Made by a program: the position numbers and the translations under genes
Origin: Cloacibacterium caeni
GTDB taxonomy: Bacteria > Bacteroidota > Bacteroidia > Flavobacteriales > Weeksellaceae
Assembly (NCBI RefSeq): GCF_907163125.1
Contig: NZ_OU015319.1
Location: forward strand, 1,054,001 to 1,118,000
Direction: 5' to 3'
DNA: 64,000 nt
Shown here: positions 1 through 64,000 of the stretch, one piece after another
Position numbering within the stretch: the stretch's first letter is position 1
Layout: each line of letters begins with the position of its first letter
Notes under the pieces: model-generated
What the model was told of the DNA's origin: nothing
What the model saw: the letters and a program-made list of their open reading frames with translations, nothing else
The model's database searches: none

Positions 1-31
1 TCTTCTGTTGCTTATTGTTATTATCATTCAT
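1..31 (-). CDS. Start of a divergent gene, possibly mobA-like mobilization protein (partial)
   Basis: On the minus strand an ATG at 29-31 opens a frame reading MNDNNNKQQK before the window ends. In related elements a mobilization protein (MobA) with a polar, Asn/Lys-rich N-terminus is commonly encoded divergently from the ParA/TraA gene. Only ten codons are visible, so the identity rests on position and composition. Confidence 0.35.
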   Translation of the reverse strand, partial: MNDNNNKQQK

Positions 32-96
32 CACTAATCCATTTTAAATCCATACAAAACCCTGACTTCGGAAGGTGTTTTCTGCCCCTGCAAAGG

Positions 97-150
97 GCAA
101 GTTGTTTTGAGCATCGGAAATCATTCCGAGATGCTCAAAACACAACTTGC
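97..150. repeat. Long imperfect inverted repeat in the mob-tra intergenic region (oriT candidate)
   Basis: An arm beginning GCAAGTTG and continuing TTTTGAGCATC pairs with its reverse complement ending in CAACTTGC at 150, with two 2-nt bulges and a 4-nt loop (ATCA). It lies in the roughly 700-bp gap between the divergent gene at the left edge and traA. It has no T-run on either side, so it is not an ordinary terminator. An origin of transfer or relaxosome site is a plausible inference only. Confidence 0.45.
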
Positions 151-477
151 CGTGTTCCGTTGAACACAAAAATCCGCCCTTCGGGACGGATTAAATGTAA
201 CAGGGAAAACGGCTCGATGCCGTTCCCGTTACCCTCCATTTTGTCAAAAGACTTTTGCATAAATCCGTTAATAATAATCATTGTACAAAGTAAAGCCCTA
301 CCTGTAAGAGTATTGCAATGCGATACCCGGACAAAGACTGCCTTTGAGTGCCAAACACTGCCACACCTCAATCAGCGGATAAATCAATCGCTTTATTTGC
401 CGTATAATTTTAGTGCAGGTAGTAAAAAATGTATTTCGACAAAGAAGAAAATCAGGTTTGCAAACAGGCAGTTTGGA

Positions 478-540
478 ATAAAAGCATAAGGTTTTAAAAG
501 CATAAAACAATAAAAGTGTAAAAGCATAAAAGCGGTAAAG
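478..540. repeat. AT-rich direct repeats AAAAGCATAA upstream of traA
   Basis: Exact copies of AAAAGCATAA occur at 480-489, 496-505 and 520-529, with a degenerate copy (AAAAGTGTAA) at 512-521. Iteron-like binding sites for a ParA partner or transfer regulator are possible. Apart from these and the hairpin at 97-150, the 32-728 gap contains no gene I can support. Confidence 0.45.
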
Positions 541-728
541 CAATTTACCTATTGTAAGGTTTGCCACTTGCTAAAGAATGTGCCTGACAAGGCAAAAATG
601 AAAGCAAATACCTGTGCAGGAAAGTACGCAAAAGGGAATGCAGGAATATAGGAATGAGGTAATAATCAGATAAACCAATATTCAATCCTGCAAAACAAAT
701 AAAGTGTGTAACAATAAATTTTTAAATA

Positions 729-1496
729 ATGGAAACAACAAAGAAAACTTTAAAAATCAGCTTCTCCACCCAAAAAGGCGGTGTGGGAAAATCTACAATG
801 ACCACCTTGCTGGCAAGTGTGCTTCACTACCGTTTAGGTTTTAATGTGCTGGTGATGGACTGCGACTTTCCGCAACACAGCCTGACCAATATGCGTGAAC
901 GGGATAAGAGAACCATAATGCAGAACGACTACCATAAAAAGGCGGCAATGAAGCAGTTTCAAGCCATCAACAAAAAAGCGTACCCGATTATCAAATGCAA
1001 GGCTGAAACAGCTCTGGAGAAAGCATCGGAATACAGAAGCCAGTCGGCGGTTGTGCCGGATGTTATTTTCTTCGACCTGCCGGGAACAGCCAATACCAAA
1101 GGTGTACTGACAACCTTAAAAAAAATGGACTTCATCTTTTCGCCCATTACTGCCGACCGTTTGGTAGTGGAAAGTACATTGGGCTTTACCAAAGCCTTTC
1201 TCGGACTTCCCCAAACGGACGAGGGCAATCCCGAACAAGAGATGTGGCTGTTCTGGAACCAAGTGGATGGCAGGGAAAAAACAGGTTTGTATGATGCGTA
1301 TCAAAGTGTCATCAAAGAACTCAACCTGCCCATAATGGAAACAAGGATAATGGACAGCAAGCGTTTCCGAAAGGAAACAGACGACACAGCCAGTTATGTA
1401 TTCAGGTCAAGTTTGCTGCCTGCCGAACCACAGTTAATGAAAGCAACTAAAATGGATTTGTTTGTCGAGGAATTTTTAAAAATCACTCATCTATAA
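729..1496 (+). CDS. traA: ParA-family ATPase, conjugative transposon protein TraA
   Basis: The 255-aa protein begins with the deviant Walker A motif KGGVGKST (about residues 17-24), followed by the MDCDFPQHS segment with the Walker A' aspartate and an FFDLPG segment. This is the MinD/ParA-type P-loop ATPase found first in Bacteroidetes tra operons. The family acts in partitioning or positioning of DNA, and in these elements it heads the transfer operon. Two DUF3408 genes follow at once (12 bp, then a 1-base overlap), which resembles a ParA gene with small DNA-binding partners. No ParB is adjacent. Confidence 0.85.
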   Translation: METTKKTLKISFSTQKGGVGKSTMTTLLASVLHYRLGFNVLVMDCDFPQHSLTNMRERDKRTIMQNDYHKKAAMKQFQAINKKAYPIIKCKAETALEKASEYRSQSAVVPDVIFFDLPGTANTKGVLTTLKKMDFIFSPITADRLVVESTLGFTKAFLGLPQTDEGNPEQEMWLFWNQVDGREKTGLYDAYQSVIKELNLPIMETRIMDSKRFRKETDDTASYVFRSSLLPAEPQLMKATKMDLFVEEFLKITHL

Positions 1497-1508
1497 AAAT
1501 AGTAAAGT

Positions 1509-1913
1509 ATGGCTTCAGATAACAAAAACAACGATTTTGAAAAGCCCAATGTTGATGAGGAATACCTTATGAACGTCATAAGCGGCGATGAGCCTGTTGC
1601 TCCACCGACCATTAACAAAAAGCAGGATGTACCAAAGGAAAACAAGCCCAGGGAAAAAGCCCGTAACAGTTCATCAAAGAAAGCGGACTACGAGGAAACG
1701 TTTTTGGTCAATCGTTTTCCATCGGGGCGTAATGGCAAGGTCGTTTACATACGCCCTGAATACCACGAAAGATTGCTCCGCATCGTTCAACTGACAAGGG
1801 AAGAAAGAACAACGCTCTACTCTTACATTGACAATATTCTTGAACATCATTTCAGGGAGTACGGGGACGATATTACCGATTATTTCAATGAACATTTTAA
1901 ACCCATTCTATAA
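1509..1913 (+). CDS. DUF3408 protein, conjugative transposon TraB-like
   Basis: 134 aa with a charged, probably disordered N-terminus (first 55 residues) and a C-terminal half carrying the DUF3408 signature: a YIRPEYHERLLRIVQL helix and a YIDNILEHHF segment. The family is found almost only in Bacteroidetes mobile elements and is thought to be ribbon-helix-helix-like DNA binding. It is a paralogue of the next gene, with the same C-terminal blocks. The stop codon shares one base (1913) with the next start, so translation is probably coupled. Confidence 0.8.
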   Translation: MASDNKNNDFEKPNVDEEYLMNVISGDEPVAPPTINKKQDVPKENKPREKARNSSSKKADYEETFLVNRFPSGRNGKVVYIRPEYHERLLRIVQLTREERTTLYSYIDNILEHHFREYGDDITDYFNEHFKPIL

Positions 1914-2218
1914 TGAAGAAAGATAAAAAGAACAGGAATACTGTTGCAGCCGGCAGCAACTCCGATACAGTTAGCAATACAGCTAAAACAACCTATGAAA
2001 ACGCATTTATGCAAATGAATAAAATGCAGAAAAGAGGCAATAAAAGCATATACCTAAGTCCTGAACATCACGAGCGTTTAACCCGCATAGTCCAGATTAT
2101 AGGCGATGATAAAATACCCTTGTTTGCCTATCTCAATAATATTCTTGAACATCATTTTAAAGTATTTGAAGATATGATTACAAAAGAGTTCAACGAAAAG
2201 TACAAAGGCTTGTTTTAA
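1913..2218 (+). CDS. DUF3408 protein, conjugative transposon TraC-like
   Basis: 101 aa. Residues 43-101 repeat the DUF3408 pattern of the preceding gene (YLSPEHHERLTRIVQI and YLNNILEHHF), so the two arose by tandem duplication. It is probably a small DNA-binding partner of the ParA-like TraA. Its start overlaps the previous stop by one base, and traD begins 12 bp further on. Confidence 0.8.
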   Translation: MKKDKKNRNTVAAGSNSDTVSNTAKTTYENAFMQMNKMQKRGNKSIYLSPEHHERLTRIVQIIGDDKIPLFAYLNNILEHHFKVFEDMITKEFNEKYKGLF

Positions 2219-2230
2219 AAAACCTACGTT

Positions 2231-2866
2231 ATGGAAATAGTAATTGTGATATGCCTGCTGATAGTCATTGTCCTGCTTTTACAGGATAAGATTGTCATTA
2301 AGAAAAGGACAAAACAAGTACCTCCGCAGAAGAAAGTCAATCCGAACCTGCCCGATATTATGGGGCAGCCAAAATCCGTAGAACGCCTTTCAATGCCAAA
2401 CGCTGCCAATGAACGCCAAATTGAGGAACCGGAGATAAACCCCGCTAATTTAGACATTGAATACGACGAAAATGAAAACGTCGGCATTCAAATCCGCAAG
2501 GAAGAGCTGGACGAAGTTTTCAGTAATATACCTGATTTGGAGGAAGAGGAAGAAGATTGGAACAGGTACGGAATATCCGGTGGCGATGACGGTTTTGCCC
2601 AAGGGGTTACCTTTGAAGAACTAAGCTCCGTGGGGGTGTTGCTCCAAAAAGAAGAATTGGAACCAGCCCAAAAGGAAACAGCGATAGCCATAGTTCAAAA
2701 AATACAGGGAACCGAATTATTCAGCCTATTGGAGAATTCTATGGAAGATGCTTCCCGAAGAATAGCCGAGCTTTTGGATAGCACCCTTTCATCTGAAACG
2801 GAAGACAGTTCTTCCACTTTGCGGAAAAGTGATTTGAGTGATTTTGACATTGAGGAGTTTGTTTAG
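2231..2866 (+). CDS. DUF4122 protein, conjugative transposon TraD
   Basis: 211 aa with an N-terminal membrane helix (IVIVICLLIVIVLLL, residues 3-17) followed by a long acidic, Pro/Glu-rich cytoplasmic region. Size, topology and position fit TraD/DUF4122 of Bacteroidetes ICEs, whose biochemical role is not established. It is the last gene before the inserted SIR2-HerA module. A convergent stop lies 57 bp beyond it, and traE resumes 3.6 kb later. Confidence 0.7.
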   Translation: MEIVIVICLLIVIVLLLQDKIVIKKRTKQVPPQKKVNPNLPDIMGQPKSVERLSMPNAANERQIEEPEINPANLDIEYDENENVGIQIRKEELDEVFSNIPDLEEEEEDWNRYGISGGDDGFAQGVTFEELSSVGVLLQKEELEPAQKETAIAIVQKIQGTELFSLLENSMEDASRRIAELLDSTLSSETEDSSSTLRKSDLSDFDIEEFV

Positions 2867-2922
2867 GCAAGCTCCCTTTTGTATGTTAGACACAAATTAA
2901 AAATTGTTCAAACGCTATAAAA

Positions 2923-4677
2923 CTAAGTGCCCGCTATTTTTACAAATTTTGGAGTATCGAACTTCGGTGTAATTGTTGGCATATCTACTTTGACTGATAT
3001 TGGCATTGGAAAATCAACTCCCATAATAATTGCTTCTCCTGACCCTAAAGATGGTAAAAAAGAAAGAGTTTCTTTATTGGCAGTCGAGCAAGCACTCGCG
3101 ATTGCTTCCTTATCTTGATAATTTATCAGCCTATGAGTAATGAATGTTCCCATTTGACTTAGCGTACCAACAGGAATATCTCTTGGCATTTGTGTTGATA
3201 AACATAGAAATAATCCATATTTACGACTTTCTTTAGCAATGTTATCAAAAGCATTTAATTCTGTGCTTTCAAAATATTCATCCTTAATTTTCTTGTTTAA
3301 AAACTGATGGGCTTCATCTACAAAGAGAATTAGAGGATTTTCTCTGAAAATATTAGTTCGAGCTTTATTCAATAAGTATCTTCCCAATGAATTTGCCAAG
3401 ATTTCTCTTGCCTGAAAATTATAAGGTACATTTTCAAAACCAATTCTTAAAATATTTAATTCTGGATTATTCAAAAACTCGTCTATCTTGGTTATTAGGT
3501 TATTTGTGGTTGGAGCATTAAATCCAAACATACCGGAATAATCATTGTCCGATATTACATTGTTAACACGCATTATTAAACTCGTTGCATTTCCATAATT
3601 TCTTTCATCTCTATTGTTTGCCCAACGGTCGTTGAATATTTGAAAACATTCATTCCCTATTTGCCTGTGGAGTAGATTTATACTGAAATTATTTATTGTG
3701 AAATCTTCTATAATAGATTTATAAGTAAAGTAGGCATTATTATATGCCGCAGTAATATTATTTTGTTTTACAACTAATCCATTATTTATAACTACTTGCT
3801 GACCCCTGAATGTAAAAGTATCGTTAGTTCCATCATTATTATGTCCATTATTAGGAATATTCCCTAATAAGCAATGTGCAACTTTTAACGACTTAATAGC
3901 TTCCAATAAAACGGGTTGCTGTACTTGTCCTGATGGTCTGAACAGAACGAATAAATCATTAATGGTTAAATTCTGATATGGAAAATAGCTTTCTGAAATC
4001 AGTGTTGAATGGTCAACTTTTGGATGAGCATCAAATGTAGAGTATTCTCCCGTTGGGTCTAAGATTATAGCTTTTGCTCCGGTTTCTATAACTCCCTCAA
4101 TAAATTTGCTGATGGTATAACTTTTCCCTCCTCCTGTTGTACCAACAACCGCACAATGACGACTAAATATCGCTTGCAAAGAAATATCTACGGGAACATT
4201 TTTATCGTATATCAAATTCCCCATTCTAAAAGTAGGAGAATGTTCGATATTTTCGGGTTTTATGCCAAAGGTTTTGAAATGTGTAGAAAGAAATTCCGAC
4301 GAACAAATGAATACCTTAGAACCAATGAGTGGGAGGCTATTTATCCCTTTTTCTATTCTACTCGGGTCAAACAAATCAAATGATAAAAGAATTTCTATTC
4401 TTCCTACTGGATGAAATGCTTTAGTTGAAAAAGTTCTTTCACTTAATTCCAACCGTTCTTTTTCAGGTAACGATATTTCCAACATTTTTCCCAGAAAACC
4501 TTTTTCCTCTCCCTCAACAACAATATAGTTTCCTACAAGTCCACCTCTCAACACTTCTGCGTGGTGAACAAATGTTTTCATCAAAACAGAAGACGGGAAA
4601 TGCACTTTCACAAATGCAGGGGATACAAAATTTACATACCCAAGAAAATGACTGTGATTAAAGGGGCTATTGCTCAT
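2923..4677 (-). CDS. HerA-like hexameric ATPase, partner of a SIR2 defence protein
   Basis: 584 aa. An N-terminal HerA barrel-like region (residues 1-130) precedes a DUF87/HerA ATPase core with Walker A GTTGGGKSYT (about 179-188), Walker B LILFVDEAHQF and the LSTQMPRDIP segment. HerA/FtsK-type ATPases form hexameric rings. When encoded beside a SIR2 protein they form a known antiphage complex (SIR2-HerA, also called Nezha) in which SIR2 depletes NAD+. The gene starts 2 bp after the SIR2 stop, so it is one operon. A standalone translocase involved in conjugation is less likely, given the opposite strand and the SIR2 neighbour. Confidence 0.88.
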   Translation of the reverse strand: MSNSPFNHSHFLGYVNFVSPAFVKVHFPSSVLMKTFVHHAEVLRGGLVGNYIVVEGEEKGFLGKMLEISLPEKERLELSERTFSTKAFHPVGRIEILLSFDLFDPSRIEKGINSLPLIGSKVFICSSEFLSTHFKTFGIKPENIEHSPTFRMGNLIYDKNVPVDISLQAIFSRHCAVVGTTGGGKSYTISKFIEGVIETGAKAIILDPTGEYSTFDAHPKVDHSTLISESYFPYQNLTINDLFVLFRPSGQVQQPVLLEAIKSLKVAHCLLGNIPNNGHNNDGTNDTFTFRGQQVVINNGLVVKQNNITAAYNNAYFTYKSIIEDFTINNFSINLLHRQIGNECFQIFNDRWANNRDERNYGNATSLIMRVNNVISDNDYSGMFGFNAPTTNNLITKIDEFLNNPELNILRIGFENVPYNFQAREILANSLGRYLLNKARTNIFRENPLILFVDEAHQFLNKKIKDEYFESTELNAFDNIAKESRKYGLFLCLSTQMPRDIPVGTLSQMGTFITHRLINYQDKEAIASACSTANKETLSFLPSLGSGEAIIMGVDFPMPISVKVDMPTITPKFDTPKFVKIAGT

Positions 4678-4679
4678 AT

Positions 4680-5885
4680 CTAACTATTAGGGATATTAAT
4701 TACTATTTGTCGTGTATCTTCCTGATTGTAAGATTTTAAGTCAGGATAATTCTTAGCGAAATCCTCAAAGGTTTCTGAAACAATAGATATATTGGAATAT
4801 TTGTTTGCAGCATCAATAAAGGGTTTCATATTTTCGTTGGTTTCATCTATCCCTTTATTTACAATCATCAATTGAAAGCCTGGATTTTGTTCCAAGGCTT
4901 CGATGATTGCGGTTACGATATGTTTATCCCCGAAACTAAAGCCTATTGTAATAAGGAAAACATTCTCCTTTCTCAAATTGGACTGGAACCTCGACATCAT
5001 TTCAAAATACGGCTGTTCATAAGAGCTTTCATATTTTGATTGATGTGGATATATCATCAATGGTTCGTCAGGTTCTTCTTTTTGTATAATCTTGTTGTCT
5101 TGCTTTTCCCAATTTACAGAACCGTGTAATTTGTACAAATGGAAAACTTTTTGAATAAAATTGTCTTCTTCTTTTACTCTACTTTGATTGCGGGAAACAA
5201 TATCGTAATCATAATTACGCCCACTAAATATTCTTGGTTGAGAAAATGAAAACCCGTCTATAACAACAAAATTGCTTTCACAAGCTGATTGTTCAAACAT
5301 TAGGTCATAATTCAATGTAAACAGCTTAAATCTTGGTAAAGTAACTTTGCGTTTCGTTATTTTATTTAATAAGAGCGTATGTGGCGAATTATCTGGCAAA
5401 CTCAATTGACAGGCTTCTTTGATAAAATCTTTAATTTTGTTTACACAATCCTCAATATCTATATCCTCTTTGGGTATATATGGTATAGCAGGTGTTGCCA
5501 TAGAAAGAACCTTTTCTAAATTCTTTACTATAGAGCCATCATCCCATTTTTCATCGTAGCCAATAGTTTCAAGTAACTTTCCAAAAACATCGGCTGTTAA
5601 AAGAGCTTCCGCATCATCCCATAAATTTGCCATCGACTTACCCAACTTCCCATCTTTTCCCCAACCAATAGATGACCCTGCACCAGTTAGAAGTAATAAA
5701 TTCTCAAACTGATTATTTAGAGTTTGGGAGTATTTATTCCTATTTGTTGCAATTGCATAATCAATTCTATTTTCGGTACTTTCTTTGAAATCGTGAAGTT
5801 TGCCGTCGATATATACTTTTATATCAGTAGCATCACTATCATCATAAGCAACAGAACTGTTATTGTTGAGTAAAATGTATTTCAT
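4680..5885 (-). CDS. SIR2-domain NADase-type antiphage effector
   Basis: 401 aa. The SIR2 fold is marked by LLTGAGSSIG (residues 65-74), a TLNYDLMFEQ segment with the NAD-ribose-binding Asn/Asp and YKLHGSVNW with the catalytic His. A C-terminal LITIGFSFGDKH segment is typical of the SIR2_2 defence class. These enzymes hydrolyse NAD+ on infection. The first 55 residues precede the Rossmann core and are not recognisable. The gene lies between an HTH regulator and herA, all on the minus strand, giving a compact three-gene module of about 3.3 kb. Confidence 0.9.
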   Translation of the reverse strand: MKYILLNNNSSVAYDDSDATDIKVYIDGKLHDFKESTENRIDYAIATNRNKYSQTLNNQFENLLLLTGAGSSIGWGKDGKLGKSMANLWDDAEALLTADVFGKLLETIGYDEKWDDGSIVKNLEKVLSMATPAIPYIPKEDIDIEDCVNKIKDFIKEACQLSLPDNSPHTLLLNKITKRKVTLPRFKLFTLNYDLMFEQSACESNFVVIDGFSFSQPRIFSGRNYDYDIVSRNQSRVKEEDNFIQKVFHLYKLHGSVNWEKQDNKIIQKEEPDEPLMIYPHQSKYESSYEQPYFEMMSRFQSNLRKENVFLITIGFSFGDKHIVTAIIEALEQNPGFQLMIVNKGIDETNENMKPFIDAANKYSNISIVSETFEDFAKNYPDLKSYNQEDTRQIVINIPNS

Positions 5886-5940
5886 ATTCGCATATTTTAT
5901 TTGTTAACCTTTTTATTGCCAAAGAAGAGTTGTTAAAAAC

Positions 5941-6240
5941 CTAATCTGCATTATTCTTGATTGCATTTAATTCTTTTAAAACAATTTTTAAAGCCTGCTT
6001 TCCTATTTCTTTATCGTCAATAAGTCCCTTTATTTTATCTGAAAACCATAAAACCAATAGCTCATCAATTGGGGTATTCAAAAATTCTGCAAGCTTTTCG
6101 ATGTGTTTTCTTGGCAATGGTCTTTCTTCATTTTCGACTTTACTGATAAAAGCACTATCCAGTTCCAATGCAGCCCCAACTTCCCGTAGGAACAATCCTT
6201 TACTTTCTCTTAGTCTTTTTATGTGTTTTCCAAATGCCAT
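5941..6240 (-). CDS. XRE-family HTH regulator of the SIR2-HerA operon
   Basis: 99 aa. Residues 4-60 form a Cro/C1-type HTH (GKHIKRLRESKG, then REVGAALELDSAFISKVENEER and LAEFLNTPIDELL). The layout is like control proteins of restriction systems and other self-limiting defence genes. It is the first gene of the minus-strand module, 55 bp upstream of the SIR2 start. A palindromic site lies between its start and a Bacteroidetes -7-like element, which fits autoregulation. The short Lys/Ile-rich tail has no recognised function. Confidence 0.82.
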   Translation of the reverse strand: MAFGKHIKRLRESKGLFLREVGAALELDSAFISKVENEERPLPRKHIEKLAEFLNTPIDELLVLWFSDKIKGLIDDKEIGKQALKIVLKELNAIKNNAD

Positions 6241-6252
6241 TTTGCTTTTTTA

Positions 6253-6278
6253 AGACTTGTCTAAATATGTCAAATTTA
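6253..6278 (-). promoter_or_regulatory. Candidate promoter (-7 TAAATTTG) and operator palindrome of the HTH-SIR2-HerA operon
   Basis: Read on the minus strand, TAAATTTG (6271-6278) matches the Bacteroidetes -7 consensus TAnnTTTG. It is followed by the palindrome AGACAAGTCT (6253-6262), 13 bp before the HTH start codon. No good -33 TTTG was found at the right spacing, so the promoter call is tentative. The palindrome is a natural operator for the XRE protein. Confidence 0.4.
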
Positions 6279-6444
6279 AGCAAAATAGTTTAATAAATAC
6301 GGATTTAGACTTTCTATAAAGCCACTCACTGCCAAATCATTCCTTTGACTGCCACTTTATTATAACGCCCTGATTTCTGAAACACCTTTGTTCCGAAAGT
6401 CCGCAAGGTGCGGGATAACAATAACAAATTAATGTGTTTCAATT

Positions 6445-6750
6445 ATGGAAAAACAGAGAAAAAAAGTTTTGCTGGCAGCCGTGGCTATGCTGTCAGGAAT
6501 TGGTGCGTTCGCACAGGGAAACGGCTCGGCAGGTATCAACGAGGCTACCCAAATGGTAACTTCCTATTTCGACCCCGCAACCCAATTAATCTACGCCATC
6601 GGTGCGGTCGTGGGCTTGATAGGGGGCGTTAAAGTTTACAATAAGTTCAGTTCGGGCGACCCCGACACATCGAAGACTGCGGCAAGCTGGTTCGGTGCGT
6701 GTATCTTCTTAATCGTAGCGGCTACCATCCTGCGTTCATTCTTCCTTTAA
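6445..6750 (+). CDS. traE: Conjugative transposon TraE (DUF4134)
   Basis: 101 aa with a cleavable N-terminal signal (KVLLAAVAMLSGIGAFAQG, cleavage near residue 25), then two hydrophobic helices (LIYAIGAVVGLIGGVKVY and WFGACIFLIVAATILRSFFL). This is the pilin-like, VirB2-type topology of DUF4134. It begins the second part of the tra operon after the defence insertion. A 6-bp inverted repeat (CACCTT/AAGGTG) lies at about 6,381-6,412 in the leader. Confidence 0.85.
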   Translation: MEKQRKKVLLAAVAMLSGIGAFAQGNGSAGINEATQMVTSYFDPATQLIYAIGAVVGLIGGVKVYNKFSSGDPDTSKTAASWFGACIFLIVAATILRSFFL

Positions 6751-6761
6751 TCCTTTGCTTT

Positions 6762-7094
6762 ATGAACAATTACAACATAAACAAAGGCATTGGCAGGACA
6801 GTGGAATTTAAGGGACTGAAAGCACAATACCTGTTCATTTTCGCTGGCGGACTGCTCGGTACGCTCATCCTCGTGATGATACTGTATATGGCAGGCGTAA
6901 ACTCTTACATCTGCCTGTTCCTCGGAGCAGGCGGTGCTTCGCTCATTGTGTGGCAGACCTTTTCACTAAACAGGAAGTACGGCGAACACGGGCTAATGAA
7001 AATCGGAGCAGGAAAAAGACATCCCCGATACATCATTTGTCGCAAGCCTGTACACCGCTATCTGAAATTCACTCCTAAATCGAATGCCCTATGA
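6762..7094 (+). CDS. traF: Conjugative transposon TraF (DUF4133)
   Basis: 110 aa from the ATG at 6762, reading MNNYNINKGIGRTVEFKGLKAQY, the conserved DUF4133 N-terminus. An upstream in-frame ATG would run into traE. Two membrane helices (LFIFAGGLLGTLILVMILYMAG and ICLFLGAGGASLIVWQTF) give a VirB3-like topology. It overlaps traG by four bases (ATGA), so translation is coupled to the ATPase it probably assists at the inner membrane. Confidence 0.83.
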   Translation: MNNYNINKGIGRTVEFKGLKAQYLFIFAGGLLGTLILVMILYMAGVNSYICLFLGAGGASLIVWQTFSLNRKYGEHGLMKIGAGKRHPRYIICRKPVHRYLKFTPKSNAL

Positions 7095-9595
7095 GAAACG
7101 TTGCAAAGACAACAACGCTGGAAAACAAATTTCCTTTGTTGGCAGTAGAAAACAACTGCATCCTTTCCAAAGATGCGGACATTACCGCCTGCTTTGAGGT
7201 TCGTTTGCCGGAACTGTTTACGGTAGCATCGGCGGAATACGAAGCTATTCACTCCGCCTGGCATAAGGCTATCAAGACCTTGCCGGATTTTACGGTCATC
7301 CACAAACAGGATTGGTACATCAAAGAAAGCTATGCTCCCGATTTGGCAAAGGAAGACCAAAGTTTTTTGGCTAAATCCTACCAACGCCATTTTAATGAGC
7401 GACCATTTCTGAACCATTATTGTTACCTGTTCCTGACCAAGACCACTAAGGAAAGAATGCGTATGCAAAGCAACTTCAGTTCGCTTTGCAAAGGTACGCT
7501 CATACCAAAGGAAATCAGGAACAAGGAAACGATACACCGCTTTATGGAAGCGGTGGCACAGTTTGAGCGTATCGTGAACGATAGCGGTTTCATAACCCTG
7601 CAACGCCTTACCGAAGATGAAATCATCGGAACGGACGAAAAGCAGGGATTGTTGGAACAGTACCTAACCCTGTCAAGGGAAAGCGGAACACCGATGCAGG
7701 ACATCGCACTCGGAACGGAAGAAGTCCGTATCGGAAACAAAAGGTTGAGCCTGCACACCTTGTCCGATACAGACGATTTGCCCGGAACGGTATCGGCTGA
7801 TACCCGTTTTGAAAAGCTATCCACCGACCGGAGCGACTGCCGTTTGTCGTTCGCTGCTCCCGTGGGATTACTCCTTAGCTGTAACCATATCTACAACCAA
7901 TATTTGTTTTTGGATAACAGCGAAGACAACCTGCAAAAGTTTGAAAAGTCCGCCCGCAATATGCACTCTTTGGCAAGGTATAGCAGGGCAAACCAAATCA
8001 ACAAAGAGTGGATAGAAAAATACCTGAACGAAGCCCACAGCTTCGGTCTGTCGTCTATCAGGGCACACTTCAACATTATGGCGTGGTCGGAAGACCCTGC
8101 GGAGCTGAAACAGTTAAAGAACGATTGCGGTAGTGCATTGGCATTGATGGAGTGTAAGCCTCGCCACAACACTACGGACGTAGCCACTTTGTTTTGGGCT
8201 GGAATGCCCGGCAATGCAGGCGATTTTCCGAGTGAGGAAAGTTTTTACACTTTTATCGAACCTGCCTTGTGCTTCTTCACAGAAGAAACCAACTATCACA
8301 ATTCGCCCTCGCCGTTCGGTATCAAGATGGCTGACAGGCTTACAGGAAAACCTATCCATTTGGATATTTCCGACCTGCCTATGAAGTGTGGCATTATCAC
8401 GAACCGGAACAAGTTTATACTTGGTCCGTCAGGTTCGGGAAAATCGTTCTTCACAAACCATATGGTAAGGCAATACTACGAACAGGGCGCACACGTATTG
8501 TTGGTAGATACGGGTAATTCTTATCAGGGCTTATGCGAACTCATCAAAGGAAAGACCAAAGGTGAAGACGGTGTTTATTTTACGTACACCGAAGGCAACC
8601 CGATTGCATTCAATCCATTTTACACGGATGATGGGGTTTTCGACATCGAAAAGAGAGAAAGTGTTAAGACCTTAATATTGACACTATGGAAACGTGATGA
8701 TGAACCGCCAACCCGTTCGGAAGAAGTGGCATTATCCAATGCCGTATCAGGTTATATTGAACGTATCAAAACAGATGATGTTTACCCATCATTCAACGGT
8801 TTCTACGAGTATGTCAAAGGTGATTACCGCAAGGTACTCGAAGAAAAACAGGTAAGGGAAAAAGACTTTGACATTGCAAATTTCCTGAACGTCCTCGAAC
8901 CCTACTACAAGGGTGGCGAATACGATTATCTGTTGAACTCCGACAAGCAGTTAGACCTGCTTTCCAAACGCTTTATCGTGTTTGAAATTGATGCGATTAA
9001 AGACCACAAAATCCTCTTTCCCATAGTCACAATTATCATTATGGAAGTTTTTATCAACAAGATGCGGAGGCTGAAAGGTATCCGAAAACTCATCCTGATT
9101 GAAGAAGCGTGGAAAGCGATTGCCAAAGAAGGAATGGCGGAATATATAAAATATTTATTTAAAACCGTCCGCAAATTCTTCGGAGAGGCGATTGTCGTTA
9201 CGCAAGAGGTAGATGATATTATCCAGTCGCCCATTGTAAAAGAAAGTATCATCAACAATTCCGACTGTAAAATCCTCTTAGACCAGCGTAAGTATATGAA
9301 TAAATTCGATGACATACAGGCAATGTTGGGGCTTACAGATAAGGAAAAAGGTCAGGTACTTTCTATCAATATGAACAACGATGCAAGCCGACTGTACAAA
9401 GAGGTTTGGATTGGCTTAGGTGGTACGAACTCGGCAGTCTATGCCACCGAAGTTAGTTTGGAGGAATACCTCGCATACACCACCGAAGAAACCGAAAAAA
9501 TGGAGGTAATGCAATTAGCTTCCGAATTGGACGGTAACGTAGAACTCGCCATTAAGCATATCGCAATGCAAAGGCGTGACAAAGCAAATCAATAG
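7091..9595 (+). CDS. traG: TraG, VirB4-like conjugation ATPase
   Basis: 834 aa, the usual length for Bacteroidetes TraG. The N-terminal half is the VirB4-type domain. The ATPase core follows with Walker A LGPSGSGKSFFTNH (about residues 442-455), Walker B KLILIEEAWKAI and the VTQEVDD motif. It powers assembly of the type IV secretion channel at the inner membrane. The start overlaps traF by four bases. No frameshift or missing motif was seen. Confidence 0.92.
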   Translation: MRNVAKTTTLENKFPLLAVENNCILSKDADITACFEVRLPELFTVASAEYEAIHSAWHKAIKTLPDFTVIHKQDWYIKESYAPDLAKEDQSFLAKSYQRHFNERPFLNHYCYLFLTKTTKERMRMQSNFSSLCKGTLIPKEIRNKETIHRFMEAVAQFERIVNDSGFITLQRLTEDEIIGTDEKQGLLEQYLTLSRESGTPMQDIALGTEEVRIGNKRLSLHTLSDTDDLPGTVSADTRFEKLSTDRSDCRLSFAAPVGLLLSCNHIYNQYLFLDNSEDNLQKFEKSARNMHSLARYSRANQINKEWIEKYLNEAHSFGLSSIRAHFNIMAWSEDPAELKQLKNDCGSALALMECKPRHNTTDVATLFWAGMPGNAGDFPSEESFYTFIEPALCFFTEETNYHNSPSPFGIKMADRLTGKPIHLDISDLPMKCGIITNRNKFILGPSGSGKSFFTNHMVRQYYEQGAHVLLVDTGNSYQGLCELIKGKTKGEDGVYFTYTEGNPIAFNPFYTDDGVFDIEKRESVKTLILTLWKRDDEPPTRSEEVALSNAVSGYIERIKTDDVYPSFNGFYEYVKGDYRKVLEEKQVREKDFDIANFLNVLEPYYKGGEYDYLLNSDKQLDLLSKRFIVFEIDAIKDHKILFPIVTIIIMEVFINKMRRLKGIRKLILIEEAWKAIAKEGMAEYIKYLFKTVRKFFGEAIVVTQEVDDIIQSPIVKESIINNSDCKILLDQRKYMNKFDDIQAMLGLTDKEKGQVLSINMNNDASRLYKEVWIGLGGTNSAVYATEVSLEEYLAYTTEETEKMEVMQLASELDGNVELAIKHIAMQRRDKANQ

Positions 9596-9621
9596 TCATT
9601 AACATTTTAAAATTCATAAAA

Positions 9622-10254
9622 ATGAAAAAGTTCCTTTTTATGGTGTGTACGGCACTAATGCTCGCCGTAGCACCGTCCGCAAAAGCACAATGGGTAGTAA
9701 CCGACCCCACAAATCTGGCATCGGGTATTCTCAACAGTGCGAATGAAATCGTACAGACTTCTTCCACGGTATCCAATGTAATTAAAAATTTCAAGGAAGT
9801 GGAAAAGGTGTATAAACAGGGTAAGGAGTATTACGACAAGCTACAAGCTGTAAATAATCTTGTAAAAGATGCACGTAAGGTACAGCAGACTGTATTGCTT
9901 GTCGGTGACGTATCCGAAATGTATGTTACCAACTTCGGTAAGATGATGAACGACCCGAATTTTTCTGCACAGGAATTGGCAGCTATCAGCAATGGTTATT
10001 CGGCATTGCTGAATGAAAGTACCGAACTGCTGAAAGAACTCAAACAGATTGTAACCTCATCAAGCCTTTCGCTGAACGACAAAGAGCGTATGGATATTAT
10101 TGATAGAGTGTACAAAGAAGTAAAGGAATACCACAGCTTGGTACGCTACTATACCAATAAGAATATCTCTGTAAGTATTCTAAGAGCAAAAAAGCAGAAC
10201 AATACCAAAAGAGTGCTTGACCTCTATGGAACTCCTAACCAAAAATACTGGTAG
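9622..10254 (+). CDS. traI: Conjugative transposon TraI (DUF4141), secreted
   Basis: 210 aa with a signal peptide (KFLFMVCTALMLAVAPSAKAQ, cleavage near residue 22), followed by WVVTDPTNLASGILNSANEIVQ and long amphipathic helices. This is the VirB5/TrbJ-like DUF4141 pattern. VirB5-type proteins are periplasmic pilus-tip or channel components. It lies 26 bp after traG and 2 bp before traJ. A separate traH was not seen between traG and traI. Confidence 0.85.
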   Translation: MKKFLFMVCTALMLAVAPSAKAQWVVTDPTNLASGILNSANEIVQTSSTVSNVIKNFKEVEKVYKQGKEYYDKLQAVNNLVKDARKVQQTVLLVGDVSEMYVTNFGKMMNDPNFSAQELAAISNGYSALLNESTELLKELKQIVTSSSLSLNDKERMDIIDRVYKEVKEYHSLVRYYTNKNISVSILRAKKQNNTKRVLDLYGTPNQKYW

Positions 10255-10256
10255 TT

Positions 10257-11252
10257 ATGGAATTTCAAAATCTTCACGAAGTCCTACGCTCATTATATGA
10301 TGAGATGCTCCCACTGTCCGCCGATATGGCGGCAGTGGCTAAAGGGATAGCCGGATTGGGGGCTTTGTTCTATGTTGCCATAAAAGTATGGCAGGCTTTG
10401 AGCAGGGCTGAACCCATTGATATGTACCCTTTGCTTCGTCCTTTCGCTTTGGGGCTTTGCATTATGTTTTTCCCAACTATCGTATTGGGAACAATCAATG
10501 CCGTGTTAAGTCCGGTGGTACAGGGTACTCACACAATCCTCGAAAATCAGGTGCTTGACCTCAACAATTTGCAGGCGAAAAAAGACCTGCTCGAACGGGA
10601 AGCTATGCTACGAAATCCTGAAACAGCCTATCTCGTATCAAATGAGGAATTTGATAAAAAGCTCGAAGAATTGGGCTGGTCGCCCGGCGATTTGATTACG
10701 ATGTCGGGAATGTATATGGATAGGTTTGCCTACCAAACCGAACAAGCTATTAAGAATTGGTTTCGCAATCTGTTAGAGGTACTGTTTCAGGCGGCAGCTT
10801 TGGTTATTGATACCATAAGGACGTTCTTTCTCATTGTCCTGTCCATACTCGGGCCGATAGCCTTTGCGATAAGCGTGTGGGACGGTTTTCAGTCCACGCT
10901 CACGCAATGGCTGACCCGATACGTCAGCGTTTACCTGTGGTTGCCTGTGGCAGACCTGTTCAGCTCTATGCTTGCCAAAATACAATCCCTCATTATCGAA
11001 AAGGATATAGCAATGCTTGCCGACCCGACTTACATTCCTGATACCTCAAATACCGTGTACATCATCTTTATGATAATCGGTATCGTGGGCTACTTCACTA
11101 TCCCAACGGTAACAGGCTGGATTATTCAGGCAGGCGGTGCAGGGAACTTTACCCGTAACGTAAACCAAGCCGCAATGAAAACCGGAAATATCGCCGGAGC
11201 AGGAACAGGTTCGGCAGTTGGAAATATCGGTGGCAAGTTAATGGGGAAATAA
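10257..11252 (+). CDS. traJ: Conjugative transposon TraJ, polytopic VirB6-like membrane protein
   Basis: 331 aa with several hydrophobic segments, for example IAGLGALFYVAIKVW, FALGLCIMFFPTIVLGTI, VIDTIRTFFLIVLSILGPIAFAISVW and IIFMIIGIVGYFTIPTV. It ends in a Gly/Ala-rich tail. Length and topology fit TraJ of CTnDOT-type elements, the inner-membrane VirB6 equivalent. It starts 2 bp after traI. Confidence 0.87.
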   Translation: MEFQNLHEVLRSLYDEMLPLSADMAAVAKGIAGLGALFYVAIKVWQALSRAEPIDMYPLLRPFALGLCIMFFPTIVLGTINAVLSPVVQGTHTILENQVLDLNNLQAKKDLLEREAMLRNPETAYLVSNEEFDKKLEELGWSPGDLITMSGMYMDRFAYQTEQAIKNWFRNLLEVLFQAAALVIDTIRTFFLIVLSILGPIAFAISVWDGFQSTLTQWLTRYVSVYLWLPVADLFSSMLAKIQSLIIEKDIAMLADPTYIPDTSNTVYIIFMIIGIVGYFTIPTVTGWIIQAGGAGNFTRNVNQAAMKTGNIAGAGTGSAVGNIGGKLMGK

Positions 11253-11273
11253 AAACAATCAAATCATTTAAAA

Positions 11274-11897
11274 ATGGAATTTAAAACATTAAGAAATATC
11301 GAAAACAGTTTTAGGCAAATACGGCTGTATGCCATTGTATTTGCCGTTCTCTGCCTAAGCGTGGTAGGATTTTCACTTTGGAAATCTTACAGCTTTGCAG
11401 ACGAACAACGCCAAAAAATCTATGTGCTGGATAATGGAAAATCGTTGATGCTTGCCTTATCGCAAGATGCAAGTATCAACCGACCTGTGGAAGCAAGGGA
11501 ACACGTCAGGCGTTTTCACGAACTCTTTTTTACGCTTGCTCCCGACAAGAACGCTATCGAAAGCAATATGAGCAGGGCATTCAACCTTGCCGATAAATCA
11601 GCTTTTGATTATTACAAAGACCTGTCGGAAAAGGGCTATTACAGCAGGATTATTTCGGGGAATGTACAGCAACGCATTGAGGTGGATAGTGTCGTGTGCA
11701 ATTTCGACACCTATCCTTATGCGGTGCGTACCTACGCCAAACAATTCATTATCCGTTCGAGCAACGTGACCAGGCGTAACCTGATTACTTCCTGTTATCT
11801 CGTGAACTCTGTCCGTTCGGACAACAACCCGCAAGGCTTCAACATCGAAAAGTTTGCAGTGATAGAAAACAGGGATATAGAAGTTATCGAACGCTAA
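11274..11897 (+). CDS. traK: Conjugative transposon TraK, VirB8-like
   Basis: 207 aa. It has a short cytoplasmic N-terminus (FKTLRNIENSFRQIRLYA), one membrane helix (IVFAVLCLSVVGFSLW, residues 22-37) and a periplasmic domain of mixed alpha/beta pattern. The pattern matches TraK of Bacteroidetes ICEs, corresponding to VirB8, a nucleation factor of the channel. It lies 21 bp after traJ. Confidence 0.87.
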   Translation: MEFKTLRNIENSFRQIRLYAIVFAVLCLSVVGFSLWKSYSFADEQRQKIYVLDNGKSLMLALSQDASINRPVEAREHVRRFHELFFTLAPDKNAIESNMSRAFNLADKSAFDYYKDLSEKGYYSRIISGNVQQRIEVDSVVCNFDTYPYAVRTYAKQFIIRSSNVTRRNLITSCYLVNSVRSDNNPQGFNIEKFAVIENRDIEVIER

Positions 11898-11909
11898 AAA
11901 AACAATCTT

Positions 11910-12338
11910 ATGGAAGCATTATCAGATTTAAGCACGTTTGCAAAAATCCTTACCGATAAAGGATATAACGGCTATTTCCATACGCAGGGAGCGTATGCTG
12001 GAAAGTTGAAGGAAAGTATCGGCGAATACCTCGAAAACTGCCAAAAAGGTACAGATAGTTTGCCTAAACAGGACTTGTTGCTGACGGGCTACCTGCAATG
12101 GTCGGGCGAAGACAAGCCAAGTGTAGAATGCAGTATGTGGGTAAAATACCTGAACGGCAAATTCTCGCTTAACAGAATGGAGGTTGCAAGGAAAGACCAA
12201 TTTGGGCAACTGCTGAAAAAATCGGAACTGACAAACCTGTCAGTCATATCCGCACCCAAAGCGGTTGAGGCAGTCGCTTTGGTCAATGAAGAACCGAAGC
12301 AAAAGGCAGGTCAAAGTCCTAAGCGTTTCAAGCTATAA
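11910..12338 (+). CDS. Unknown small protein inserted between traK and traL
   Basis: 142 aa, soluble, no signal peptide or membrane helix. The N-terminus (STFAKILTDKGYNGYFHTQ) is followed by a region that reads like a compact domain, then a Lys/Pro-rich tail. I do not recognise a family. CTnDOT itself has no gene here, but the tight spacing (12 bp after traK, 19 bp before traL) and matching codon use suggest it is part of the operon in this ICE lineage. Confidence 0.7.
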   Translation: MEALSDLSTFAKILTDKGYNGYFHTQGAYAGKLKESIGEYLENCQKGTDSLPKQDLLLTGYLQWSGEDKPSVECSMWVKYLNGKFSLNRMEVARKDQFGQLLKKSELTNLSVISAPKAVEAVALVNEEPKQKAGQSPKRFKL

Positions 12339-12357
12339 CAACAGAAATAGTAAGGTT

Positions 12358-12645
12358 ATGAAAAAACTAAGAGCAAATATGGACAGGTACTTTGACAAGC
12401 TGGACGAACGCTGGCGGGCATTGCCCTTGCGGAAACAGCACCAATACACACTTTACTTTTTTGTGGGGTATCTACTGCTTACGGCAGGTGTCATTTGCAA
12501 AGTATGGTACGATACCTCAAAGTCGGGTAACGATATGGTCATTGAGCATATCGAAAACCCTGTCCTCAAAAAAAGTGAAAGTCCTGCAAGATTGCAGGAC
12601 ACATTATCAACAATTCTAAAAAACAAGATTTATGAAAGAAAATGA
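12358..12645 (+). CDS. traL: Conjugative transposon TraL (DUF3989)
   Basis: 95 aa from the ATG at 12358, reading MKKLRANMDRYFDKLDERWR. A longer in-frame start at 12265 would overlap the preceding gene by 74 bp and lacks family support. A basic amphipathic N-terminus is followed by one membrane helix (YTLYFFVGYLLLTAGVICKVW). This fits DUF3989/TraL. It overlaps traM by 14 bases. Confidence 0.82.
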   Translation: MKKLRANMDRYFDKLDERWRALPLRKQHQYTLYFFVGYLLLTAGVICKVWYDTSKSGNDMVIEHIENPVLKKSESPARLQDTLSTILKNKIYERK

Positions 12646-13966
12646 GAACAAAAAGTCGGTTGTTCGGGTAACGGAAGGGAACCAGGCAGCAACCACTGAT
12701 GTACTGCAAGACGGTACACAGAACAAAGCCGAAAAGCTCAAAAAGCCACTCATATTTGGCTTAATGGGAATTGTCTTCGTAGGTTGTATGTACCTCATAT
12801 TTAAACCATCCGCAGACAAAAAGGAAATTGAGAACATCGGGCTGAACGATGCAGTACCGGAGGCTACCGGAGCAGGAATGCCTGCCGACAAAGGCAAGGC
12901 TTACGAGTTGGAAATGCTGGAACGCAAAGAGCAAGAAAAACGCAATGCACTTACCACGCTTTCTGACTATTGGAATACTGAAGACAAAAAAGAGCCTAAT
13001 GATGAATTTCCCGAAGAAGACGAAAACAGCAGCTATGGCGTTGGCAGAGGTTCGGGAAGAAACGGCAATCCTGCATTGAGCAGTTACCGCAATGCACAAA
13101 GCACATTGGGTTCATTTTATCAGGATAACAACTCTGAAACAACAGAACTCCGCAGGCAATTGGACGAACTAAAAGAACAATTAGCCGAGAAAGATGTACC
13201 TAAATCTGTAACCGTTGATGACCAGCTTGCCATAATGGAGAAATCCTACCAGATGGCGGCAAAGTATCTGCCAACAGGTACAAATTCGACAGAAGCCCCA
13301 CCTGCTAAGGATGCAGGTACGGCTACCGCAGGTTCAACTCAAAAGGAGCATTTTGTGGCATTCACACCTACAAGAAAGAACACCGTTTCCGCTTTGTATC
13401 GTGAGCCTACGGACAGTGCCTTTTTAGCCGATTGGAGCGAAACAAGAAACCGGGGCTTTTATACCGCAGGTTCTATTGAGCAAACGGCACAACCGAAAAA
13501 CAGTATCAAAGCCTGTGTACACGATGCGCAAACGGTTATTGGCGAAACAGGGGTACGATTGCGATTGTTAGAGCCAGCCCAAACGCCTCAACGTACCATT
13601 CCGAAAGGAACGATTGTAACAGCTAATGCCAAATTTCAGGGAGGTCGATTGCAGCTAAAGATTACCTCCGTAGAATTAGAGGGCAACATCATTCCGGTTG
13701 ATATTACTATTTACGATTTGGACGGACAGCAAGGCTTGTACGTTCCGTATTCGCCCGAAATGAACGCCCTTACCGAAATGGCGGGCAATATGAGCCAGAC
13801 TTCGGGAACAAGCATAATGCTCACGCAGAATGCAGGACAACAGGTTGCTGCTGATTTAAGCCGTGGCGTGGTACAGGGTGTTTCGGGCTATTTCGCCAAA
13901 AAGGTAAGAACCCCAAAGGTTACGCTAAAAGCAGGGCATCAGGTCTTCCTTGTATCTAAAAAATAA
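12632..13966 (+). CDS. traM: Conjugative transposon TraM, VirB10-like
   Basis: 444 aa. A single membrane helix (LIFGLMGIVFVGCMYLIF, about residues 39-56) is followed by a long Glu/Lys/Gln-rich periplasmic linker. The C-terminal domain (about 290-444: AQTVIGETGVRLRLLEPA, IPKGTIVTANAKFQGGRLQLKI) is TraM/VirB10-like. VirB10 proteins span the envelope and couple inner- and outer-membrane complexes. The end (KAGHQVFLVSKK) is typical of the family. Confidence 0.88.
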   Translation: MKENENKKSVVRVTEGNQAATTDVLQDGTQNKAEKLKKPLIFGLMGIVFVGCMYLIFKPSADKKEIENIGLNDAVPEATGAGMPADKGKAYELEMLERKEQEKRNALTTLSDYWNTEDKKEPNDEFPEEDENSSYGVGRGSGRNGNPALSSYRNAQSTLGSFYQDNNSETTELRRQLDELKEQLAEKDVPKSVTVDDQLAIMEKSYQMAAKYLPTGTNSTEAPPAKDAGTATAGSTQKEHFVAFTPTRKNTVSALYREPTDSAFLADWSETRNRGFYTAGSIEQTAQPKNSIKACVHDAQTVIGETGVRLRLLEPAQTPQRTIPKGTIVTANAKFQGGRLQLKITSVELEGNIIPVDITIYDLDGQQGLYVPYSPEMNALTEMAGNMSQTSGTSIMLTQNAGQQVAADLSRGVVQGVSGYFAKKVRTPKVTLKAGHQVFLVSKK

Positions 13967-13990
13967 TGTTGAACTCAAATAATTTAAACA

Positions 13991-14884
13991 ATGAAAAATC
14001 ATTTAAAAACCTTTTGGGCATTTGCCCTGATACTCGGCTTTGCCGTACAATCTTACGCACAGGATAGTGCAAAAACTCCGCTTGCATTAGGCAAGATAGA
14101 ACCGTATAGAATGGAAGTTACCTACGATAAAACTTCACATCTTATTTTTCCGACCGCCATCCGTTATGTGGATTTGGGAAGCGAATACCTGATTGCTGGA
14201 AAAGCGGAAGATGCGGAAAATGTATTGCGTGTAAAAGCATCGGTAAGGGAATTTGAAGCGGAAACCAATTTTTCAGTTATCACAAATGACGGGCGTTTTT
14301 ACAGTTTCAATGTGTATTACAGTCCCTATCCCGAAGCGTTGAGCTATGACCTCTTGACAATGCAAAAGGCGGTTGATAAAGCCAACGGAAACGATGTGCT
14401 TTTTGAAGAATTGGGCAACAATTCGCCATCATTGGCAGGCTTGCTTTTGGAAACCATTTACAAAAAGGACAAACGTATTGTAAAGCATATCGGGGCTAAG
14501 AGTTTCGGTATTCAGTTTATCCTCAAAGGTATCTACATACACAACGGCAAATACTATTTCCATACGGAATTGAGAAACCGTACCAATGTGCCGTTTCAGA
14601 TTGATTTTGTGAATTTCAAAGTGGTGGATAAAAAGGTAGCCAAACGTACCGTAGTGCAGGAACGCCCGATGATACCGCTTAGGACTTACAAACCATTGGA
14701 TGAGATTGGCGGAAAAACGACCGAGCAAAACGTGTTCCTGTTAGACCAATTTACCATTGCCGATGACAAGGTACTACTTATTGAGATTTTCGAGAAAAAC
14801 GGTGGCAGGCATCAGACACTCCAGATAGAAAATTCCGACTTAATCAAAGCTCGTTTGATTAACGATATGCACCTGAAATTTTAA
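13991..14884 (+). CDS. traN: Conjugative transposon TraN (DUF4138), VirB9-like
   Basis: 297 aa with signal peptide (FWAFALILGFAVQSYAQ, cleavage near residue 24). The DUF4138 features are clear: YRMEVTYDKTSHLIFPTAIRYVDLGS near the start of the mature protein and FGIQFILKGIYIHNGKYYFHTELRN in the middle. It probably forms the outer-membrane ring with TraM and TraO. The spacing to traM is 24 bp. Confidence 0.9.
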   Translation: MKNHLKTFWAFALILGFAVQSYAQDSAKTPLALGKIEPYRMEVTYDKTSHLIFPTAIRYVDLGSEYLIAGKAEDAENVLRVKASVREFEAETNFSVITNDGRFYSFNVYYSPYPEALSYDLLTMQKAVDKANGNDVLFEELGNNSPSLAGLLLETIYKKDKRIVKHIGAKSFGIQFILKGIYIHNGKYYFHTELRNRTNVPFQIDFVNFKVVDKKVAKRTVVQERPMIPLRTYKPLDEIGGKTTEQNVFLLDQFTIADDKVLLIEIFEKNGGRHQTLQIENSDLIKARLINDMHLKF

Positions 14885-14905
14885 TAACCTTTTAAAGTAA
14901 ATAAT

Positions 14906-15466
14906 ATGAAAAAGTATATCTATACCGTGATGCTCATCTTTATGGCCATCACGGTCACACAGGCACAAAGAATGTTACCTAAACAGAAAGGATTGGAAGT
15001 GAGTACGGGTGTGCTGTCCGATGATAAAATCGGTAACGATTATTACATCAATGTAGCAATGACCGTAAACGGCAAAAATGGTAACTACCAGCTTTGGGCG
15101 TTGGAATATACACACCAATACCACGATTATAAAGACCTCCGCATACCTCAGGAAACTTATACCGCAGAGGGCGGTTACAGTTTCTTCCTGTTGGGCGATG
15201 TTCGTAAGAACATCACGCTGAACTTTGGAATAACAGGCGTAGTCGGTTACGAAAGCATCAACCGTGGCGAAGCAATGTTGTATGACGGAGCGAAGATACT
15301 GAGCGAAGACAATTTTGTTTACGGAGCAGGCGGACGGCTCACATTTGAAACGTACCTGTCCGACCGTTTTGTGTTAGTCCTGCAAGGGCGTACAAAGGTT
15401 TTGTGGGGTACAGACTTGGAACAATTCCGACCGTCCGCAGGCGTGGGATTAAGGTTTAATTTTTAA
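14906..15466 (+). CDS. traO: Conjugative transposon TraO, outer-membrane beta-barrel-like protein
   Basis: 186 aa with signal peptide (YIYTVMLIFMAITVTQAQR). The mature part alternates short beta strands and ends in LRFNF with a terminal Phe, as in outer-membrane barrels. It matches the TraO pattern (RMLPKQKGLEVSTGVLS). It starts 21 bp after traN and is 8 bp from traQ. Confidence 0.86.
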   Translation: MKKYIYTVMLIFMAITVTQAQRMLPKQKGLEVSTGVLSDDKIGNDYYINVAMTVNGKNGNYQLWALEYTHQYHDYKDLRIPQETYTAEGGYSFFLLGDVRKNITLNFGITGVVGYESINRGEAMLYDGAKILSEDNFVYGAGGRLTFETYLSDRFVLVLQGRTKVLWGTDLEQFRPSAGVGLRFNF

Positions 15467-15474
15467 AATGTAAA

Positions 15475-15927
15475 ATGATGATAGCAATATTCAATAAATT
15501 CAGGATAGGATTAAGCTCAATATATATACTCTTGGCAATCCTCACGGCTTCGGTTACGTTGGTATCTTGTAGCAAAGACGATGAACTCGAAATACAGAAC
15601 GATTTCCCTTTTGAGGTCAAAGTAATGCCTGTACCCAAAGATATTGCCAGTGGGCAGACCGTAGAGATACGGATTACCATACAGCGAACAGGCAATTACA
15701 GCAACACGCAATATTTTCTCCGCTACTTTCAATTTGACGGTCAAGGCACATTGCGGTATTATGACGAACCACCGTATTTGCCAAACGATTTGTATTCGTT
15801 GCCAACGGAGCAGTTCCGGTTGTATTACACTTCGGCATCTACCGTATCACAATCCTTTGAGGTTTGGATTTCCGATAACTTCGGTAACGAAAAGCAGTTG
15901 AGCTTTCAGTTCAACAGTAGTGATTAA
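15475..15927 (+). CDS. traQ: Conjugative transposon TraQ (DUF3872) lipoprotein
   Basis: 150 aa with a hydrophobic leader and a lipobox-like LVSC (Cys at about 32), then DUF3872 sequence (FEVKVMPVPKDIASGQTVEIRI, and FDGQGTLRYYDEPPYLPND). The start may be 15475 or the adjacent ATG at 15478. It is the last tra gene here: a strong terminator follows within 20 bp. A TraP-type primase gene is absent between traO and traQ. Confidence 0.85.
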   Translation: MMIAIFNKFRIGLSSIYILLAILTASVTLVSCSKDDELEIQNDFPFEVKVMPVPKDIASGQTVEIRITIQRTGNYSNTQYFLRYFQFDGQGTLRYYDEPPYLPNDLYSLPTEQFRLYYTSASTVSQSFEVWISDNFGNEKQLSFQFNSSD

Positions 15928-15940
15928 TGCTACTTATATA

Positions 15941-15979
15941 AAAGCAAAACCGACTGTTACAGGTCGGTTTTTTGCTTTT
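15941..15979 (+). terminator. Rho-independent terminator of the tra operon
   Basis: AAAAGCAAAACCGAC pairs with GTCGGTTTTTTGCTTTT around a loop of about 8 nt; the distal arm itself contains the T-run. It lies 14 bp beyond the traQ stop. Confidence 0.85.
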
Positions 15980-16038
15980 CAGCTTTCGGTGTACGTTGTT
16001 TTTTGTTTAAATTTACTTGAATTATAATCTTAACGGGT

Positions 16039-16320
16039 ATGGATACAGTTACGGCTCAATTGGTGTTTGGTATTATTGTTATCGTTATTGCGATAGTGCT
16101 TATTTATTGGATAAACCGCAGGAAATTTTATAGGCGTAATGGTATGGGTGCAGAGGGATTTTCGAGTTTTGAAGCATCTGTATTTACCCGTTTTATAGAA
16201 CGTGTCGGCAAATGGATTGCATACGCTTTGATAATTCTCGGTATTGTCTGTATATGGACTTATAGCCAAATGAAAAAGGACAAAGAGAAGCAACAAGTGG
16301 AGATACCTAACTCGAAATAA
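16039..16320 (+). CDS. Small two-helix membrane protein of the ICE, function unknown
   Basis: 93 aa. The first helix (LVFGIIVIVIAIVLIYWI) is followed by a basic loop and an aromatic-rich segment, then a second helix (WIAYALIILGIVCIWTYS) and a charged tail. I do not recognise a characterised family. It stands alone after the tra terminator and just before the TIGR02391 cargo gene. Confidence 0.65.
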   Translation: MDTVTAQLVFGIIVIVIAIVLIYWINRRKFYRRNGMGAEGFSSFEASVFTRFIERVGKWIAYALIILGIVCIWTYSQMKKDKEKQQVEIPNSK

Positions 16321-16382
16321 GTATTTTTATGGAAATTTAGATTATATGATTTAGTATTCATAATAAAGAGGAAAATTATAAA

Positions 16383-17183
16383 ATGACAAAATCCTTTGAT
16401 GACATAACCCTACGAAATATATCTGATATTATATCAAATATACTGACACATACGAAAATTACAGAACATTTATCAGGTGCTGGTATTTCTCAATCTCAAT
16501 ATGGCACAAATAAAACAGACAGATTGTTTTATGCTTTAAAAGAAAGACAAGCACAAGACAGATGTGGAAATAATGTATTGGCATTTGTTGTTAGATTATT
16601 AAATCCTAAAAGATATAATTCCGAAGATGAATTTGAAAAAGATAGAACAACTATCAATGAGAAACTTGTTTATGAAGGGATAGAAATTGATAAAAGTGGA
16701 CAGCCCCGACAAGTTGATAAGGCGAAAACTATTTCGGAAGCAAAAAGCAGGTCACTAAAAATCAAAGAAAAAGTACACGGAATTGGAGTTCATTCAGAAA
16801 TTTTGCCTTATTGTGAAGCTGAATGGTTAAAGGAAAATTATTTTCACGCTATACTTGAAATTACGAAAAGTGTAGCAGAGAGGCTTAGGCAAAAAAGTGG
16901 CTATACTTCAGACGGAGCAGATTTAGTTGATGATTGTTTTGCGTTGGGAAAGGACAAAAGACCTATGCTTGCTTTCAATACTCTGAAAAATCAAAGCGAA
17001 GAAAGTGAACACAAAGGTTTTGGAAATTTCTGCAAAGGATTTTTTTCTATGTACAGAAATCCAAAAGCACACAACCCCAAAATATTGGAAGATACCCAAC
17101 TTTCACAAATGACAGAAGTTTTGGTTGTAGCAACAATTATTCACAACAAACTTGATAACACTTATAAAACGGGGCTTAAATAA
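16383..17183 (+). CDS. TIGR02391 (Ymh) family protein, candidate defence cargo
   Basis: 266 aa. The C-terminal half has the TIGR02391 signature: a helix with YFHAILEITKSVAERLRQKSG, a GF..FCKGFFSMYRNPKAHNPK block and a final helix (MTEVLVVATIIHNKLD). The family has an HEPN-like look with the RNxxxH-type segment RNPKAH and is often found near restriction and abortive-infection genes, but its activity is not established. AT-rich base use against the G+C-richer tra genes, and its own terminator directly behind, mark it as inserted cargo. Confidence 0.75.
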   Translation: MTKSFDDITLRNISDIISNILTHTKITEHLSGAGISQSQYGTNKTDRLFYALKERQAQDRCGNNVLAFVVRLLNPKRYNSEDEFEKDRTTINEKLVYEGIEIDKSGQPRQVDKAKTISEAKSRSLKIKEKVHGIGVHSEILPYCEAEWLKENYFHAILEITKSVAERLRQKSGYTSDGADLVDDCFALGKDKRPMLAFNTLKNQSEESEHKGFGNFCKGFFSMYRNPKAHNPKILEDTQLSQMTEVLVVATIIHNKLDNTYKTGLK

Positions 17184-17185
17184 AA

Positions 17186-17219
17186 AAAATCGGATAGCTC
17201 AAAAGGTTATCCGATTTTT
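17186..17219 (+). terminator. Terminator behind the TIGR02391 gene
   Basis: AAAATCGGATAGC pairs with GGTTATCCGATTTTT, with A- and T-runs on either side, so it may work on both strands. It begins 3 bp after the stop codon. Confidence 0.8.
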
Positions 17220-17336
17220 CGTTTATGGCAAAAGTAAAAAGCCAAACACTGCCTTTCAACGCCAATCAATGCAACCTTTCCCAATCCTGCAATAAGCCTT
17301 TATAAATTCGACTTCCACAGAAAAAATGAGCAAACA

Positions 17337-17648
17337 ATGGAAGTTATTGCAATACAAAAAACCGCATTGGACGGAATGAAGAATGACCTAAGGGAACTTT
17401 TGGAAATGACCGAAAATGCCACACGAAAATATACCCCGATTTTCAAAGAGGAGCAATGGCTCGATAACCAGGAAGTGTGTTTGATGATGAACATTACCAA
17501 ACGGACTTTGCAGACCTACAAGGACAAAGGCTTATTACCATATTCCAAACTGAACCGCAAGAATTATTATAAACGCTCGGACGTACAGGCTTTACTCGAA
17601 GCCGGACAGCCGTACAATACCAACGACAATGGATTTACTGACGAATGA
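17337..17648 (+). CDS. Helix-turn-helix (excisionase-type) DNA-binding protein 1
   Basis: 103 aa. An N-terminal helical region (about residues 1-37) precedes a MerR/excisionase-type winged helix (EVCLMMNITKRTLQTYKDKGLLPYSK, then YKRSDVQALLE). Proteins of this kind control excision and transfer in Bacteroidetes ICEs. It overlaps the next gene by 20 bp, and the two are paralogous. Confidence 0.8.
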   Translation: MEVIAIQKTALDGMKNDLRELLEMTENATRKYTPIFKEEQWLDNQEVCLMMNITKRTLQTYKDKGLLPYSKLNRKNYYKRSDVQALLEAGQPYNTNDNGFTDE

Positions 17649-17928
17649 AACGGAAGAAATCATCGCCCATCAGGAAATGATAATGCAGTTGAGAAACCGT
17701 ATTGAAGAAATATTAAAAAATTACCGTCCTGTAATGAACGGAGAAATATACTTGTCGGGCGAAGATGTGTGTAGGCTGTTACATATCAGTAAACGGACTT
17801 TACAGCAATACCGTGACGATAATATCCTGCCGTATATACAAATTGGGGGTAAGATTATTTATAAGGAAACGGATATTCTGACCGTCTTAGAACAGAACTA
17901 TATAACCAATGACAGACATTGCTTCTAA
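17629..17928 (+). CDS. Helix-turn-helix (excisionase-type) DNA-binding protein 2
   Basis: 99 aa with the same architecture as the preceding gene: N-terminal helix, then DVCRLLHISKRTLQQYRDDNILPYIQIGGKIIYKETDI. The recognition helices differ while the scaffold is alike, suggesting tandem duplication and divergence. It is probably a regulator of excision or transfer. A structured region of about 110 nt begins 95 bp downstream. Confidence 0.8.
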   Translation: MDLLTNETEEIIAHQEMIMQLRNRIEEILKNYRPVMNGEIYLSGEDVCRLLHISKRTLQQYRDDNILPYIQIGGKIIYKETDILTVLEQNYITNDRHCF

Positions 17929-18022
17929 TTAATTTGGTTCTGACTATGTTTCAACGGAAGGACTTTAGTATATTTGCTATGTAAAATATAACAATACTTA
18001 AAGTGTTTTTGCTTTAGGTCTT

Positions 18023-18136
18023 GGTACTGAAAACTGGTAATTTTTTGTATCCCCAAGACAATAAGTAAGAACGCTCACGTCATAGGCGTGGGCGCTCGCT
18101 TATTCGGGGATTAAGGCGTACCAGTGCCTCAGTATC
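18023..18136 (+). ncRNA. Strongly folded candidate RNA upstream of the receiver-like gene
   Basis: Nested complementary segments form one long rod: 18023-18030 with 18129-18136, 18033-18039 with 18119-18125, CCCC at 18051-18054 with GGGG at 18106-18109, 18060-18065 with 18099-18104, and CGCTCACG at 18072-18079 with CGTGGGCG at 18087-18094. Only two G-U pairs are needed in the outermost and innermost helices. The + strand is assigned because the next gene, at 18203, is on it. A leader RNA, a trans-acting RNA or a DNA-level site (for example oriT) are all possible. The family is not recognised. Confidence 0.5.
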
Positions 18137-18202
18137 GGTAAGTGTGGTTGCCTGCGCTTCTTTTTTTTGTGCAGGGCTACATCAACTCAAAAAAGTAATG
18201 AT

Positions 18203-18652
18203 ATGGAAACTGGTACAGCACAACAAAAAATTGCCCTCGCCTTTATCAATGATAAAAGCCCGATTTTGGATTTGACCTGCAACGACCTCGTTGCTTCAGG
18301 AATTGAAGTATTGTTCCGTTCTGAAAACATTGAAGACGGACTATCTCAATTACCAGCATTAAAAACACTTCCCAACATTTGTATTATTGACCTTGATTTT
18401 TACAATAAGAATGTGCTGGCACAGCTTCAAGAATTGAGAACACAATATCCAACCATTAACCTGATTGCACATAATGATATTGATGCAGAAAAAGCCGTAA
18501 AACCTCTTTTGGAAATTGGTTTTACAGGTTATTTGCTCATTGGTAGCGATACGGACGATTTTAAAAAAGCTATTGATGTTGTTACCAATGGCGGTAGATA
18601 TTTTAGTGTGGGAGTAGCGGAAATTGCACAGGAATATTTCAGTAATAAGTAA
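18203..18652 (+). CDS. Receiver-domain-like protein without output domain
   Basis: 149 aa from the ATG at 18203 (METGTAQQKIALAFINDKSP). An in-frame ATG at 18167 would add twelve residues from the structured leader and is less likely. The fold pattern is CheY-like: IALAFINDKSPI, NICIIDLDFYNKNVLAQL with the putative phosphoacceptor Asp, NLIAHNDID, and VTNGGRYFSVGVAE, which resembles the end of the receiver linker in NarL-type regulators. The HTH output domain is missing. The role is unknown, and regulation of transfer by protein interaction is possible. Confidence 0.65.
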   Translation: METGTAQQKIALAFINDKSPILDLTCNDLVASGIEVLFRSENIEDGLSQLPALKTLPNICIIDLDFYNKNVLAQLQELRTQYPTINLIAHNDIDAEKAVKPLLEIGFTGYLLIGSDTDDFKKAIDVVTNGGRYFSVGVAEIAQEYFSNK

Positions 18653-18871
18653 CGTTCCGATTATAATAGTATAAAATATCTGTTCTAATCAAGCGGCGTT
18701 CTTTTGCTTCTTTTCTTTGGTCGCTTATGTGAAAAGAAAAGAAGTCATTGCATACCTAATCATTGGGATAATGAATATCCCACACAATAATGTCGCAACC
18801 TGTTTGGTAAAAGGTAGAGAAAGGAAATTGTGTAGCGGTGCATTTTGACAAAGGGGTTGCACCGATTTGAT

Positions 18872-18914
18872 GCAAAAAGACTGTCCCGACCATCGGGAGG
18901 ATCTGTCTTTTTGC
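18872..18914. terminator. Bidirectional terminator between convergent operons
   Basis: GCAAAAAGAC pairs with GTCTTTTTGC, with an inner CCCGA/TCGGG stem. It lies between the receiver-like gene (+) and the PRTRC ThiF gene (-). The rest of 18,653-18,930 holds nothing else I can name. Confidence 0.75.
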
Positions 18915-18930
18915 CGCCCGACTTTTCGGG

Positions 18931-19740
18931 TCAGGCGACTTTTATCGGGTGGGTGCGGAAATCTTTCAGATTGTGAAAAAATCCTTTGTATTCAGTCATT
19001 CCCCTGCGAAATAAGTTCCACAGCAAAGAACAACCCATTTGGGTTAATGAGGAATTGATAAACAAGTCCTGGTGTTCCAACGCTTCGGCAAGTGAGCAAC
19101 TTGGCGTGTTATCCTCTTGTTCGGATTGCTTCAGCAATTCGCCAAATTCATCGGTAACAAATGGCAGGCTTGCCACCGTTTGGTATTTCTCTGAATTGGG
19201 TTGCTTTATCTCTCCGATAGTAGATAGTAGCACTTGTCCTGTATCTTGGCTGTTGCCAAAATCCAACCAATATTTCGGCTCATCTTGGTAGTGTCTGCGG
19301 TAACTTATTTCTTTAAGAATTTCAGCAACGCCAAACCTCGCCTGTACATTGTCCACACAAGTAATAGTAATGATTGCCCTTGCTTTTTCGGGTATTCTGC
19401 CAAACTTGTCCTTTTCAAATTTTACCGTTTCGGCTTTCCAATTTGTACCGATGCAACGATTGATACGGTTTATCAATGCAACCGATTTGTACAATCCTGT
19501 TTCACTTTCAAAAAAACGCTGTCTGCCTAAATTGGCACTCGTGATAACATCATCATCCCAAAGGCGGACTTGCAACCCTGCGTGTCCCAACGCTATCAAG
19601 CTCTCGTTTATTTCCATTAAAGCGGTCAATACTTTTGAGCCTGTGCCACCTGCCCCGATAAGGTTTACCGAAATTGGGTTTGTCGGATTGAGCAGATAAT
19701 TGTCCGTAAAATGGATTGCTGTTTTTGCTGTATTCATCAC
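18931..19740 (-). CDS. PRTRC system ThiF family protein
   Basis: 269 aa. An E1/ThiF-type Rossmann fold is shown by SVNLIGAGGTGSKVLTALMEI (residues 24-44), VRLWDDDVITSANLGRQRF with the typical Asp and Arg, and IITITCVDN. This is the ThiF component of the PRTRC cassette (ParB-Related, ThiF-Related Cassette) found on plasmids and ICEs. Adenylation activity is expected from the fold, but the substrate is unknown. It is the last gene of a minus-strand operon beginning with ssb and overlaps the B gene by 4 bp. Confidence 0.87.
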   Translation of the reverse strand: MMNTAKTAIHFTDNYLLNPTNPISVNLIGAGGTGSKVLTALMEINESLIALGHAGLQVRLWDDDVITSANLGRQRFFESETGLYKSVALINRINRCIGTNWKAETVKFEKDKFGRIPEKARAIITITCVDNVQARFGVAEILKEISYRRHYQDEPKYWLDFGNSQDTGQVLLSTIGEIKQPNSEKYQTVASLPFVTDEFGELLKQSEQEDNTPSCSLAEALEHQDLFINSSLTQMGCSLLWNLFRRGMTEYKGFFHNLKDFRTHPIKVA

Positions 19741-20459
19741 AATAGATTTTTAAGGGTTTTGTTATTCTTTTTTAATACTTCTTTCGGAAAAGGTTTATCA
19801 GTATTGATAAGGTCTTTCCAAAGGTTTACAATGTTTTTTTTCGTGAGGTTCTCGCATAATGAATGGCTGAAATAGGAATTAAAAAAATAATGTTCCCACG
19901 CCTGTGTAAATTCCTCAACCGAAGCCGAATTTTTAATATCAATACTAACAGTACCCATACATACATTGCCCTTTTCGTAGATATTGAAGAAAGGTGCGTA
20001 ATGCAATGGCGTTTTCTCGGTGGGTCTTCTGTCGCTTGCCAAAGCAAATACAGTAAGACTGCTTTTGCTCGCTAACCAAAGCATTGGCGGTACTTGTGCC
20101 ATTCCGTTGGATATGCCCAAACTATCCACAAAATACAGTTGTCTTTGCTGTGCTTTGGTGTACCATAATACTATACCTTTTTCAGCATTTGGATTGATAT
20201 GCAGAATGTTTGTAGGCAATATTCCCTTTGACTTTAAAAAGGCTGTGTTCTTTTCTTCATCGGTCTGTAACGCCTTTGCCAATACGTTGGCTTCTTTTAC
20301 GGTCAATGGGTGGGCATTGATAGGCGTTCCGTTGCTATCCATATCGAAATGCTCCACGTACATTGCTGTATCTGTTCCTTTGGTTTCATAGAAAACCAAA
20401 GCGGATTTTGGATAGTATAATGTGCCGAAATCTTTGGTTATGTCGTTTACGGTGTTCAT
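19737..20459 (-). CDS. PRTRC system protein B
   Basis: 240 aa. It has the PRTRC B pattern: FGTLYYPKSALVFYETKG near the N-terminus, a middle IVLWYTKAQQRQLYFVDSLG segment, and MLWLASKSSLTVFALASDRRPTEKTPLHYAPFFNIYEKGNVCMGT, which is conserved in the family. The function is not known. It overlaps both neighbours by 4 bp, so it is translationally coupled to ThiF. Confidence 0.87.
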   Translation of the reverse strand: MNTVNDITKDFGTLYYPKSALVFYETKGTDTAMYVEHFDMDSNGTPINAHPLTVKEANVLAKALQTDEEKNTAFLKSKGILPTNILHINPNAEKGIVLWYTKAQQRQLYFVDSLGISNGMAQVPPMLWLASKSSLTVFALASDRRPTEKTPLHYAPFFNIYEKGNVCMGTVSIDIKNSASVEEFTQAWEHYFFNSYFSHSLCENLTKKNIVNLWKDLINTDKPFPKEVLKKNNKTLKNLL

Positions 20460-21622
20460 TTTTCTGTTGTTTTATAGTTATATAATAAGTAAGAAAGGTC
20501 ATCCAACAATTCAAACAGGCGATTTTCAAAATCAAGGTTGCCTTGTGTTATTTTACTGCCGTCAAATGCTTTGCAAATGGTCGGCTCTTCCATTTTTCCG
20601 TATTCGTTGAACTCATTGTTGATGCTTTCGGAAAGGCTTTCATATAGCCAACCTTTGGTATCTGCGATAAATGAAATGTACTTTTCCATTCCGATTGCTT
20701 CGGTTTCGTAATCATCGTCATAAGGGTCTTCTTCGGGCAATGGTGCGTTTCTAAAAAAAGTTGCTTTCGGATATTCAGTACAAAGGGCAAACGCATTACA
20801 CGCTACCTGCCAACATTCCCTGTCGAACGTGTCAAGGCTTTTAAATCGGTTCAAACGCTGTTCAAATATCTTTAGATTGCTTCGGTTAAATAACTTTTGT
20901 TCTATCCTGTCGCCAATATATTCGGCATTTCTCAACTCACTTCTATATGTTTCTGTTTCGTCCGTTTCCTCGTCCTGTTCTACCCAATCTTTATGCGTTT
21001 CATACAACCAATACAAATAGCTGTCTTCCTGCCTGTAATACGGCACATCGGCAATATGGTACAGATAACTGCATACCGATACAAGTAGCTGTGCGGTCTT
21101 TTTACGCTTCGGGTCTTTGAGCATTTTAAAGAGTGGTGCAATAGGAATATAATACAAGGTTGTACCTACATTATACCTTTCCTCACTTACAAAAAAGGTT
21201 TTCTTACTATCCTGTACCAATTTGAAACTGTCCCAATTTATGTTGGTACGTTTTACTTTGGTTTCCATATCCCACATAGATAATACTACATTGTATGGAA
21301 ACTCAAAATCTTGGGTTTGCATCGGTTCAATGCTGTAATGCTCGGCAAGTCGGGAAAGGGACTTGTAAAAATCCCTCTCCGTTTTCTGACAAGCCTGTAC
21401 GGATTGTGCTGTTTTCAGTTTAGGCAGAAACGTACACTTTAGAATACCATTGGTAGCATTGCTATCGGTACGGATTTCTGCTTGTCTTTCTGCACTTGGT
21501 TTGCGTCCTTTGGTCTTTGTAGCCAATTTGCGAACTCGCCCAACTGTCGGTGTAACTGCTGTTGTCGTTTCTGTTCGGGTATATTGATTGTTCCCGATAT
21601 GATGTTGCGTTGCATAATTCAT
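20456..21622 (-). CDS. PRTRC-cassette-associated protein of unknown function
   Basis: 388 aa. A basic, Thr-rich N-terminus (about residues 1-60, with RVRKLATKTKGRKPSAERQA) precedes a helical domain (VVLSMWDMETKVKRTNINWDSFKLVQDS, LLVSVCSYLYHIADVPYYRQEDSYLYWLYE) and an acidic C-terminus. Position between PRTRC C and B suggests a cassette member, possibly the protein F type, but I cannot confirm the family. It overlaps gene B by 4 bp. Confidence 0.7.
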   Translation of the reverse strand: MNYATQHHIGNNQYTRTETTTAVTPTVGRVRKLATKTKGRKPSAERQAEIRTDSNATNGILKCTFLPKLKTAQSVQACQKTERDFYKSLSRLAEHYSIEPMQTQDFEFPYNVVLSMWDMETKVKRTNINWDSFKLVQDSKKTFFVSEERYNVGTTLYYIPIAPLFKMLKDPKRKKTAQLLVSVCSYLYHIADVPYYRQEDSYLYWLYETHKDWVEQDEETDETETYRSELRNAEYIGDRIEQKLFNRSNLKIFEQRLNRFKSLDTFDRECWQVACNAFALCTEYPKATFFRNAPLPEEDPYDDDYETEAIGMEKYISFIADTKGWLYESLSESINNEFNEYGKMEEPTICKAFDGSKITQGNLDFENRLFELLDDLSYLLYNYKTTEK

Positions 21623-21639
21623 CGTTTTAAAATTTTGGT

Positions 21640-21858
21640 TTAACCTTTCGTACCCATTACGCTCTCAAATTTGTACTCTACCGCATCGTCTTTTATCTGT
21701 GGTGCAGATGCTTTTGCCGTTGTCAAAATCGGGTACATATTGGCGTAAAAATTCATTACGGCTTCCACGCTCCAACGTGGCTCTGGGTCGGTCAGTCTGA
21801 TGTCCTGTTCTTTGTCTTTGAGTATGAAAACTCGTTCTAATTGCGTTGCTAATAACAT
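21640..21858 (-). CDS. PRTRC system protein C
   Basis: 72 aa. The sequence ERVFILKDKEQDIRLTDPEPRWSVEAVMNFYANMYP is the classic PRTRC C signature (IRLPDPdP..s.eev...Ya..YPeL). Function unknown. It sits between PRTRC E and the 388-aa gene, 17 bp from the latter. Confidence 0.88.
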   Translation of the reverse strand: MLLATQLERVFILKDKEQDIRLTDPEPRWSVEAVMNFYANMYPILTTAKASAPQIKDDAVEYKFESVMGTKG

Positions 21859-21885
21859 AACTTTCTAATTTTGGGGTTAACACTT

Positions 21886-22488
21886 TTATTCTTCCTCGTC
21901 CGCTTCATCAATAGGATAATCGGCAGTAACTTCTTCCACCTTTGGCGGTTCGGGTGTAGCTTCTTCCATTGCTCCGAAAAGGCTCGGTGTTGCGAACTTG
22001 TCGGACAATGAAGTTTTGCGTTTGCGTATCTCGTCCGCTTTTTCGGGAAACTCCGTTATATCGGGTACTTTCATCCACGCTTCGCGGAACTTGCCCTCTT
22101 TCTCCAACTCGTCAGCCTTTACCATAGCATCTTTAAATTTCTTGTCTTTGGCTTCTTTTTCCTTTTTCTCCTTTTCTGCTTTTTCTTTCTCGATTGCCGA
22201 TTGCTTTTTAACTTCTTCCAATTGCTTTAAGAATTTTTCCATATCCACCATTAAGCCCGATACCTTTTGTATAGGTGTGGTAATCTGTTCAAAAAATCCC
22301 TCGTCAAACTCTTGGGGTGTGGCGTTAAATGTCAATGGGGGAATAAGGTTTTTGGCACTATCTCCGCATTGTTCGTTATTGAGCAATACTGTTACGATTA
22401 GGTTGCTTTCTATTCCTTTTGAAATGTTCAGTTGCAATACTCCTGTAAAGTCCAACTGCTGTATCTGATTGAAAAAATTTGTGTTCAT
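21886..22488 (-). CDS. PRTRC system protein E
   Basis: 200 aa. The N-terminal domain (FFNQIQQLDFTGVLQLNISKG, IPPLTFNATPQEFDEGFFEQITTPIQKVSGLM) matches PRTRC E. A Lys/Glu-rich coiled coil (about 95-145) and an acidic tail follow. Function unknown. Confidence 0.85.
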   Translation of the reverse strand: MNTNFFNQIQQLDFTGVLQLNISKGIESNLIVTVLLNNEQCGDSAKNLIPPLTFNATPQEFDEGFFEQITTPIQKVSGLMVDMEKFLKQLEEVKKQSAIEKEKAEKEKKEKEAKDKKFKDAMVKADELEKEGKFREAWMKVPDITEFPEKADEIRKRKTSLSDKFATPSLFGAMEEATPEPPKVEEVTADYPIDEADEEE

Positions 22489-22500
22489 CGTTCTTTGATT

Positions 22501-22695
22501 TTAATTGTTGTTTAACCGTTTTTTGATTGCTTTTAGTTTCTCGTATATGTCCATCCAATAGGCATTTTGCCTTTTATCGAAGTCTGAAAAACTTTTGTCC
22601 TCGTGGCTATACCCTGTATTTCGTTTGGCAATACAGATAGCTTCTTTTAGGTCGGTTACTTCAATTTCGTAACCGTTCAAATCCGTTATTTTCAT
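22501..22695 (-). CDS. Small hypothetical protein of the PRTRC operon
   Basis: 64 aa, charged and probably helical (LKEAICIAKRN, YWMDIYEKLKAIKKRL). No family recognised. It lies 12 bp upstream of the PRTRC E start and 14 bp below its upstream neighbour, on the operon strand. Confidence 0.6.
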   Translation of the reverse strand: MKITDLNGYEIEVTDLKEAICIAKRNTGYSHEDKSFSDFDKRQNAYWMDIYEKLKAIKKRLNNN

Positions 22696-22709
22696 ACCTG
22701 TTCTAATTC

Positions 22710-23048
22710 TTATTTAGTGATTTCCGCTATTTGGTCAATCCTGCCGTAAACAATACTTCTAAGGCTTGTTTTGTCGGGGGCGTTGTATTCTGCCCAACTG
22801 CCGTACTGCTTCACTACATAGGTTTTCAAAATATCCTCAAACCCGAAGCGATAACCCATAAGGGGTACGGCTCTTTTGAAGTAGGCATTTCGGTTTACTG
22901 CTTCCGCAAGCCAATTTTTTTCTGCTCGGCTCAACTTGTCGCTTTTGTTCAGTTTTTCCCTTAGTAGGTAAACCTTTGCATTTTGCAGGGTTTCCAATTC
23001 GGGAACATCGTAGCGTACAAACTTTGTGGCTATTGCTGTCGTTTCCAT
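22710..23048 (-). CDS. Hypothetical protein of the PRTRC operon
   Basis: 112 aa, soluble and basic (SRAEKNWLAEAVNRNAYFKRAVPLMGYRFGFEDILKTYVVKQYGSWAEYNAPDKTSLRSIVYGRIDQI). The pattern recurs as a conserved unknown in Bacteroidetes ICEs. No function can be assigned. Only small gaps separate it from its neighbours. Confidence 0.65.
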   Translation of the reverse strand: METTAIATKFVRYDVPELETLQNAKVYLLREKLNKSDKLSRAEKNWLAEAVNRNAYFKRAVPLMGYRFGFEDILKTYVVKQYGSWAEYNAPDKTSLRSIVYGRIDQIAEITK

Positions 23049-23065
23049 TGTATCTGCTTTAAGTG

Positions 23066-23449
23066 TTATGAATTAGTTTCAGCATCGGTGTATTTTCCAT
23101 TTTCATAGTAGCCTATAAGCCGTTCCCAAAGCCGTATTAGGCTGTCGGTATCTACATAGAAATACTCTGTTCTGTTGCAATAGATGATGTATATAGCTTC
23201 ATCCCTGTATTGCGTTTCAAGGCTTTTTTCTTTAGCCATACTTTTGGCTTCGTCTATGGTTTTTGCTTTCATATTCTGCTGTTTTGTATCGTTATCAATC
23301 TTTACTATATCCACAATGGCACATTCGGGACAACCCTCTACGGCTGTTATCTGCTGTATTGCTCTCTGCTTTCCGCTAAGTGATACTACTGTCAGCGTTA
23401 CTTTGCCTGTGTCGTGTTTCAGCGTTGCTTTATAGGTTTCCATTGTCAT
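23066..23449 (-). CDS. Hypothetical protein of the PRTRC operon
   Basis: 127 aa with two parts: a beta-rich N-terminal half (YKATLKHDTGKVTLTVVSLSG, with a CPEC pair at about 40-43) and a C-terminal helical part rich in Tyr. The two Cys are too few for a zinc ribbon. Start could be Met1 or Met3. Function unknown. Confidence 0.6.
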   Translation of the reverse strand: MTMETYKATLKHDTGKVTLTVVSLSGKQRAIQQITAVEGCPECAIVDIVKIDNDTKQQNMKAKTIDEAKSMAKEKSLETQYRDEAIYIIYCNRTEYFYVDTDSLIRLWERLIGYYENGKYTDAETNS

Positions 23450-23501
23450 AGCTGTTGTTTATAATAGGCTACCACCGATTAAGGCGGTAGCCTGTGGTTA
23501 T

Positions 23502-24575
23502 CTAATTAAGGTTTAGGATTTCCGCACCGTCCAGAGCAAATGCAGTACATAGTTCAAATGCTTTCTGCGATTTGAGTTGGGCAGTACCACCCAATACAAT
23601 GCTCTGCAACTTGGCTTCGTCATTCTTGTAACTCCTTACATTCTGATAGTAGCCTGTCACAGAATTGTACGCTCCGAACAACGTACCTTTGGTAGTGTCC
23701 ATTTGTTGGGTGTCGCTTATCATAGCATACGCAAAAGCATCCTCAACGACATTTTTGAACACGGTGGAAATTTCATCTTCCGCACCTTTTTTGATTAGGT
23801 CAAGCGTTTCCTTATTTGGGCAAAGTGCCAACTGTATTAGCTTTCTTACTTCTCGGTCTGTTACCTTTACTTTTGCCCATTCGTTGAAAATGCCCTCTAA
23901 TTGGTTGCTCAATGTGTTGGCAAGTCCCATAATCTTGTGAGCGTTCTCGATACGTTGTTTTGCTCCCGAAGTGTGCTTGATACGGACTACATTGGTCATA
24001 CTGCGTAACGAAGCATTCAGCGTGTTTTGGCATACAATACGGATAGGCGTAAATGCGGCTGTGATACTTCCGCTACCATCGTGCGAAGTGGTTAGGAAAA
24101 TGTACTTTTCCGTAACATCATCGCCATTGCCTACACGGATATAGTCGGGCAATTTGGCTGTGATAAAAACACGTTCTCCGTTGCCTAACGCTCCTGCGGT
24201 TTCGTACAGAATGCCCTCGCCACCGCCTACAATGGCATCAAAGAAATTAAAGGCTTCACGGTTTTGTACGATATGGTAATCCTTACCGACTACGCCCAAT
24301 ACTGCATTGTTATCGGTGCGTATGTTGGCGAAATAGTTAGGTACTTCTAATTCGCTACTGCCTATCTCTATGCCGTTGGTGGTTTCGATAATGCCCGAAC
24401 CTTTGGTAAATAGTGGGGATTTTACGACTTCGTAATCTAACCCTGCGTATTTGATTGCTTCCTCACTTGTCGGGTATTGTTCTACGATTTGACCTAAACC
24501 GTGCCACGCTTTTTGTTGTACGCTAAAAAATGAATAACGTCCTGTTCTCTCGTTGAAATTGATATTATGTGCCAT
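23502..24575 (-). CDS. DUF932 (phage/plasmid-like) protein
   Basis: 357 aa. Features of the DUF932 family are clear: AWHGLGQIVEQYPTSEEAIKYAGLDYEV near the N-terminus, IRTDNNAVLGVVGKDYHIVQNREAFNFFDAIVG, and FTPIRIVCQNTLNASLRS in the middle. DUF932 proteins are widespread on plasmids and phages with no settled function; links to DNA maintenance or anti-restriction have been suggested. It lies directly downstream of ssb. Confidence 0.87.
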   Translation of the reverse strand: MAHNINFNERTGRYSFFSVQQKAWHGLGQIVEQYPTSEEAIKYAGLDYEVVKSPLFTKGSGIIETTNGIEIGSSELEVPNYFANIRTDNNAVLGVVGKDYHIVQNREAFNFFDAIVGGGEGILYETAGALGNGERVFITAKLPDYIRVGNGDDVTEKYIFLTTSHDGSGSITAAFTPIRIVCQNTLNASLRSMTNVVRIKHTSGAKQRIENAHKIMGLANTLSNQLEGIFNEWAKVKVTDREVRKLIQLALCPNKETLDLIKKGAEDEISTVFKNVVEDAFAYAMISDTQQMDTTKGTLFGAYNSVTGYYQNVRSYKNDEAKLQSIVLGGTAQLKSQKAFELCTAFALDGAEILNLN

Positions 24576-24619
24576 AATGCTTAAAATTTGATGTTTAAAA
24601 AATGATTGAATACTCGTTG

Positions 24620-25012
24620 TTAGAATGGGAGGTCGTCATCTGCTCCCTGTGCAGTAAAGCTGTTGTTCTCGGCTTGTGCAGTAGCCTGTATGGTTTCGGC
24701 TCTCTTACTACCTCCGTGCAGTTTGATTTGAGAGGTATGAAAGTTCAGCCCCGAATGTGCTTCGCCGTTTTTGCCTATCCACGCCCTTGTGCTTATTCTG
24801 CCTGTGAGTTCTACCAAAGTGCCTTTTGTGAGTAGGCTTGCCACGTTTGCAGAAATCCAATAGGCACAATCGAAATAGGTTGTTTGCTCTATTCGTTCAC
24901 CTTGCTTGTTTTTGTAGCTTTCATTGGTCGCTACTGAAAAGTTTACTACCTGTTTTTCGTTCGACAATGTGCGTACTTCCGCATTTTTTGTCAGTCTTCC
25001 GATAATGTTCAT
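24620..25012 (-). CDS. ssb: Single-stranded DNA-binding protein
   Basis: 130 aa. The OB-fold reads MNIIGRLTKNAEVRTLSNEKQVVNFSVATNESY, followed by TTYFDCAYWISANVASLLTKGTLVELTGRISTRAW. It ends in the acidic, hydrophobic tail DDDLPF needed for partner binding. ICE-encoded SSB coats transferred single-stranded DNA in the recipient. It heads the minus-strand PRTRC operon. Confidence 0.92.
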   Translation of the reverse strand: MNIIGRLTKNAEVRTLSNEKQVVNFSVATNESYKNKQGERIEQTTYFDCAYWISANVASLLTKGTLVELTGRISTRAWIGKNGEAHSGLNFHTSQIKLHGGSKRAETIQATAQAENNSFTAQGADDDLPF

Positions 25013-25439
25013 AATCGTCCTGTTTTAAAAGTTTTACATTTTGTTACGTTCGCTTTTCTCGTTTCCTGCTTCCTGTTGTGGTTTGCTCCGCTTCGCTTCG
25101 CATAATTTTTTCCAAAAGAAAAACCGGAAAAAAGAAAGCAGATAATCCAAGCGGGCAATAGCGAAAACCAAGAAAAAAAATGATTTAATGGGGGTTCCTT
25201 TAGGGGGAAACCGTTCATTCATTTTTTTTATTGGTGGGTGTGTGCGGTGGCTGCCCGCTATAACTTAGCTGCCTTTTTACCGGTTGATTGTGGAAATATT
25301 CTGTTCTAATTTTTATGGAATAAATGACCAGGCTATGAGAGCCTGAAATAGAGGTTGGAATAATCGAAAAGTAAGGGCATAAAAAAAGCAGGATAGTTAA
25401 ATCCTGCTTCAATCTGATAAGTAAAGAATGCACTAATTT
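25013..25439. other. Gene-free spacer between ssb and integrase
   Basis: Holds the ssb operon promoter region and the integrase terminator at about 25,380-25,409. Small open frames here have low-complexity, unlikely protein sequences. Nothing else is recognised. Confidence 0.6.
25380..25409 (-). terminator. Terminator of the ICE integrase gene
   Basis: On the minus strand AAGCAGGAT and ATCCTGCTT form a 9-bp stem with a 6-nt loop, followed by seven T. It lies about 30 bp beyond the integrase stop. Confidence 0.85.
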
Positions 25440-26765
25440 TTAAACCATAATTTCTTCGGTATTGTAAATTTTATCTGCGTTTGTATGTTCATTCAATAAT
25501 GCTATTTCTTCCCGTTCCATTTTAATAATAAACGCATCTTCCATTGCCTTAAATTTAGGCGAAACCAAATCCATATCCTTACTGATTTTTTGGCTGGTAA
25601 TCTTAGCATAAATCTGTGTAGTGGAAATATTCTTATGACCCATCATTTTGCTAAGGCTTTCAAGCGGAACACCCTCGGTCAAAAACATTGTGGCGAATGT
25701 ATGACGGGCGGTGTGGAATGTAACTTTCTGTTCTGTAACAATACCCGCTTCCTCAATAAGTTTACCTATATGCGTGTTGCAAGTCGCATTGGATGGCATT
25801 GGGAATACAAAATCATTTCTTGTAGCTCCACGATATTTCTCAATGATGCGTTTGGGGATTTCCAAAAGACGGACGTTGGAGGCAACATCTGATTTCTTTC
25901 TCCTGCTGATTATCCATTGGTGTCCATCAAAGAAAGACTGGATATTGCTCCATTTCAGTTTCTTAATGTCTATGTAAGAAAGCCCTGTGAAGCAACTGAA
26001 AATAAAAAGGTCTTTTACAAGTTCATATCGAGGCTTAGATGGTTTCAGGAGCATTAAGGTTTCTACATCCTCTTTTAAAAGGTAGCTGCGGTCGGTTTCT
26101 TCCATACTGATTTCATAATCCTCAAAAGGATTATCCCGTATCAAGCCTTTTTTAATAGCCAATTCTGCCAAAGCAATAACTGGCATTGTGTAAACCCAAA
26201 CCGTATTATGGGTACATTCCTTATCAATGCGAAGAAAGAAATCAAACTCACGAATAAAATCAGAAGTGAGTTCCCGGAAAGCCATATCGTCCCGATGGTA
26301 ACGCTCCCTTATAAATTCGCTAAGATGGTTGTAAACAGTGTTGTATTTGCTATACGTGCTTTGAGAGCGTTTTCCCTTAGCGACCATTTTTTCAAAGTCT
26401 TCATTTTGGTCTTTAAAGACTTTTAGTACGGCATCGTCCATTACACCAACACCCAAAAACGAGAGCTTTACTTTCTGTGCGGTCGCAAAACCCTCGTGCT
26501 TCAGCATATCTTCGTAAATCTTGTCGATACGACCCCGTACGTTATCCAGCTTTTGGTTAATGTTCAAAGCGGTGGCACTCTTGCCCTCAACTCTTCCGTA
26601 TTTTAAATCCCAATTTTTCGGGTTAATTTCTAACTTTGTTCCCAAAGTTTTAGCTGTTCCATCAATGGTAATACGTGCCATAATCGGTGCATTACCGTTC
26701 TTTTTCAGTTCGTTCTTTTTCAGGTAGAAAAGCAGTTTGAACGTGGACTTTTTTGTCTGTTCCAT
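25440..26765 (-). CDS. int: Tyrosine recombinase, ICE integrase (IntDOT-like subgroup)
   Basis: 441 aa. The N-terminal SAM-like arm-binding and core-binding domains (about 1-215) precede the catalytic domain: CFTGLSYIDIKKLKW, TFHTARHTFATMFL, MMGHKNISTTQIYAKI with the Tyr nucleophile. The position of the first catalytic Arg (normally TGLR) is Ser, as is known for IntDOT-type enzymes, while the HxxR and Tyr motifs are intact. It integrates and excises the ICE. The gene upstream on the same strand is the HTH gene at 27,025. Confidence 0.9.
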   Translation of the reverse strand: MEQTKKSTFKLLFYLKKNELKKNGNAPIMARITIDGTAKTLGTKLEINPKNWDLKYGRVEGKSATALNINQKLDNVRGRIDKIYEDMLKHEGFATAQKVKLSFLGVGVMDDAVLKVFKDQNEDFEKMVAKGKRSQSTYSKYNTVYNHLSEFIRERYHRDDMAFRELTSDFIREFDFFLRIDKECTHNTVWVYTMPVIALAELAIKKGLIRDNPFEDYEISMEETDRSYLLKEDVETLMLLKPSKPRYELVKDLFIFSCFTGLSYIDIKKLKWSNIQSFFDGHQWIISRRKKSDVASNVRLLEIPKRIIEKYRGATRNDFVFPMPSNATCNTHIGKLIEEAGIVTEQKVTFHTARHTFATMFLTEGVPLESLSKMMGHKNISTTQIYAKITSQKISKDMDLVSPKFKAMEDAFIIKMEREEIALLNEHTNADKIYNTEEIMV

Positions 26766-27024
26766 AACTCAAATGTTTAATGTTTAAAATTAAATTACAT
26801 TGAGTTACAAGGGAATGTAAAAAAGGGTGCAAAAGACTGAAATATAAACAGTTAAGCTATGTAGTTACCTTTATCAATCGGTAACGAATTAGTAACCTAA
26901 CCTTGTGTTTTCAAGCCCAAAACCTATCAGACACCGAGTTCCAAACTAAGACTACTGTTTTATAAAGCATTGTATAGCAACGGGTTTAATCGTTTTGCTT
27001 ATTTTTGCTTTTTACTAATCTTTT

Positions 27025-27363
27025 TTAATAAAAATGTTTCTTTCCTAAACGTGTTGTTTTGATGAATCCTGTCTTTATTAATTTTCTAACAGTAGATTCC
27101 GAAATATTCATAATTAAACATACTTCTTTTATTGTGAGATATGTTTTCTTCTGAACATCTTCAATAGAGACCACTTTGAGTTGTTTAAGTTTAACCTCTG
27201 TTTGGAATTCTTCTTTTGATTTTTGGAGTTTCTCCTCCTTAACTTTCTTCTTATAATCCTTTTGATTACATCTATGAGAACAATATTTTGTGGAGAATGT
27301 TTTAGCAATGAATTTCTCTTTACAAAATATACAAATCTTCTCAATCCTAATGTTACTGCTCAT
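27025..27363 (-). CDS. Zinc-ribbon/HTH protein, candidate excision regulator
   Basis: 112 aa. An N-terminal treble-clef-like zinc site (CIFCKEKFIAKTFSTKYCSHRC, four Cys and a His, residues 12-33) is followed by a Lys/Glu coiled coil. The C-terminal excisionase-type HTH reads TIKEVCLIMNISESTVRKLIKTGFIKTTRLGKKHFY. Upstream of the integrase on the same strand, it may be a directionality factor. The two 10-bp-phased repeat arrays upstream are natural targets. Confidence 0.75.
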   Translation of the reverse strand: MSSNIRIEKICIFCKEKFIAKTFSTKYCSHRCNQKDYKKKVKEEKLQKSKEEFQTEVKLKQLKVVSIEDVQKKTYLTIKEVCLIMNISESTVRKLIKTGFIKTTRLGKKHFY

Positions 27364-27404
27364 TTGATACTTTCCGATTTTCTTTATGTTAATAATATCT
27401 CTCA

Positions 27405-27552
27405 GTATTTAGCGGTATTTGCGTGTATTTACTATTATTTACCGTTTAAATTTCTCTTAGAGTATCCTAAAATTCATTTTTTTAGAGATTAAAAACAACG
27501 GAGTATCACATTTAGTAGTATAAAATATGTCAACAAATGTCAGAAAATGTCA
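27405..27552. repeat. Two arrays of 10-bp-phased short repeats near the ICE right end
   Basis: GTATTT occurs at 27405, 27415 and 27425, exactly 10 bp apart, with a related TATTTAC behind. ATGTCA occurs at 27527, 27537 and 27547, again exactly 10 bp apart. Phasing of about one helical turn suggests stacked protein binding, such as integrase arm-type or excisionase sites. The 27,364-27,623 gap holds no gene. Confidence 0.55.
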
Positions 27553-27623
27553 ATTAACACTTTCTGATTTTCCTTTGCTAGTGCGGGTTGAATAGTTGAA
27601 ATATAGTACTTAGAAATCAGCGA

Positions 27624-27641
27624 TTACTTCCCGATACAGAA
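27624..27641. other. att site, distal copy of the mnmE 3' end
   Basis: On the minus strand it reads TTC TGT ATC GGG AAG TAA, encoding FCIGK-stop, the last residues of MnmE, but with no mnmE sequence before it. It differs from the copy inside mnmE only in the third base of the Lys codon. Confidence 0.85.
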
Positions 27642-27685
27642 TCTTATTTTTCTTTTATTAATGGTACTTTCAGGTGTTTTGAGGT

Positions 27686-27841
27686 GTACAAAAGTAGTAC
27701 ATTTCCAACATACCACAACATATTATTTTGTAAGATTCTAACGAAACTTTCGTCTTCCGAAACCACCATGAATAAAGGGTTTTTTGTTTTTTGCACCTTT
27801 TTTTCTTGTTCAAAAATAATGAATTTGTACTACTTTTGTAC
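27686..27841. repeat. Perfect 15-bp inverted repeat, likely integrase arm sites at the island's left end
   Basis: GTACAAAAGTAGTAC (27686-27700) recurs inverted as GTACTACTTTTGTAC (27827-27841). The same core is found beside the integrase gene at 49,301-49,353. The remaining 27,642-27,973 sequence contains no gene. Confidence 0.65.
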
Positions 27842-27973
27842 AAAATTTATTGGATAAATTACTGTTTTTCAAATAGATAACATTTCCTAATTCAAAATTT
27901 TAGAACCTTAAGGTTCTGGCGAACTATTTTTATGTTTTAAAATTATTGAAATAGTTTTTTCCAAATTTAAAAA

Positions 27974-29203
27974 TTAGAATTTAGACATATTACGATTAAT
28001 CAACTGAATATTTGAATCATTAACTCCATAATTCTTAGATAAAATTTCCCATTTATTAAGCGCAGAACGAGTTTTATCAATAACATTATCTATAAAACCT
28101 TTTGACAGTTGAGCTTCTGAACCTAATTTTAAAAGATGTTTTAGGTTTATATTTCTACCCTCACCCATTACCATAGTGCTTTGTTCTCCACCAGGTCCAT
28201 TTGAAAAAGTAAGATCATAAGCTGGTGATAATTTCCATTCGCCAATTTCATTCATTAGAAAAGTGAAATTTTTGGCGTGGTCATCTCGGTTATGTGCCAT
28301 GACATTGAAAACCGCTAAACGAAACATTTTTTCTACCTCTCGAATATCTTTGGTTAAAAAACTCGTTAATGATAGTAAATCTTCATAATCCAAAGAAGGA
28401 AATCTAAAATTATTGTGAATTAATCCACTTACAGTATGCATGTGAAGGCGCTTATTTTCGCTTCTGTCAAAACGTTTTACCGCAAAATAACCATTTCCCA
28501 TTTGTGAAGAAAATAAATGAACATTTGGCATTGTTATTCCTGCTTCTGTAGCCATTAAAGCATATACATATTCAATCGCTCCAGCATCTTTGCCATCTTG
28601 TGAGTTTGGAAATTTCACCATCCAATGTTCAAAACCATCGCTTAACTGATGGGCTCCATACGAGATATTTTTTCTTTTTTTATCTACGCCAATCAATGCT
28701 TTTGGTCTTGCACCAGCAGAAGATCCATTCAATGCTAAAAGTTCAGCAATTATATCATCAGAATCACCTTCCAAAACTTCTTTTGTTTGTGAAGCTAATA
28801 CATCTAAATCAATTATTTCATCATAAAATTTAGGGCTTTCATCTGGCTCATAAACCAAAGCACCCAACCCTTGTAAACCAACATGAGCCAAGCGATCTAG
28901 CGGAGTGATTTCTGATGATAAAATTCCTTCATTACGGAGCATACGGTCAAAAAGTAATCTTCCCCAACCGTCTGGCAAACTATCATTGAAAACTCCTGCC
29001 AAACCTTCAAATGGTTCTCTTGGAAGTTCTACCACTCCACGTTGCAAAGGAAGTTGAATAGGCGATATTTCTATTCCTGTTTGCAGAAAATCATCATCGT
29101 ATTCAAAATAGATGATTCCATTTCGAATCGCCAATCGCCCAACAGATTGAACACTAGAACCGAAATCTAATCCTACTTTTATTTCTCTAATAGCTGTTTT
29201 CAT
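27974..29203 (-). CDS. hipA: HipA-type serine/threonine kinase toxin
   Basis: 409 aa, the usual HipA length. The N-terminal domain (VGRLAIRNGIIYFEYDDDFLQTGIEISPIQLP) precedes PDGWGRLLFDRML and the kinase core with the catalytic loop VMAHNRDDHAKNFTFL and the metal-binding LSPAYDLTFS. HipA kinases phosphorylate aminoacyl-tRNA synthetases and cause growth arrest. It overlaps the antitoxin gene by 4 bp. As island cargo it may stabilise the element or act in defence. All key residues appear present. Confidence 0.9.
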   Translation of the reverse strand: MKTAIREIKVGLDFGSSVQSVGRLAIRNGIIYFEYDDDFLQTGIEISPIQLPLQRGVVELPREPFEGLAGVFNDSLPDGWGRLLFDRMLRNEGILSSEITPLDRLAHVGLQGLGALVYEPDESPKFYDEIIDLDVLASQTKEVLEGDSDDIIAELLALNGSSAGARPKALIGVDKKRKNISYGAHQLSDGFEHWMVKFPNSQDGKDAGAIEYVYALMATEAGITMPNVHLFSSQMGNGYFAVKRFDRSENKRLHMHTVSGLIHNNFRFPSLDYEDLLSLTSFLTKDIREVEKMFRLAVFNVMAHNRDDHAKNFTFLMNEIGEWKLSPAYDLTFSNGPGGEQSTMVMGEGRNINLKHLLKLGSEAQLSKGFIDNVIDKTRSALNKWEILSKNYGVNDSNIQLINRNMSKF

Positions 29204-29505
29204 TTTTTTCTTCCTCTTTTTTTGGTGATTTCCTCGTCTGCTTTTAAGACTTCATCAATTGATTTAAAATTGGGTTTGTTGGGCTTTAAAGCGGTTACAA
29301 TTTCATCCAAACCACCTGTCACGGAAAGCAATTTTAAAAACGATTCTAAAGAAATGCTTCCTTTTTGTTCAAATTTCCTTAATGTGGACAAAGACACTCC
29401 TGATCTTTCTGCTAAGCCTTCCTGCGTAAGCTCCATTTGCAATCTTCTTTCACGGATATTTTCAGCTAATTTTTTTTGTGCTTTTGATGATGAAACAAAT
29501 AACAT
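29200..29505 (-). CDS. hipB: HipB-type antitoxin, XRE HTH
   Basis: 101 aa. Residues 13-70 form an XRE-type HTH (LAENIRERRLQMELTQEGLAERSGVSLSTLRKFEQKGSISLESFLKLLSVTG). A basic tail (RKK) follows. It binds the operon promoter and neutralises HipA. The upstream gene of the pair overlaps hipA by 4 bp, as expected for a type II toxin-antitoxin operon. Confidence 0.88.
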   Translation of the reverse strand: MLFVSSSKAQKKLAENIRERRLQMELTQEGLAERSGVSLSTLRKFEQKGSISLESFLKLLSVTGGLDEIVTALKPNKPNFKSIDEVLKADEEITKKRGRKK

Positions 29506-29556
29506 AATAGTAGTATTTAATTGTAATTTACATCAATAAATATCATTATTGTATTA

Positions 29557-29564
29557 CAAATATA
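29557..29564 (-). promoter_or_regulatory. Candidate -7 element of the hipBA promoter
   Basis: TATATTTG on the minus strand matches TAnnTTTG and lies about 50 bp upstream of hipB. A clear -33 TTTG was not found, so this is tentative. Confidence 0.35.
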
Positions 29565-29657
29565 CTAAAAAACTGATAGGTTTAAGGTGGTATTTGATAT
29601 TTTTATACTTTCTATTGAGGTAAAATTTTATGGAATCTCTTTTAGGGTATAGGTATT

Positions 29658-29849
29658 TTAATTATCAATAAATATTCTGAAAATCGTACTTAATATTGTA
29701 GAATTCTTTTGTTTGAAATATTCCGTTTTACAGTTTGAGCAAGCCCAATCTGGACTTTTCTCTGTGATACAACATCCTCCTATTACCAATTTTTCTTGTT
29801 CTAAAAGTTTAAATGCCTCTTCTGTTGGCATACCATAAAGGATTTTCAC
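29658..29849 (-). CDS. Small zinc-ribbon-like protein, possibly 5'-damaged
   Basis: 63 aa if started at the GTG at 29847. The core (YGMPTEEAFKLLEQEKLVIGGCCI, PDWACSNCKTEYF) has a CxxC pair and resembles small conserved zinc-ribbon proteins. Such proteins usually begin with a CxxC knuckle, and that knuckle (CQKCGK) is encoded in frame just upstream of the GTG, but with no ATG before an in-frame TAG. A shift of one base would reach an ATG at about 29892. So this is either a real GTG start that loses the knuckle or a frameshifted remnant. Confidence 0.45.
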   Translation of the reverse strand: MKILYGMPTEEAFKLLEQEKLVIGGCCITEKSPDWACSNCKTEYFKQKNSTILSTIFRIFIDN

Positions 29850-30009
29850 TACAGTTGTTTTACCACATTTTTGGCATTTTCTGGGTTGACATAGCTATTT
29901 ATTTACTCAATATAATTACAAAAATCAGTTAAACTTAACTGCATGATTTTATGATTATTATTGTGTGAAATAAATTTAGAAAGTTAGAAAACAAAACAAA
30001 TTCTAGAGA

Positions 30010-31608
30010 CTAAACTAAATACTTTTTAATTGCAGAATTCAAAATATGGCTTTTCTTTCTGTGTTGATGTATAAATAATTTTGAATCAAATATTTTAACA
30101 CATCTATTTAGATAACTAAAGTAATTAGATTGTTTTTTTATGTCTATTTTTTTTGAAATCAAATCAAACTCTCCTTTTTCGTTTTTAACTAAAAATGTTT
30201 TCTTTCTAAAGACTTGTTTTATTTCATTATGTTCATTATCCAATTGCCTTAGAGGTCTTTTGTAAAGCTTTTTAACTTGATTTTTAAAAATAGCTTTTGG
30301 AATCATTGGATTGTTATCTTTTTTAGCTCTTTTTGCTCTTCTTTTAACTATACTTATTAATCTTCTATAGAACTTCGCAACATTAGTAGATTTAATACAT
30401 ACATTATACCCTCGAAACTCAAAACCTAAATAGATTAAAGGTGCATTTTTTATTTCTTTTTTTTCTATAATTTTAAAGGAAGTAAGCCTAGTTTCTTTAT
30501 TTAAATTATATGTCTCATTTTTAAAAACAAATTTCTCGGTTTTTTCAGTACTAATTTCAAGATTGCTCTCTTTAATTAAATTTTCAATATAGTTTTTATT
30601 TTTTTCTAGTGAGTCAATATTACAAATAAGAATAATGTCATCTGAATACCTTCTATAAAAACCATTCTCTTTTAAAACAACATTTTCAATAATTTTTTTG
30701 TCAAATTCTAAAAGATATAAATTTGCTAAAACTGCACTAATTGGAAGTCCTTGTGGAATACCTACATTAACTTTATTATGATAAAAAGGATTTTGATAAA
30801 TCCTTAATTTTCCCGATTTAATATGTTCTCTAAAATCCTTATTGTCTTCAAAAAAACATTTATAACCTTTGTATTTCCTAATATTGCAAAGCTTTTTTTC
30901 ATCAAATCCTTTTCTTCTACCAGATTTAACATTTCCAATTCTTAAATCATCTTTTAATATATACCTAAATTGTGTACAAGATTTAAAAACATTTTTATGG
31001 TCTTTTGGGAGCTCATTAAAACCCATAATATTTGCCCATCTCTTCTCTAATATAGAATGATCTAGTCTTGAAAAAAAACTTTTAATATCAAAAGTTAAAA
31101 CACCAACTTCGTCTGCTTCCCCTCTCCTTTTTATTTCTTCAAATACTTCATTTGCAAAATGAATAGTACTTTTACCTTTTTCCGATGTTGATGAAACTTT
31201 TATTTTCCTATAAGCATTTACAGATTCATTTAGTTCATTATTTTTCTTGAGTTCATTCTCATATTTTTCACTTATCAGACTTGCATAATAACCATAAATT
31301 AGCGCATCAAAATGACTTGCGTAATGTAGAGGTCTATTTTTAGCAGTCTTTTCATTGCCTCCTTTTTCTAGTTTAAAATTATGAGTTCTTAATGTTTTAT
31401 TCAGATGTTTAGACGAATCAACCTTTTTAAATTTTCTTTCACGAATAATGGAATGCAAAAGAGGATAAAAAGCATATTTAGCAACAAAATCAGGGTTTTC
31501 AATTTTAGCTTTGTAATGTTTCCAATTTTCAGAAATATGTAAACTTTTAGAGACATGAATATATCCCTTAGTTTTCATCCAAATTGGCATTTCGTTTTTT
31601 TGAGTCAT
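30010..31608 (-). CDS. Defence-type (DRT/UG-like) reverse transcriptase
   Basis: 532 aa. RT motifs: RPLHYASHFDALIYGYYA (about 92-109), FDIKSFFSRLDH with the first catalytic Asp (about 173-184), GIPQGLPISAVLANLYL (about 283-299), and YRRYSDDIILI with the YSDD active site (321-324). The pattern of an N-terminal W.....GY segment, AYR plus IHFANEVFEEI before motif A, and no maturase or endonuclease domain argues against a group II intron and for an UG/Abi defence RT. DRT2 resembles it most to my eye, but the class is not certain. A candidate 294-nt RNA ends 8 nt before the start codon. AT-rich. Confidence 0.85.
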   Translation of the reverse strand: MTQKNEMPIWMKTKGYIHVSKSLHISENWKHYKAKIENPDFVAKYAFYPLLHSIIRERKFKKVDSSKHLNKTLRTHNFKLEKGGNEKTAKNRPLHYASHFDALIYGYYASLISEKYENELKKNNELNESVNAYRKIKVSSTSEKGKSTIHFANEVFEEIKRRGEADEVGVLTFDIKSFFSRLDHSILEKRWANIMGFNELPKDHKNVFKSCTQFRYILKDDLRIGNVKSGRRKGFDEKKLCNIRKYKGYKCFFEDNKDFREHIKSGKLRIYQNPFYHNKVNVGIPQGLPISAVLANLYLLEFDKKIIENVVLKENGFYRRYSDDIILICNIDSLEKNKNYIENLIKESNLEISTEKTEKFVFKNETYNLNKETRLTSFKIIEKKEIKNAPLIYLGFEFRGYNVCIKSTNVAKFYRRLISIVKRRAKRAKKDNNPMIPKAIFKNQVKKLYKRPLRQLDNEHNEIKQVFRKKTFLVKNEKGEFDLISKKIDIKKQSNYFSYLNRCVKIFDSKLFIHQHRKKSHILNSAIKKYLV

Positions 31609-31616
31609 AATAAAAA

Positions 31617-31910
31617 ACCTTGTGGTAAAGTTCTAGCAATAGTGATATTTATTTTACATAAACCTCCTAAGAGCGGACTAGCACCCAATTACTGAGTCAT
31701 TGTATTTTTCGTAAACTAGGACAAGATTTAACTTTAACTATAAATAATTATCTAATGAAAACAATTATTAAGTTCCTATTTATTATCTTTACAGGTGGAA
31801 TCTCAATTGTTGGAGACTACCTGGTTGATAAATTAATTGCCTGCATAAAGCAGTAAGACTAAAAGTCCTGTAGTCCTTACCAATTGTAAAAAATCAACTT
31901 ACCACAAGGT
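31617..31910 (-). ncRNA. Candidate RT-associated noncoding RNA closed by a 12-bp stem
   Basis: The ends are perfect inverted repeats, ACCTTGTGGTAA (31617-31628) and TTACCACAAGGT (31899-31910), extendable by 3 bp with one bulge. Inside is a hairpin at 31792-31823 (CAGGT/ACCTG and TCTC/GAGA) and a CTGC/GCAG hairpin near 31,841-31,853. A good Bacteroidetes promoter reading towards the RT ends 3 nt before the 5' arm, so transcription should start close to 31,910. Known RT defence systems of the DRT2, DRT9 and DRT10 types use an upstream ncRNA as template. The 3' arm adjoins the RT start and may hide its ribosome site. Confidence 0.65.
31755..31856 (+). other. 33-codon ORF antisense to the candidate ncRNA
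   Basis: ATG at 31755 to TAA at 31854-31856 encodes 33 residues: a basic start (MKTIIK), a hydrophobic helix (FLFIIFTGGISIVGDYLV) and a KLIACIKQ end. It resembles small membrane-active peptides. It lies on the strand a first cDNA would represent. It may be chance, since AT-rich DNA easily gives such frames. Confidence 0.3.
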
Positions 31911-31913
31911 AAA

Positions 31914-31945
31914 CAAATATAAAAAAAACTAACATCATGGACAAA
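31914..31945 (-). promoter_or_regulatory. Promoter of the candidate ncRNA and RT
   Basis: On the minus strand TTTG (31942-31945), 20 bp, then TATATTTG (31914-31921), an exact match to TTTG-N19/20-TAnnTTTG. It overlaps the start codon region of the divergent gene at 31,937, so the two transcription units may interfere with each other. Confidence 0.65.
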
Positions 31946-33166
31946 TTAAACATTGGGGATTTAGTATCTCTAAAGTCTCACCCTTTTAATATCTTTAATG
32001 AATCTTTAATTGGTGCTTTTGTTGATAACACACCTCCCATTATGGTCATTTCTGAAGTTTTAAAATCTAATTCTTATGATACTGAATCCGAAGAACTAGA
32101 TATAGAAACTAAGAAAGCAAAAAAGTTACCCAATCAATATCTATGTTATTTTTATTCTTCTAAAACTTCTACATTTGAAAAACATTGGTTCAAACAAAAT
32201 GAAATAAAAAAAATAGATTCTGATACTGAAAACAATCAAGGAAAAGTCACAAAAACTGAAGATAAAGTAAGTTTATTGAATAAGTATAAAGACAACCTTG
32301 TAGTTTTAAAATCCGCTGACTTAGAACTAAGTAAAAAGAAAACAACTTGGTCAAGAACCAAAGAAGAAGACATCAATAAGACTCAAGCTTTTTTAGAATT
32401 CTTATCTCCAGTAATGACTGTAATTGAAGTAGTGGAGAATCAAAATTTCAATAAAGATAGAGTCAATCCCAAAAATGGAGAAATTAAAAGGGAGTCTTGT
32501 AAATTTCTTTTGAAATGCAAATGGTTTAATCCTATTAAGCAAACTTTTTCAGAAGAAATTATACCTTACAAAATTCTGCAAATAGTTGAATTTAATTCAA
32601 ATAAAATAGAACTCATAAAAAGGGGGATAAATACAAAAAATGTATTCCAACTAATAGAAAAAGATTTAAATATTTCATTAGAAAATTTAAGATATAGTTT
32701 CAACAAATATATCATAGAATTAAAAGAAGTTGTAATTCAAAATCATACAATAAAAATTTTCTATAAAAACTTAATAAACAATAAAATAGAAAGTAAAACA
32801 ATTGAAAATTTAGAAATCATAGATTCAGAAAAGGAATTTAAACAATTTGTAGATTCAGAATTTCCTAATTACTCAAATATCGAGTATAACAATCCACTAA
32901 AATTGGAATGGCAAAAAGATAAATTTTACAAAATTGACTATTTAGATAAAAAAGGAAAATTTACAACTAGAATTATTACAAATTGTAAAGTAGAAGAATT
33001 TGAAACTGAAGATGAAGAGAAAGATGTAAAATTTGTCATTGCCAATTGTCTTTTACGAGAAGGTAAAATTAGACATTTTAGAGTAAGCAATATTACAGCA
33101 AGGTCTGAATTAAAAGATGATTTTAAAGATATTATTGGTTATGGCATTAAACCCCATGATAAGTAA
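31937..33166 (+). CDS. Protein with two YodC-like (DUF2158-like) domains, divergent partner of the RT
   Basis: 409 aa. Residues 4-90 read LNIGDLVSLKSHPF ... PPIMVISEV ... YLCYFYSSKTSTFEKHWFKQNEI, a YodC-like SH3-type pattern. A second copy spans about 140-215 (SPVMTVIEVV ... LKCKWFNPIKQTFSEEIIPYKILQIV). The C-terminus (about 320-400: KFYKIDYLDKKGKFTTRII ... LREGKIRHFRVSNI) resembles a WYL-like beta barrel. Nucleic-acid or ligand sensing is an inference. It diverges from the RT/ncRNA unit, shares its promoter region, and ends at a bidirectional terminator. No catalytic motif is visible. Confidence 0.6.
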   Translation: MDKLNIGDLVSLKSHPFNIFNESLIGAFVDNTPPIMVISEVLKSNSYDTESEELDIETKKAKKLPNQYLCYFYSSKTSTFEKHWFKQNEIKKIDSDTENNQGKVTKTEDKVSLLNKYKDNLVVLKSADLELSKKKTTWSRTKEEDINKTQAFLEFLSPVMTVIEVVENQNFNKDRVNPKNGEIKRESCKFLLKCKWFNPIKQTFSEEIIPYKILQIVEFNSNKIELIKRGINTKNVFQLIEKDLNISLENLRYSFNKYIIELKEVVIQNHTIKIFYKNLINNKIESKTIENLEIIDSEKEFKQFVDSEFPNYSNIEYNNPLKLEWQKDKFYKIDYLDKKGKFTTRIITNCKVEEFETEDEEKDVKFVIANCLLREGKIRHFRVSNITARSELKDDFKDIIGYGIKPHDK

Positions 33167-33176
33167 AAGTAAAAAT

Positions 33177-33209
33177 AAAACAGCGTTTAAATCTTTTAAA
33201 CGCTGTTTT
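33177..33209. terminator. Bidirectional terminator between the YodC-like gene and mcrC
   Basis: AAAACAGCGTTTAA and TTAAACGCTGTTTT form a 14-bp stem with a 5-nt loop, with T-rich ends on both strands. It includes the last codons and the stop of mcrC. Confidence 0.85.
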
Positions 33210-34572
33210 TTATTGGTAAGCAAATCCCCATTTTATAGATATTCTGATAAGCTTTTATTTCAGATATTTTAAGTTCGATATCTTTATTAAGAGTAGGATA
33301 AATGATAAGACAATCGATAATTTGATTATTATTTACCTTATCAGAAAAATAGTTATACACTCTTTTTAATCGTGAATAGCCAGCTACCTGTCTCATATCC
33401 TGATGCTCTTTACTGTTTTCATAGTGTAGTTTATATTTAGCATCAATGATTACTGGTGAAATATTTTCTTTCTCGGGATTCTTATAAAAACCTATGAAGT
33501 CTACTTCATTTCCAAATGTTCTCCAATGATATTTAATTAGATTATACTCTTGGTTATCCAACAATCTTTTATAGGCATACAGCTCAAATAAGCGGCTCAT
33601 ATCTATCCAATATGGAGGTGTTTTTCGCATAGTTTTAATTGATTTGGTTATAGAGTAGGAAAAGTTTTTTAAAATAAGCTCACCTATCTGTATTGCATCT
33701 TTGTATTCTTTGTAAAACTTATTATGTTTTATTCCTTTTATTTCTCTAATGTTATCAAGCGGAGTAATCAAATCAAATGCAGAAGAAATATAATTTAAAG
33801 TATGCTGGATTTCTGAATTCGCTGATGATAACAGTCCTTTGTTAGCTGATAGGTAGTTTTTCACAAATTCCAATACTTTTTTTAGAAATTGGTTTTCAAT
33901 ACTATTAAAGCCAAATTCCTGATATTTACAATAGGTATTGGTGACTCTGTTCTTAAGATGATTTAATTTTATTGTTTGTGGAACTAAAATTTTACCTTTT
34001 ATCCTGCTGTTCAGATTTTCTTCTACAGAATAATAAGATTTTTTCAGTCCTTTCTTAACAATTGTTTTCATTATATATAAAAACTGTAGAACTAAAAAAG
34101 GAGATAAATAATCATTATCCAAATGATCTACTTCTATTTCAGTAGCGTTCCAGTCAATATCTAAAAGTGCTGAAATTTCTTTGGTTGCATTGGGAAGCTT
34201 AACTATTTCAGAGAGCATTTTCACAACATCTACTTCTGGCAATGACTTTACCTCATCTTCATTTTCAATCTTGGCTTTTATTGCATTATCAATATTTTCA
34301 TCATCTAGATTTTCATGAATAAGCTTTAGAAGTTTACTATTTACTTTTGGAGAAATAAAAATAGGATGACCATTGGGAATTGTTCCCACTCCAATATAAT
34401 AATTAGCTTTTATGGTACACTTTTGAACATCATTTTCTGTCTTATTCTCATATTGAAAAACAGGACAATTATTATCTTTCTTGAAATATAATCCTTTTTT
34501 TATTTCAAGATGCTCAATTTCTTGCCCCCAATGTTCGTAAAGTCTTATAAGTCTATGCGAATCGTTGCTCAA
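33196..34572 (-). CDS. mcrC: McrC-like restriction nuclease subunit (locus 1)
   Basis: 458 aa. The C-terminal PD-(D/E)xK core is seen as NEVDFIGFYKNPEKENISPVIIDAKYKLHYE with the Asp and DAK residues, after the YWIDMSRLFELYAYKRLL helix of the McrC family. McrC cleaves modified DNA when driven by McrB. It overlaps mcrB by 20 bp and is the last gene of the hsdR-hsdM-hsdS-mcrB-mcrC operon. Its last codons are inside a terminator stem. Confidence 0.9.
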   Translation of the reverse strand: MSNDSHRLIRLYEHWGQEIEHLEIKKGLYFKKDNNCPVFQYENKTENDVQKCTIKANYYIGVGTIPNGHPIFISPKVNSKLLKLIHENLDDENIDNAIKAKIENEDEVKSLPEVDVVKMLSEIVKLPNATKEISALLDIDWNATEIEVDHLDNDYLSPFLVLQFLYIMKTIVKKGLKKSYYSVEENLNSRIKGKILVPQTIKLNHLKNRVTNTYCKYQEFGFNSIENQFLKKVLEFVKNYLSANKGLLSSANSEIQHTLNYISSAFDLITPLDNIREIKGIKHNKFYKEYKDAIQIGELILKNFSYSITKSIKTMRKTPPYWIDMSRLFELYAYKRLLDNQEYNLIKYHWRTFGNEVDFIGFYKNPEKENISPVIIDAKYKLHYENSKEHQDMRQVAGYSRLKRVYNYFSDKVNNNQIIDCLIIYPTLNKDIELKISEIKAYQNIYKMGICLPIKNSV

Positions 34573-36727
34573 TTTCTTTTATTTTAACAGTTGCTTTTTC
34601 ATTGAAAACACCATCTTTTAGATATTCGTTGAGAATAGGAATCACTTCATATTTCATTTTCATATTAAAATATTCCTGCTTGTTATCTTCCGAAATTTTC
34701 TTTTTGTCTGCTATAAAATAACTGTGTCCTAGAGCGACATCTTTTGCTGAAAAATCATCTGAAAGGAAATCAGAATTTTCTGCATTTTCAAAATCTACTA
34801 CATCATCTTCTCCTATTTTGATGAATAATTTTGCAACATCCATAAAATCAGTTGTATTAAAATAGATTTCACTATTATCTTCTAATTTTTCTGGCAATAC
34901 CTCCACAAATGCAAATCTTCTTCTGATGGCGTAATCTATATGCCCCACACTTCTATCGGCGGTGTTCATGGTACCGATGATGTAAAGATTTTCTGGTAAA
35001 CGTAAAGTAAAATTCTCTTTATTTTCTCCTTCGTCATCAATTATACCATACATGCTTAAAACTTCAGCCTTCTCACGTTCTCTTTGTGTATCATTAAATT
35101 TATATCTATATTCTAGGGCATAAATTAATTCACCTAAAACTGAAGATAAATTTGCACGGTTAATTTCATCAATAATTAATATATATTTTTCATTCTCATT
35201 TTTAAATGCCTTGTCTGCATAATCAGCAAGAATTTTATTTTTAGCTTTATAAATTATTCCATTAGTAGTAGTTACAGCATTTATTCCTCTTACAAAATCT
35301 TCATAAGTATAACTTGGGTGAAACTGAATTATTTTATATTCTCCTCCTTTTGATACAACTTCAGAAATTATAATATCATTAAAATTTTCGTCTTTTAAAT
35401 CAAATTTTTCATATAAATGCTTCATTAAAACTATAGAAGAAATAGGGCTTTTCAAATTAGTTTTTAATTCATTAAATTTATTATTGATTAATATATTCAA
35501 TTGAATATCATCGTAATTATTTATCTCTATTTTAAAAATCTTTGCAAAAATTTTAAGATGCTTTTTTGAAAGAACAGGAAAATAATCATTAGGAAAATAA
35601 GAATGTAAAACTTTTAGTATAAAGCTATACCAAAACTTCATTTCTCTAGCTTTTGAATAGTCTTTAGATGAGGCTAAATCTACCAACATTTTTCTTAATT
35701 TAGCCATATATGATTCTGGATTTTCACCAAAGTCTACTCTAACATCTCCATTATCTTTATTAAAGGAAATACCGTATGCCGTAGTTCCAGCAGGACCAGG
35801 ACTAAAGCGACACGTATATGCTAATGCTTTTTCTATGTAATAACAAAATGATTCTTTCGAGCCATTACCTAAAGCATAATCCTCAATATCAATACTTTCT
35901 AATTTTGAAATTGGGAAAATATCTTGGAATTCTTTTAAAAGTTTCTCAGATTTTGTATCAATTTCTAATGTAAGATCAGTTGCTTTAAAATTCTTTATAT
36001 ATTCTTCAGCATAGTCTGAAATAGAAACAATAGACTTATTCCCAATAAATTGATTTGCAATTTCTTCAGCCATTCTCGTCTTACCAGTACCTGGAGGACC
36101 TTGTAAGATGATTTGTTTTTTGTATTTTAAAATATCAATTTTTTCTTGAATGCTTTCCATTTGTATTGATAAGTTCTTTTTATTTCTTGTTAATAAATTT
36201 TTTTCTTTGTAAACCAACTTATAAACCTCTAATTGTTTAATTAAATCTGATAAGAGTTTTTGATAATCATCATTTTGTATTGTATTATTAGTAATAGGAA
36301 TTAAATTTCCAAAAAGAATAAATTCTCCTTCTTCCATAACACCTAATTCATCTTGACTACCTATTATGAAGGAATAATCTGGTAAAATTTGATAAATTTT
36401 ATCTGATATATTTTTAAAGGCTTTTCCGAAATCATTTGCAATCTCTGCTGGATCGTCATTATTAAAAGAACCTCTTTGGCTATTTATAGCTAAACCATAC
36501 CCAATTTTCCCTTCTCTTAAAAAAATGTGATACTGTATTTCCTTTTTTCCACCTCTATTATAAACCCATTCAGATTTCTTGTCATCGAATTCTGAAAACA
36601 TGATGTAATTAGGCAAATTAGTTAATCCCGCTAAAAATTTTCTGGAATTTCGAAAATCATTCTTAAATTCTTGTCCAAGATCATTTTCGATAGTATGGAC
36701 AAGTTCTTCAAAATTATTGAAAGTCAT
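34553..36727 (-). CDS. mcrB: McrB-like AAA+ GTPase (locus 1)
   Basis: 724 aa. Walker A is GPPGTGKT (210-217), Walker B LIIDEINRANLSSVLGELIYALE, and the sensor region IIGTMNTADRSVGHIDYAIRRRFAF, all diagnostic of McrB. The N-terminal about 190 residues would recognise the modification; they do not resemble the N-domain of the second McrB in this window. About 240 residues are inserted between Walker A and B, longer than in E. coli McrB. It follows hsdS with a 31-bp gap in the same operon. Confidence 0.9.
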   Translation of the reverse strand: MTFNNFEELVHTIENDLGQEFKNDFRNSRKFLAGLTNLPNYIMFSEFDDKKSEWVYNRGGKKEIQYHIFLREGKIGYGLAINSQRGSFNNDDPAEIANDFGKAFKNISDKIYQILPDYSFIIGSQDELGVMEEGEFILFGNLIPITNNTIQNDDYQKLLSDLIKQLEVYKLVYKEKNLLTRNKKNLSIQMESIQEKIDILKYKKQIILQGPPGTGKTRMAEEIANQFIGNKSIVSISDYAEEYIKNFKATDLTLEIDTKSEKLLKEFQDIFPISKLESIDIEDYALGNGSKESFCYYIEKALAYTCRFSPGPAGTTAYGISFNKDNGDVRVDFGENPESYMAKLRKMLVDLASSKDYSKAREMKFWYSFILKVLHSYFPNDYFPVLSKKHLKIFAKIFKIEINNYDDIQLNILINNKFNELKTNLKSPISSIVLMKHLYEKFDLKDENFNDIIISEVVSKGGEYKIIQFHPSYTYEDFVRGINAVTTTNGIIYKAKNKILADYADKAFKNENEKYILIIDEINRANLSSVLGELIYALEYRYKFNDTQREREKAEVLSMYGIIDDEGENKENFTLRLPENLYIIGTMNTADRSVGHIDYAIRRRFAFVEVLPEKLEDNSEIYFNTTDFMDVAKLFIKIGEDDVVDFENAENSDFLSDDFSAKDVALGHSYFIADKKKISEDNKQEYFNMKMKYEVIPILNEYLKDGVFNEKATVKIKEIEQRFA

Positions 36728-36758
36728 TATTTGTAATTTTAATTATTAGTTTTCTTCT

Positions 36759-37976
36759 CTACCCCACTTTCACTTGCCCATTCATGAGCATGGGTAAGAG
36801 CCAGTCTCGTAAGGCAGAGAGTTCTTGGTTTTGTTTGAGGTTATTAGTTATTTTTTCATTCATTGAGTAAACTATTTCTCCATATTTAGTTAGAATTTTT
36901 TCATTAGGAACAATAATATTCAATGCTTCAATATCTTTTGGATATACATGAGGCTGTGCAGAACCTCTAGCTTGAGAATAAATAAATTCTTGAACTGATT
37001 TTAAAAAATGTAGAATATAAAAAGTTTCAAAATCATTATTTCCTCTTACAGTTGTACAATCACAGGCAAATATTGGTTCTCTCCAAAAATTAATATATCC
37101 TGCATTTGCACCTGAAGCACTTATCGTAATTGTATTACTTGGAAAATTTGATTCTGAATGAAAATAAGAAAAATCTAATCCCGCAGATACAACTTTTACA
37201 TTACCTTTTGTATTAGCCGTTTTTTCAGTTATAAGTGTTCCTTTTTTAATTTTTGAAAATTCTCCAACAGTTTTCACCTCCCACCCTTCAGGAATTTCTC
37301 TTTTCAGGGTTGAGTTGTACACCATTTTACCGCCGGAAGATTTATAAGGTTTAAACACCCCGTCAAAATTCTCTGAATTTTGACACCCCTCTGAAAGAGG
37401 GGAATATGGAAAATCAAACTGTACAAACCAATAATCATACAGCGTTTTTGCCATCGCTTCCAGTTCTGCATTAATGCGGTTGTTGAGTTCTATTTTATCA
37501 TCTAAAGCAGATAATACAGAGGCTATTTTTTGTTGGGTGGGTAAATCGGGAAGAAAAATTGGATATTTATTAAGAGAAACTAAGTCTACTCCTGTTTGTC
37601 CTCCTGTTCTTGCAGAGAGTTTATCAACATATTCAAAAACATTTTTTTGTTTTAAAAAATAAAACAGATAATCATTATTAATATTTGACTTTGGCTTGGC
37701 TTTAAGTAAAGCAACATTATAAGCACCCTCCATACCTCTGAAAATTTGAAATATTGGTGGTCCATATCTTCCAATCATAATGTCGTCTTTTTTAAAGAAC
37801 TTAGTAGTTGAGTCTCTAGGGATATATGTAATAAAATTATCAGTTTTAAAATCCCTTGTTTGTACTAACCTAATATAGTTTGGTAATTTTTTATCAGAAA
37901 ATATAGATTTTGGAGGTTGGCTTCCTCCAATAAAATCACAAACATCATTGATTGTTAATTTTTCGTAATTATTCAT
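36759..37976 (-). CDS. hsdS: Type I restriction-modification specificity subunit HsdS
   Basis: 405 aa with two target-recognition domains: TRD1 (about 5-140) and TRD2 (about 230-370), each followed by a conserved helix (QQKIASVLSALDDKIELNNRINAELEAMAKTLYDYWF; then NEKITNNLKQNQELSALRDWLLPMLMNGQV). It decides the bipartite DNA target. It overlaps hsdM by 8 bp. The linker before TRD2 contains an in-frame pair of palindromes at 37,362-37,402. Confidence 0.9.
   Translation of the reverse strand: MNNYEKLTINDVCDFIGGSQPPKSIFSDKKLPNYIRLVQTRDFKTDNFITYIPRDSTTKFFKKDDIMIGRYGPPIFQIFRGMEGAYNVALLKAKPKSNINNDYLFYFLKQKNVFEYVDKLSARTGGQTGVDLVSLNKYPIFLPDLPTQQKIASVLSALDDKIELNNRINAELEAMAKTLYDYWFVQFDFPYSPLSEGCQNSENFDGVFKPYKSSGGKMVYNSTLKREIPEGWEVKTVGEFSKIKKGTLITEKTANTKGNVKVVSAGLDFSYFHSESNFPSNTITISASGANAGYINFWREPIFACDCTTVRGNNDFETFYILHFLKSVQEFIYSQARGSAQPHVYPKDIEALNIIVPNEKILTKYGEIVYSMNEKITNNLKQNQELSALRDWLLPMLMNGQVKVG
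37362..37402. repeat. Two tandem palindromes inside the hsdS linker
   Basis: GTCAAAATT/AATTTTGAC (37362-37384) and CCCCTCT/AGAGGGG (37386-37402) stand side by side in coding sequence. They resemble dispersed repetitive palindromes. They keep the reading frame and encode part of SPLSEGCQNSENFDGVFK. Confidence 0.6.
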
Positions 37977-39585
37977 AACTAAATCCTTTCAAATTCTCCA
38001 AAATCTTTTTATCCAAATCATTTCCTTCTGCAAACAATTGGCTCAAATTGGTTTCATACGTTTGCATTTTCTGCGCAAATTCTTCTGCGGTAATTTCTAT
38101 ATATTCTATCTTCACCTCAAAATATTGCCCCGCAGAAAAACTGTAGTTTTTAGCCATCACTTCTTCTTTGGTTACTACTACAGAAAAATCTTCTTCTGCA
38201 TTCTTTTGGTTCATCGCATCTATAATGCGTTGTTCTTCTGTTGCAGTAAGTACCGTTTTTTGGTTTTTGCCTTCTTTGATGGTTTGCCCCAGTTTAGAAG
38301 CATCTACCAAGACTATCTTTTCGCTGTCGCCTTCCTTGTCTATAAACACAATAGAAACATTGGTTCCTGTACTGGCAAAAATATTGCTCGGCATACTTAC
38401 TACACCTCGCAACCAATTGCGTTCTATCAGTGCTTCTCTTATTTTTCTTTCAATCCCGCTTTGTGCCGTGATAAAACCTGTAGGTACTACAATGGCAGCT
38501 TTACCTTTGGTATCCAGACTGTACATAATATGCTGAATAAACAACAAATAAATCGCCATCGATTCTTTTTTGCTTTTCGGGATATTGGGAATGCCTGCAA
38601 AAAAACGTTCTTTAAAACTGTCTTTGGTAAGGTCTGCCTGATAATCAGAAAAATCTAATTTAAACGGCGGATTAGAAACAATATAATCAAACTTTTTTTC
38701 AAGATGTGCAGGTTGCAAAATCGTGTTTCCCTTAATAATATTTGGGATAGAATGTTGCAGGTTATTCAGGATGAGATTCAGTCTGAGCATATTGGCAGAT
38801 TTCTGGGAAATATCTTCGGAATAAATGGTGCAGTTTTTTTCGCCAATCGCGTGTGCAATATTCATCAATAACGTTCCCGAACCTGCACTCGGATCATATA
38901 CTTTGGCACTTTTTACTTCTTCGTTCACAAGAATAGCTGCCATAATTCTGGCTACAGCGTGAGGGGTGTAATATTCTGCATATTTACCACCACTATCACT
39001 GTTGTAATCTTTGATCAGATATTCAAAAATGGTGGCAAAGAAATCGTATTTCTCGGTAAACATTTTCTCGAAACTTACATTCACCAGTTTATTGAGCAAA
39101 GCACGGCAAAAAGCATCTCGTTGAGAAGCATCTCGAATAAACAGACTGATGTCATCAAACATTTTATCTTTTACCCCCGTTGCAGAACTCACGGAATAAA
39201 TATCGATATTCTCTGCACTGATGCTTCTAAGCGTACCATCAAAAATGGCATCTCCAAAATTGGGTTGGTTAGAATTGTTGAACAAAAAGGTAATTAATTG
39301 TTCGGGTTGCAGTTTTGCGGCTTTATTTCCTATTCTAAAGAAGAGAAATTTTTTGTCTTCCTCACTTAAATTTTCATAGGCTTTCTGAAAATCTTCTGCA
39401 TTCGCCAAATCCTCATTGTGTTTTTTGGCTTCGTGGATAAATTTATCGTTCAGGTATTTGTATAAAAAAACCTGCGAAATAATATTGAATTCACTGGCAT
39501 CATTTCCCAGTCCGTAGTTGGCGCAAACGCTTTTGAGTCCGTCTATTAAAGTTTTGGTTTGCGTGATAAACTGTATCTCCGTCAT
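37969..39585 (-). CDS. hsdM: Type I restriction-modification methyltransferase HsdM
   Basis: 538 aa. An N-terminal helical HsdM domain (1-160) precedes the methylase: KYAEYYTPHAVARIM, AdoMet motif DPSAGSGTLL (231-240) and catalytic NPPF (305-308) of N6-adenine methylases. It protects host DNA with HsdS. Downstream it overlaps hsdS by 8 bp, and it starts 6 bp after the hsdR stop. Complete and apparently intact. Confidence 0.93.
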   Translation of the reverse strand: MTEIQFITQTKTLIDGLKSVCANYGLGNDASEFNIISQVFLYKYLNDKFIHEAKKHNEDLANAEDFQKAYENLSEEDKKFLFFRIGNKAAKLQPEQLITFLFNNSNQPNFGDAIFDGTLRSISAENIDIYSVSSATGVKDKMFDDISLFIRDASQRDAFCRALLNKLVNVSFEKMFTEKYDFFATIFEYLIKDYNSDSGGKYAEYYTPHAVARIMAAILVNEEVKSAKVYDPSAGSGTLLMNIAHAIGEKNCTIYSEDISQKSANMLRLNLILNNLQHSIPNIIKGNTILQPAHLEKKFDYIVSNPPFKLDFSDYQADLTKDSFKERFFAGIPNIPKSKKESMAIYLLFIQHIMYSLDTKGKAAIVVPTGFITAQSGIERKIREALIERNWLRGVVSMPSNIFASTGTNVSIVFIDKEGDSEKIVLVDASKLGQTIKEGKNQKTVLTATEEQRIIDAMNQKNAEEDFSVVVTKEEVMAKNYSFSAGQYFEVKIEYIEITAEEFAQKMQTYETNLSQLFAEGNDLDKKILENLKGFSYE

Positions 39586-39591
39586 TATATA

Positions 39592-42500
39592 TTAGTTGTA
39601 AGTATATTGTTGTTTGTATTCTTTTACAATAAGATTATTGATGTTTTCTGTAGTTTGAGCGTCTAATTTTATTTTCTGTTGGTCTATAAAATTTTGTATC
39701 ACAATGCTCATCACTTCCTGATTAAAATAGGTTTCATTCTTCACCAATTCTACATTGTGCAGACAAATATCGTCTATGATGGTTTTCGTTCCCAAAAGTG
39801 CCTCGTAAATCTGTATTTCTTTAGCATTAATGGTTGGGTTATCTACCAATCTTTTGTGAATTCTGGTGTATTTCTCGTCGTTTTCATATTTGGCTCTTAG
39901 CAGTGCATTTTTACGATTGAGTTCTCTTACTTCGTCATAAATTCTGCTGAGAATATGGATGTTGTCTCGCATATCTTCTTGGTTTACCTCATCTAGATTT
40001 TTATTTTTGAAAATACGTTCTAGCTCTTCTTTTAGGGTAACGAATTCAGGATCGGCAGGGTCTATATTGCGTTGCAATTCTTCTCGGGTTTGTCTGAGCT
40101 GATTTCTGAGCTGGTCTGCCAAAATCATTTCTTCTTCCGAAATTTTGGTAAACTGGAAGAAAATATCTTCTAAAGCGGTGTTGATAAGGTTGGTGTTATC
40201 GTTTTCATTGTTGATGCTGTCCACCAAATTCAGCGTGTCTAATCTTCTCTGAACTTCTTTCAGCAACTGATTGAGTTTGTAGAAATCTAATAAATCTAAC
40301 AATTCATCTTCGCCTTGTAATCGGATGATATTTTTAAGTTCTCTGGCATTTTGCAAAACTTTGATGAGTTCTGCCAATTGCTTTTTGTCTTTAATATCAT
40401 CCATCTGCAAACGGAAATTTTCAGCATTTTTCACATCATACTGAAAGAGCTTTTCCTTGATTTCTAAAACATCGTGCTCTATTTCTTCTTTAGACTTGAA
40501 GAGGTTGCTGTAGTTCTGCATTTCATCTCCTAATTCCTGCTGCAACTCTTGGAAATAGTTTTCGTTGGTCTCTTTAAATTCTTTGGTAATGTCTGCAAAA
40601 TCTACCACATACCCGAAACGGTGTTTCTTGTATGGTCGGTTTACTCGGGTTAAAGTCTGCAATAAGTTATGATTTTTTACTACTCTTGCTAAATACAGTT
40701 TTTTAAGGCGTGGCGCATCAAAACCCGTCAAAAGCATATTATACACAAATAAGAGGTCTATATCTCCGTTTTTAAAGGCTTCAATCTCCTGTTTTCTAAT
40801 ATCTTTAGAATTAACATCGTGTAAAATAAGACTGGCTTTCAAAGGAGTATTGTTGCCAAATTTTTCTCTTTCTTCACGCACTACGGCATAATCAAACTCT
40901 TGCCTTCCGTAGATTTTTTCAAATTGGGCAAAGAGTTCTTTTGCTTGTTCAGAAGTATCACAAACCACCATTCCTCCTACGGTTTCATCTTTTTTTCTGA
41001 AATCTTTTAAATCATTCAGAATATATCCCAGCATCGGTTCTGCAAACTTAGGATGGGCAAAGATTTCACTTTTAGAAATTTCGCCTTTCAGAATTTTTAT
41101 TTGTTCCATTACATCCTGCATCTGCATTTTGTAGGTGGTGGCAATGCCTTCTCTAATAAGCCTTAAGGTATAACCATCTGCAATAGAACGGTTATAGTAA
41201 TATTTGTGGATGTATTCACCAAAAAGGGCTTTAGAATCATAATCTTTAGCGACTTCTTTCAGCAAAGGGGTACCTGTTAAAGCAATTTTTACAGCTTCTT
41301 TATCTGAACGCAAAAGATTCACCAAATAATTCCCTTTAGGATTATAGCTTCGGTGTGCTTCGTCTATAAAATAAACCCTTTGGATGTTCAAGTCGTAATC
41401 AAAAGATTCTAAAACAGTGCTGTCATCCGAGAATTTCTGAATGTTTACCACAGTTATTTCCTGTTCCCCCGAACTGTTTAATAAGGCACTTGCTTTTTTA
41501 ATGTCCTGTATAAATTCGGTTCTGGAATTTACCATTTTTACTGACAAGCCTCTGGAACGGAATTCAGTCTGTGCCTGTATCGCCAAATCTATTCTATCTA
41601 CAATAAAATAAAACTTAGCAATGGTATTTTTCTTTTGGTAATAATGAGAGAGGTATTTTACATTGTAATACGCCAAAGCAGTTTTACCACTTCCCTGTGT
41701 ATGCCAGATGATGCCTTTTTTAATGCCTTCATCCAGTTTATGAGTAATGGCTTTAGAAGCAAAAAACTGCGGATAACGCATAATGTGTTTTTCAATCACA
41801 ATTTTTCCTTCTCTATTGGTTCTTTCTACATAGGTAATCCCGAACTGTAAAAAGAAAGCCAATCGCTCTTTGGAAAGCAAAGAAGTAATAATTCTATTGG
41901 TAGGCGTTTCGTAATTTTTATTCAGTTTAAATTCATCGGTGTATTTAATGGCAACAATATTGTTGTCTTTTAACACCAAGTTTTCGAGCTCTTCATTTTC
42001 AGGCTTTAAAAGATTTGTATAGTTTAATAATTCTTCTTCACGGAAATAATTAAACATTACGCCATCTTTAGACGGTGTGGCGTAATAAGCTCCCATTATG
42101 GGTTCTATTACTCCATCTTCATACTCCATATTGTTGGAGAAAAGCATCAACTGCGTAACATTGGTAAATGCTCTGAAATCTTTTAAAGCAAATCTCTTAT
42201 TGATTCTATTTCTTTCTGCAATTACGCCTTCTCTGTTGTTTGGCTTTTTCACCTCAATGAAAACCAAAGGCATCCCATTGATTAAAACCGTGATGTCTGG
42301 GCGAAATTCTTCATCACCTTTCTTGCAGGTAAGCTCTGTAGTAACATGAAATTCATTATTATTGAAATTCTCAAAATCAATAAGCTTTGTACCAGAGGAA
42401 TTGACTAAACTTCTGAAAAACTCTCTGCCTAAATCATCATAGTTGAGTTTTAAGGAAACATCTGTTAATAAACGCTGAATTTCTTCTTCAGAGATTTGTG

Positions 42501-42651
42501 GATTTATTTTAGAAATAGAACGTTTAAAAATATCAGGAAATATATTGTTTTCTTCCAGTCTGTCTTGTTTGCTTTTAGGAATATAAGTATATCCTAATCT
42601 GCATAAATGCAGGATGGCTGGAATTTTTACTCTAGAATCTTCGTTGAACAT
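39592..42651 (-). CDS. hsdR: Type I restriction endonuclease subunit HsdR (locus 1)
   Basis: 1019 aa. A PD-(D/E)xK nuclease (RPDIT with D119, IEVKK with E133 and K135) is followed by the SF2 translocase: Walker A TQGSGKT (318-324), DEAH box in VYFIDEAHRSYNP, and QTLTRVNRPYKKH as motif VI. A C-terminal helical domain binds HsdM. It is the first gene of the five-gene operon and has a good promoter directly upstream. Confidence 0.93.
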   Translation of the reverse strand: MFNEDSRVKIPAILHLCRLGYTYIPKSKQDRLEENNIFPDIFKRSISKINPQISEEEIQRLLTDVSLKLNYDDLGREFFRSLVNSSGTKLIDFENFNNNEFHVTTELTCKKGDEEFRPDITVLINGMPLVFIEVKKPNNREGVIAERNRINKRFALKDFRAFTNVTQLMLFSNNMEYEDGVIEPIMGAYYATPSKDGVMFNYFREEELLNYTNLLKPENEELENLVLKDNNIVAIKYTDEFKLNKNYETPTNRIITSLLSKERLAFFLQFGITYVERTNREGKIVIEKHIMRYPQFFASKAITHKLDEGIKKGIIWHTQGSGKTALAYYNVKYLSHYYQKKNTIAKFYFIVDRIDLAIQAQTEFRSRGLSVKMVNSRTEFIQDIKKASALLNSSGEQEITVVNIQKFSDDSTVLESFDYDLNIQRVYFIDEAHRSYNPKGNYLVNLLRSDKEAVKIALTGTPLLKEVAKDYDSKALFGEYIHKYYYNRSIADGYTLRLIREGIATTYKMQMQDVMEQIKILKGEISKSEIFAHPKFAEPMLGYILNDLKDFRKKDETVGGMVVCDTSEQAKELFAQFEKIYGRQEFDYAVVREEREKFGNNTPLKASLILHDVNSKDIRKQEIEAFKNGDIDLLFVYNMLLTGFDAPRLKKLYLARVVKNHNLLQTLTRVNRPYKKHRFGYVVDFADITKEFKETNENYFQELQQELGDEMQNYSNLFKSKEEIEHDVLEIKEKLFQYDVKNAENFRLQMDDIKDKKQLAELIKVLQNARELKNIIRLQGEDELLDLLDFYKLNQLLKEVQRRLDTLNLVDSINNENDNTNLINTALEDIFFQFTKISEEEMILADQLRNQLRQTREELQRNIDPADPEFVTLKEELERIFKNKNLDEVNQEDMRDNIHILSRIYDEVRELNRKNALLRAKYENDEKYTRIHKRLVDNPTINAKEIQIYEALLGTKTIIDDICLHNVELVKNETYFNQEVMSIVIQNFIDQQKIKLDAQTTENINNLIVKEYKQQYTYN

Positions 42652-42674
42652 TATTAGTTTTTACTTTTACACCC

Positions 42675-42705
42675 CAAATATAATAAAAACCTCATTCAAC
42701 AGCAA
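42675..42705 (-). promoter_or_regulatory. Promoter of the hsdR-M-S-mcrBC operon
   Basis: On the minus strand TTG (42703-42705), 20 bp, TATATTTG (42675-42682), close to the Bacteroidetes consensus, about 25 bp upstream of the hsdR start. Confidence 0.55.
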
Positions 42706-43029
42706 TACGGAAATCCTCAAAAACATAACTGAAAATTAACTTTCTACATCTTTTCTATTGAAACCTTGTAGCGTTGAACATTTTTAAAAAGAAAAAAATA
42801 ATTATTTAAATTTCTTCCTCGCATCAAATTCCTCCTTACCTCTCAAAAAAATTCGCTTTTTTTGAAATTATTTTCACATTATTTTTGGGTTTTCATGTCA
42901 TTTTCGCTGTAGATTTTTTTTCTTTTCACCCGCAATTTTATCAAAAATTCTTACACAAATTCAGATTGCTTAACTCTAAAAAAGATTGAATTTCCAAAAC
43001 AAAAAAAACGAGTTCCGAAATTTTTTTAC

Positions 43030-43097
43030 CCTTTTCTCAGAAAAGGCAAGAAAGTCTTTGGTAGTACAAAATGTAAATTTTGTATGTACAAAGACAC
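43030..43097. repeat. Palindromes in the hsdR upstream region (possible oriT or replication site)
   Basis: CCTTTTCT/AGAAAAGG (43030-43046) is followed by nested inverted repeats: AGTCTTTG with CAAAGAC, and ACAAAAT with ATTTTGT (about 43052-43096), including a GTAGTAC like the integrase-end sites. No T-run fits a terminator. The neighbouring winged-helix and primase genes make a mobilization or replication site plausible. The rest of 42,652-43,173 is AT-rich and gene-free. Confidence 0.45.
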
Positions 43098-43173
43098 ATC
43101 TTGCAATACACGTTACAAAATAAAGAAATTTTATTTAGACTACTTTATTTTAGACTTGTTAGAATTAATTATT

Positions 43174-43815
43174 TTAGTCTAGTTTCGGTCTTTTGATATT
43201 TGGAATTTTATGAAGAGAAATTTGCTTTTTAGATAATGAGGATTGCTCTAGCATTTTTAAATTATTCTTGAGAACAATTTGCCAATCCAAAATAGGTCTT
43301 CCTATTCCATTTTTCCAATCTGCTTCTTCCCATTGATGAAATTTTTCAATCAATGCATCGTCTAATTTTTCAGAATAATTTTCTAATGTTTTGGCGAAAT
43401 CCATAAACTGTTTTAGATTTGGGTATTTAGAAAATGAATGATTTTCATCAATATTTGGTTCTGAATTTTGCACAGGTTCTTCAATCGAAATTTCTTTTAT
43501 TTCTGCATTTTTTGATGCTGTTTTCTGTAATTCATTTCCTTTCAAAATGAAACGGTTCGGAAAACCTCTATTTCTACTGTAATCTAAAATACCTAAAAGT
43601 TTGAGCTTATTTTTTGACGTAATAATCGTTTGCCTGGAAAGCCCAAGTTCACTTGCCATTTGATAATCCGACAATACAATTTCTTTTTGCAAATCTTCGC
43701 ATTTGTAAAGGATAAATGTGAAAACCGCTATCGTATTAGCACCAATTTTATTTTTGGAATTCAAATCGAAAATCTTTTCAAATAAATCTCCATCAAAATT
43801 TTTAGAATTTTTCAT
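43174..43815 (-). CDS. Winged-helix replication/mobilization protein of the island
   Basis: 213 aa. Residues 20-95 form a winged helix (IAVFTFILYKCEDLQKEIVLSDYQMASELGLSRQTIITSKNKLKLLGILDYSRNRGFPNRF), and a C-terminal EEADWKNGIGRPILDWQIVLKNNLKML segment recalls the DnaD-like end of replication proteins. It overlaps the primase gene by an ATGA. Role in replication or mobilization of the island is inferred from the neighbours. Confidence 0.65.
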   Translation of the reverse strand: MKNSKNFDGDLFEKIFDLNSKNKIGANTIAVFTFILYKCEDLQKEIVLSDYQMASELGLSRQTIITSKNKLKLLGILDYSRNRGFPNRFILKGNELQKTASKNAEIKEISIEEPVQNSEPNIDENHSFSKYPNLKQFMDFAKTLENYSEKLDDALIEKFHQWEEADWKNGIGRPILDWQIVLKNNLKMLEQSSLSKKQISLHKIPNIKRPKLD

Positions 43816-43942
43816 CTTTTAAATCTCGGTTTATATTGTTTTTGAACTTCATTGGTTTGCTGAATCAGATATTCATTCAAATCCTTGAAATTTTGATAAA
43901 AAACCCTACCATCTTAGACTGCACCCAAAAGTTTAGACAAAA

Positions 43943-44731
43943 TTAAACAATATTTTCAAAGGAAAGAGTTCGGTACTGTACCGGACTCTTTCCTTTGAGA
44001 TTGAGTCTTATTCTATCATTGTTGTAATAGTGAATGTACTTCACTATTTCCTTCTTAAGTTCCTGAATGGAACCAAACTTTCTGGTATAAAACATTTCTG
44101 ATTTTATCGTTCCAAAAAAGTTTTCTATCACCGCATTGTCCAAACAGTTTCCTTTTCGGGACATACTTTGAATAATACCTTTTTCTTTTAACAAGTTTTG
44201 GTAATGTTTCATTTGATATTGCCAACCTTGATCAGAATGTAGAATGATGTTTTGTGTAGATTTTACTTTTCTGAATGATTTCTTTAGCATTCTGATGATT
44301 TGGCTAAACACAGGTCTTTCAGATAAGTCAAAACTGACAATTTCACCATTAAATAAATCGATGATTGGAGATAGGTAAAGTTTATTACCCGATACATTAA
44401 ACTCTGTAACATCGGTTGCCCATTTCTGATTAGGAGTGTCCGATTTGAAATTCCTCTGTAGAACATTGGGCGCAATTTTCCCTTGCTCTCCCTTGTAAGA
44501 TTTATATTTCTTCACTCGGATAATACTCTTTAAACCTAATATTTTCATAAGTCGTAAAACAGTTTTGTGATTAATCAAAATTCCTTTTTCTTTCAAAAGC
44601 AAAGTAATTCTTCTATAGCCCAACCTTCCTTTATGACGATGATAAATCTGCTTAATCATTTCTTTTATTTCCGCATATTTATCTTTCATTTGAAAGCGTT
44701 TTTGATAGTAATAAAAACTGCTTCTTGCCAT
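43943..44731 (-). CDS. IS3-family transposase OrfB (DDE), copy 1
   Basis: 262 aa. The rve-type DDE domain shows WATDVTEF (D), HSDQGWQYQ (D) and NCLDNAVIENFFGTIKSE (E), after an HTH_21 region (YHRHKGRLGYRRITLLLKEKG). It is normally made as an OrfAB fusion by -1 frameshifting; the frame is open upstream of the ATG to the overlap with orfA. It differs by only about two residues from copy 2. Confidence 0.93.
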   Translation of the reverse strand: MARSSFYYYQKRFQMKDKYAEIKEMIKQIYHRHKGRLGYRRITLLLKEKGILINHKTVLRLMKILGLKSIIRVKKYKSYKGEQGKIAPNVLQRNFKSDTPNQKWATDVTEFNVSGNKLYLSPIIDLFNGEIVSFDLSERPVFSQIIRMLKKSFRKVKSTQNIILHSDQGWQYQMKHYQNLLKEKGIIQSMSRKGNCLDNAVIENFFGTIKSEMFYTRKFGSIQELKKEIVKYIHYYNNDRIRLNLKGKSPVQYRTLSFENIV

Positions 44732-44772
44732 CGATGTACAATGCAGCAGTACTGCTAAATCAAAGTCCTGCC

Positions 44773-45297
44773 TTAACTCTTCGATGGCTTTGGATTTTTC
44801 CTTTCCTGAATTAAGGCGTCTAACTTTTTTAAAATGGCGTTCTCGGCTTCTAAATAATAAATCCTCTCCAACAGTTCTTCCTCCCTTGTTAAGGGTTTGC
44901 CTGTTTTCTTTTTTTTTCGCTTGTAATTACTCATGGTTTTAGGTCTTCCTCTGGGTCTGTTTTCTAAACCTAAAATACCATTTTTTTTGTAATTACGCTG
45001 CCAACTAAGAATACTGGACTCCGCAGGAATATTAAACCTTCTCGACGCTTCTTTTAAACTTAAATTCTCTTTCTCAATTACTGATAAAATCTTTAATTTA
45101 AAATCTTTTGTGTAATGCGTATTGGAAAGCCGAACAAGTCCTGAAACTCCATAAAGTTCATAAAATTTTATCCATTTACGAACCAAGGAACCACAAACTC
45201 CAATGCGTTTTCCTAAATCGTCTGTTCCAATATCCCCTTTGTGATATCTCTTTATAGCTTTTAATTTAAAGTCTACTGAATATTTACTTTTCCCCAT
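44773..45297 (-). CDS. IS3-family OrfA, copy 1
   Basis: 174 aa from the ATG at 45297 (MGKSKYSVDFKLKAIKRYHKG). A longer frame starting at 45351 runs into host primase DNA and is not real. Two HTH units and a C-terminal leucine-zipper-like segment (LTREEELLERIYYLEAENAILKKLDAL) are seen. An A5 run near 44,805 is a probable -1 slippage site leading into the orfB frame. Confidence 0.9.
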   Translation of the reverse strand: MGKSKYSVDFKLKAIKRYHKGDIGTDDLGKRIGVCGSLVRKWIKFYELYGVSGLVRLSNTHYTKDFKLKILSVIEKENLSLKEASRRFNIPAESSILSWQRNYKKNGILGLENRPRGRPKTMSNYKRKKKKTGKPLTREEELLERIYYLEAENAILKKLDALIQERKNPKPSKS

Positions 45298-46357
45298 AAA
45301 AAATGCCCCTAAAAAGTGTCTAACTTTTTGGGGGCAGTCCATCTTCAGCATTATTTAATTCATTTTTCAATATTTCTACTGCTCTGTTTCCAGCTTCGTC
45401 ATTGTCAAAATACAACTCGATGTTTTTATAATCTTCAAGGGATTTTTGTGCCTTGTAAATCATCGAAACCGAATTCAAAATGATATAATCAGAAGGTTCT
45501 TTTTCCAAATATTTTTCAATGTTTTTGAAAGAAAGAAAATCAAAAAATCCTTCAAATATTTTTACACTTTTTGAACCGTTTTTTATTGTAGAAATATCTT
45601 TTTTTCCTAAACAAATTTTGGCGAATTTATTGCGAATTTCATAACCTCCAGAATCATTCTTAAATCCAATTCCGAAGTAATTTTTACCATTCATTCGATA
45701 GTGAATTTCTTGTGTAAATTTGGCTTGGTTTACGACTTTTCTATCGTTTAGATATTCCAAAAGTGCAGAATGTTCAATATTTTTAATTTCAAGAATTTCA
45801 TAATTCTTAGGTAATTTTTCTAAGTTTTTATTTGAAATTATCTGCTGTTGAAAAGAAGAAAAAGTTTGCTTTTCTGCCCATTCCAAAACATTTTTTACGG
45901 AAGTATTCAGATATTTTTTCATAAAATCGGTATTGTTTCCGCCGATTCCTTCGGAATGCAAATACCAATAGTTTAGAGTTTTATTGATTTTAAAAGAGGC
46001 GTGATTTTCTTTGGCAAAAGGATTGAGATACCAAGCTTCTTTTTCATTTTGTTTTGTTGGATGGTGTCCGAGAGAAGCAAGGACTTCTTCCAACTTTATA
46101 GAGTTGAATTGGTTGCAGTTCATTTTAATGTTTTTGTTTTCTTTGTTTTTTTTAATTTCTCTTACCTAATTACCTTTTTATGGATTAACAATACTTTAAG
46201 GCAAATTTTTACAATTACCTGTTTTTACCTTCTTACCATAAATTTCTAATCAAGGTAACTTTAGGTAACTATTTTTCAAATTAAATTACCTTTATAAATC
46301 ATTGATTATTAAATCGTTTAAAGATTTAAGGTAACTTGGTAACTTTGGTAAGTTTGT

Positions 46358-47515
46358 TTATTCAGATTTTCTTTTGATGAGATAACCGTACACCTGAAGT
46401 TTGGGATGTTTTATCCTTTGATATTTTAAACTGGTGAGTGCTTTTCCGATTTTAACATTATTCAATCGCAAGCCTAAAGCATTATTCATCGCCAACATAA
46501 TATCGGTTGCTGTTAGAAATTCTTCCATTTTTTCCGATTTTTCAAAATGTGCAGAAAGGATTTCTTGTTCCATTGAAACTTGTGCATATTTTTCGTTTCG
46601 CTTTTCGTTTTCGGTGATGTCTGTTGCAGTCAATTCGGGATTGTAATTTTTCCTTTCAAAAGCATTGTAGTAAGCTTGAGCCCAAATTTTATCAATATCT
46701 ATTTCTTTGGAATATTCAAAATCAAATGAATATACCTCAAAAATCAACCAGCGAATGCTTCCTGTTTCATCGGTAAGAAAGTCAGTACGATTGGTAGAAC
46801 CTACAAATGAGCAAATCCGTTCTAAAAACTCGGCTTTTCTGGCATAAGGAAGTCTAATATTTGCACTACTTTTTGAGATGAAAGATTTCAAAGTATTGAC
46901 ATCAGATTTTGATAAAACCGCTAATTCATCGAGGTTGCAAATCAAATTTTTACAAATGGAAATAATACCATCTTTGTCGATAGAGATATTTTCGGTGTAA
47001 TAATTTTCTAATTTTGGAGGAATTAAAAATCTTAAAAAAGAGGATTTCCCCGAATTTTGATGCGATGCTAAAACCAATGACTGTTTATTGACATAGCCTC
47101 TATTTAATGAACATAATACCGCTCTTGTTAGCCATTTTTCAAAATGATAAAGAAATGCTTCATCATCATTGGTTTTGAGATATTGACTAAACTTTTTGAT
47201 ATAATTTTCTCCATCCCAGGTTTCTAAATTTTCAAAATATTCACGAATTGGGTTGTATTGCTGAATTAAATGGCTTCTAACCAGAATTTCCAACTTATTC
47301 ATATTGATTTCAATGCCAGATTGTGCTAATTCTATCAATAAAGAATTGATGTTGAGAACCGACCAAGTTTCATTTTTCCCCTTCAACTGAATTTCTAATT
47401 CCAAAGCAATGGTATTGTAACGAATGTTGTATTTTTCGTCTAAATATTGCATCGCTCGATCGTAAATGGTTTTGGAAGGAGTATCGGATTGATACAAGAG
47501 TTTTTGTTCGTTCAT
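46358..47515 (-). CDS. VirE-like (DUF5906-type) helicase/ATPase of the island
   Basis: 385 aa. The P-loop is SHQNSGKSSFLRFL, Walker B-like region NLICNLDELAVLSK, and arginine-finger region FVGSTNRTDFLTDETGSIRWLIFEV. These are the virulence-associated E (VirE) superfamily-3 helicase-like proteins common in Bacteroidetes islands, paired with a primase. It is probably needed for replication of the excised island. It lies about 230 bp upstream of the primase gene, on the same strand. Confidence 0.85.
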   Translation of the reverse strand: MNEQKLLYQSDTPSKTIYDRAMQYLDEKYNIRYNTIALELEIQLKGKNETWSVLNINSLLIELAQSGIEINMNKLEILVRSHLIQQYNPIREYFENLETWDGENYIKKFSQYLKTNDDEAFLYHFEKWLTRAVLCSLNRGYVNKQSLVLASHQNSGKSSFLRFLIPPKLENYYTENISIDKDGIISICKNLICNLDELAVLSKSDVNTLKSFISKSSANIRLPYARKAEFLERICSFVGSTNRTDFLTDETGSIRWLIFEVYSFDFEYSKEIDIDKIWAQAYYNAFERKNYNPELTATDITENEKRNEKYAQVSMEQEILSAHFEKSEKMEEFLTATDIMLAMNNALGLRLNNVKIGKALTSLKYQRIKHPKLQVYGYLIKRKSE

Positions 47516-47616
47516 AAATTTTTTGGATTATGGTAGTAGCACGAATATTTTTAATATTTGTACTTTACTTCCAAGTAAAACAAAATCTTAAGCCTAACTA
47601 TGACGATAGTAAGGCT

Positions 47617-47901
47617 TCATTTTTTGCGTAAAGAAAATTCGATTGCTTCTTGTTGAATTTCATCATTTGACTTATGACTGTTTTTTAACAACCACTCATC
47701 AATTTTTTTTCGTTCAAAAAAGAGAATTTTTCCTGAAGGTTTAGAAAATGGGATTGAATTAGTATGAACCAATTTGTAGATATAGGATTTCTTGAATCCT
47801 GTATAATCTGAAAGCTCTTCTACATTAAGAATTGTTTTGAGTCCGAAAATATGCTTTTCAATTCGGTTGAGCTTATGAATAATGATTTCGTTATTTTCCA
47901 T
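47617..47901 (-). CDS. Excisionase-type HTH protein of the island
   Basis: 94 aa. A short N-terminal helix precedes the HTH_17 pattern NVEELSDYTGFKKSYIYKLVHTNSIPFSKPSGKILFFERKKIDEWLLKNS. Such proteins next to an integrase usually act as directionality factors. A 20-bp direct repeat lies 90-150 bp upstream of its start, a natural binding site. Confidence 0.82.
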   Translation of the reverse strand: MENNEIIIHKLNRIEKHIFGLKTILNVEELSDYTGFKKSYIYKLVHTNSIPFSKPSGKILFFERKKIDEWLLKNSHKSNDEIQQEAIEFSLRKK

Positions 47902-47990
47902 CTGTTTCTTTTATTCGATTTAACGAAGCAAAAGTCAGCATGAAAAACTACAAATACAATACTATCAATAGATTGTGGGCTAATTAAGAC

Positions 47991-48052
47991 TAATCTGGAT
48001 TAATTTGGAATCTCCAAAAGTGTAAAAAAGAATAATCTAGATTAATTTGGAA
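47991..48052. repeat. 20-bp direct repeat between the excisionase and integrase genes
   Basis: TAATCTGGATTAATTTGGAA (47991-48010) recurs as TAATCTAGATTAATTTGGAA (48033-48052), 19/20 identical, 42 bp apart, four helical turns. It is likely a binding site for the neighbouring HTH protein. Confidence 0.6.
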
Positions 48053-48160
48053 GGTTAAACATATTTATATCCAAAAGCATATAATATTTATTTATACTGA
48101 ACAATTATATTTAATTGCATATATTTTTGTGTTTTTGCTTAAAATAATAACAAATAAATC

Positions 48161-49300
48161 TTACATTTCAATCTTTAATTCCGGAATTATTTCTGCTGCT
48201 TCTCTTGCTTTAGAATCTACAATTTTTGCATAAATCTGTGTGGTTCTCAGTTCTCTATGTCCTAATCTTTTTGAAACGGTGTAAATATCTGCACCATTTT
48301 CCAATAACAAAACTGCATTAGTATGTCTTGCTGAATGAAAAGTAATATGCTTAGAAACAGCTGCACGATTGCACCATCTTATAATTTCTGTATTGTAAGT
48401 CATTCCATATTTCAAACCCTTAAAAACTCTTTCCTGTTGCTCTTGTTTTTCACCTAACAATTCTCTGGCTTGTTTTGAGATATACAAGTACTCTACTCCA
48501 TCTGTTTTTTCTTGTCTGAAATTTACCTTGCTTACGTCTCCTTCATCTCTCACTTCGCACCACTTTAAAGTATTGATATCTGACCAACGAAGACCAGATA
48601 AACACGAAAAAAGAAATGCTTTTTTCAAAACTGGATATTTACACTCTGATTTTGCTAAAGATTGTAATTCATCAAAAGTGAGATATTCTCTCTGACTTTC
48701 TGCTTGTTCAAATGATTTTACTTTAGTAGAATAATTAATAGAAAGAAAGCCGTCATCAAAGGCTTTTTTTAGACAAGCTTTAAATTTGTTGAAGTAAGAA
48801 TGTTTTGAATTTTGGGATAAAGGCAAGTTACTTTTTGTAATAGCTTGTTTATCAAAATAATCCTTCACTTTTTTTACAAAATTTTCATCAATCTCATCGA
48901 AAGTTAGATTTGTTGGGACTATTTTCTTTAAATGAACATAAGTAGATTTCCAGTTTCCATAATTATCATGAGAAAAATTAATTTCTCTATCATCTACCAT
49001 TTCAGAAAAGAAATTCAGAAAGGTTCTTTTTGCTTTTGTTGTATTTTTAATATCAAATTTACCTTGAATGTATTCCGTTTGTCTAATTGCTAGAATATTT
49101 TCCGCAAGCTTCAAAGTTTCTTTGTTCTCATTTTTTTCAACTTGCGTTTTTGGATTCTTATGCAAATACAATTGAAGATTTTCATAATCTCTTAAATGCT
49201 TTCTTTTACCATCTTTTGAAACAACGGAACCTTTGTAATATTCAATGAATATACTTTCTCTTCCATCTGCAAGTTTTCTTTTGTATATAGATATTTTCAT
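48161..49300 (-). CDS. int: Tyrosine recombinase, integrase of the mnmE island
   Basis: 379 aa from the ATG at 49298-49300 (MKISIYKRKLADGRESIF). A longer frame with a TTG start at 49342 would run through the repeated binding sites and is unlikely. SAM-like core-binding domain (about 100-205), then the full catalytic set: CLSGLRWSDINTLKW (Arg), HSARHTNAVLLL (HxxR), LGHRELRTTQIYAKI (Tyr). Unlike the ICE integrase it keeps the first Arg. It lies 149 bp from the mnmE att site it presumably uses. Confidence 0.92.
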   Translation of the reverse strand: MKISIYKRKLADGRESIFIEYYKGSVVSKDGKRKHLRDYENLQLYLHKNPKTQVEKNENKETLKLAENILAIRQTEYIQGKFDIKNTTKAKRTFLNFFSEMVDDREINFSHDNYGNWKSTYVHLKKIVPTNLTFDEIDENFVKKVKDYFDKQAITKSNLPLSQNSKHSYFNKFKACLKKAFDDGFLSINYSTKVKSFEQAESQREYLTFDELQSLAKSECKYPVLKKAFLFSCLSGLRWSDINTLKWCEVRDEGDVSKVNFRQEKTDGVEYLYISKQARELLGEKQEQQERVFKGLKYGMTYNTEIIRWCNRAAVSKHITFHSARHTNAVLLLENGADIYTVSKRLGHRELRTTQIYAKIVDSKAREAAEIIPELKIEM

Positions 49301-49353
49301 AAGTAGTACATTTGTACTACTTTTTGGTGACAAGTAGTACAATCGTAGTACAA
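49301..49353. repeat. Cluster of GTAGTAC sites upstream of the island integrase
   Basis: AAGTAGTACA at 49301 and 49332, the inverted GTACTACTTT at 49314, and GTAGTACAA at 49345. They match the inverted repeat at 27,686-27,841, as expected of integrase arm-type sites at both island ends, and overlap the integrase promoter region. Confidence 0.65.
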
Positions 49354-49448
49354 ATATATAAATAAAAGATTAATAAAAGAAAATATAATTTACATAAAAT
49401 ACTGTAAATCAATTAAAAGAAAGAAAAAGAAACTAAAGAAAAGCATAT

Positions 49449-49466
49449 TTATTTCCCGATACAGAA
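49449..49466. other. att site, copy forming the 3' end of mnmE
   Basis: TTATTTCCCGATACAGAA on the + strand. It encodes FCIGK-stop of MnmE on the minus strand, so integration leaves the protein unchanged. Confidence 0.85.
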
Positions 49467-50834
49467 CTTAGAAAAAATATTCCCCAATACTTCATCATTG
49501 GTAAATTCCCCAGAGATTTCACCCAGATGTTCTAGAGCATTTCTAAGTTCGTACGCTAATAATTCAGTAGAAATTTGATGAGTAATGGCTTCTTTTACTT
49601 TATAAACCGCGTCAATAGATTTTTGAAGAGATTCGTAGTGTCTTTGGTTGGTAATCACCACGTTGCTTTCAGATTTTAGGTGTTCTACATAAGTAGAAAG
49701 TTCATCTTTTAAATCCTGAAGATGAATATTTTCCTTAGCCGAAATTTTCAACAACTCATGCGCAGGAATTTCAGATTGAAGGGTTTTGGCAATGTTTTGT
49801 GCTTTTTCTTCGGCTTGTTCTACTTCATCAATTTTAGTAAGACAAATAATGATTTTCAAATCTTCTCTTGCCAATTCCTGTAGCATGGCAAGGTCGTCTT
49901 TTAAATCGGTAGTTGCAACATCAATCAAATACACCAAAACATCAGCTTGAGCCACTTTTTCTTTGGCTTTTACCACGCCTATTGCTTCTATGGCATCTTC
50001 TGTTTCACGCAAACCAGCGGTATCAATAAGTCGAAAAGCATTTCCTTTGATGTGCAAAACCTCTTCTATCGTATCACGAGTGGTACCTGCAATATCTGAA
50101 ACAATGGCTCTTTCTTCTTTTAAAAGAGCATTCAGTAAAGTAGATTTTCCAGCATTTGGTTTTCCGATAATGGCTACTGCAACTCCACTTTTAATTGCGT
50201 TTCCGTATTGGAAACTGTCAATCAAAGATTTCAGTTTGCTTTCTATTTTTTGAAGCAGTTGTACCAATGCAGTTCTATCTGCAAATTCCACATCTTCTTC
50301 CGCAAAATCTAATTCTAATTCAATCAAAGAAACAAAATTGAGCAAGTCATTTCTCAAAACAGAAATCTCCTGAGAAATGCCACCTTTCAGCTGTTGAAGA
50401 GCTACTTTTCTGGACGCTTCATTCTCCGAAGCAATAAGGTCGGCAATAGATTCGGCTTGACTCAGGTCTATTCTACCGTTCATAAAAGCACGCATGGTAA
50501 ACTCCCCTGCTTTTGCCATTCTTGCACCATTTTTAATCAAGACTTCTAAAATTCTTTTGCCAATATGCGGAGAACCATGGAAAGAAATTTCCACAGAATT
50601 TTCGGTAGTGAAAGATTTGGGAGCCAGAAAGATAGAAACCATTACTTCATCGATGACTTCATCTCCATCTTTGATGAAACCATAATGTACGGTATGAGAT
50701 TTCTGTTGGGTAAGTGCTTTTCCATCAAAGCATTTTTCACAGATTTCTATGGCTTGTTCTCCAGAAACTCTAATAATTCCTATCGCTCCAATTCCATTGG
50801 CAGTAGCGAGTGCACAAATAGTGTCTTGATTCAT
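49449..50834 (-). CDS. mnmE: tRNA uridine-5-carboxymethylaminomethyl modification GTPase MnmE
   Basis: 461 aa, full length. N-terminal TrmE domain (DTICALATANGIGAIGIIRVSG), G1 motif GKPNAGKS (224-231), switch region IAGTTRDTIEE, DTAGLRET as G3, LTKID as G4, and the C-terminal CIGK motif with the catalytic Cys. With MnmG it modifies wobble U34 of tRNAs. The last six codons are provided by the island's att copy. Core chromosomal gene. Confidence 0.97.
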   Translation of the reverse strand: MNQDTICALATANGIGAIGIIRVSGEQAIEICEKCFDGKALTQQKSHTVHYGFIKDGDEVIDEVMVSIFLAPKSFTTENSVEISFHGSPHIGKRILEVLIKNGARMAKAGEFTMRAFMNGRIDLSQAESIADLIASENEASRKVALQQLKGGISQEISVLRNDLLNFVSLIELELDFAEEDVEFADRTALVQLLQKIESKLKSLIDSFQYGNAIKSGVAVAIIGKPNAGKSTLLNALLKEERAIVSDIAGTTRDTIEEVLHIKGNAFRLIDTAGLRETEDAIEAIGVVKAKEKVAQADVLVYLIDVATTDLKDDLAMLQELAREDLKIIICLTKIDEVEQAEEKAQNIAKTLQSEIPAHELLKISAKENIHLQDLKDELSTYVEHLKSESNVVITNQRHYESLQKSIDAVYKVKEAITHQISTELLAYELRNALEHLGEISGEFTNDEVLGNIFSKFCIGK

Positions 50835-50910
50835 GCCACAAAGGTAGTAAAACTTAAAATGCTTTCAAAAAAAGCCTAAAAAGCTTCTTTATATCTATTA
50901 AAAAGACATT

Positions 50911-52020
50911 TTAAATCTTAATATAAATTTTCTTTTTATCTAAAAGATAACCAACACTCCAGCACAAAAGCATGTACACAAAAGAGAATAAAAACGCCCC
51001 AAAATAAGCTCCAAAAGGGGTAAATAAGTTCTCATAAATCCAAGTATAAGAAGCTTGTCCTGCGATAGGAACTCTCCACATGAGCGGAACGATGAGTTCA
51101 GAAAGCAAATAAATCGCCAAGGTATTTTTGCCAAAGACTTCAAAGAAATAAACGCCTTTTTTCTGTTGAACAAAATCAGTGTAATAAAAAATCAAAGCCA
51201 AAATAGAAATCGACAAACCGATGGTGAGCAATACGTAAGAACTCGTCCATAGTTTTTTGTTTATAGCGAAGCCATAATTCCAAAGAAAACCACCTGCAAT
51301 CAAGATAAATCCTACCAAAAGCAATTGGGCAATACCTTCATAACTTCTGCCTTTTTCTTGAATAAATTTACCCGCGAAATAACCTGCAAATACATTTACC
51401 AAACCTGGGAAAGTGCTCAAAAATCCTTCTGGGTCAAAGGCAAAACCTTCGCCATGATAGAGATGACTTTCGCCAAATAGTTGTAAATCTAAGTCCAGAA
51501 CAGGATTGTGCTGCATGTCATAAGGTCCATATCCAATAAAAACGAGCCAATATCCCAACAAAATAATGGCGCTGAGATACAAAGAAAACTTAGGTTTGAA
51601 ATAATATAAAATTAAAGAAGCTAGGCCATAACAAAGCGCAATTCTCTGCAATACCCCTAGAAATCGAGTCTCTACAAAAGGAAAACTTTTGAGATTAAAA
51701 TCTGCATCTACATTGTAAAACGGGAACCAATACATGAGATACCCCAGTAAAAAGATAATGAATGTTCTTTTGAAAATCTTCGTCAAAACTTGCTGTTGAG
51801 ACATTTTTTTCCACTTATCCATTACAAAACTCATAGAGTTTCCTACGGCAAAAAGAAAAGCAGGGAAAACCAAATCTGTAGGCGTAAAACCATTCCACTG
51901 TGCATGAAGCAATGGCGCAAAAGTAGTTCCCCAGTTCCCTGAAGTATTTACAATAATCATAAAACACACCGTCATCCCACGGAAGACATCTAAGGCTAAA
52001 GAACGATTACTCAACTTCAT
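50911..52020 (-). CDS. NagX/HGSNAT-like membrane acyltransferase (DUF5009-type)
   Basis: 369 aa from the ATG at 52018-52020 (MKLSNRSLALDVFRGMTVCFMIIVN). A longer frame to 52110 would begin in repeat DNA. About ten membrane helices, the RSLALDVFRG motif and FTPTDLVFPAFLFAVGNSMSF are typical of the heparan-alpha-glucosaminide N-acetyltransferase-like family. Together with the GH89 gene upstream it suggests handling of alpha-linked GlcNAc/GlcN glycans. The acceptor is not known. Confidence 0.85.
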   Translation of the reverse strand: MKLSNRSLALDVFRGMTVCFMIIVNTSGNWGTTFAPLLHAQWNGFTPTDLVFPAFLFAVGNSMSFVMDKWKKMSQQQVLTKIFKRTFIIFLLGYLMYWFPFYNVDADFNLKSFPFVETRFLGVLQRIALCYGLASLILYYFKPKFSLYLSAIILLGYWLVFIGYGPYDMQHNPVLDLDLQLFGESHLYHGEGFAFDPEGFLSTFPGLVNVFAGYFAGKFIQEKGRSYEGIAQLLLVGFILIAGGFLWNYGFAINKKLWTSSYVLLTIGLSISILALIFYYTDFVQQKKGVYFFEVFGKNTLAIYLLSELIVPLMWRVPIAGQASYTWIYENLFTPFGAYFGAFLFSFVYMLLCWSVGYLLDKKKIYIKI

Positions 52021-52039
52021 AATTTTTTTTATATAGGTT

Positions 52040-52255
52040 TTAGGTATTTTTGGTAATTGGTGATTAGTAATTTGTAATTGGTATTTAGTATTTAGAATTT
52101 CATATCTCATACTTCATACTTCATACTTCATATTTGGTTTGAGGTAATTGGTAATTGGTATTTAGTATTTGGTATTTAGAATTTCATATCTCATACTTCA
52201 TATTTCATATTTCATACTTCATATTTCATATTTGGTTTGAGGTAATTGGTATTAG
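52040..52255. repeat. AT-rich short-unit repeats between the acyltransferase and GH89 genes
   Basis: A unit of about 80 bp built from GGTAATTGGTATTTAGTATT, ATTTCATATCTCATACTTCA and ATTTGGTTTGAGG occurs twice and starts a third time. No gene in 52,021-52,321. The repeats supply the spurious N-terminal extension of the downstream reading frame. Confidence 0.65.
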
Positions 52256-52321
52256 ATATTTTATATTCAAATGAATAATGTGTTATTTTTTCCATTTTTA
52301 CAACTTCACGACTTTGCAACT

Positions 52322-54508
52322 CTACAATTTCAAAACGCTCTCTCCATATTTCTCCCACAATCTCTTAGAAATCTCTAGCGTATTTCCTTTTGGTGTGGAA
52401 GGATAAGTATTCTGCGCTTCCGACCAATCCCATGAAAATTGATTCACTCTTTCTAAAATCAATTGCTCATCTGCATTTCTGCCCTGTTCTACAGCAAGAA
52501 TTGCCTCGTCTATAAAGATTTTCCATCGACCGCCATAATAATCTTTCATGAGTCCAGCAACAGAACGATTGGCATAATCATTAAGATCTCTGCCTTTTTC
52601 TCCCCAGACGCTGATGATTTTTCGGGCATCTCTTTCATAGTAGGCTTTTTCTTGTTCCATATCGGTCATTGCTCTAGCATCGGCAATCCATTTTCCAACC
52701 AAATAATTCGGATTAGAAGCGAGTAGTTCATCAATGTCATCAATAATTTGAAGCATTTCGGCTCCTGTTTTTTTCATTTTAGCGACGTCTTGTTGACGAT
52801 ATGCTTGCGTAAATTGGTCTCTGACTTGATAAAAGTAATTGCCCAAAACTTGTTTGCCAATTGCAGTCAAATCATCTCTGTATTCATCAGTATTGGCTTC
52901 TACGGCAATCAAATGCTTCCATGCGGAAGCAAGGTCATGATTATCGTAGGCAATCTCTGGATTTACCGTCCAATTATAAGCTTTTTCAAAGACAGGTTTT
53001 GAATGCGTTAAATCGCCTTTTCCCACATCAGAGTTTTGGACATATACTTTTTCTGAAAGGATTTCCCAAGCTTTTTCAGCATCTGCATTTTCTTTTCCTG
53101 CTCTGCTTTTGGCATAGGTTTTTACAAAATCTTTCATGCGATGACCTTTTTTCCAAACTTTATCCAAGATAAATTCATACATCACGGGATTATCTCCGAA
53201 ACCTTCCAATGTTGCGCCAATTCCCCATAGATTTTTGCCTCCATTCTGCAATACATGTTCTATTTTTTCATCTGCATCTTTCAGATTTCCATGCAGGGTG
53301 GTATTTCCTCCGAAATTCCCTAAGTAAGACCAAATGTAAGGCTGACCGAAAAAAGAATCGGTGCGTTTCCAAACTTCGGTATGGTCACAGAAATAATCCA
53401 GCATCATCAACTGATCTTGCGGAACAGCTTGCAAATAAGCTTTAATGCGCTCATTCGTCCATTTATTTTGTATATAATAGAAAATCCAACCCATCTGCAA
53501 CCATTTCGCTTTCGGGTCTACATGCGTGAGAGATTCATAAATATGTTGAGAAACTTTCGCCAAATATTCAGGTTCCCAACTTGGAGGGGTAACTTCATTA
53601 AAAGGGTCTATGCCGTAAATGTGGTCGGTACCAAATTCCTTGGTTTGTTCTTTCAAAAAGGCTTCTTGAATTTGTAAAAATAAAGGGTCAAAAGAATCTA
53701 AAAAGTAACTCTGGTATGTTTCGCTGAAATTACCCCATTCTCCAAGGGAAGTGATTTTAGCATGAGGATATTTTTTTAACAATGCTTTAGGAACATGTCC
53801 CGCAAAAGCAGGCAATACAGGTTTCATGTTAAAAGCTCTCGCTCTTGCTAAAATTTTCTTTTGTAATTCGGCTTGACCATCAATCCAAGACATCGGAAGA
53901 GGACCTTCCCAATGATCGATATTCGCCATTCTGTGCCAAGGCAAATAAGCAGGTCCAGTAAAGAAACTTTTAATTTCTTCATCGCTTAAACCAAATTGTT
54001 TCCACACGTTGAGCCAAATTTTTTCTTGCCCCGTAATCGCCAAAGGTAGATTCACGCCATTCAGCGCCATCCAATCGATAAAACGCTCCCAGTCGTGCCA
54101 TTTCCACCAAGGCATGGTATACCCGAAAGTACAATAATTCAAGAAAAAACGATGCGGAACTCTTGCCTCGTTTCGTATTTGTCCTTTAAAAACAGGCATT
54201 TTTGCTGGAACTTTCACCACATTATCTGCATACCAAGACACTGAAACATGACCATACGTTTTGAGGTATTCATTAAAACCTACAGCCATTGCATTGGCAT
54301 TATTGGCAGAAATATGCAGTTTCCCTTTCTTGAATTCCAGCTCGTAATAATCTGGGGAAGTCTTACTTTTTACTTGATGAAAGACTATTTTTTCGGCATA
54401 AGCAGGAGCAATTCTCTGCACCAAACCTTTAGCCGCATCAACATCAGAAGATTGAGCCAGTAAAAACAGAGAAAAAAACGTAAAGAATAGTGCGTTCAGT
54501 TTTGCCAT
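52322..54508 (-). CDS. Alpha-N-acetylglucosaminidase, GH89 family (NAGLU-like)
   Basis: 728 aa with a signal peptide (NALFFTFFSLFLLAQSSDVDA). GH89 features: small N-terminal domain, then the barrel with ALNGVNLPLAITGQEKIWLNVW, YGIDPFNEVTPPSWEP (catalytic acid Glu candidate) and GFGDNPVMYEFILDKVW (nucleophile Glu candidate), and a C-terminal helical domain. Exported, acting on terminal alpha-GlcNAc of host or environmental glycans. It lies about 300 bp upstream of the NagX-like gene. Confidence 0.93.
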   Translation of the reverse strand: MAKLNALFFTFFSLFLLAQSSDVDAAKGLVQRIAPAYAEKIVFHQVKSKTSPDYYELEFKKGKLHISANNANAMAVGFNEYLKTYGHVSVSWYADNVVKVPAKMPVFKGQIRNEARVPHRFFLNYCTFGYTMPWWKWHDWERFIDWMALNGVNLPLAITGQEKIWLNVWKQFGLSDEEIKSFFTGPAYLPWHRMANIDHWEGPLPMSWIDGQAELQKKILARARAFNMKPVLPAFAGHVPKALLKKYPHAKITSLGEWGNFSETYQSYFLDSFDPLFLQIQEAFLKEQTKEFGTDHIYGIDPFNEVTPPSWEPEYLAKVSQHIYESLTHVDPKAKWLQMGWIFYYIQNKWTNERIKAYLQAVPQDQLMMLDYFCDHTEVWKRTDSFFGQPYIWSYLGNFGGNTTLHGNLKDADEKIEHVLQNGGKNLWGIGATLEGFGDNPVMYEFILDKVWKKGHRMKDFVKTYAKSRAGKENADAEKAWEILSEKVYVQNSDVGKGDLTHSKPVFEKAYNWTVNPEIAYDNHDLASAWKHLIAVEANTDEYRDDLTAIGKQVLGNYFYQVRDQFTQAYRQQDVAKMKKTGAEMLQIIDDIDELLASNPNYLVGKWIADARAMTDMEQEKAYYERDARKIISVWGEKGRDLNDYANRSVAGLMKDYYGGRWKIFIDEAILAVEQGRNADEQLILERVNQFSWDWSEAQNTYPSTPKGNTLEISKRLWEKYGESVLKL

Positions 54509-54661
54509 AGTCTACAATTAGGAGGATAAAGATAAAAAATTATTGTCTCAAAAAGATAATTTATAAAAGAAGATTTTTATCATCCCGATTTCAACCACTT
54601 ACTACACTTTTCTGATGCTGCATGAAATGCTTTTAATGCTTAACATTGAAAAAGCAAATGA

Positions 54662-55570
54662 CTATGGAACGTGTTCTAGATATTGCCTTTTAATGTTTTG
54701 TTGCTTCAATATTTCAGAGATAAACGGTTGTATTTCATAGTTGATTTGATCCTCGGTATAATCATTGGCATGAGGAGATTTGATGAGCTGTAACCAAGGT
54801 TTTTTCTCAAATTCAGGGGTTCCAAAAATAATCACGGGTGTACCTTTAGCCAAGGCTACAGTCCCTTTTTTGTTCAGAATCCATTCATCTGCCCAAGTGT
54901 ACATAAAGTAGGCATCTTCTTCTAATAAACGAACACAAGAATGTGAAGCATGATGCCCCGGCAAATCATACTGATGCCAACCGATGCCCAAATAATTATA
55001 CAAATTAAAGTTCCATCTCAGTTTCCAATCAGAATTCACGGTACTGATGGCGACTTCCTTCTTCCAATTGGTAAAGGTAAGTCCCATTTTGGTAGGCGTT
55101 TCTTTTTTGCCCATACTGGTAGGTCCCCACTTGATGAGATTCCCGTTTTCATACAAGGCATAGGCATGAATGGCATAACTGAACATTGCCAATTTCTGAA
55201 TGTTTCTAGCCGCAGAAACGTTTTTAGGAAACGGACTGTAAACTGTAAAATCTTTTTCCATCACATCTGGAACCACTAAGGTATCAGCTCTCCATTTGTT
55301 TTTATAATCCAAACGATTGATGGCTAAAATAGCATGCAGTTCTTCTTGAGAATACTTTTTCTCTAAAGTTATAAAATCTTTATTTTTATTTTTAACCACA
55401 AAAGCATGATACTTTATTTCTTTTTTCACCACCGTATCTTTTTGGACGGTATCTGCTTTCTGTTGGTGCTGAATCGTATCATAATGCACTTCCTCTGCTC
55501 CAGCACTTTTATTGCACTGAACCAACAAGAACACACCGATAAGATAGATAAAGTTTCTAAAACAGTTCAT
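54662..55570 (-). CDS. L,D-transpeptidase (YkuD) lipoprotein
   Basis: 302 aa from the ATG at 55568-55570 (MNCFRNFIYLIGVFLLVQCNKS), which gives a proper lipobox LVQC; the longer frame from 55591 adds seven residues. The YkuD domain ends in HASHSCVRLLEEDA with the catalytic His, Ser and Cys. It cross-links peptidoglycan or anchors proteins at the envelope. It may be the last chromosomal gene before the IS. Confidence 0.9.
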   Translation of the reverse strand: MNCFRNFIYLIGVFLLVQCNKSAGAEEVHYDTIQHQQKADTVQKDTVVKKEIKYHAFVVKNKNKDFITLEKKYSQEELHAILAINRLDYKNKWRADTLVVPDVMEKDFTVYSPFPKNVSAARNIQKLAMFSYAIHAYALYENGNLIKWGPTSMGKKETPTKMGLTFTNWKKEVAISTVNSDWKLRWNFNLYNYLGIGWHQYDLPGHHASHSCVRLLEEDAYFMYTWADEWILNKKGTVALAKGTPVIIFGTPEFEKKPWLQLIKSPHANDYTEDQINYEIQPFISEILKQQNIKRQYLEHVP

Positions 55571-55721
55571 GCTATTAAGATTAAAGACCAATATAATTTT
55601 TATTTTATTGATACCCTAAATTTACGAAAGAAATAGCAGATTATCAAGTATTTGTAGGAAAGATTTATTACAAATGAAAAAGCACGGAGTGTATAGACTG
55701 CACCCAAAAGTTTAGACAAAA

Positions 55722-56510
55722 TTAAACAATATTTTCAAAGGAAAGAGTTCGGTACTGTACCGGACTCTTTCCTTTGAGATTGAGTCTTATTCTATCATTG
55801 TTGTAATAGTGAATGTACTTCACTATTTCCATCTTAAGTTCCTGAATGGAACCAAACTTTCTGGCATAAAACATTTCTGATTTTATCGTTCCAAAAAAGT
55901 TTTCTATCACCGCATTGTCCAAACAGTTTCCTTTTCGGGACATACTTTGAATAATACCTTTTTCTTTTAACAAGTTTTGGTAATGTTTCATTTGATATTG
56001 CCAACCTTGATCAGAATGTAGAATGATGTTTTGTGTAGATTTTACTTTTCTGAATGATTTCTTTAGCATTCTGATGATTTGGCTAAACACAGGTCTTTCA
56101 GATAAGTCAAAACTGACAATTTCACCATTAAATAAATCGATGATTGGAGATAGATAAAGTTTATTACCCGATACATTAAACTCTGTAACATCGGTTGCCC
56201 ATTTCTGATTAGGAGTGTCCGATTTGAAATTCCTCTGTAGAACATTGGGCGCAATTTTCCCTTGCTCTCCCTTGTAAGATTTATATTTCTTCACTCGGAT
56301 AATACTCTTTAAACCTAATATTTTCATAAGTCGTAAAACAGTTTTGTGATTAATCAAAATTCCTTTTTCTTTCAAAAGCAAAGTAATTCTTCTATAGCCC
56401 AACCTTCCTTTGTGACGATGATAAATCTGCTTAATCATTTCTTTTATTTCCGCATATTTATCTTTCATTTGAAAGCGTTTTTGATAGTAATAAAAACTGC
56501 TTCTTGCCAT
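55722..56510 (-). CDS. IS3-family transposase OrfB (DDE), copy 2
   Basis: 262 aa, DDE residues as in copy 1. Differences from copy 1 include Ala for Thr in MFYARKF and Met for Lys in ELKMEIVKY. Apparently intact. Confidence 0.93.
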   Translation of the reverse strand: MARSSFYYYQKRFQMKDKYAEIKEMIKQIYHRHKGRLGYRRITLLLKEKGILINHKTVLRLMKILGLKSIIRVKKYKSYKGEQGKIAPNVLQRNFKSDTPNQKWATDVTEFNVSGNKLYLSPIIDLFNGEIVSFDLSERPVFSQIIRMLKKSFRKVKSTQNIILHSDQGWQYQMKHYQNLLKEKGIIQSMSRKGNCLDNAVIENFFGTIKSEMFYARKFGSIQELKMEIVKYIHYYNNDRIRLNLKGKSPVQYRTLSFENIV

Positions 56511-56551
56511 CGATGTACAATGCAGTAGTACTGCTAAATCAAAGTCCTGCC

Positions 56552-57076
56552 TTAACTCTTCGATGGCTTTGGATTTTTCCTTTCCTGAATTAAGGCGTCT
56601 AACTTTTTTAAAATGGCGTTCTCGGCTTCTAAATAATAAATCCTCTCCAACAGTTCTTCCTCCCTTGTTAAGGGTTTGCCTGTTTTCTTTTTTTTTCGCG
56701 TGTAATTACTCATGGTTTTAGGTCTTCCTCTGGGTATGTTTTCTAAACCTAAAATACCATTTTTTTTGTAATTACGCTGCCAACTAAGAATACTGGACTC
56801 CGCAGGAATATTAAACCTTCTCGACGCTTCTTTTAAACTTAAATTCTCTTTCTCAATTACTGATAAAATCTTTAATTTAAAATCTTTTGTGTAATGCGTA
56901 TTGGAAAGCCGAACAAGTCCTGAAACTCCATAAAGTTCATAAAATTTTATCCATTTACGAACCAAGGAACCACAAACTCCAATGCGTTTTCCTAAATCGT
57001 CTGTTCCAATATCCCCTTTGTGATATCTCTTTATAGCTTTTAATTTAAAGTCTAATGAATATTTACTTTTCCCCAT
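56552..57076 (-). CDS. IS3-family OrfA, copy 2
   Basis: 174 aa from MGKSKYSLDFKLKA. A few substitutions from copy 1: Leu for Val near the start, Ile for Arg in GLENIPRGRPK and Thr for Lys in SNYTRKKKK. The HTH units and leucine-zipper-like end are unchanged. Confidence 0.9.
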   Translation of the reverse strand: MGKSKYSLDFKLKAIKRYHKGDIGTDDLGKRIGVCGSLVRKWIKFYELYGVSGLVRLSNTHYTKDFKLKILSVIEKENLSLKEASRRFNIPAESSILSWQRNYKKNGILGLENIPRGRPKTMSNYTRKKKKTGKPLTREEELLERIYYLEAENAILKKLDALIQERKNPKPSKS

Positions 57077-57131
57077 AAAAAATGCCCCTAAAAAGTGTCT
57101 AACTTTTTGGGGGCAGTCCAATTATTTTTTT

Positions 57132-57660
57132 TCACTTTGATTTGTATTTAAAAGTTAATATTATTTTATTTACTATTTCTTTTGTTTGCATAGTATTCTC
57201 TATTTCTATAACTAAATCATAGTTAGAATCTAAAGTGTAGTCTATCTGATAGGTATTTTCAAACTGTTCTTTAAAACAATTGTTTCTTTGTCTTACCGTT
57301 TCATAGGTTTCATTTTCTCTTTTTTGTTTTTTTCAATCTATCTACAGCATCTTTTTCAGAAATCTTTAGAAATACATGGTATTCATTTTCAATGAATCTA
57401 AATCCTAGACGATAGTCTATCACTAGATTTTCCCGATTATTACAATAGGTTGCAAACTCATTGTCTATTATTTTGTCTAATGAAGGATTTTGAGAACATT
57501 TTGTTTGAAACTCTACAATACTTAATCCTTATTTTTCTGCTTTTTTTCTTACTAGATTGCCTAATGAAATAAATTCATATCCCATTCTTTCTGCCAAAAG
57601 TTTTCCTACTGTTGTTTTTCCTGAAGCTACTTCTTCAGATAATGTAATTTTTGTGTTCAT
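57132..57660 (-). pseudogene. Decayed nucleoside-monophosphate (cytidylate-like) kinase, viperin partner
   Basis: The ATG at 57658-57660 overlaps the viperin stop (ATGA). The frame reads a P-loop-like SEEVASGKTTVGKLLAERMGYEFISLG, where the first P-loop Gly is Glu, then an in-frame TAA (57529-57531, codon 44). It continues as ENLVIDYRLGFRFIEN, which is typical of CMP-kinase-like proteins. A frameshift in an A-rich run at about 57,319-57,333 switches frame to NETYETVRQRNN ... up to TGA at 57132-57134. Prokaryotic viperins are often followed by a nucleotide kinase that supplies their NTP substrate. Confidence 0.8.
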
Positions 57661-58559
57661 TTTTTATAGTTTATTTTTTTATTATCCCAATTATATAATC
57701 CTCCTCTTTTCTGAAACTTTTCATAATTATAGTTCAATTGTTTATACGCACTTTTAATCCCAATCTTTAGAATAGGTTCGCTATACTCTTGAAACCCTTT
57801 TTTATTGGTAAAAAACCTTCCAGAAGGGTCTATCATTGTATAGCTATCCATCATTTCATTATTATTTTCAGAAACCATTATTCCCTCTTCCTTTAGTGAT
57901 TGATGCCGAATAAGAAATTCTTCAAATTGCTCTTTTGATATTTTAAAATCATCGATAAAATCATCATTCTCGCCTTTCATAGGTAATACTTGAAACACTT
58001 TCCAACGTTCTGGTTTTGCATATTTTATGAAATCTAACATAGATTCTTTATAATTAAAGTGATGGATTACAGTATTAATCTTTAGTTTGTAATTGAAGTT
58101 TTTGATGTCATCAATGATTTTTTTATAGTTTTCTACAGATAAAGTTTTTTTACCTGTAATAGCTCTGCCTGATTTAAAATTAGTTTCATCATCTAGACTA
58201 TCAATACTTAAAATTATCCAATCTAAATAATCATGATTTGCAGTAAAAAAATCTTCATTTATTTTTGTGCCATTCGTTACCAACATAGTAGTTAAACCAT
58301 TTTTTTTAGCTTCTTTTATCAATTCAGAAATCCATGGACATAGTGTAGGTTCTCCACCTGCAAAAGTGATTTTTTTAAATCCAATTGCTGCAATTTCCCT
58401 GACCAATTCTAATGATTCTTCTTTCGGTAGGTGACCTTTGGGCAATATTATCTTGGCATCTTGAAAAGTAGCAAAGCAAAACTTACATCTCATATTGCAA
58501 GGTTCCCATAAGTGATAATTTACGGAAGGAATAATGCCTTCTAATTTTTTTATTTTCAT
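57657..58559 (-). CDS. Prokaryotic viperin (antiviral radical SAM enzyme)
   Basis: 300 aa. The radical-SAM cluster motif CNMRCKFC (C21, C25, C28) sits in SVNYHLWEPCNMRCKFCFATFQD, typical of viperins, with GGEPTLCPW (68-76) and a C-terminal domain with KVFQVLPMKGENDD and DPSGRFFTN as in pVips. The enzyme makes 3'-deoxy-3',4'-didehydro ribonucleotides that terminate phage transcription. It overlaps the kinase pseudogene by 4 bp. A terminator separates it from the upstream response-regulator operon, so it should have its own promoter within 58,560-58,626. Confidence 0.88.
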   Translation of the reverse strand: MKIKKLEGIIPSVNYHLWEPCNMRCKFCFATFQDAKIILPKGHLPKEESLELVREIAAIGFKKITFAGGEPTLCPWISELIKEAKKNGLTTMLVTNGTKINEDFFTANHDYLDWIILSIDSLDDETNFKSGRAITGKKTLSVENYKKIIDDIKNFNYKLKINTVIHHFNYKESMLDFIKYAKPERWKVFQVLPMKGENDDFIDDFKISKEQFEEFLIRHQSLKEEGIMVSENNNEMMDSYTMIDPSGRFFTNKKGFQEYSEPILKIGIKSAYKQLNYNYEKFQKRGGLYNWDNKKINYKK

Positions 58560-58626
58560 AATTTGTTTTAACGTTTTTTAACTTTTTGTTATGATTTTAT
58601 TAACATCAAATAAAAGTCCAGAAAAC

Positions 58627-58664
58627 AAAAAAATGCGTTCCCCAATAATATCATAGAGAACGCA
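58627..58664 (-). terminator. Terminator between the response regulator and viperin
   Basis: On the minus strand TGCGTTC/GAACGCA form a 7-bp stem followed by seven T. It ends the hsdR-mcrBC-regulator transcript. Confidence 0.7.
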
Positions 58665-58697
58665 ATAATAAAAGCGGAAAATTGAGCAATGAAATCC

Positions 58698-59459
58698 TTA
58701 GCTCAATAATTTTTTGATGACATTTTGATAATTTTCTGACACTGCCAATTTGATAGTTTTTGTCATATAGTCTTTGTCATAAACTTTCAGTTCTACACTT
58801 GCAGATTTACTGTCATATTTTGAAATGTATTTTTTATTCACTCTAAAAGATTTATGAATGGTAACAAATTGAGTAGAATATAAACCTTTTTCTTCCATTT
58901 TTGTAAAGGAAAAATCAATTAATTTTTCAGAAGGCCTATTGGTAAAATGAATTTGTTTGTTATTGGATTCTGAGCCCAATTGTTTATCTGCACTTAAAAA
59001 TACAATGTCATCAATGAGAATCTTATTTCTCTTAGTTTTATTAAAATCTAAATAGATGTATTGAAGATTAGAAAAAAGCTCAACTTCTTTTAGAAACCTT
59101 TTGAAGCTTTTTAAAAACTGTTCTTCTGTAAAAGGTTTGGTTATATGGTCTACACATATTTCAGCATCTCTTTTTAGGGATTCCATATTTTCCACATAAT
59201 CTGCTGTATTGACACTGGCAAAAAATACGGGGAGTTGTATTTCTTGTGCCACTTCAATTCCTGTCATACTGTCATTTCCTAAATCTAAATCCGTCAACAA
59301 AATATCGGGAAGTGTGGTAGACAATTGCTCAAAAAAGTCATCAGAGTTTTTACTCTTCAGTACAATTTCTACATTTTGTATTTTTAGAATATATTCTGAT
59401 AGTTTTTCTAGAAGTTTACTGTTATCTTCTAAAATTGCAATTTTATAAGTTCTGGTCAT
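58698..59459 (-). CDS. LytTR-family response regulator in the restriction operon
   Basis: 253 aa. A receiver domain (AILEDNSKLLEKLSEYI, phosphoacceptor in ILLTDLDLGND, ITKPF Lys) is followed by a LytTR DNA-binding domain (NKILIDDIVFLSADKQLGSESNNKQIHF, TIHKSFRVNKKYISKYD). It starts 4 bp after the mcrC stop and no histidine kinase is near. This suggests that the regulator is made together with McrBC and may control the defence cluster, perhaps the viperin next door. Confidence 0.85.
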   Translation of the reverse strand: MTRTYKIAILEDNSKLLEKLSEYILKIQNVEIVLKSKNSDDFFEQLSTTLPDILLTDLDLGNDSMTGIEVAQEIQLPVFFASVNTADYVENMESLKRDAEICVDHITKPFTEEQFLKSFKRFLKEVELFSNLQYIYLDFNKTKRNKILIDDIVFLSADKQLGSESNNKQIHFTNRPSEKLIDFSFTKMEEKGLYSTQFVTIHKSFRVNKKYISKYDSKSASVELKVYDKDYMTKTIKLAVSENYQNVIKKLLS

Positions 59460-59463
59460 TTAT

Positions 59464-60702
59464 TTAAAACAATTTTAAAATTTCTTCACCCAAATAAATA
59501 TCTAATTCTTCTTCTTTAAATATGGAAATCTTTCCTAAACAACAAGAATGTTTATGATCTTCATAACTGATAAAATGGTCTGAATGTAAATGGGTACTCA
59601 TTGAAGGATACAAAAGTAATGACCTTGTAGATTTCCAAAACTCATTATAAACATACATTTGCCTCAAATCATGAATAGACGGTTCCGCGTAATCAATATT
59701 CTTCCATTTGGTATCTATGATGAGAAATTCTTCTCTATTTTCATAGTTCTTTTTCACCAAAACAATATCAGGACGAATGGTAATTCCATTCCAAAAACCT
59801 TTCGAGTTTTGTCCATAAACTTCTACTCCTTTTTCTTCAGCAACTTGTTTTAACCTTACCAAAACATATTCTTCCCATAAACGATTCATATCAAAAAGTA
59901 AAGCAAGCATATTTTCATTTCCGCTAGCAACATTTGGAGCATAATTTAAAATAATTAAGCGCGCAATAGCCAAAACCGTTTCATATGGTGCCGTTTTTCT
60001 GGTTTTGGGAATTTTATTGAAAGTGTGGTGAGTTGCTTGTATAGAAGTCACTTCAGGAAAATCTAATTGTACTGACTTACAATGATGATATAGATGATTT
60101 CCTTTTGACATAGATGCCACAATTTCTAAAGCCTGACCAATAACTTGATGAATCAAATGATCCTTCTCATAGACTTGATGAGTGGTATAAAATCTTTCCT
60201 TATGAACCAGATTTTTTGAGAGATGTCCAGAAAACTCTAACTTTCCCTTTAATGCCTTGATATTCTTAGTCTCCTTATAATATTGCTTAATAAGTCCTTG
60301 TCGGATTAAAAGTTCTACTTCATTCAGAAACCATTCAAAATAAATATCGAGCAAATGAATGTTTTGTTTCTTAATTTGAGCTTCACCTACAGCGTTTACT
60401 TTAAGTTTTTTGGTAACTTTAAGCATTTGGATTAATACACTCTGCCAAAGAACTGTATTGGTTTCATATTGGTCTATTTTCGGTAGAATCTCAATGACCA
60501 AACCATCTACTTGCAGAACCCCCACATAATTTTTGAAAGTAATTTTTTTATAACCTATATTAAAATACCTGTTCTGATGCAATTCATTGAACTTCACTAA
60601 AGCATTAAAGTGGCTTTCCTTAAAAAGCACACCATTATATTCTGTGCCATATTGCAAAGAATTATATTCAAAAACTTGTATGATGTTCTTAGATTGCAAC
60701 AC
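59464..60702 (-). CDS. mcrC: McrC-like restriction nuclease subunit (locus 2)
   Basis: 412 aa. N-terminal McrC fold (GYKKITFKNYVGVLQVDGLVIEILPKID) and C-terminal PD-(D/E)xK (IRPDIVLVKKNYENREEFLIIDTKWKNIDYAE). It overlaps mcrB by 14 bp. It is clearly divergent from the McrC of locus 1, so not a recent duplicate. Confidence 0.9.
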   Translation of the reverse strand: MLQSKNIIQVFEYNSLQYGTEYNGVLFKESHFNALVKFNELHQNRYFNIGYKKITFKNYVGVLQVDGLVIEILPKIDQYETNTVLWQSVLIQMLKVTKKLKVNAVGEAQIKKQNIHLLDIYFEWFLNEVELLIRQGLIKQYYKETKNIKALKGKLEFSGHLSKNLVHKERFYTTHQVYEKDHLIHQVIGQALEIVASMSKGNHLYHHCKSVQLDFPEVTSIQATHHTFNKIPKTRKTAPYETVLAIARLIILNYAPNVASGNENMLALLFDMNRLWEEYVLVRLKQVAEEKGVEVYGQNSKGFWNGITIRPDIVLVKKNYENREEFLIIDTKWKNIDYAEPSIHDLRQMYVYNEFWKSTRSLLLYPSMSTHLHSDHFISYEDHKHSCCLGKISIFKEEELDIYLGEEILKLF

Positions 60703-62755
60703 GGTTAAGTAAATGTTTTATTGAATCAAGAATATTAAAATTGTCATCAAACTTTTTAATTTTAAATAGTCTTGAAGTTTCGGGCTTTTCTAATGTTTTA
60801 CCATTCCATCTTGCAAATTCTACCTTACTTTCTTTTGGTTCAATACATTCTACAAAACCTTCTCCCAATATCAAGGCAATTTTTTCATAATCGTGATAAA
60901 AATATTCTTGCAAAAGAGGAATGATTTTATTGGTAAAAGCTTCTTTCAACGCTTCTGTATCATTAGGTTTAATGTTGATAAAATAAGAATGCCCTATGGT
61001 ATGATCTCTATCCAAAAGAGCCTCAATTCTACTATTAATAGTTTTCAATAGCTCTCCCAAGTGAAAATCATCAAACTGAATTTTGTTTAATGCTTCATAT
61101 TCAGGCATCATTTCTACAAAAGAAAACCTCCTTCTAAGTGCTGTATCTAGAGCTTCTACACTTCTATCTGCGGTATTCATTGTTCCAATGATATGAAGAT
61201 TAGATGGTACACCAAACTTCTCTTTGCTGTATGGTAAAATCACTTCCAATGCTTCATTCTTCCCTAATCTTTTGTCTTCTTCTATTAAGGTTATCAATTC
61301 ACCAAATATCTGAGAAACATTACCTCGGTTGATTTCATCGATGATGAGTACATATGGTTTGGGAGCTAATGGAATTTCTAATTGAGTTGTTGTAGTTTGG
61401 GAATTTATTCTGTTATTTATATAATTTAAAACTGCCCAATAAGCAGTAGAGTTTGAGCCTCCAATAACCGCTCTAAATTCTTTATCGATATTTTTAATAA
61501 CAGATAAGTCAGGAAATGCTTCTTGTAATTTTTTAGCCCTTGAAAAAGAAACAGTATAAATCTTGGCTTCTTTAGAAGATTTTGGTTGAACTTTTAGATT
61601 TCCTTTTTCTGAAATATCTACTACTTTTAATCCCATTCCTACTGTTTGAATATTGAGGATAAGTGATTCTTCTTTCTCTAAATACTCATAGGCTTCAGAA
61701 ACCAAATCATCCCAAGCATCATCAAAGGTATATTGCTGACTCAACTCTTCTGATTGATATCTTATTTTTCTAGCTTCTTCTGCTATTTGTTTAAAAATGC
61801 CTTTCTTCACTTCATAAATCACAGATTTTCTTCCTTCCTCATCTTCTTCTATTTCTGGTTTTATACCCTCAATGAAATCCTCATAACTCATGCTTTGATG
61901 AAAAGTGGTGAACATAATTTGTCCTTCTTTTAACTTTTTATCAAACAAATCTTTTACAGCTTTTCTATCATTAAAATCAAGTTGCTTTACTTTATCCTCA
62001 TTAATAATTTCTAAAGCTTTATTGATGGTATTATATGTTTTTCCTGTTCCGGGAGGGCCGTAGAGGATTTGATTGAGAGGAAAAGTAGATTCAGAGAAAT
62101 AATTCAAAGGAGCAAAATCTTCTTCTTCAAGTTCTTCCTCCATCTCTTCTATAATTTTATATTTTTCAAATCTTTCTTGCATTTTTTCAAACATTTTCAT
62201 TTGTTCGCTAGACGTAAAACGATGGGCTATGAAATCTGAGTAAATATTTTTTAATTTATCTATTTCCTCATTTACAATTGGTACTATTTTAGATAGAAGA
62301 TCATTCAAATCATTTATGATTTCTATAAAGCCATTGTATTTTCGAGGCGAATAAATAGCAAAAAACTCCATTTTATTTTGTTCAGGAGCATAATGCGTAT
62401 TCTGGAATTTACCTTCAATCCTTGTCTTAATATTTCTAATTAATTCAAGAGCATACTCATTCTGTTTACCAGATGGATTTTTAGTTTGATTAAATTGAAT
62501 AAAAAATTCAAACCCTTCTTTGAATCTTAAATCAAAAACTAAATTAATTAAATCACCTGAAGAACCAGGATAAGAACCAGGTATAAACCAAAATGTTGTT
62601 GAAAAATATTTCGATCTTTCTGTTCCAATAAAATAATTAAGTTCTGCTCCTTTATTTGCTTTTTGCCTAACCGAATAAGTAAATGTATTATCTTCTTCGT
62701 ATTTAGATTTTAACCAATTAAAAACGTCTTTCTGTAATTCTTGATATTTAGTCAT
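60689..62755 (-). CDS. mcrB: McrB-like AAA+ GTPase with MrcB_N domain (locus 2)
   Basis: 688 aa. The N-terminal about 180 residues match the MrcB_N (DUF3578) reader domain (FNWLKSKYEEDNTFTYSVRQKANKGAELNYFIGT). A Glu-rich linker precedes Walker A GPPGTGKT (233-240), Walker B LIIDEINRGNVSQIFGELITLIE, and IGTMNTADRSVEALDTALRRRFSF. Start 26 bp downstream of the hsdR stop. Confidence 0.92.
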   Translation of the reverse strand: MTKYQELQKDVFNWLKSKYEEDNTFTYSVRQKANKGAELNYFIGTERSKYFSTTFWFIPGSYPGSSGDLINLVFDLRFKEGFEFFIQFNQTKNPSGKQNEYALELIRNIKTRIEGKFQNTHYAPEQNKMEFFAIYSPRKYNGFIEIINDLNDLLSKIVPIVNEEIDKLKNIYSDFIAHRFTSSEQMKMFEKMQERFEKYKIIEEMEEELEEEDFAPLNYFSESTFPLNQILYGPPGTGKTYNTINKALEIINEDKVKQLDFNDRKAVKDLFDKKLKEGQIMFTTFHQSMSYEDFIEGIKPEIEEDEEGRKSVIYEVKKGIFKQIAEEARKIRYQSEELSQQYTFDDAWDDLVSEAYEYLEKEESLILNIQTVGMGLKVVDISEKGNLKVQPKSSKEAKIYTVSFSRAKKLQEAFPDLSVIKNIDKEFRAVIGGSNSTAYWAVLNYINNRINSQTTTTQLEIPLAPKPYVLIIDEINRGNVSQIFGELITLIEEDKRLGKNEALEVILPYSKEKFGVPSNLHIIGTMNTADRSVEALDTALRRRFSFVEMMPEYEALNKIQFDDFHLGELLKTINSRIEALLDRDHTIGHSYFINIKPNDTEALKEAFTNKIIPLLQEYFYHDYEKIALILGEGFVECIEPKESKVEFARWNGKTLEKPETSRLFKIKKFDDNFNILDSIKHLLNRVAI

Positions 62756-62781
62756 TAGTGTTTAGTTTAGTTTATTATATT

Positions 62782-64000
62782 TTACCCTTTATATTTCTTA
62801 AAATTCTCTGCTTGTTCAAAAATCTCTTTATACACCTCGTCTCTGTCTATTGGTGGATAATCATTTTCTGCCAAGAGAATAATCAAATCTACTTTTAGTT
62901 CGGCTTTTATATCATCTCGTTTACTCCAATCGGTGTATTTGGTTTTATCATCTACCACTAGTTTTACTTTTTTGGCTAGCTCAATAAGTTTTTCGTCTGC
63001 ATAAGAAAAATCATACTTCACGGTAAGCATTTTCAAAATATCATAAAAAGCTTTTTCTTCGATGTCAATCCCTAGTTCTTGGAAGGAGTCATTTTCTTTT
63101 TTCAAAGCGTAATAGAGTTCAATGATTTCATTGGTAAAATCCTCTAAAACTTCACTTCGCAATACATCACCTTCTTTACGCTCATTGTATTTTTGTACGA
63201 TAGCTTCTAAACGTTTACTAAAATCTATTCCCATCACTTTATTCACCTGCTTCATTCTATCGATGGCTTGTTTCAATACTTTTTGCAAGAGTTTGAACTT
63301 GGTATTAGGCAGTTTAATCTTATCTAATTTGGCTAAATAATCATCAGAAAACAAATCAATTTCTTGGGCTTCCTCTTCACCGAGTTTGAAAATCTCTTCT
63401 ACACCTTCGCTTTCTATGGCTTCTTGAATCATCGCTTTTACCTTTTCGTTCATTTGCGAAGCATCGGGAGCGGTTCCTTTGGTGAGCTTGTAAATAATAG
63501 AACGCACCGCCAAATAAAAATGAATCTCATCTTTCTCGGTTTCAGAAATAGATTCACTACCCGAACAAATATCAAAAGCCAATTTCAAACGTTTTACGAT
63601 GTTCATAAAACGAGTTTCCAACTCTTTGGTCTGTTGTACAAATTCCGCTGCTCTATTTAGGGTTTGCAATTGTTCTATAGGAGTACCGTGATAATATAAA
63701 TGGCTATTAAACGTATGGAAAATACGGTGCAACAAATCCAGTTGGTTTTTCACCACTACTACAGAATGTTCTATTTCTTCTATATTGCTTTCATTGCCTT
63801 GGTTGTATTGTGCCAATGCAAGATTCATTTGTTTTTTGATTCCGATATAATCTACCACCAAACCTTTTTCTTTACCTTCAAATTTTCTATTAACTCTAGA
63901 AATCGTTTGTATCAGATTATGCCTTTGGATGGGTTTATCAATATAAATAGTATCTAAGAAAGGAACATCAAAACCAGTGAGCCACATATCTACTACTAGG
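62782..64000 (-). CDS. hsdR: Type I restriction endonuclease subunit HsdR, C-terminal part (runs off the window)
   Basis: The frame is open to the window edge (LVVD before [19 protein letters not shown]). Visible are helicase motif V and motif VI ([27 protein letters not shown]) and the C-terminal helical domain ending [25 protein letters not shown]. About 406 codons of an expected 1000 or more are seen. It heads mcrB, mcrC and the response regulator on the same strand; hsdM and hsdS should lie to the right. Confidence 0.88.

Follow-up and report, generated by a model that had tools for sequence, protein, structure and literature searches.

A DRT2-family reverse transcriptase locus of Cloacibacterium caeni that looks like it writes a finished mini-gene from its ncRNA template

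The reverse transcriptase (RT) locus described here lies in a 64-kb stretch of Cloacibacterium caeni DNA (the window) and has the look of a DRT2 branch whose reverse transcription yields a finished mini-gene rather than an endless one, because its hidden open reading frame (ORF) is complete, conserved and constrained, and an endless ORF was not recovered by the test applied to the locus. What is new here is that ORF, which runs from ATG to stop opposite the ncRNA template (Table 1). We hold it moderately likely that the locus is a DRT2-family RT-ncRNA system of a Bacteroidota branch with a WYL-YodC partner, in which copies of the template would constitute a complete mini-gene whose peptide arrests the infected cell.

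Table 1. Features of the locus, in window coordinates
Feature	Position	Strand	Description	Basis
RT, DRT2 family	30010..31608	-	532 aa, YSDD	PADLOC, PDB sequences, AlphaFold model
ncRNA	31617..31910	-	294 nt, closed by covarying stem; 3' end 8 nt before RT start	fold z -3.49; conserved 5' and 3' motifs; stem arm swaps
Closing stem, 3' arm	31617..31628	-		perfect 12-bp inverted repeat
Closing stem, 5' arm	31899..31910	-		perfect 12-bp inverted repeat
ACA-2	31701..31703	-	putative template start, within conserved motif ACAATGACTCA	alignment
Putative RT template	31704..31887	-	184 nt, indivisible by 3	analogy with KpnDRT2
ACA-1	31885..31887	-	putative template end	alignment; predicted pairing with UGU of UAUGUAAA, 3' scaffold
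Hidden ORF	31755..31856	+ (cDNA-sense)	33-aa hydrophobic peptide MKTIIKFLFIIFTGGISIVGDYLVDKLIACIKQ, own ATG and TAA	recurrence, selection tests
ncRNA promoter, Bacteroidota-type	31914..31945	-	TTTG-20 bp-TATATTTG	pattern match; conserved box
Divergent partner	31937..33166	+	409 aa	PADLOC RTasWYL-YodC, E 4e-89; linkage; model
Partner, YodC-like parts			two barrels	by eye in alignment consensus
Partner, WYL domain	about residues 219-300			fold matches
Partner, Sm-like part	residues 318-393		C-terminal	weak

The window RT belongs to the DRT2 family by both profile and fold. Its top PADLOC model is Drt2 (E 6e-122), its nearest PDB sequences are Drt2 chains (E 1.6e-38), and both PADLOC Drt2 models match 38 of the 38 RT members scanned. 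The AlphaFold model (pLDDT 87.3) has as its top PDB fold match the DRT2 structure 9c0i (TM 0.84 by target length), every other chain among the 50 matches listed reaching at most 0.66; at 306.5 bits, the protein misses the NCBIfam NF041746 equivalog cut-off of 390 bits. The preliminary description of this DNA had recognised an RT with a YSDD active site, which we confirm for this ORF, and had named a placement among intron or DGR enzymes as grounds for rejection; no such placement appeared in PADLOC, PDB or fold comparisons. Relatives came from an alignment-based scan of genome contigs, which matched 164 loci, the best 80 being used; a single-sequence scan of the same contigs returned no relative, viral contigs gave no match, and phage records gave 3 distant matches. 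In the RT tree, the 50 rows labelled YodC group as a single branch next to 11 relatives without the partner (support 85, from a short search). When 395 genomes from the order were searched later, 8 RT loci were examined as possibly new, 4 of them repeats of earlier loci. The sole further independent partner-bearing locus from this search, L136, carries a complementary ORF of 84 aa whose score, 1.39, falls short of the 1.6 of our ORF criterion; the loci L140, L142 and L143 have no long ORF in the divergent orientation upstream of the RT, L143 has no ORF passing the criterion on the complement, and L140 and L142 have one there, yet on the ncRNA strand as well.

At 79 of the 80 related loci the RT has the divergent partner as its neighbour, bearing out the conserved linkage that had been put forward as a check. 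PADLOC RTasWYL-YodC matches 49 of the 49 partners scanned and RTasYodC 48 of them, the window partner matching both. The two YodC-like domains reported earlier are confirmed, by eye; the claim that such a companion lies outside described DRT systems is not supported, for PADLOC-DB 2.0 files both models under DRT, naming the association only. Those RTas names probably go back to work by Mestre et al. in NAR in 2022. Our literature search on YodC with defense-associated reverse transcriptases found no published mechanism. The preliminary description also overlooked both the complementary-strand ORF and the WYL domain of the partner. In the structural model (pLDDT 87.6), Foldseek on the whole chain gives weak scattered matches only, and residues 219-300 match the fold of the WYL regulators PafBC, BrxR, CapW and DriD (Z 6.7-8.0). 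In these four regulators a DNA-binding domain precedes the WYL domain, whereas the partner carries its YodC-like parts in that position.

The 294 nt immediately 5' of the RT gene make up a structured ncRNA that is conserved and whose closing stem covaries. Its fold is better than 200 of 200 shuffles, and Rfam has no match within 29500-33300. In DRT2 the 3' scaffold contains a pseudoknot; the structures examined here were nested helices. A promoter box could be located in 55 of 82 loci, and in these the mean closing-stem energy is -24.5 kcal/mol with a locus's own arm versus -14.6 kcal/mol with a swapped one, and the own arm ranks first or second in 39 of the 55. The promoter, of the Bacteroidota type by its consensus, is the single match in the 64-kb window to TTTG-TATATTTG with a spacer of 19-21 (0.19 expected); it ends 3 nt before the inverted repeat, its -33 box reaches into the opening codons of the partner gene, and the box TAnnTTTG is present at 56 of 83 loci versus 6.2 expected. 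The perfect 12-bp inverted-repeat ends, their 8-nt distance from the RT start and the exact-consensus promoter were thus rightly read in the preliminary description. The covariation of the stem and the conservation of both intergenic region and partner among relatives, which it had proposed examining, likewise came out positive, and its suggestion of a functional, DRT2-like RT-ncRNA pair is supported, as a functional-looking pair.

The boundaries of the putative template were placed by analogy with KpnDRT2 (PMC11100668, PMC12039810). The two systems have in common the sequence and fold of the RT, the upstream place of the ncRNA, a template bounded by ACA-1 and ACA-2, and an ncRNA whose complement is the coding strand for a hydrophobic product, here a predicted one. 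Both motifs flank the putative template in the window locus, and among aligned loci ACA-1 is found in 17 of 17 and ACA-2 in 15 of 17 (ACG replaces it in L046 and L047); in many more-distant loci ACA-2 is lost, with GTG or GCG instead. Helix P2, the predicted pairing of ACA-1 with UGU, is weak in the window locus (-5.3 kcal/mol), where the motif ATGACTCA is found also at the RT start codon. The systems differ in RT length (425 aa in KpnDRT2, 532 aa in the window), in the template, which in KpnDRT2 measures 111-129 nt in multiples of 3 and in the window-locus group a putative 176-253 nt in all mod-3 classes, and in the ORF, which is endless (neo) in KpnDRT2 but complete with its own stop in the window. 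Furthermore, DRT2 has no further protein-coding gene, whereas the window system has the WYL-YodC partner. DRT2 is also marked by defence against phages and by concatemeric cDNA that infection induces.

A hydrophobic ORF is present on the complementary strand in 71 of 83 loci, the window included, and the other 12 have no passing ORF on that strand; the ncRNA strand carries one in 12 of the 83. For the 56 non-redundant loci the numbers are 45 and 7, and control strands, taken from intergenic DNA elsewhere in these loci, have one in 22 of 182. These counts overstate independence because the loci are related. In 35 of the 37 anchored loci the ORF stop is reached only 3' of the 5' motif, which puts it inside the putative template. 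In 15 homolog pairs, the pN/pS of the ORF is 0.563 versus 0.800 (sd 0.073) for column shuffles, 0 of 2000 being as low, and the other five frames range over 0.65-0.96, one reverse frame being low at 0.646. The dN/dS ratio is below 1 in 14 of the 15 pairs (1.30 for L116/L120, and 0.83 for the window-locus pair W/L042 alone), and multiple-of-3 indels make up 9 of 16 inside the ORF versus 11 of 58 outside. These tests support constraint at the amino-acid level and a protein-coding role for the ORF opposite the template. An untranslated by-product of RNA structure and base composition, with the cDNA itself or the partner as effector as in DRT9 and DRT10, would agree with an AT-rich template, with an ORF promoter that is unexplained and with a peptide hydropathy that beats dinucleotide shuffles (p<0.05) in 59 of 83 loci rather than all; we consider it highly improbable, as pN/pS falls below both column shuffles and the five other frames and the recurrence of the ORF is strand-specific. 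The window peptide has no hit in Pfam or NCBIfam up to an E of 5, and of four other peptides compared one (L054) matched DUF1398, under that family's cut-off. Since hydrophobic complementary ORFs pass the criterion in 5 of the 11 partner-less loci (L035, L036, L038, L124 and L126), the ORF may predate the partner; passing ncRNA-strand ORFs occur in 3 of these 11 (L035, L037 and L040).

An ordinary DRT2 system, in which the true template would be shorter, lie inside the open frame and yield an endless ORF (neo) by rolling-circle copying as in Klebsiella, accords with the shared RT family and ncRNA layout and with the presence of ACA-1 and ACA-2. With boundaries chosen freely, some stop-free multiple-of-3 ACA..ACA segment of 84-240 nt exists in 45 of 83 partner loci, which also favours it; that figure is, however, the expectation wherever a long ORF lies, and the window locus has no such segment. 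When boundary pairs were fixed within -9 to +12 and -21 to +3 nt around the motifs, any pair tried gave a stop-free unit in at most 3 of 37 anchored loci (L046 and L066 being wrongly anchored among these rows), and motif-to-motif lengths in the same 37 fall in all three mod-3 classes (14, 17 and 6). We therefore judge an ordinary DRT2 system unlikely. The ACA rule is an imperfect control, because only some of the 11 partner-less loci give a stop-free unit: L124 (annotated drt2), L036, L038 and L041 do, and L122 and L123 (both annotated drt2), L035, L037, L039, L040 and L126 do not.

In the mini-gene reading, by analogy with KpnDRT2, the RT would bind the ncRNA and copy the template between ACA-1 and ACA-2, repeatedly and perhaps upon phage infection. 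Every copy would be a whole small gene, start and stop codon included, and not a slice of an endless ORF; the DNA would be transcribed, and the short peptide made from many mini-gene copies, membrane-active or helix-forming, would arrest the infected cell. For the partner, whose WYL domain is similar to sensors such as DriD bound to ssDNA, the probable role is to sense or handle the cDNA or to control its expression. We give an even chance to the more general proposition that a DRT2 branch repeatedly writes a finished small gene, start and stop included, from an RNA template, with a WYL-domain partner sensing or gating the single-stranded cDNA; if true, the endless-ORF neo would be one of at least two DRT2 ways to hide a growth-arresting gene. 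That a greasy-peptide gene lies opposite a folded RNA and is conserved in dozens of relatives suggests a new way to keep a dangerous gene inside RNA until needed. Tang et al. (PMC11100668) described divergent DRT2 clades in which the ncRNA is predictable but Neo annotation is 'more challenging', and suggested alternative mechanisms. For a clade of this sort the hidden ORF supplies a definite product that can be tested, and it would separate template copying from the requirement for an endless frame, and the catalogued yet unexplained WYL-YodC partner gains a role to look for.

Where a promoter of the hidden ORF might lie bears on a further alternative, a type I toxin-antitoxin system in which the peptide gene would be chromosomally expressed, the ncRNA would be its antisense antitoxin and the RT would act elsewhere. 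Type I toxins are similar in size to small hydrophobic peptides of this kind, and a small hydrophobic ORF exactly opposite a structured RNA would suit such a system. The one Bacteroidota-type pattern scanned on complementary strands, TTG-(16..22)-TAnnTT[TC]G, is in its favour present anywhere on 8 of 37 genomic regions (1.1 expected), but within 150 nt upstream of the ATG it occurs in 1 of 83 loci only (L083). Moreover, the RT, ACA motifs and scaffold follow the DRT2 layout, where the ncRNA complement codes, and the window peptide lacks a Pfam or NCBIfam match, so that we regard this alternative as decidedly unlikely, somewhat more so than an ordinary DRT2 system. Against the mini-gene reading, the one pattern tried disclosed no promoter for the hidden ORF. 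The same reading is weakened by the 12 loci without a passing ORF, the low score of L136, the variable ACA-2, the dN/dS of W/L042 and of L116/L120, and the low pN/pS of one reverse frame. In DRT2 a promoter forms at the repeat junction; in the window system no sigma-70 or Bacteroidota promoter was recognised there. Across a simple ACA-1/ACA-2 junction, a single one of the 34 listed loci (L052) has the pattern at 150 nt or less from the ATG, and the window locus does not, the 34 being the 37 anchored loci minus L050, L051 and L070, whose chosen ORF start falls outside the template. Concatemers carry the pattern in 6 of 37 loci (1.6 expected) versus the 8 of 37 genomic regions, and concatenation therefore creates no extra pattern. 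A degenerate TAnnnTTYG, without a -33 box and so not claimed as a promoter, spans the putative junction in the window locus and in some relatives.

On the strand complementary to the ncRNA template, the locus of the window (W) carries a small ATG-to-stop ORF (the hidden ORF), which recurs among homologous reverse transcriptase (RT) loci that bear the WYL-YodC partner gene. Under a criterion set after the ORF had first been noticed in W and 16 relatives, and then in the whole set (ATG ORF of at least 25 aa, 17-residue mean hydropathy of at least 1.6), such an ORF is found on the complement in 71 of 83 loci and on the ncRNA strand in 12, the 83 being every partner-bearing locus but L031, a duplicate of L051. 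The ORF is longer on the complement than on the ncRNA strand in 75 loci and shorter in 7, and its hydropathy exceeds that of dinucleotide shuffles (p<0.05) in 59/83. With similar loci removed the counts are 45/56 and 7/56, compared with 22/182 for control strands taken from the remaining intergenic gaps at these loci. One further independent partner-bearing locus from a later search (L136) has an 84-aa ORF with a hydropathy of 1.39, below the criterion.

Selection was assessed on 15 disjoint pairs hand-picked from the list of similar ORFs, excluding identical pairs and low-identity matches. In the ORF frame pN/pS is 0.563; the five other frames give 0.65-0.96. Column shuffles give 0.800 (sd 0.073), and not one of the 2000 falls as low. 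Fourteen of the 15 pairs have dN/dS below 1 (0.83 in the pair containing W), the exception being L116/L120 at 1.30. Indels in multiples of three make up 9 of 16 inside the ORF versus 11 of 58 outside.

Features of the window discussed in the text
Feature	Position	Strand	Remark
Conjugation-like genes and tyrosine recombinase	7091-15466, 25440-26765		ORF reading
RT	30010-31608	-	532 aa
ncRNA	31617-31910	-	294 nt
Hidden ORF, complete	31755-31856	+	MKTIIKFLFIIFTGGISIVGDYLVDKLIACIKQ, stop TAA
WYL-YodC partner	31937-33166	+	409 aa
ncRNA promoter -33 box	31942-31945		within first codons of partner gene
McrBC-like gene pairs, separate	33196-36727, 59464-62755		ORF reading
IS3-like transposase genes	43943-44731, 55722-56510		nearly identical, ~11 kb between
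Tyrosine recombinase directly adjoining mnmE-like gene 3' end	48161-49342, 49449-50834		names by reading

Two motifs are common to the relatives in the alignment, the 5' motif around TTTTTACA and, on the 3' side, ACAATGACTCAG...TTGGGTaCT...TATGTAAA. Covariation of the stem closing the ncRNA fold, on which the preliminary description had staked its RNA, is borne out: own arms pair at -24.5 kcal/mol versus -14.6 for arms of other loci, ranking first or second in 39 of the 55 loci compared (of 82, 27 having been dropped for want of a promoter box or for a same-strand partner). Support for a second helix, between the side of ACA-1 (a putative template end) and TATGTAAA, is weaker (own -8.9, swapped -6.6), because own ranks spread from 1 to 32 of 37. 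The ncRNA promoter box TAnnTTTG is present in 56/83 loci, where shuffles predict 6.2; in 7 loci (0.6 expected) it is preceded by TTG at a distance of 17-21 nt.

In Klebsiella DRT2 (KpnDRT2) the endless ORF neo is likewise read from the complement of the template, but its units are stop-free and multiples of three (PMC12039810), whereas here, in 35 of the 37 loci that could be anchored, the ORF ends 3' of the 5' motif and hence within the putative template. Fixed boundary pairs in the range scanned yield a stop-free unit in at most 3 of 37 loci (two of the 37 rows being misanchored), and W has no ACA-bounded one; free choice of ACA pairs yields one in 45/83, as expected from the long ORF present there. 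With the stop inside the putative template and no shared stop-free unit in the range scanned, a neo-type product is unlikely at these loci. The one Bacteroidota-type promoter pattern scanned for revealed no promoter just upstream of the hidden ORF in the genome (1/83 loci) or at the simple repeat junction (1/34, not W). Where the putative template begins and ends, what triggers the system, how the peptide acts and what the partner does are inferred. Neither a stop-terminated DRT2 product nor a WYL-YodC function is reported in the portions consulted of PMC12039810, PMC11100668, PMC13213688, PMC12632851 and PMC12596737, which is no proof that the hidden ORF is unreported.

Re-checking the sequence bore out each element of the preliminary description: RT, promoter, divergent gene and a 294-nt region whose ends form a perfect 12-bp repeat. 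Of its two suggestions, DRT2-like or a sister class, the DRT2-like assignment holds for the RT by best PADLOC model (Drt2, E 6e-122), closest PDB sequences (Drt2) and closest fold; the NCBIfam Drt2 score is 306.5 bits, below the model cut-off of 390. Against the AlphaFold model (pLDDT 87.3), the DRT2 structure 9c0i scores a TM of 0.84 when normalised by target length and 0.68 by query length; no other chain among the 50 matches listed exceeds 0.66 and 0.43, respectively. This is the single RT match in the 2.98 Mb genome, with closest relatives in Weeksellaceae, Bacteroidota. In a tree of 63 RTs, built with a short tree search, the 50 YodC-labelled rows form one branch (support 85) beside 11 partner-less relatives, several on long branches; one labelled row, L107, has a contig that stops before the partner position. 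Since the tree holds DRT2 relatives and two outgroup RTs only, it cannot alone separate DRT2 from other RT groups. The partner-less DRT2 relatives L035, L036, L038, L124 and L126 carry hydrophobic complementary-strand ORFs upstream of the RT. Such ORFs occur in 5/11 partner-less relatives (other strand, 3/11), and the hidden ORF may therefore be older than the partner.

The linkage of partner and RT is conserved: a profile built from five partners places the gene next to the RT in 79 of 80 genome_contigs loci, L107, the 80th, having only 463 nt of upstream DNA, and the match in L095 is weak (E 1.6e-5). These are the best 80 of 164 loci, gathered with an alignment of partner-bearing RTs, so that the partner-bearing branch is favoured; among 395 sampled genomes from the phylum, 12 have a long RT match (window included), and the partner is present in 5 of these. 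Orientation is divergent in 74 loci and the same as the RT in 5 (L108, L113, L114, L115 and L119), where the YodC-like gene lies upstream of the ncRNA region. The view that a YodC-like companion falls outside described DRT systems has to be withdrawn, as PADLOC already lists RTasWYL-YodC and RTasYodC, which match 49 and 48 of the 49 partners scanned. Pfam detects WYL in 26/49 and, weakly, DUF2158, the YodC family, in 2/49; the two YodC-like domains described earlier are discernible by eye as two repeats in the alignment consensus. Residues 219-300 of the partner model (pLDDT 87.6) match WYL domains of PafBC, BrxR, CapW and DriD at Z 6.7-8.0, values that may arise by chance, yet all 13 top rows are WYL proteins. 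Among 395 genomes of the class, the profile match extends into the N-terminal YodC part in G000, G214 and G088, each time beside an RT, and there is a weak match of this kind in G435; the remainder start in the WYL part, from profile position 215 onwards.

Near the RT, ORF reading and weak PADLOC matches point to a HipA-like gene, McrBC-like genes and a type I restriction system. Given the conjugation-like genes and tyrosine recombinase, an integrative conjugative element may carry the defence genes at 28-42.6 kb, and the junction of a recombinase with the mnmE-like 3' end may mark where a second mobile element integrated. The window also holds two separate McrBC-like gene pairs and a nearly identical pair of IS3-like transposase genes.
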